Shown here piece by piece: positions 1 to 18,671 of a stretch of 18,671 bases of DNA (positions are counted from its first letter, which is position 1; every line of letters begins with the position of its first letter). The position numbers and the translations under genes are program-made. The notes beneath the pieces were generated by a model. That model searched no databases. It saw only the letters and a list, made by a program, of their open reading frames with translations, and was not told the origin of the DNA. Source of the DNA: Phycisphaerales bacterium UBA1910 (GTDB lineage Bacteria; Planctomycetota; Phycisphaerae; Phycisphaerales; UBA1924); assembly GCA_002337545.1 (NCBI GenBank), contig DDGE01000059.1:12601-31271 (forward strand), in the 5' to 3' direction.

Positions 1-1
1 G

Positions 2-586
2 GGCAGCGCGACCACGCTCACGATCGGCGCGGATCAGACCGTCCGCGGCAGCGGCCAGATCGGCGGGCAGGGCACCATTGTCAATCACGGGACGATCGAG
101 CCCGGCGGGTCACAGCGTGCGTTTTCGGTGATATCGCCCGTTGTATGCGGCCCGACTTCAGGCATGGTGTTCAACATCGGCGGAACCAACCCCGGCGAGC
201 ATGATGTGATCTCATTGACCAGCACGATCACAATCGACGGCGCCGTCACGGTTGAGTTTGATGATGGGTACGCCCCGGCCTTCGGCGACCGCTGGACCCT
301 GATCGATGGCGGCACCCAATCCGGCGAGTTCCAAAGTCTGGTGATCCTCGATCCTCCAGTCGGGCAGGTCTTCCGTGTGTTTACGAACCCCGATGAGACC
401 TATCTGATTCTCACATGCGATGCGGACCTGAGCGGTGATGGTGGGATCGACTTCTTTGATGTCTCGACCTTCCTGAGCTACTTCAGTGCTCAGGATGTCC
501 GTGGCGACCTCAACGGCGACGGGGTGTTCAACTTCTTTGATGTCTCCACATTCCTGCAGATCTATGGGCAGGGCTGCGATCTATGA
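2..586 (+). CDS. 3' end of exported beta-helix repeat protein with C-terminal GC-type dockerin (partial)
   Basis: The reading frame is open from the window edge, so the start lies upstream; 194 residues are visible. The first ~40 residues (motifs LTIGADQTVRGSGQI and GTIVNHGTIEPGG) match the internal repeat of the next gene, whose third repeat has LTIGANQTVRGSGQI. This points to a Gly/Thr/Asn-rich right-handed beta-helix of the autotransporter-passenger type. A linker follows (GDRWTLIDGG, then PPVGQVFRVF), which the next gene also has. The tail from base 416 is a dockerin-like module: CDADLSGDG, FFDVSTFLSYF, then a second copy DLNGDGVFNFFDVSTFL, ending in GQGCDL. Known from the family: such modules bind calcium and anchor exported proteins to a partner. 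Inferred: a surface or extracellular structural protein, tandem paralogue of the gene at 743. The ATG at 128 is internal and not a credible start. Confidence 0.82.
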   Translation, partial: GSATTLTIGADQTVRGSGQIGGQGTIVNHGTIEPGGSQRAFSVISPVVCGPTSGMVFNIGGTNPGEHDVISLTSTITIDGAVTVEFDDGYAPAFGDRWTLIDGGTQSGEFQSLVILDPPVGQVFRVFTNPDETYLILTCDADLSGDGGIDFFDVSTFLSYFSAQDVRGDLNGDGVFNFFDVSTFLQIYGQGCDL

Positions 587-634
587 CCAGCCCTGGGCCC
601 GATAACAACGGACCGGTTCAGCATTCTTGACATG

Positions 635-661
635 AAAAGCCCCCACACGACGGGGGTTTTT
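635..661 (+). terminator. Rho-independent terminator
   Basis: Stem CCCCC/GGGGG (640-644 with 652-656) around a 7-base loop, flanked by AAAAG before and TTTTT after. It lies about 50 bases past the stop of the partial beta-helix gene and ends that transcript before the next gene. Confidence 0.85.
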
Positions 662-682
662 ACGCCTATTCCCGGGTCGGTG

Positions 683-691
683 TGATATCCT
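683..691 (+). promoter_or_regulatory. Possible extended -10 promoter element
   Basis: TGATATCCT fits the extended -10 pattern TGnTAnnnT and lies just after the upstream terminator, about 50 bases before the ATG at 743. There is no convincing -35 box. The same pattern precedes the beta-propeller gene (12011), dnaN (15511) and bamA (17431). Prediction by eye only. Confidence 0.3.
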
Positions 692-742
692 AGAAGGCCC
701 GGCGCCGAGGGGGTGCCGACTGATCATTCTGAGAGGGACAAC

Positions 743-3700
743 ATGCACACACGACGCACGCTCGTTATCGCTTCGCTTCTTGCTGTCTGCGGCTCGACCG
801 CCGGGGCGCAGGTGACTTCATGGCTCAGCCCGGTTGATGGGAACTGGAATGAGGACCTGAAGTGGGATACGGGGATGTCGCCCAACTCGTCGGTGATGGA
901 GGTTGTACTCGGGCTGTCGGGCGCGTACACCGTGTTTACGACGAGCAACTGGAGCATCAACGATCTGACGATCAGCAACGCGGACGCGACCCTCTCCATC
1001 GCGGGAACCCAGCACACGCTGATGGGTGATCTGATGAACGATGGCACCGTCTTGGTGAATACGGACGCAACGATTTTCAACAAGTCACTCTACTTTGATG
1101 CCGACTCGGTGATCTCTGGCAGCGGCTCGATCGTGCTCAATGGCCTTGGCGGGCCGGATGATGCAAATGTATGGGTTGATGGCGACAATGTGGTCACGCA
1201 GGCGCTCGGTCACAGCATCCGGGGCGCTGGGCGTCTGCTGGGTGCGATGAATAACAACGGCCTGATCGTTGCGGACGAGCCGGCGGGGAATGGGCTTCAG
1301 CTGGAGGGGCTGCTCGACCAGACCGGCGGCGGCATGGCTGGCGCGGAGAACGGCGCGCAGCTGCTGCTGGGCAACGGCGGGACGACAATCGGTGGCGAGC
1401 TCTTCACGAACACCGGCGGTGAGATTTTCGTCAATCAGAACAACCACCACCTCGACGGGGTGAACCTGACGGGCGATCTGGTTATTCCGGGCGGCGGGCG
1501 GACGCTGATCATCGACAGCACCTTCCAGAACAACGGCACGATTTCGATCAACCCCGACCTCAATGTGTTCAACGGGGTGCTGCAATTCGATACCGATGCC
1601 ACAATCCAGGGCAACGGAACGATCAGCCTTTTCTCGGCCGGCGACTTCGGTGATGCTAGGCTGCTCACCAACGGGGTTGTGACGATGACCATCGGCACCA
1701 ACCAGACGGTTGAGGGCAGCGGCATGCTCGACGCATCCACCATGGGCACCATCATCAACCGCGGCACCGTCAACGCGAACGATCCGGCCCAGGCGCTGGG
1801 GCTCGACGGGACACATATCGGCGATGGCGGCATCTACCGTACCGACGGCGGCGAACTGAACCTGCGGAACGGCTCGAGCGTGAGCAACGCGGTCTTCGAC
1901 AGCTCCGCGGGCGGACGCCTCGAGCTGGACATCAGCGGAGCCGCGAGCGTTGCGGATTCGACGAACCTGGGCGACATCATCATCCGTGGGAGCGGCGGGC
2001 GGCTCGACATCGAGGGCACGATCGTGAACGATGGTGTGATCTCGATGAACCCGGAAGGCACGGTCTTCAACGCGAACATGCGGAGCCTCCTTGGCACCAC
2101 AATCGACGGCTCGGGCAGCATCGTGATGAAGCAGGTCGGCAGCACGGGCGATGCGCGGATCTACACGGAGAATGGCGCGATCCTGACGATCGGCGCCAAT
2201 CAGACGGTGCGTGGAAGCGGGCAGATCGAGACGATCGGTGACCCGATGGGCAGCATCGTGAATCTCGGAATCATCAACGGCGACGATGCAGCGTTCGATA
2301 TGACGCCCGCGCGTGAGCTTGAGCTCCGTGGCCATCACGACGGCATGGGCGTGGGCGTGTACCGCTCCGACGACGGGATCCTGCAGCTTGGCAATACGCT
2401 CGAGCTTAGCAACGGCACCTTCGACAGCTCCGGCGCTGGATTCGTCGGTGTGGTCAACGGCGGGACCGCGACGCTGAGCAACACGACCAACCTGGGCGAC
2501 ATGCGTATCCTCGGCAGCGGCGGCAAGATCGTCCTGATGGATGATTTCACCAATGAGGGCACCCTGACGATCAACAGCAACAGCAATGTATTCAACGCGT
2601 TGCTGGAGTTCGGGGCGAACGCCGTGCTCGATGGTGCGGGCACGATCCGCATGATCACGGCGGGGAACCTTGACGATGCGCAGCTCGACGCTGTCGATGG
2701 CGTTGACGGGACCATCTGGTTCGATCAGACGGTTGCGGGCAGCGGCACGATCGAGGGGCGCGGGACGGATGGTCGGATCATCAACATCGGGCTGATCCTC
2801 GCGGATGATCCGACGATGAGTCTTCAACTCAAGGGCAACCATATCGGTACACCGATGGCGGGAGCCGGTACCTATCGTGCCGCGGACGGGTGTGTACTCT
2901 CGATCGGCAGCGGCACATTCCTGGTTGGCGGCATTCTTGAGTCCGACGGGACGGGCGAGGTGGCCGCGACCAATGGCAACTCGGACCTTGTGAACGGCGT
3001 CAACAACGGCACGCTGGGCGTGTGGGGCAGCGGCGTGACGCTGCGGCTCACCGATTCGTTTATCAACGACGGCACGATCCACATCAACTCGACCGCGAAT
3101 ATCTTTAACGCGAGCCTGCGGCTCATGACGGACGGCCTGGAGATCTCTGGGACCGGCGAGATCGTGTTGACGACCGCGGGCAACGGGAACGACGCGCAGC
3201 TCGAGACCGACGGGGTGGGCATCGTGGCCACGCTGGGCGAGAACCAGACGCTGACGGGCGACGGTCTGATCAACGGCTCGTTCGAGATCCTGGGCACTAT
3301 TGACCCGGGTGGGCTCAGCCGGGTATTCACAACGGACGACATCACGCTCGCGGACAGCTCGCACATGATCTTTGATCTCGGCGGCGACGCTGCACCGAAC
3401 TTCGATCGGTACAGTGTGCGTGGCGGGCACACGATCGCGCTCGACGGGACGGCGACGATCAACCTTGAAACAGGCTACGCGCCGAGCTTTGGGGACACAT
3501 GGGATGTGATCGACGGGTTGACGACGGGCACATTCGACGAGGTCATCACCGGCATCGCGCCTCCCGGGCAGGTCTACCGCGTGATCTACGAGAACGATCG
3601 CGTGTATGTCATCCTGACATGTGACGCGGACCTCTCGGGCGACGGCGTGATCGACTTCTTCGATGTGTCCGAGTTCCTCAGCTACTTCTCGGCGCAGGAT

Positions 3701-3790
3701 GTTCGGGGCGATCTGAACAACGATGGGGTGTTCAACTTCTTCGATGTGTCGGTCTTCCTGCAGCTTTACAGCCAGGGCTGCAACCCTTGA
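743..3790 (+). CDS. Exported beta-helix repeat protein with C-terminal GC-type dockerin
   Basis: 1015 residues. The ATG at 743 is chosen because GAGAGGG (731-737) is well spaced before it and a clean signal peptide follows (basic MHTRR, then LVIASLLAVCGSTAGA, cleavage before Q). A GTG ten codons upstream has no such site. The mature protein has five long repeats, each anchored by an N-(D/N/E)-G-T/V...IN...(V/I)FN segment at residues 99, 263, 429, 604 and 775. Each continues with a G-x-G-(S/T/E)-I strand, a GENQT/GANQTVxGSG strand and a YR-D-G strand. This resembles autotransporter-type beta-helix repeats; no C-terminal beta-barrel is present. The last 56 residues (from base 3620) are the dockerin module with Cys at both ends. 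Inferred role: long surface-associated structural or adhesive protein held through the dockerin. Substrate or ligand unknown. The preceding partial gene is its tandem paralogue. Confidence 0.85.
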   Translation: MHTRRTLVIASLLAVCGSTAGAQVTSWLSPVDGNWNEDLKWDTGMSPNSSVMEVVLGLSGAYTVFTTSNWSINDLTISNADATLSIAGTQHTLMGDLMNDGTVLVNTDATIFNKSLYFDADSVISGSGSIVLNGLGGPDDANVWVDGDNVVTQALGHSIRGAGRLLGAMNNNGLIVADEPAGNGLQLEGLLDQTGGGMAGAENGAQLLLGNGGTTIGGELFTNTGGEIFVNQNNHHLDGVNLTGDLVIPGGGRTLIIDSTFQNNGTISINPDLNVFNGVLQFDTDATIQGNGTISLFSAGDFGDARLLTNGVVTMTIGTNQTVEGSGMLDASTMGTIINRGTVNANDPAQALGLDGTHIGDGGIYRTDGGELNLRNGSSVSNAVFDSSAGGRLELDISGAASVADSTNLGDIIIRGSGGRLDIEGTIVNDGVISMNPEGTVFNANMRSLLGTTIDGSGSIVMKQVGSTGDARIYTENGAILTIGANQTVRGSGQIETIGDPMGSIVNLGIINGDDAAFDMTPARELELRGHHDGMGVGVYRSDDGILQLGNTLELSNGTFDSSGAGFVGVVNGGTATLSNTTNLGDMRILGSGGKIVLMDDFTNEGTLTINSNSNVFNALLEFGANAVLDGAGTIRMITAGNLDDAQLDAVDGVDGTIWFDQTVAGSGTIEGRGTDGRIINIGLILADDPTMSLQLKGNHIGTPMAGAGTYRAADGCVLSIGSGTFLVGGILESDGTGEVAATNGNSDLVNGVNNGTLGVWGSGVTLRLTDSFINDGTIHINSTANIFNASLRLMTDGLEISGTGEIVLTTAGNGNDAQLETDGVGIVATLGENQTLTGDGLINGSFEILGTIDPGGLSRVFTTDDITLADSSHMIFDLGGDAAPNFDRYSVRGGHTIALDGTATINLETGYAPSFGDTWDVIDGLTTGTFDEVITGIAPPGQVYRVIYENDRVYVILTCDADLSGDGVIDFFDVSEFLSYFSAQDVRGDLNNDGVFNFFDVSVFLQLYSQGCNP
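1037..3300 (+). repeat. Five internal protein-level repeats of about 164-175 codons
   Basis: The anchor segment (N-D/N/E-G-T/V, hydrophobic-N, then V/I-F-N) begins at bases 1037, 1529, 2027, 2552 and 3065, a spacing of 492, 498, 525 and 513 bases. The copies are diverged at DNA level but keep the order of beta-strand motifs, as in an old internal duplication. The first copy is the least regular and the last runs into the linker before the dockerin. Confidence 0.75.
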
Positions 3791-3815
3791 TCTGAAACGG
3801 TTCTGATCATCATGA

Positions 3816-3840
3816 CCCCGCCCGATCGGGCGGGGTTTTT
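3816..3840 (+). terminator. Rho-independent terminator
   Basis: Perfect 20-base palindrome, stem CCCCGCCC with GGGCGGGG around a GATC loop, followed by TTTTT. It sits 26 bases after the stop of the large beta-helix gene. Confidence 0.92.
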
Positions 3841-3855
3841 CGTGCGCGAACGGTT

Positions 3856-3873
3856 CCCCACTCTTTAGTGGGG
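3856..3873 (+). other. Small perfect hairpin in the intergenic leader
   Basis: Inverted repeat CCCCACT/AGTGGGG around a CTTT loop, 16 bases past the preceding terminator and about 90 bases before the next start codon. There is no T-run after it, so it is probably not a terminator. It could be an operator or part of the mRNA leader of the lamin-tail-like gene; function unknown. Confidence 0.45.
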
Positions 3874-3964
3874 ACGGATCAGTCGGAACCGGGGTTACAA
3901 CTGTTATCGAAGCACGAGAATACTGGCTTATCTGCACCCGCATGATCTCAGAGAGGAACACACA

Positions 3965-4747
3965 ATGAGCAACAAACGAACCACGATCACTACACTCACC
4001 ATGCTCGGTATGTGCGCCGGCTTTACGACGGGAGCGGAGCGCGATGTCCAGTTCACGATCATCATCCCGGAATCGCGCCAGATTGTGATCGACAACACGG
4101 GGTCTGATCCCATCGATCTGAGCGGTTGGCGTTTCTGCACGCACAACACGAGCGTCGTTCGACGATACACGAGCCCGGATGGGTTTGATGGGATCACGAT
4201 CGATCCCAACGCGAACCTTGTTCTGCACCTGAACAACGATGCGCCTGCGGAGCTTGATAACCATATCAATGTCGCGGATCTGGGCGGGTCGTTTGCGGAT
4301 TTCGAGTTCGACGCGTTCGCGATGGGGTTGTACTTCCCAGGAACGGGTGGCGATGTGAGTTTCGGTAACGGGGACACCATCGCGGATCATGTGCAGTGGT
4401 CGTTGTTCGGGCTCAACAACTTCACGGCCGACGATCGAACGGACGAGGCGGTCGCGGGTGGTGTGTGGACAGCGGTGGATGATTGGATCGCGGTCCGCCC
4501 GGACACGGTGCTGATCGAACTGAACGACCCGACCTTCGCGGAGCTGCACGGGCCGATGGATTACCGCGTATTCAACGCGTGCCCGGCGGACCTCAATGGC
4601 GATGGTGTGCTGAACTTCTTTGATGTCTCGGCATTCCTCAGCGCGTTCAGTGCGATGGACCCGGCCGCGGATTTTTCGGGGGATGGGATGTTTACCTTCT
4701 TTGATGTGTCGCAGTTCCTGTCGGCATTCAACGCGGGGTGCCCCTGA
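3965..4747 (+). CDS. Exported lamin-tail-like domain protein with GC-type dockerin
   Basis: 260 residues; ATG preceded by GAGAGGAA (3951-3958). Residues 1-24 form a signal peptide (MSNKR, hydrophobic stretch, cleavage near TTGA). Residues ~30-165 resemble a lamin-tail domain, the beta-sandwich common in bacterial secreted proteins: IVIDNTGSDPIDLSGWRF near 40-57, a P-x-G...ITIDPNANLVLHLN segment near 71-90, and IADHVQWS near 139-146. The lamin-tail call rests on this strand pattern and spacing, not on catalytic residues. The dockerin module covers residues 206-260 (CPADLNGDG, two FFDVS-x-FLSAF units, final NAGCP). Inferred: a small extracellular binding or structural module on the cell surface; ligand unknown. 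An alternative is another immunoglobulin-like beta-sandwich. Confidence 0.75.
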   Translation: MSNKRTTITTLTMLGMCAGFTTGAERDVQFTIIIPESRQIVIDNTGSDPIDLSGWRFCTHNTSVVRRYTSPDGFDGITIDPNANLVLHLNNDAPAELDNHINVADLGGSFADFEFDAFAMGLYFPGTGGDVSFGNGDTIADHVQWSLFGLNNFTADDRTDEAVAGGVWTAVDDWIAVRPDTVLIELNDPTFAELHGPMDYRVFNACPADLNGDGVLNFFDVSAFLSAFSAMDPAADFSGDGMFTFFDVSQFLSAFNAGCP

Positions 4748-4791
4748 GACTCGTTCTCAATTGTCGTTGGATATTGATACATGAGCATCTG

Positions 4792-4840
4792 AACCCCGCC
4801 CGATAGTGCTGCGACTGCGCAGGACTTCTCGGGTGGGGTT
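4792..4840 (+). other. Nested inverted repeat (weak terminator or leader RNA element)
   Basis: Outer stem AACCCCGCCCGA (4792-4803) pairs with TCGGGTGGGGTT (4829-4840) with a single G-U. Inside it an inner hairpin, CTGCG-ACTG-CGCAG (4809-4822), forms a second stem. There is no run of Ts afterwards, so this is not a standard terminator, although it lies 44 bases past the stop of the lamin-tail-like gene. It may attenuate read-through into the cytochrome gene or be part of its leader. Confidence 0.5.
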
Positions 4841-4850
4841 CAATTTGGTG

Positions 4851-4935
4851 GAGATTCTCCGCTTTTGCGGAGATTCTCTTGCAAGAAAGCCGACGATCGA
4901 CAAGAATCTATGTTCGAGGGACCACTTGATGGTCC
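4851..4935 (+). other. Two further hairpins in the cytochrome gene leader
   Basis: Hairpin one (4851-4878): GAGA-T-TCTCCGC, loop TTTT, GCGGAGA-T-TCTC, eleven pairs with one T-T mismatch; it also forms a direct repeat of GGAGATTCTC at 4850 and 4869. Hairpin two (4919-4935): GGACCA-CTTGA-TGGTCC. Both lie between the nested repeat at 4792-4840 and the cytochrome start at 4977. Read by eye; no known riboswitch signature was recognised. Confidence 0.45.
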
Positions 4936-4976
4936 TATACCCCAATAGTCGACTTCTGTTCGGTGGAGAGTCTGGC

Positions 4977-6857
4977 ATGAACAACCCGAGTCGTTTCGAA
5001 TCGCTGCGCCGCAAGGGCACATTGGTATGCGGTATGTCTGTCGGTGCCGTGTTGGTAACCTATGCCCTCGCAGGCGGACCCGGCGGGAGTTTGCCCGTTC
5101 AAACCACGCTCAATGATTTCGCACTCCCGGGCACGCAGCCCGGAGGGCTCCATCTTGAGCACCCCATGGTGGGTGCGGATTCGTGCGCGAGCTGTCACGG
5201 GTTCTATGACGAGATGCATGACCCATACTCGACTTGGTCCGCGTCCATGATGGGCCAAGCGATGCGCGATCCGATTTTCCTCGCGGCGATGACAATCGCG
5301 AATCAGGATGCTGACTTCAGCGGTGCGCTCTGTATCCGTTGTCACTCGCCCAGCGGGTTCCTTGAGAACCGCCATGTCCCGACTGACGGCTCGGCGCTCA
5401 ACGACATGGATCTGCAGGGAGTCGGGTGTAACTTCTGTCATCGCATGGTCGACCCCGTGTACACCCCCGGCGTCTCGCCGGATGTTGATCAGCAGATCAT
5501 CATGGATCTGGGTTCCGACGCACCGACCCCGGCACAGACCCACAGCGCCGCGTTCATCGTGGACCCGCAGGACCGACGACGCGGCCCATACGACGAGGGT
5601 GAAAACTTCTTCTATCACCAGTGGGAGCAGTCGCCCTTCCATCAGGAATCGCAGATGTGCGCGACCTGTCACGATGTGTCCAACCCGATCTACTCGGCCC
5701 AGCCCGACGGGACCTACACGCTCAACGACCTCGACGCGGCGCATCCGACGGGCAATGTATACGACACCTTCCCCGAGCAGCGCACCTATTCGGAATGGCT
5801 GATGAGTGACTTTGCTCAGGGCCCGATCGCGATCGGCGATCGGTACGATACACAGCTTGTTGAGGTCTCGAGCTGTCAGGACTGTCACATGCCGGAGCTT
5901 GAATCTCCCGCGTGTCTGTTCGAGGACGATCGCCCGGACTACTCGAACCACTCGTTCGTTGGCGCGAACAACTGGGTCCTCAATGCGATCCGCAACCTGA
6001 ACCCCAACGACTTTGTGACGGGGCTTCAGCCGAACCTCGTCGCGAACCAGATCACGCGCACGGAGAACTTCATGGCCGCCGCGTCGGACATGGAACTCTC
6101 GCTCGTCGAGGGGAACCTGAATGTTCGCATCATCAACCAGACTGGGCATAAACTCCCGACCGGGTACCCCGAGGGTCGCCGGATGTGGCTCAATGTCCAG
6201 TACTTTGACGCATCCGACGCGATGATCGCGGAGCACGGCGCGTATGACGAATCGACCGCGGTCCTGACACAGAATGACACCAAGGTCTACGAGATGAAGA
6301 TCGGTCTCGACGAGCACGCGAGCGCCCTGACGGGCATCCCCGCGGGTGAGTCGTTCCACCTGGTCCTTGCGAACAAGGTGTTCAAGGACAACCGGATCCC
6401 ACCCCGTGGGTTTACCAACTCGAACTTCGAGATGATCCAGGCCGCTCCTGTCGGGTATTCCTACACCGATGGGCAGTACTGGGACGACACGCAGTTCGAG
6501 ATCCCGGCGGGTGCTGTGCGTGCGGAAGTCAAGCTCCGTTATCAGCTCACGAGCAAGGAGTACATCGAGTTCCTCCGCGACGAGAACACGACCAACACGC
6601 TCGGCCAGGAGATCTATGACGAGTGGGTCATCAACGGCAAGAGCCCGGTGATGGATATGGATATGGGTTCCATCAACATCTCGGCACCGTGCCCCGCAGA
6701 CCTGACGGGCGATGGCGTGCTGAACTTCTTTGACATCAGCGCCTTCCTGAACGCGTACAACTCCATGGATCCGATCGCGGACTTCACGGGCGACGGCGTG
6801 TTCAACTTCTTCGATGTGTCCGCGTTCCTCAACGCGTACAACGCGGGTTGCCCGTAA
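4977..6857 (+). CDS. Exported pentaheme cytochrome c family protein with GC-type dockerin
   Basis: 626 residues from the ATG at 4977, which has GGTGGAGAG (4962-4969) in front and a signal peptide behind it (residues 1-32: basic SLRRKG, then a hydrophobic core ending in ALAGG). The frame is open back to a GTG at 4806, but that lies in a palindrome with no ribosome site. Five heme c attachment motifs CxxCH are visible: CASCH (70), CIRCH (119), CNFCH (151), CATCH (228) and CQDCH (300). Residues ~380-560 form a beta-rich domain with NQTGHKLPTGYPEGRRMW and IPPRGF, segments I associate with multiheme cytochromes of the c554-like superfamily. The dockerin is residues 572-626, ending NAGCP. Known: covalent hemes are added outside the cytoplasm and carry electrons. 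Inferred: a redox protein held at the cell surface; electron donor and acceptor cannot be told, and no terminal-reductase signature was recognised. Confidence 0.87.
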   Translation: MNNPSRFESLRRKGTLVCGMSVGAVLVTYALAGGPGGSLPVQTTLNDFALPGTQPGGLHLEHPMVGADSCASCHGFYDEMHDPYSTWSASMMGQAMRDPIFLAAMTIANQDADFSGALCIRCHSPSGFLENRHVPTDGSALNDMDLQGVGCNFCHRMVDPVYTPGVSPDVDQQIIMDLGSDAPTPAQTHSAAFIVDPQDRRRGPYDEGENFFYHQWEQSPFHQESQMCATCHDVSNPIYSAQPDGTYTLNDLDAAHPTGNVYDTFPEQRTYSEWLMSDFAQGPIAIGDRYDTQLVEVSSCQDCHMPELESPACLFEDDRPDYSNHSFVGANNWVLNAIRNLNPNDFVTGLQPNLVANQITRTENFMAAASDMELSLVEGNLNVRIINQTGHKLPTGYPEGRRMWLNVQYFDASDAMIAEHGAYDESTAVLTQNDTKVYEMKIGLDEHASALTGIPAGESFHLVLANKVFKDNRIPPRGFTNSNFEMIQAAPVGYSYTDGQYWDDTQFEIPAGAVRAEVKLRYQLTSKEYIEFLRDENTTNTLGQEIYDEWVINGKSPVMDMDMGSINISAPCPADLTGDGVLNFFDISAFLNAYNSMDPIADFTGDGVFNFFDVSAFLNAYNAGCP

Positions 6858-6880
6858 GGCATCGAGCCGTACTCAAACAC

Positions 6881-6910
6881 AAAGCACCGGCGTTGGCCGG
6901 TGCTTTTTTT
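6881..6910 (+). terminator. Rho-independent terminator between convergent genes
   Basis: Stem AAAGCACCGG with CCGGTGCTTT, extended by one C-G pair, loop GTTG, followed by a T-run. It ends the cytochrome transcript. The A-rich left flank gives only a short T-run on the other strand, so it may also serve the convergent regulator gene, less efficiently. Confidence 0.9.
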
Positions 6911-6927
6911 ATGCCTGAGATGTGCGG

Positions 6928-7518
6928 TTACTCATCGCGTGTGCGTCGATCCGGTGCGAGGATGACGCCGATGTTGACGATCCGTTTGCCCTCGCCGGGG
7001 TGGGACTCCTTGCAGATATCCCACAGACGCCCGAGGAGTTTGTTGACCTCTTCGAGCTGCTCATCATCCACCCAGGCGCTGTAGAGGCCGGCGTGGGTGT
7101 CGCGGTTTGGGCCTCGCACGACGGATTTGGGACTCGCGGTCGCTCGCTCATGCAGGCGTGACATCAACCGCCCGACCGCGTTGCCGTAGGCCTGGTGATA
7201 CGAGACATTGTCCGGGTCCTTGATGTTGTGCTTGGTCGCAACGGATCGTGCGATCGGTTCGTAGAGCTGCTCGTAGCGTTTGCCGGCGAGCCGTTTTTCG
7301 CCCTCGGTGATCAGGCCCGCATCGACGAGTTGCTCGATATGCGGGTAGAGCGATGTGCGCGAACGCCCGGTGAACTCTGCAATCTCAGCGACGGAGCATT
7401 CCTCCAGTGTGCAAACGGCATTGAGTACTTCGACCCGGATCGGGGATGCGAGGACCCACATGGTCTGCGCGTCGTAGATCACCTTCAGTTCTTTCAGTGC
7501 TTTACGCTTCTTGCTCAT
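6928..7518 (-). CDS. Winged-helix (ArsR/HTH-type) transcriptional regulator
   Basis: 196 residues on the - strand; ATG preceded by GGGAG at good spacing. Residues ~18-92 read as an ArsR-like winged helix: WVLASPIRVEVLNAV (helices 1-2), CSVAEIAEFTG then SRTSLYPHIEQLVDAG (helix-turn-helix, recognition helix near 52-66) and LITEGEKRLAGKRYEQLYEP (wing). No metal-binding Cys pair typical of metal-sensing ArsR proteins stands out. The C-terminal ~100 residues have no recognised domain and could sense a ligand or dimerise. It lies alone on the opposite strand between the cytochrome and serine protease genes and diverges from the latter across 279 bases, so it may control that protease, itself, or the wider tagged set; that is inference. 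The rest of the gene looks normal, with composition like its neighbours. Confidence 0.82.
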   Translation of the reverse strand: MSKKRKALKELKVIYDAQTMWVLASPIRVEVLNAVCTLEECSVAEIAEFTGRSRTSLYPHIEQLVDAGLITEGEKRLAGKRYEQLYEPIARSVATKHNIKDPDNVSYHQAYGNAVGRLMSRLHERATASPKSVVRGPNRDTHAGLYSAWVDDEQLEEVNKLLGRLWDICKESHPGEGKRIVNIGVILAPDRRTRDE

Positions 7519-7687
7519 GAAAACTCCCGCGAGATCTGTTTCCGTGCTTTATTACAGCGTCATGATACGATTGCACAAAATTGACGAAAAGCAAACCCTT
7601 TCTTTGCCTCGACCCAAGAGAAGTGTGGGCGTCAAGGATTTATAGTACAGTGAATGACCCAGAGTCGGGTCGTTGACGAGGGGCTCA

Positions 7688-7704
7688 TAGATCATGATCA
7701 TCTA
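7688..7704. promoter_or_regulatory. Palindromic candidate operator between divergent genes
   Basis: TAGAT and ATCTA flank a 7-base centre, and the internal GATCATGATC (7690-7699) is itself palindromic. The core TCATGAT recurs at 7560-7566, nearer the regulator gene. A TTGACG at 7673-7678 could be a -35 box just upstream. Position and symmetry suit a binding site for the neighbouring winged-helix regulator, but this is a guess from symmetry alone. Confidence 0.3.
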
Positions 7705-7748
7705 CTCGGATGGGTGGACGCAAAGTTGTGCGGCTGTATCGTGTCATG

Positions 7749-7790
7749 TCCTCTCGTGGTCATGCGTGTGACAACACGCAACTGAGAGGA
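7749..7790 (+). promoter_or_regulatory. Leader that could sequester the ribosome binding site
   Basis: TCCTCTC (7749-7755) is perfectly complementary to the ribosome site GAGAGGA (7784-7790) of the protease gene. Between them a perfect hairpin, GCGTGT-GACA-ACACGC (7764-7779), would bring the two arms together. Folding would hide the ribosome site 7 bases before the ATG at 7798. No known ligand-binding core was recognised. Confidence 0.4.
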
Positions 7791-7797
7791 GTTAGAC

Positions 7798-9936
7798 ATG
7801 AAGAGCAGGATTATGCAATGCACGGCGCTCATCGCCGCGCTCGGTGCCCTTGTTGGGGCGAATGCCGAGGAGCAGACGAGCACCGATCTCCGTGACGGGA
7901 TGCGTCCCGTGGCAACCGACGGGGCGACGGTCCATCCCGTATCCGGCGAGAACAATCTCAACGCGTCTTTCCGGGCACGGGTTTCGAACGATCAGCGCAT
8001 TTCGTTGCCTCACCCGCCGTTTGACGAGATCCCCGAGATGCCCATGCCCGAGCCGCTTGCTCCGGGTGTGCTGCCAATGAACGACGGGCCGTCCACGATG
8101 ACCTTCCATGACGCGACGACCAATGAGACTTACGAGCTGGATGCTCGTCCATCATCGCGCGCCACCGGCGGGCAGAGTGCTGAGGGCGAATACCCTGGAT
8201 TCAACAACATCGTCGATACCTCGATCGAGAACACACGATCGTTCGGGAACATGTCCCTGGCGAGCGGGCTCGACTCGTGGCCTCGCTCGGGCAATGTCAA
8301 GCTTGTCATGCGTTTCACCGATGCAAGCGGGATCACGCGTTGGTTTGCCTGCTCTGGTTCGATGCAGGACCCCGGGGTTGTGCTCTGTGCGGCCCACTGC
8401 GTGTACGCACGCACCCCCAACGGCATCGTCATCAACGACTGGGCGGACCAGATCTATGTGTACCCGGGGTGGGATGGCGACAATAACAATGGCCCATTCG
8501 GGTTCCCCGACTCCGATGAAGTGATCGAAAACTTTGGTGCCGCGTACGGAACCGCATTCCTTGCTGGCACAAACTACATCAACAACGGTGACTTCGATTC
8601 GGACTGCGGGCTCATCCGCCTGACACGCGGGTCATCGCGGAATATCGGTGCCCTCACCGGTTACTTCGCGTGGGCATGGGGCGGCAGCTGCGCCACCATT
8701 CAGTCGCGAACATACCACAACTTCTCGTACCCATCAGAGAGCTGCCCCACCGCGGGTCTGCACAACGGGCGCGACATGTACTACTGGAACGGGACGATCG
8801 ATGATTGCCCCGGCAATCAGCTCCACCTGGACACGGGCGGGGGCAACTGCTTCGACACCGTCTGGGGTGGCATGTCGGGCTCGGGCATGTACTACATCGA
8901 TGGCGATAACCGGTATGTGCACGCCGTCTGTTCAAACTCGAACCGAACCACAAGCGGCAACTACGCGCGGCTTTGGGAAACCTTCGTCGATGACATGACG
9001 AACTTTGAGAACGACACCCGCGGCACCACGCTCGACATCGAGCCGCTCCGTTTCCGTGCTCGTGGATCGACCAGCGTCCTTCAGGGACAGGCGATGGACG
9101 ACTCGTGCGATGTCACCATGGTCAACGCGACAAACTTCAACCCCGCGAGCGACACATACACCATCCGCGTCTACCTCTCGACGAACAACAACATCTCGTC
9201 GTCGGATACGCTCCTGGCAACCTGGAACTACTCGGTTGATTTCGCGGCGATGCAAAACTTCAACTTCGTCGTTCCCGCGCCGATCATCCCGATCGATACG
9301 CCTCCGGGTGATTACTTCATCGGGATCGAGCTCGATTCGGGCACCGACGCGTGGTCGAGCAACAACGACACGGACACCTGGGACGCGCAGCCGATCACGG
9401 TCCTCGAAGCGTTCGCTGATCTCGACGCGACCCTTTGCGATGCGACATCGGGCACCTACTACCAGGGTGAAACGATTAATGTTCTCCACCGCACTTGGAA
9501 CTACGGCGATCGTCCCGCGGACGACACGCGTCTCGAGTTCCGTGCATCGACGAACACCATCATCTCAACCTTCGACACCTTTATGGAAGAGCGGTTCTAC
9601 GGCACCGTGAATATCAACGATGATGTGTATGTGAACTCGTTCGTCCAGATCCCTTCAGATCTCTCGCCGGGCACCTACTACATCGGTACGATCGTCGAAA
9701 CCTCGGACAATGAGTCCTCGACCGCGAACAACTCGATCGCGGACACGAACACGATCACCGTGATCGAGTGTGTCCCCGATCTCACGGGCGATGGTCAGGT
9801 CAACTTCTTCGATGTGTCCGCATTCCTCAGCGCGTACAACGCGATGGATCCGATCGCGGACTTCAACAACGATGGGATCTTCAACTTCTTTGATGTGTCC
9901 GCATTCCTCAATGCGTACAACGCTGGATGTCCATAA
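7798..9936 (+). CDS. Exported trypsin/V8-like serine protease with CARDB-like domains and GC-type dockerin
   Basis: 712 residues; ATG with GAGAGGA 7 bases upstream. Signal peptide at residues 1-23 (MKSR, hydrophobic stretch, cleavage after GANA). Residues ~24-140 may be a propeptide. The protease domain spans ~150-400 with a complete chymotrypsin-fold triad: His200 in LCAAHC, Asp269 in DCGLIRL and Ser360 in GGMSGSG. The GxSGS context resembles glutamyl-endopeptidase (V8) and related bacterial proteases. The domain has many Cys residues, suggesting disulfides. Two beta-sandwich repeats follow (~415-540 and ~545-655), each with a PxGxYxIG(I/T) motif typical of CARDB-like adhesive domains. The dockerin is residues 658-712 (CVPDLTGDG to NAGCP). 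Inferred: a surface-held extracellular protease; specificity cannot be read from the sequence. It has its own terminator. Confidence 0.88.
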   Translation: MKSRIMQCTALIAALGALVGANAEEQTSTDLRDGMRPVATDGATVHPVSGENNLNASFRARVSNDQRISLPHPPFDEIPEMPMPEPLAPGVLPMNDGPSTMTFHDATTNETYELDARPSSRATGGQSAEGEYPGFNNIVDTSIENTRSFGNMSLASGLDSWPRSGNVKLVMRFTDASGITRWFACSGSMQDPGVVLCAAHCVYARTPNGIVINDWADQIYVYPGWDGDNNNGPFGFPDSDEVIENFGAAYGTAFLAGTNYINNGDFDSDCGLIRLTRGSSRNIGALTGYFAWAWGGSCATIQSRTYHNFSYPSESCPTAGLHNGRDMYYWNGTIDDCPGNQLHLDTGGGNCFDTVWGGMSGSGMYYIDGDNRYVHAVCSNSNRTTSGNYARLWETFVDDMTNFENDTRGTTLDIEPLRFRARGSTSVLQGQAMDDSCDVTMVNATNFNPASDTYTIRVYLSTNNNISSSDTLLATWNYSVDFAAMQNFNFVVPAPIIPIDTPPGDYFIGIELDSGTDAWSSNNDTDTWDAQPITVLEAFADLDATLCDATSGTYYQGETINVLHRTWNYGDRPADDTRLEFRASTNTIISTFDTFMEERFYGTVNINDDVYVNSFVQIPSDLSPGTYYIGTIVETSDNESSTANNSIADTNTITVIECVPDLTGDGQVNFFDVSAFLSAYNAMDPIADFNNDGIFNFFDVSAFLNAYNAGCP

Positions 9937-9968
9937 TCGTCATCTGAACACTGCGTCACATAGTGCAG

Positions 9969-9994
9969 CCGGGCCCTTCGGGGCCCGGTTTTTT
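9969..9994 (+). terminator. Rho-independent terminator with TTCG tetraloop
   Basis: Stem CCGGGCCC with GGGCCCGG closed by a TTCG loop, then six Ts; 33 bases past the protease stop codon. A textbook strong terminator. Confidence 0.95.
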
Positions 9995-10006
9995 CGTGTG
10001 TAGATG

Positions 10007-10034
10007 TTGGAAAATGCCCCATAATCAGTACACT
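10007..10034 (+). promoter_or_regulatory. Possible sigma70-like promoter
   Basis: TTGGAA (10007-10012), 16 bases, then TACACT (10029-10034), placed just after the upstream terminator and 43 bases before the metalloprotease ATG. Match to consensus is moderate; prediction by eye. Confidence 0.3.
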
Positions 10035-10077
10035 ACATGACCACGAACACCATTCTTTATATTGAGGACCCCACAAC

Positions 10078-11934
10078 ATGATCCGGAATGCCACAGCGCC
10101 ATACGCGTTGGTCGCCGTCTGCGCATTTGCGTGCAGCGCCCACGCACAGCACACGACCGAGCTCTCGCCCTTGTTCGAAACGAACGCCCCAACCCTGATT
10201 TCGATCGATGGTCGACTGGTTGAGTTCAGCCCGCTGCACACAACGACCCACGAGCAGGTCAACGCGATCAGCGTGCGCGGGCGCGTGGGCGATCAGGGTT
10301 CGTTCGTGCTCGCGCGCGGTCCGGTCGGGGTCGAGGGCAACGCGTGGATCAACGATCGTGCCTACACGATCCGAGGCACCCACAATGGTGAACTCCGGGT
10401 CACTCGCTTCCACCATCACGACCGCGCATGCGCCGGTGCGTTGATCCCCGAAAACGGGAACGCCTCGCCCAACCCGCAGACGCAGGGCTCGTCGTTCGAA
10501 ACGGCTCGGGGCGGCGATGATCCCTTGAGCACGCGCATCCTCATTGTGTACGACCAGCTCGCGGAGAACGATGTCTCCGATATGCTCGCGTTCGCGGCAG
10601 CGATCGTGGAATCCGCGAACACGAGTTACGACAACTCTGATATCAGCACAATGGGCCTCGAGCTCGCGGGGATTCATAAGATCGAGAATCGCCCCGACGG
10701 CAACTCGGGCGTGATTCTCCGGCAGCTCACAAACCAGCACGACCTCACTTTCGATTCGATCCATCGGGTGCGGGATGCGCTCGACGCGGACATCGTTGCA
10801 CACCTGACGGAGCTCAACGATGCGTGCGGACGCGGGTGGCTGAGCCCGAACAACGGCAGCTACATGTTCACCACAACCGATGTTGATTGTGCGTTGGGGA
10901 ACCTGAGCTTTGCGCACGAGGTCGGGCACAACCAAGGGTGCACGCACGACCCGGACAACGCGGGCGGCGCGTATGTTGAGTACGGGTACGGGCATCGGTG
11001 GGACTCAAACCGGTACAGATCCGTCATGGCGTACTCGCCGGGCTCTCGCCTTATGTACTTCTCCAACCCTGATGTCACACACAACGGGTTCCCCACGGGG
11101 ATCGCGAACCAGCGCGACAACGCGCGTGTGCTCGAGCTCACGCAGAACACCATGGCAAACCATCGCGTGGGCGATGGCACGGGTCCCGATTGCGATCACA
11201 ACGCGCTCCCCGACGACTATGAGATTGCGCTGGACCCGTCGCTCGACCTCGATCGCAACGGCGAACTCGATGCCTGCCAGATCCTCGCCAACCCTGCGCT
11301 CGATTGCGACGCGGACGGCACACTCGATACGCAGCAGGTGCTCCCGCGCGTCGGGCACATCCTCGGGATCGCCACCGAGTTCGGAGGCGGGATTGAACCC
11401 GAGTTCAATGCCGACACGCTCCTGCCCGAGGCGAGCGGCGATGTCGTCGTGCGTATCAATGCGAACGGGGATCTGGGCACCACGAACGAATACCTCGCGC
11501 TCGTCTTCAATAACGGGGCATACATCCGTGATGTGTTCACGGGTTCTGGTTCCGATTGCGAAGTAACGGGGCTCACGACGAGCTTCATCGTGAGTGACGA
11601 ACTGTTCAACTCGATGAACGAAGAGGGGATCTCGCTTCGCGTGGTGCCGACGCTCGATGTCGATCTGGGTGTTTGCGCCTATATGCACCTCGATGTATCG
11701 TTCGAGTATCACACACCGAACATCGAACTCGATGCGAACGGGGACGGTGTCATCGACTCGTGCGCCTGCCCTGGAGATCTCAACGGCGACGGCGAACTCA
11801 ACTTCTTTGATGTCGCGGATTACATCGCGGCCTATCAGAGCATGAACCCGGTCGCGGACTTCAACGGCGACGGGCAGTTCAACTTCTTCGATGTCACCCA
11901 GTTCATCGTCGCCTTCAATGAGGGATGCCCGTAA
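10078..11934 (+). CDS. Exported reprolysin-like zinc metalloprotease with calcium-loop repeats and GC-type dockerin
   Basis: 618 residues; ATG with GAGGA (10064-10068). Signal peptide at residues 1-23, ending AHA before Q. Residues ~24-145 look like a propeptide; Cys118 (ACAGA) could act as a cysteine switch, which is speculation. The catalytic domain (~150-360) has the metzincin zinc site HEVGHNQGCTHD with ligands His280, His284 and His290 and catalytic Glu281, and a Met-turn SVMAYS at Met317, which fits the M12B/reprolysin-type group. After it come short Asp-rich loops (DCDHNALPDDYE, DLDRNGELDACQ, DCDADGTLDTQQ) like thrombospondin type-3 calcium loops, then a ~170-residue beta-rich region of unknown type. 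The dockerin is residues 564-618 and is the most diverged second half among the set (FFDVTQFIVAFNEGCP). Inferred: a surface-held protease next to the serine protease, both perhaps degrading external protein. Confidence 0.87.
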   Translation: MIRNATAPYALVAVCAFACSAHAQHTTELSPLFETNAPTLISIDGRLVEFSPLHTTTHEQVNAISVRGRVGDQGSFVLARGPVGVEGNAWINDRAYTIRGTHNGELRVTRFHHHDRACAGALIPENGNASPNPQTQGSSFETARGGDDPLSTRILIVYDQLAENDVSDMLAFAAAIVESANTSYDNSDISTMGLELAGIHKIENRPDGNSGVILRQLTNQHDLTFDSIHRVRDALDADIVAHLTELNDACGRGWLSPNNGSYMFTTTDVDCALGNLSFAHEVGHNQGCTHDPDNAGGAYVEYGYGHRWDSNRYRSVMAYSPGSRLMYFSNPDVTHNGFPTGIANQRDNARVLELTQNTMANHRVGDGTGPDCDHNALPDDYEIALDPSLDLDRNGELDACQILANPALDCDADGTLDTQQVLPRVGHILGIATEFGGGIEPEFNADTLLPEASGDVVVRINANGDLGTTNEYLALVFNNGAYIRDVFTGSGSDCEVTGLTTSFIVSDELFNSMNEEGISLRVVPTLDVDLGVCAYMHLDVSFEYHTPNIELDANGDGVIDSCACPGDLNGDGELNFFDVADYIAAYQSMNPVADFNGDGQFNFFDVTQFIVAFNEGCP

Positions 11935-11963
11935 CAGCCCGGCAGAAACCATTTTCAAACACG

Positions 11964-11989
11964 AACCGGGCTCGAACGCTCGGTTTTTT
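11964..11989 (+). terminator. Rho-independent terminator
   Basis: Stem AACCGGGC with GCTCGGTT (one G-U pair), loop TCGAAC, followed by a T-run, 29 bases past the metalloprotease stop. Confidence 0.85.
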
Positions 11990-12010
11990 CTGTGCCACTC
12001 TTCCGATCCG

Positions 12011-12019
12011 TGGTACGCT
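12011..12019 (+). promoter_or_regulatory. Possible extended -10 promoter element
   Basis: TGGTACGCT fits TGnTAnnnT and ends 21 bases before the ATG at 12041, which would give a very short leader containing only the ribosome site. No clear -35 box. It is similar to the element before bamA (TGGTATGGT). Confidence 0.35.
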
Positions 12020-12040
12020 TATCTCAGAGAGAGGTACATC

Positions 12041-13138
12041 ATGCAGAATCGCTCAATGATCGTCCCCGCGTGCGCGGGGCTTGCCATCGCCACAACACTT
12101 GGATTCGCCGGGGCCGGGCCGGTGATTCATGAATCGGGCTGGTCGCTCGAATCCAACTTCCCGTTCACCAACCCGATGTCCGCGTTGATCAACCCTGACG
12201 ATGGCTTCATCTATCTGGGAATCCGCTCGGGCGATCTCTATCGCGCTGATTCGATCGGGAACACCGAGGTGCTCCTGCAGACGGACGATATCGCGGGGAT
12301 CTCGCACGATCCGAGCACTGGGGCGTTGTTCTTTTCGGAAGACTTCCCGGGCAACATCATGCGCGTCGATCTCAACTCCGACGGCACGGCCACCGAGACG
12401 ACATGGGTCTCCGGGTTCCACTCGGGCGATGATGACCCCGTCGGGATCACGCCTGTTCCATTGGATTACTCGGGCACCCTGCTGACGCCGGGCATGATGG
12501 TTTCGACGGATCGTGGCTTCAATGGAGCCAATGATATCTGGACCTGGTCCCCCACGGTTGCCCAGGATGAGATCCAGATCCGCGACGACAACGGCACGCT
12601 CATCGACACGGTGGATATTGCTGTTCAGGGCTCAACGATCGCGATGGCTGATCGCGGTGGCGGGATCAAACTCCTCGCGGATGACGCATCGGTTTCCACC
12701 CTGAGCACGACGGGTGCAACCTTCACCGAGGCGCAGGGGATCGTGTTCGATACACGCTCGATGGATCTGCTCGTCATCGATGCGGATCACGACGCGGTGT
12801 ATCGGGTGAGCCCCTCCGGCGAGGCCTCCCTGATGTTCAGCGGACTGGGGATCTCCACCACGAACTGGGGCGGGATCAACATCGACGACGATGGCACAAC
12901 CCAACGCATCGTGATTTCATCGGTTGATAACGACCGGGTGTATGTGTTCTCCATCACACCGCCGTGTTCGGATGCGGATCTTGCGGGTCCCTTCGGGCAG
13001 CTGGATTTCTTCGATGTATCCGCTTTTCTCAGCGCCTACAACGCGCAGGAACCGGAAGCCGACTTCAACAACGACGGTATATTCAACTTCTTTGATGTCT
13101 CCGCCTTCCTTTCCGTTTTCAACGCCGGGTGCCCCTGA
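12041..13138 (+). CDS. Exported beta-propeller-like protein with GC-type dockerin
   Basis: 365 residues from the ATG at 12041, preceded by GAGAGAGG (12027-12034). The frame extends upstream to 11891, but that would overlap the previous gene and its terminator. Signal peptide at residues 1-25 (MQNRS, then hydrophobic to GFAGA). The body (~30-305) has repeated strand pairs such as DGFIYLGIRSGDLYRAD, TGALFFSEDFPGNIMRVDL and DLLVIDADHDAVYRV, the pattern of an NHL/SMP-30-like beta-propeller. No catalytic residues are identifiable, so it may be a binding protein or a lactonase-like enzyme. The dockerin is residues 309-365; its first calcium loop is altered (ADLAGPFGQLDFFD in place of DLxGDGxxxFFD), while the second is intact. 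Own terminator downstream. Function unknown beyond export and tagging. Confidence 0.78.
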   Translation: MQNRSMIVPACAGLAIATTLGFAGAGPVIHESGWSLESNFPFTNPMSALINPDDGFIYLGIRSGDLYRADSIGNTEVLLQTDDIAGISHDPSTGALFFSEDFPGNIMRVDLNSDGTATETTWVSGFHSGDDDPVGITPVPLDYSGTLLTPGMMVSTDRGFNGANDIWTWSPTVAQDEIQIRDDNGTLIDTVDIAVQGSTIAMADRGGGIKLLADDASVSTLSTTGATFTEAQGIVFDTRSMDLLVIDADHDAVYRVSPSGEASLMFSGLGISTTNWGGINIDDDGTTQRIVISSVDNDRVYVFSITPPCSDADLAGPFGQLDFFDVSAFLSAYNAQEPEADFNNDGIFNFFDVSAFLSVFNAGCP

Positions 13139-13163
13139 ATACACAACGATCAACTGACACGAA

Positions 13164-13195
13164 AAAGCCCCGGCCAGCTGGCCGGGGCTTTGTTT
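13164..13195. terminator. Bidirectional Rho-independent terminator
   Basis: Perfect 28-base palindrome: AAAGCCCCGGCC, AGCT, GGCCGGGGCTTT. T-rich tracts lie on both sides (GTTTT on +, five Ts on -). It sits between the convergent ends of the beta-propeller gene and transketolase and can end both transcripts. Confidence 0.95.
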
Positions 13196-13217
13196 TCGTA
13201 ACGAAGGACGAAAGAAA

Positions 13218-15188
13218 TCAGACAGGGACGCCGAGCAGTTCCATCACGCGGTTGACGATGTCCTGCGCGGTCAGGCCGCACATCTGGAGCATCTCGTCGG
13301 GGGTGCGTGCGCTCTTGGGGATGCGTGTGACATGCATCTGCGCGAGTTCGAAGCCGTCGCCGGATTCCATGAGCGCGTCTGCGATAGCGCTGCCGAGTCC
13401 GCCGCCGTAGTTGTCCTCGAGCGAGATGACGAACCCGCCGTTCTGCGCGACGATGTCGAGCAGCTTGTCGGAGTCGAAGGGGATCGAGTACATGTCGAGA
13501 AGCGTGGCACTCACGCCGGCCTTATCGAGGAGCTCGACCGCCTTGTTGCCCTCGTGGACCATGATGCCCGACGCGGCGAGGACGATATCGCGACCCTGCG
13601 CGAGCGTCTCGAAGCCGCCGAGGTTAAAGACATGATCGTCGGAGTAGAGCAGCTCGGTGTCGGCGCGGATGGTCCGCATGTAACACATCGATTCGTACTC
13701 GGCCATGACACCCGTGAGTGCGTACGCCGCGTAAGCATCGGCGGGCTGGAGCACATAGCACCCAGGGTTGCCGTGGTGATCGGTCATTGTCGAGAACGAA
13801 CGGAACCAGGCGACATCGGGGAGCGACATCTGCGAGGGGCCGTCGGACGCGAGGGTGATCCCGGAGTGCGAACCCACGAGCTTGAGGTTCGCGCCTGAGT
13901 TCATGCCCATCTCGATCTGGTCGTAGGCGCGGTTCATGAACTTCGCGAAGGTCGAACAGAACGGGATCTTGCCGGCGGCGCTCATGCCGACGCCAACTGA
14001 GACCATGTTCTGTTCCGCGATCTTGCATTCCACGAATCGATCAGCGAGCACGGCGTCCTTGGCGAAGGTTTCCGCGAAAGTGGAGTTGCTGACATCCGCG
14101 TCGAGGACGACGACATCGGGGTTGATGTGCCCCAGTGCCCGCAGCGCGACGCCGTAGGCCTTGCGTGTCGCGAACTTGCCGGACTGGAGGACATGCTCCA
14201 TGTCCATGTCGCGCATCGCCTCGCTCAGGGGCGGGAGTTCTGTGTCGTTCTCCGCCTTCGCGGGTGCTTCCGCGGGCGGTTGGATCGTGAACTCATCCGT
14301 GCCGGAGAGCGAGCTGGTCAGTTCGATCCGGCGTTCACCGAGCTCGTTGACCGCTTTCTGCAGCGCATCGCCCGTTGCGGGTTTGCCGTGCCAGCCGCCG
14401 CCCTGCATCGAAGGTGCGCCCCACCCCTTGACGGTGCGTGCGACAATCGCGACCGGCTTCTGATTCTCGTCGTTGGAGATCGCGATGAACCGATCGAGCG
14501 CATCCTTGATCTGATCGGGAGCGTGCCCGTCGATGTCGATAACCTCGAACCCGAACGCCTGGAGCTTGTGCACCATGACCTCGGGGCCCTGCTGACCCGA
14601 AACACGATCTGCCTGGCCATAATCGTTGCAGTTGAAGATCGTGCAGACATTTGAGAGCTGATGATCGATGATGAAGTCGAGGGCTTCGAAGACCTGCCCC
14701 TCGCGGGATTCGCCGTCACCGACGAGGCAGTACACACGACGATCATTGCCATCGATCCGTGCCGCCTTCGCAACACCCGCGGCCGCACTCAGACCCTGAC
14801 CGAGCGAGCCGGTCGCTGCGTCGAAGAAGTCAACGCCTTCCATCGGGTTGGGGTGCCCGTCGAGGACGGAGTGCCAATCCCGCAGACCGCTGAGGTCGTC
14901 TGTCGTGAGTTTGCGACGATCGCCTTCCTTGCCGACCACCACACCAAGGGTTGCCATCGCGGCGTAGACAGCCGGGACGGCGTGCCCCTCACTGAGGACA
15001 AGTCGATCTGAGCTGGGATAGCTCGGGTAATCTGGGCTCCAACGCATTGCGGAGAACATCAACGAGGTGACAATATGCGAGATACTCATCGCGCTGGTCG
15101 GGTGACCCGAACCCGATGCGGCCGTCATCTCCAGAGAGAGCCGGCAGAGCTCGATCGCTTGTGCGTGTACCGCTGCTTCATATGACAT
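13218..15188 (-). CDS. tkt: Transketolase
   Basis: 656 residues, normal for the family. The ATG at 15188 is chosen because AGAAGGA lies upstream at correct spacing and the family N-terminus (CRLSLEMTAASGSGHP) begins ~15 residues in; the frame continues upstream to 15434 without such signals. Known: thiamine-diphosphate enzyme moving two-carbon ketol units between sugar phosphates in the non-oxidative pentose phosphate pathway, in the cytoplasm. Visible: His29 in SGSGHP, LSEGHAVPA (65-73), the thiamine-diphosphate/Mg motif GDGESREGQ (157-165) with FNCND further on, and catalytic Glu392 in CKIAEQNMVS, followed by PFCSTFAKFMNRAYDQI. The second half resembles animal transketolase (CxIAEQNMVS, PFCSTFA, SH-G---DGPSQM) more than E. 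coli TktA. It is divergent from dnaN and has a long structured leader. Confidence 0.95.
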   Translation of the reverse strand: MSYEAAVHAQAIELCRLSLEMTAASGSGHPTSAMSISHIVTSLMFSAMRWSPDYPSYPSSDRLVLSEGHAVPAVYAAMATLGVVVGKEGDRRKLTTDDLSGLRDWHSVLDGHPNPMEGVDFFDAATGSLGQGLSAAAGVAKAARIDGNDRRVYCLVGDGESREGQVFEALDFIIDHQLSNVCTIFNCNDYGQADRVSGQQGPEVMVHKLQAFGFEVIDIDGHAPDQIKDALDRFIAISNDENQKPVAIVARTVKGWGAPSMQGGGWHGKPATGDALQKAVNELGERRIELTSSLSGTDEFTIQPPAEAPAKAENDTELPPLSEAMRDMDMEHVLQSGKFATRKAYGVALRALGHINPDVVVLDADVSNSTFAETFAKDAVLADRFVECKIAEQNMVSVGVGMSAAGKIPFCSTFAKFMNRAYDQIEMGMNSGANLKLVGSHSGITLASDGPSQMSLPDVAWFRSFSTMTDHHGNPGCYVLQPADAYAAYALTGVMAEYESMCYMRTIRADTELLYSDDHVFNLGGFETLAQGRDIVLAASGIMVHEGNKAVELLDKAGVSATLLDMYSIPFDSDKLLDIVAQNGGFVISLEDNYGGGLGSAIADALMESGDGFELAQMHVTRIPKSARTPDEMLQMCGLTAQDIVNRVMELLGVPV

Positions 15189-15230
15189 GAATATGATCCT
15201 TCTTCTGATCGCGTCGCGCTTTCCGAGTGC

Positions 15231-15349
15231 CCAAAAACGAAGAACGCCGCGTCTGGTTTCCTTGATACCCCGACGCCTCGTCACGAGGATCAGGGGGTCC
15301 CAGAGCACGGCGTCGCGTACATTCCTAGCTGTGTGGGCACATCCTAGGA
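15231..15349 (-). promoter_or_regulatory. Branched attenuator-like structure in the transketolase leader
   Basis: Read on the - strand, nested arms pair as follows: CGGCGT (15308-15313) with ACGCCG (15244-15249) outside; GGGGT (15294-15298) with ACCCC (15267-15271) in the middle; CGAGG with CCTCG (15276-15288) at the tip. On the - strand the outer stem is followed at once by TCTTCGTTTTT, a terminator-like tail, about 45 bases before the transketolase ATG. Upstream is a further hairpin, TCCTAG/CTAGGA (15323-15349), with an inner GTG/CAC pair. The arrangement suits transcription attenuation; no thiamine-diphosphate riboswitch signature was seen. Confidence 0.4.
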
Positions 15350-15402
15350 GCCCCGCCTGACGCCTGCATACCCAGAGCGTGTGAAAGTGATTCAAATTAC
15401 GG

Positions 15403-15592
15403 TGTGGCCCGCCATTTGCAGGCAGGCTATCCACACCTTGATCCAGTCATCCACAAAGCATCCCCACACCATTCACACTGGGAGCCACATCAAGCATCGA
15501 GTGGCGGAGGTGGTAGACTGGGTAAACCACAATCCAAGCGATTTTTCCCGACTCGAACCACAAGGTATTGCGATCTGCATCCTCTTTCCACA
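15403..15592. other. Candidate replication origin: cluster of DnaA-box-like sites upstream of dnaN
   Basis: In the 496-bp gap between transketolase and dnaN, CCACA occurs seven times on the + strand (15431, 15451, 15464, 15485, 15527, 15558, 15588). Two lie in near-consensus DnaA boxes one base from TTATCCACA: CTATCCACA (15427-15435) and TCATCCACA (15447-15455), exactly 20 bases apart. Weaker versions are CCATTCACA (15469), TAAACCACA (15523) and CTTTCCACA (15584). A TGTGG at 15403 gives one site on the other strand. Origins often lie beside dnaN, and gene direction diverges here. No dnaA gene is in the window and no strong AT-rich unwinding tract is obvious, so this may instead be DnaA-controlled regulation of dnaN. 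Confidence 0.45.
15511..15519 (+). promoter_or_regulatory. Possible extended -10 element upstream of dnaN
   Basis: TGGTAGACT fits TGnTAnnnT and lies within the DnaA-box-like cluster, about 165 bases before the dnaN start. If real, DnaA binding would affect it directly. No clear -35 box. Confidence 0.25.
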
Positions 15593-15684
15593 CCATCCCA
15601 AAGCCTACGATTCTTTGTCAGATCTATGGTGTTGTACCACCCACACACGCGGACCCAAGCACCGGTTCGCAATGGAGTTGCGCG

Positions 15685-16854
15685 ATGAAAGTCATCTGTG
15701 AACGAGCAGCACTGCTCGAAGCCGTCAATCAGGTCTCCAGTGTCGTCGCATCCCGCTCACCGCGCCCGCAGCTTACCTGCATCAAGTTCAGCGCATCCAA
15801 GAGCGCCGAAGGCGATGAGCTCGTGCTCTCCGGGACCGACGCGGAGATCGCGCTGACCGTGCGCATCGGACGCGTTGATGTGGTTGAAGAAGGCAGCTCG
15901 CTCGTGCTCGCGGACAAGCTCCGTCAGATCGTGTCCGCTGAGGACAACGAGAACACGCTGACGATCGAAACCAACGCCGACATGACGCATATCAAGGGCG
16001 AAGACGCGCACTTCACGCTGCACGGGTTCGATCCCAACGATTTCCCGGTGATCGCGGATTACAAGACCCTCGCAGAGGGTTCAGCCGCAGCCTCGCCAGC
16101 AAAGACGATGTACTCCACCGACGCTGGGATCCTCGATTCGCTCATCACCCGCACACTGTTCGCAGCCGCACGCGAAAACTCGCGTTATGCGATCAATGGC
16201 GTGCTGATGGTCCGCGACGGGAAGAAGCTCGAGATGGTCGCAACAGACGGACGACGCCTCGCAAAGTCTGCCGTCACCATCGCAAGCTCTGGTGAAGCCG
16301 CACAGTGCATCATCCCGAGCAAGGCGCTCTCGATGCTGCAGAAGCTGACCGCCGACGAAAACGAACCCGTCCACATCGCGATCACAGACAACCAGGCGGT
16401 CTTCGCGTTCGGCGACGAGCCCACGGACTCCCGTGCGGTCCTCACGACCAACCTTGTTGAAGGCACCTTCCCGCCATACGAGGATGTCATCCCGCGCGAT
16501 CTCGACATCAAGGTCACCTTCAACCGCGACACACTCGCGTCCGCGGTCAAGCGTGCGGCACTCCTGACGAACGAGGAATCCCGAGGTGTCCGCATGGCCT
16601 TTACCGGCGGGGATAAGTCCCTGATGCTCTCATCGCGTGCACCCGAGATGGGCGAGGCCACGATCAATGTGGATCTCGCCGATTACGACGGCGCGGACAT
16701 CGAGATCGGATTCAATCCCGCGTTTATCACCGATGCACTCAAGGTCATCAATGACCCGCAGATCATGATCGAGCTCAAGGCACCCAATAAGCCCGGCTTG
16801 TTCAAAGCCGGCGGCGATTTCCTCTATGTCGTGATGCCGGTCAATCTGAGCTGA
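15685..16854 (+). CDS. dnaN: DNA polymerase III subunit beta (sliding clamp)
   Basis: 389 residues from the ATG at 15685, with GGAG at 15674-15677; a longer reading frame from 15568 lacks family similarity before MKVICERAALLEAV. Known: forms a ring dimer around DNA that tethers the replicative polymerase and other partners. Visible: three clamp domains in order (~1-120, 130-250, 255-389), with characteristic LTCIKFSA, VATDGRRLAKS (middle domain), VEGTFPPYEDVIP and the C-terminal YVVMPVNLS, matching the family's YVVMPM-R-L ending that helps form the partner-binding pocket. Slightly longer than the ~366-residue E. coli protein. Upstream lies a DnaA-box-like cluster; downstream it converges with a small membrane-protein gene after 23 bases, with no clear terminator. 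dnaA and recF are not next to it here. Confidence 0.97.
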   Translation: MKVICERAALLEAVNQVSSVVASRSPRPQLTCIKFSASKSAEGDELVLSGTDAEIALTVRIGRVDVVEEGSSLVLADKLRQIVSAEDNENTLTIETNADMTHIKGEDAHFTLHGFDPNDFPVIADYKTLAEGSAAASPAKTMYSTDAGILDSLITRTLFAAARENSRYAINGVLMVRDGKKLEMVATDGRRLAKSAVTIASSGEAAQCIIPSKALSMLQKLTADENEPVHIAITDNQAVFAFGDEPTDSRAVLTTNLVEGTFPPYEDVIPRDLDIKVTFNRDTLASAVKRAALLTNEESRGVRMAFTGGDKSLMLSSRAPEMGEATINVDLADYDGADIEIGFNPAFITDALKVINDPQIMIELKAPNKPGLFKAGGDFLYVVMPVNLS

Positions 16855-16877
16855 TCTCAAACCGCCCCAGTACCCAA

Positions 16878-17291
16878 TCAGGCCGCGGGTTCGCGTACGC
16901 GTTTCGTTTCGTGCGTTTCATCGATGTGTACATGCATCGGGGTTGATCGGGCGTGCGCACCATGCTGGGTGACCCGCAGCTCGTGATCTTCCGGACTCGT
17001 ACCCGTCTGCGATGCAACGGGTTGCGCCGCGACGCGTCGGTCGTATCGCACAGCCCCCACGGTAAGCACGGGCCCGAGCGAGAGGATCATGATTCCCAGC
17101 AGTTGAGGCGTGCCGAGCGTGGAGAGAACCGATGGGTTCGAGACGGTGCACGCGCAGACCAGACCGATCGCGCATGACGCGATCGCGATTCCTCTGAGCA
17201 GCCCGCGCCGTATAGAAGGCGGCACGACGCCCGTATGCGGGTCATCTTGGCGATGATCCTCGCGTGTGAACACATCCGAACTGGGTAACAA
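16878..17291 (-). CDS. Small membrane protein of unknown function
   Basis: 137 residues on the - strand. The likely start is TTG at 17291, because GAGGGA lies 6 bases before it; no ATG start is available upstream of the membrane segments. Two hydrophobic segments are visible, ~31-52 (RGIAIASCAIGLVCACTVS) and ~62-82 (QLLGIMILSLGPVLTVGAV), joined by a short loop. A hydrophilic N-terminus (rich in D, H, R) and a His-rich C-terminal tail (HVHIDETHETKR) flank them. No family recognised. It is convergent with dnaN and divergent from bamA, so it is a single-gene unit. It could be a structural or accessory envelope protein; function not assignable. Confidence 0.6.
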   Translation of the reverse strand: MLPSSDVFTREDHRQDDPHTGVVPPSIRRGLLRGIAIASCAIGLVCACTVSNPSVLSTLGTPQLLGIMILSLGPVLTVGAVRYDRRVAAQPVASQTGTSPEDHELRVTQHGAHARSTPMHVHIDETHETKRVREPAA

Positions 17292-17312
17292 TGATCGTCC
17301 CTCACTTTAACT

Positions 17313-17328
17313 GATGCATCCCTGCATC
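17313..17328. other. Inverted repeat between divergent genes
   Basis: GATGCA-TCCC-TGCATC is a perfect 6-bp hairpin, extendable by a G-U and a C-G pair on the outside. It lies 22 bases upstream of the small membrane-protein start and 133 bases before bamA. It could be an operator or a leader hairpin; no evidence for either beyond symmetry. Confidence 0.3.
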
Positions 17329-17410
17329 GGGTACCTATTGTACACCGCTGCAGAAACTGGTGCTCAATCTTGACGAGTCGCCCGAAGCACCTCCGCGACG
17401 CGCCAATGAT

Positions 17411-17439
17411 TTGTGCTCAGCGTCCGGCGCTGGTATGGT
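17411..17439 (+). promoter_or_regulatory. Putative bamA promoter
   Basis: TTGTGC (17411-17416), a 17-base spacer, then TGGTATGGT whose TATGGT (17434-17439) is an extended -10 box. The predicted transcript would begin just before the ribosome site GAGG at 17451-17454. The spacer also contains CAGCG/CGCTG as an inverted repeat. Confidence 0.45.
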
Positions 17440-17460
17440 TTCGGTTCAAAGAGGTTAACT

Positions 17461-18671
17461 TTGCCCACGCACAAACGAGTTCAAACCCGAACCACCCTCA
17501 ATGCTGCCCGCTGCGCCCTCATCGCGGGAACACTCCTCGCGGGCGTCCCGACCACCACCCTCCACGCACAAAGCGATCCCACGGGCGATGTGGATGTCGC
17601 CCCGGACGATCTGGGGCTCTACGAGAACCGGGTCATCGCTGAGGTGTATATCCGTCCGGCAGAAATCGACGGCGAGGCCTCTCCCCTGAGCGACAGCGCC
17701 CGCCAGCAGGCCATCAATAACACCCGATCTCAGCCGGGCATCGTGTTCGATGCCGACCTGATCCGCGATGACATCCGTCGATTGAACCGACTCGGCACCT
17801 TCTCTCGCGTTGAGGTTTATGCCGGCGTCAACGACGACGGCTCCGTCACCCTCGTGTTCGAGGTCCTTGAGCGACGCGTCGTTGCGGATGTCCAGGTCGC
17901 TGGGAACGAGCAGATCAACGACGCGCAGATCGCCGCGGTTGTCGATGTTGTGACGGGCACCCCGATCGACCGATTCCAGATCGATCGATCCGCTCGACGC
18001 ATCGAGGAGTTGTACCGCCAGAAGGGATACTACTACGCACGCGTCTCGGTCGACGAGGACGAGCTCCGCGACACCGGGCTCGTGCTGTTCCGAATCCTTG
18101 AGGGCGATCGGCTCAAAGTCACCGGCATCCGGTTCACCGGCAATGAGTCGTTCTCCGACAAGCAGCTGCGACGCGAGCTCGAAACCAAGGTCGCCACCTT
18201 CTTCAGCAAGGGCCAGCTCGACGACGACAAACTCGATACGGATATCGCAAACCTGATCGAGTTCTACCGCGATCGCGGGTATCTCGACATCCGCGCGGAC
18301 CGGCTGGTCCAGCCCGCACCGAACGGACGCGAATCGATCGTGACCTACATCATCGAGGAGGGGCAGCTGTACACCCTCCGCTCGGTGCAGATCCAGATCG
18401 AATCGGAAGACGGGCAGCAACCTGTATTCGATCAGAAGCAGATCGCCGGGCTCATCAGCATCAAAGCCGGGGATGTGTACTCTGTCCGCGAACTCGAAAA
18501 ATCGATCGAGACCGTACGCAACGCGTATGGGCAGATGGGGTATGTCGACGCGGCCGACTCGCGAGCGAACAACATCTTCCGCGTCGAGAAACGCGATCCA
18601 AATGAGCCCGTCGTCGATCTGATCTTCGCGATCAGCGAGGGCCCGCGCTATCGCGTGGGCGAGGTCATCAT
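17461..18671 (+). CDS. bamA: Outer membrane protein assembly factor BamA, N-terminal part (partial)
   Basis: About 403 residues are visible; the gene runs off the right edge. The start is TTG at 17461: GAGG lies 6 bases upstream and a signal peptide follows directly (basic HKRVQTRT, then CALIAGTLLAGV, cleavage after LHA before QS). Known: BamA inserts beta-barrel proteins into the outer membrane; its periplasmic POTRA domains receive substrates. Four POTRA-like units are seen: ~53-128 (RVIAEVYIRP...VEVLERR), ~129-208 (VADVQVAGNEQI...YRQKGYYYARV), ~209-295 (TGIRFTGNESF...YRDRGYLDIRA) and ~296-403 (VFDQKQIAGLISIKAGDVYS...AYGQMGYVDAA). Repeated G-N-E and R-x-x-GY motifs are typical. The C-terminal barrel lies outside the window. 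It shows that the host has a diderm envelope. An Omp85 paralogue is possible, but BamA is the best reading. Confidence 0.88.
   Translation, partial: MPTHKRVQTRTTLNAARCALIAGTLLAGVPTTTLHAQSDPTGDVDVAPDDLGLYENRVIAEVYIRPAEIDGEASPLSDSARQQAINNTRSQPGIVFDADLIRDDIRRLNRLGTFSRVEVYAGVNDDGSVTLVFEVLERRVVADVQVAGNEQINDAQIAAVVDVVTGTPIDRFQIDRSARRIEELYRQKGYYYARVSVDEDELRDTGLVLFRILEGDRLKVTGIRFTGNESFSDKQLRRELETKVATFFSKGQLDDDKLDTDIANLIEFYRDRGYLDIRADRLVQPAPNGRESIVTYIIEEGQLYTLRSVQIQIESEDGQQPVFDQKQIAGLISIKAGDVYSVRELEKSIETVRNAYGQMGYVDAADSRANNIFRVEKRDPNEPVVDLIFAISEGPRYRVGEVI

Follow-up and report, generated by a model that had tools for sequence, protein, structure and literature searches.

The locus described here raises the question of what reads a dockerin-like module that closes seven neighbouring proteins of otherwise dissimilar folds. 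The window, meaning the whole stretch of 18,671 nucleotides that was analysed, lies on a 44 kb contig of a genome of 3.53 Mb that is 88% complete. Seven of its genes had been read from the sequence alone as ending in the same two-unit, Cys-bounded module, with a single non-tagged gene, a regulator, interrupting the run. Both statements hold. All seven frames carry the module, and 7 of 7 modules score above the curated cut-off of NF041540, the 'GC-type dockerin' model (40.3–54.1 bits against a cut-off of 29); the interrupting gene is an ArsR/HTH_20-like regulator on the minus strand (6928–7518), untagged in the Pfam and NF041540 scans and with no known link to the tag system. NCBI names proteins with such modules 'GC-type dockerin domain-anchored', which implies anchoring but names no receptor. 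The tagged run does not begin at the window edge but ~12 kb upstream.

The window proteins and their shared module

All seven tagged genes lie on the plus strand. The first is represented by its 3' end only (2–586, tag at 416–577) and encodes a beta-helix-like protein whose start lies upstream of the window, where the full gene opens with a signal-like stretch and the assembly holds two runs of N (L094, 10300–12600) within repeats resembling those of the paralogues. Its product falls in the same blast cluster as that of the following gene (713–3790, tag at 3620–3781), a beta-helix-like exported protein in which an inner ATG at 743 opens a signal-like stretch. The lamin-tail-like protein (3965–4747, tag at 4580–4741) belongs to the family in which the tag swaps considered below were read, and the multihaem protein (4806–6857, tag at 6690–6851) has its likelier start at an inner ATG at 4977, shortly before a signal-like stretch. 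Beyond the regulator lie a trypsin-like exported protein with AAHC and GMSGSG motifs (7798–9936, tag at 9769–9930), a metalloprotease of the reprolysin family (10078–11934, tag at 11767–11928), which alone of the seven reaches the gathering score of Pfam Dockerin_1 (PF00404), and a propeller-like protein (11891–13138, tag at 12971–13132) with its likelier start at an inner ATG at 12041 and a tag whose first loop is longer and poor in calcium ligands (DLAGPFGQLDFFD).

Among the fold labels given in the sequence-only reading, pentaheme and metalloprotease are borne out, by five counted CXXCH motifs and by a reprolysin Pfam match with HEVGHNQGCTH, respectively. The lamin-tail-like label is weak (29.9 bits against a Pfam cut-off of 34.3), the serine protease label draws only on the two motifs mentioned above, and the beta-helix and propeller labels were assigned by inspection, with no Pfam match naming such folds. 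In six of the seven proteins export was judged by eye and, for the first gene, only from the part upstream of the N gaps; a crude signal-peptide rule misses the lamin-tail protein at 3965, in which the signal-like stretch is visible by eye.

The module comprises ~54 residues in two units, with a Cys at both ends. Across the 103 canonical-length copies of this genome the consensus reads C-P-A-D-L-N-G-D-G-x-L-[ND]-F-F-D-V-S-A-F-L-x-A-[YF]-N-A-x-D-P-x-A-D-F-[NT]-G-D-G-x-F-[ND]-F-F-D-V-S-A-F-L-x-A-[YF]-N-A-G-C, and most copies then have P and the stop. The predicted fold is that of a dockerin, in which a pair of F-hand units packs as it does in dockerins of known structure, and the tag loops probably bind calcium. 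FF occupies the recognition positions of both units, and the two faces are near-identical and hydrophobic. Cys pairing statistics show that the flanking Cys residues occur jointly, and the two may form a disulfide that closes the module. In cellulosomal dockerins, according to the accessible parts of PMC5590126 and PMC4728124, the calcium ligands occupy positions 1, 3, 5, 9 and 12 and recognition involves positions ~10–12 and 17–19. The module shares with these dockerins (e.g. 2y3n, of Bacteroides cellulosolvens) the duplicated F-hand, the predicted fold, the ligand positions and the holding together of head and tail, but has FF where they have Ser-Thr or Met-Ala and is apparently clasped by a Cys pair.

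Tagged proteins across the genome and along the contig

It had been proposed that all proteins of the genome bearing the module be collected, and this collection yielded ~150 frames on 43 contigs. At least 147 matches lie above the NF041540 cut-off (150 scored among 170 candidates), although 13 of the 150 are truncated by N or by the end of a contig or stretch, so that a few may be pieces of one gene. The module ends no more than one residue from the C-terminus in 126 of 142 complete copies, and 111 proteins terminate in GCP. A simple rule recognises a signal-peptide-like stretch in 122 of the 138 tagged frames whose start is readable and in 369 of 1380 shuffles; the other 16 of the 138 lack it under this rule. 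The bodies to which the tag is joined are mostly unrelated, the 148 of sufficient length falling into 91 blast clusters, 77 of which are singletons.

The Pfam scan of this cargo covered 135 of the 150 tagged proteins, 15 being dropped for gaps or length, and the families considered are the 25 commonest in each half, of 36 and of 54. FG-GAP propellers account for 21 of the 135 proteins scanned. The peptidases among these commonest families comprise reprolysins, subtilases, M14, M43, M64 and M10, and they are accompanied by haem peroxidases, a lectin, a CotH protein, peptidyl-arginine deiminase and phosphatases; sugar-active cargo among the same families amounts to one GH16 and one CBM6. Such mixed cargo, with one GH16 among the families listed and no cohesin, agrees with the earlier view of a non-cellulosomal, dockerin-like general tag. 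In contrast to a cellulosome, no cohesin was found here, glycoside hydrolases are almost lacking among the listed families and the ~150 cargo proteins are for the most part unrelated to one another. The suggestion that the seven window genes form one complex is not supported in that form; the same tag is present on ~150 frames and 43 contigs, and the array is therefore one cluster within a proteome-wide system.

This cluster is dense and old. Its 14 tagged genes lie within 25.7 kb of the contig, where 1.1 would be expected from the genome's mean density. Ten of the 14 have same-order orthologues in another Phycisphaerales MAG (locus L206), with bodies 47–89% identical, and other MAGs hold parts of the array with more diverged bodies; its age follows from this conserved order and these partial rows. 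Beside the array lies an outer-membrane biogenesis cluster (Omp85/BamA, OmpH/Skp-like, LpxD and LpxC), with a transketolase and DnaN in between (window 17413–18671 and L095 1–4671), and the further downstream genes scanned encode an Rce1-like protein, a VTT protein and four products that match no Pfam family, one of which lies in the window. None of these downstream genes, from transketolase and DnaN to the four without a Pfam match, makes a case for an array neighbour as the receptor.

Spelling of the recognition positions

The recognition positions were compared between 92 parsed modules of the 150 found here and 88 modules (81 parsed) of five other tag-rich genomes, the latter being the top of the NF041540 ranking and thus a non-random sample. 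Positions 9–21 are spelled differently in each of the genomes examined, but much alike in both units and in unrelated proteins of one genome: [ND]FFDVSAFLxAYN in this genome, NFADLNxVLSxFG in G090, DFADLSxVLxxFG in G113, DLSDLAxLLAxFG in G106, NAxDLAxLLGxWG in G096 and xAADLAxLLxAWG in G084. Module identity is 0.62 within genomes and 0.33 between them (16 modules per genome, 15 for G106), a difference reached by none of 200 label shuffles. Similarly, identity between unit 1 and unit 2 is 0.65 within the same protein, 0.61 with another protein of the same genome and 0.33 with proteins of other genomes. One spelling per genome is as expected if each species had its own receptor. A species-specific code among cellulosomal cohesin-dockerin pairs was reportedly described by Pages et al. 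in 1997.

The module type and its NCBI name are already known, and a dockerin complex other than a cellulosome has been suggested before for planctomycetes; the genome-specific code, the orthologue test and the contrast with PEP-CTERM come from the present analysis. The code and its joint change were not found described in that literature, whose coverage leaves most subscription journals outside, the accessible parts of PMC6461901, PMC11557425, PMC4728124 and PMC5590126 contain no mention of a genome-specific code, and no literature on 'GC-type dockerin' by name was found, nor any paper telling what these dockerins bind.

Whether descent or selection maintains the shared spelling may be answered in part by orthologues. 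Six MAG loci with another code (LQ in L211; FS in L213 and L215; xF-DFLEFQN in L214; LA/LQ-DI in L217 and L218) gave 25 reciprocal-best pairs with this genome, 19 of which involve array genes. In 25 of 25 the tag is closer to the tags of its own-locus neighbours (0.72) than to the tag of its orthologue here (0.39), with a p of 1.2e-5 that is too small because the pairs are not independent: the loci are few and in part related to one another, and all of them include the lamin-tail gene. Among 30 cases from four loci that have the FF code, it is the tag of the orthologue that is closer in 23 (10/10 in L206, 7/9 in L207, 2/2 in L208 and 4/9 in L209); the tag parser is off register in some of the orthologue rows (entries VS and IS), which are confined to same-code loci and this genome. 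Thus, tags are inherited with their genes under a static code and change jointly when the code moves.

Synonymous codons of the 103 modules differ at 0.82 of the level given by codon usage alone, which is near saturation, and the tags were therefore not recently copied. GAT accounts for 97 of 103 FFD codons, and Asp before Val is written GAT 410 times and GAC 8 times. The GAT bias in FFD results from a genome-wide lack of ACGT, which occurs 0 times in the window (1–18671) against 89 expected and 98 times against 2234 expected in the fetched stretches and the window together (~0.34 Mb, L013–L110, both strands). Recent gene conversion as the origin of the uniform code was rejected on these two grounds, the near-saturated synonymous sites and the tracing of the GAT bias to ACGT avoidance. 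The lack of ACGT itself suggests that the genome has long been exposed to a restriction or modification system specific for ACGT. The simplest cause of the shared code would be one common partner imposing it.

Candidate readers of the tag

The C-terminal dockerin, presumably closed by a disulfide, probably serves across the proteome as a tag for surface sorting or anchoring, with a single shared putative receptor as its reader. Exported cargo would leave via Sec by means of its signal peptides, the tag would fold around its two calcium loops with the flanking Cys pair closing the fold, and the two recognition faces (loop positions 10–11 and the following helix, FF-DVSAFL here) would be bound by a single receptor, common to all tagged cargo of the cell and with a site suited to either unit. 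This receptor, not a cohesin visible to current profiles, would have changed with lineage, the cargo tags changing alongside, and its function would be the surface retention of ~150 varied enzymes, propellers and redox proteins; in other lineages PEP-CTERM and exosortase would do this for relatives of one or more of them. A wider reading is put forward tentatively and with slightly less than even confidence, namely that the folded dockerin serves as the address label for much of the exported proteome (~150 proteins), is read by a non-cohesin receptor that rewrites the cargo labels in the course of its own evolution and, in part of the order, has largely superseded PEP-CTERM. The alternatives of an export machine, a divergent cohesin and self-association, weighed below, are not fully exclusive.

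PEP-CTERM resembles the tag in being short, C-terminal and present on many exported proteins, including relatives of the lamin-tail body, but it has a transmembrane helix and a basic tail, whereas the dockerin tag is a folded calcium module without these. The C-termini in the window contain no VPEP motif, transmembrane helix or basic tail and are not of PEP-CTERM type. Among the best 120 of 1178 lamin-tail relatives, with C-termini typed by a loose pattern, 95 end in a two-unit Cys-ended dockerin and 12 in a PEP-CTERM-like tail; the rest comprise five with a single Cys-bounded unit ending WGxC, three with a dockerin without the final Cys and five with none of these. The PEP-CTERM-like tail of P0092 has VPVP instead of VPEP. 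A single Cys-bounded F-hand ending WGxC(P) is found in P0091, P0101, P0103, P0106 and P0111 and is possibly a sister tag of the two-unit module. Within the order, ten tag-rich genomes have 6, 10, 15, 9, 10, 2, 2, 0, 0 and 0 PEP-CTERM matches, and the eight tag-less ones have 64 or more, 59, 51, 33, 36, 59, 7 and 0 (p 0.016), a comparison that leaves out G102 (9 tags, no PEP-CTERM match) and in which nine of the ten tag-rich genomes are of one family. Outside the order, G106 has both kinds of tag. A strict replacement of exosortase by the tag was rejected, because 117 of the 120 genomes, among them the present one, have exosortase. One or two exosortases accompany dockerin tags in G113, G119, G084 and G102, yet these genomes have no PEP-CTERM match. 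The dockerin tag seems to fulfil a role like that of PEP-CTERM on comparable cargo, not excluding that system; no literature linking the two was found. In a 199-genome draw of the phylum the tag occurs in 12 genomes and is abundant in only five, all of the family to which this genome belongs.

That the tag is instead an export signal, recognised by a T9SS-like secretion machine of the outer membrane and then perhaps cleaved or swapped for an anchor, is rather unlikely. Its strictly C-terminal position on proteins that mostly have signal peptides, the Omp85, OmpH, LpxC and LpxD genes adjoining the array and the exchange with PEP-CTERM, itself a sorting tag, would suit such a machine, but it would be unusual for a folded calcium module closed by a disulfide to act as an export signal, and a double recognition face would better suit a binding partner. 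The receptor search by phylogenetic profile that had been suggested was carried out for cohesin, which Pfam and two profiles did not find here, and for T9SS SprA, found in 0 of 120 genomes with a control that was likewise silent.

A cohesin-dockerin system of the kind proposed as the 'planctosome' of freshwater Nemodlikiaceae, with lamin-tail and reprolysin parts (PMC6461901, accessible parts), is an unlikely reading as well; here a scaffoldin with too-divergent cohesins, or one encoded in the missing 12% of the genome, would gather the tagged proteins. The accessible text of that proposal agrees with the present system in its planctomycete host, its non-cellulosomal character and its lamin-tail and reprolysin proteins, but there the lamin-tail protein bears a cohesin anchor, whereas here the lamin-tail protein at 3965–4747 bears the tag, in a genome in which no cohesin was found. 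The predicted dockerin fold with its duplicated recognition faces and a species-specific code resembling that of cellulosomal pairs also favour a cohesin partner. Pfam cohesin matches occur in 19 of 120 class genomes and tags in 46 of 120, but the two are distributed independently (8 genomes with both, Fisher p 0.80, n = 120). None of the 11 tag-rich class genomes of the 120 (at least 31 tags each, and at least 45 where the listed maximum is reached) has a Pfam cohesin above the cut-off, G096 alone having a match below it.

The earlier statement that no cohesin is present held for the whole genome, with 0 Pfam matches, a best E of 0.37 with a first profile built from twelve cohesins of the class and no match at E ≤ 5 with a second, to which the cohesins of G127 had been added. 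In the family, the first profile reached E ≤ 0.001 in 3 of 31 genomes, namely G127 and G148, both tag-rich, and G120, with three tags; the match of G135, also with three tags, lies just above this limit. With the second profile the G148 match dropped to E 0.036, and no match at E ≤ 0.001 was obtained in any of the 11 tag-rich class genomes, G096 having none. The G127 cohesins form a row at a contig end, joined by proline-threonine linkers that look Chloroflexota-like, and are perhaps contamination. From Pfam (own genome and 120 class genomes) and both class profiles, cohesin was set aside as the receptor, the one strong match in the family being that of G127; as the genome is 88% complete, a cohesin may lie on a missing contig.

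Self-association, in which aromatic faces of the tags would bind one another into a surface mesh without a separate receptor, is quite improbable: the faces are symmetric, near-identical and hydrophobic with FF in both units, and under self-binding, too, the code would shift in concert across a genome, but the AA and LS codes are not obviously sticky. Least probable of all is a passive stability cap or copied module without a partner, its uniform code due to descent or gene conversion, which the tag duplication that must have occurred at some time and the unit loss or recombination seen in three one-unit modules would favour, but against which stand the near-saturated synonymous sites, the explanation of the strong GAT bias by ACGT avoidance and the finding that same-code loci track orthologues, yet recognition positions change jointly between lineages.

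If a shared receptor reads the tag, the code predicts that the receptor of each genome recognises its own among the FF, LQ, FS, LS, FA and AA tags and not the others. A receptor that is new would represent a new way for a diderm bacterium to fill its surface and would supply biotechnology with a series of orthogonal protein-docking pairs.

Two departures from the common arrangement were noted in this genome. In L088 (C58:6344) the module lies inside a frame of more than 1700 residues and is followed by a stretch that appears RHS-like by eye. Three tags, in L109 (C69:14468), L072 (C47:18110) and L069 (C44:21274), consist of a single unit, as if the other unit had been lost via recombination between units, and provide a natural test of whether one face suffices.
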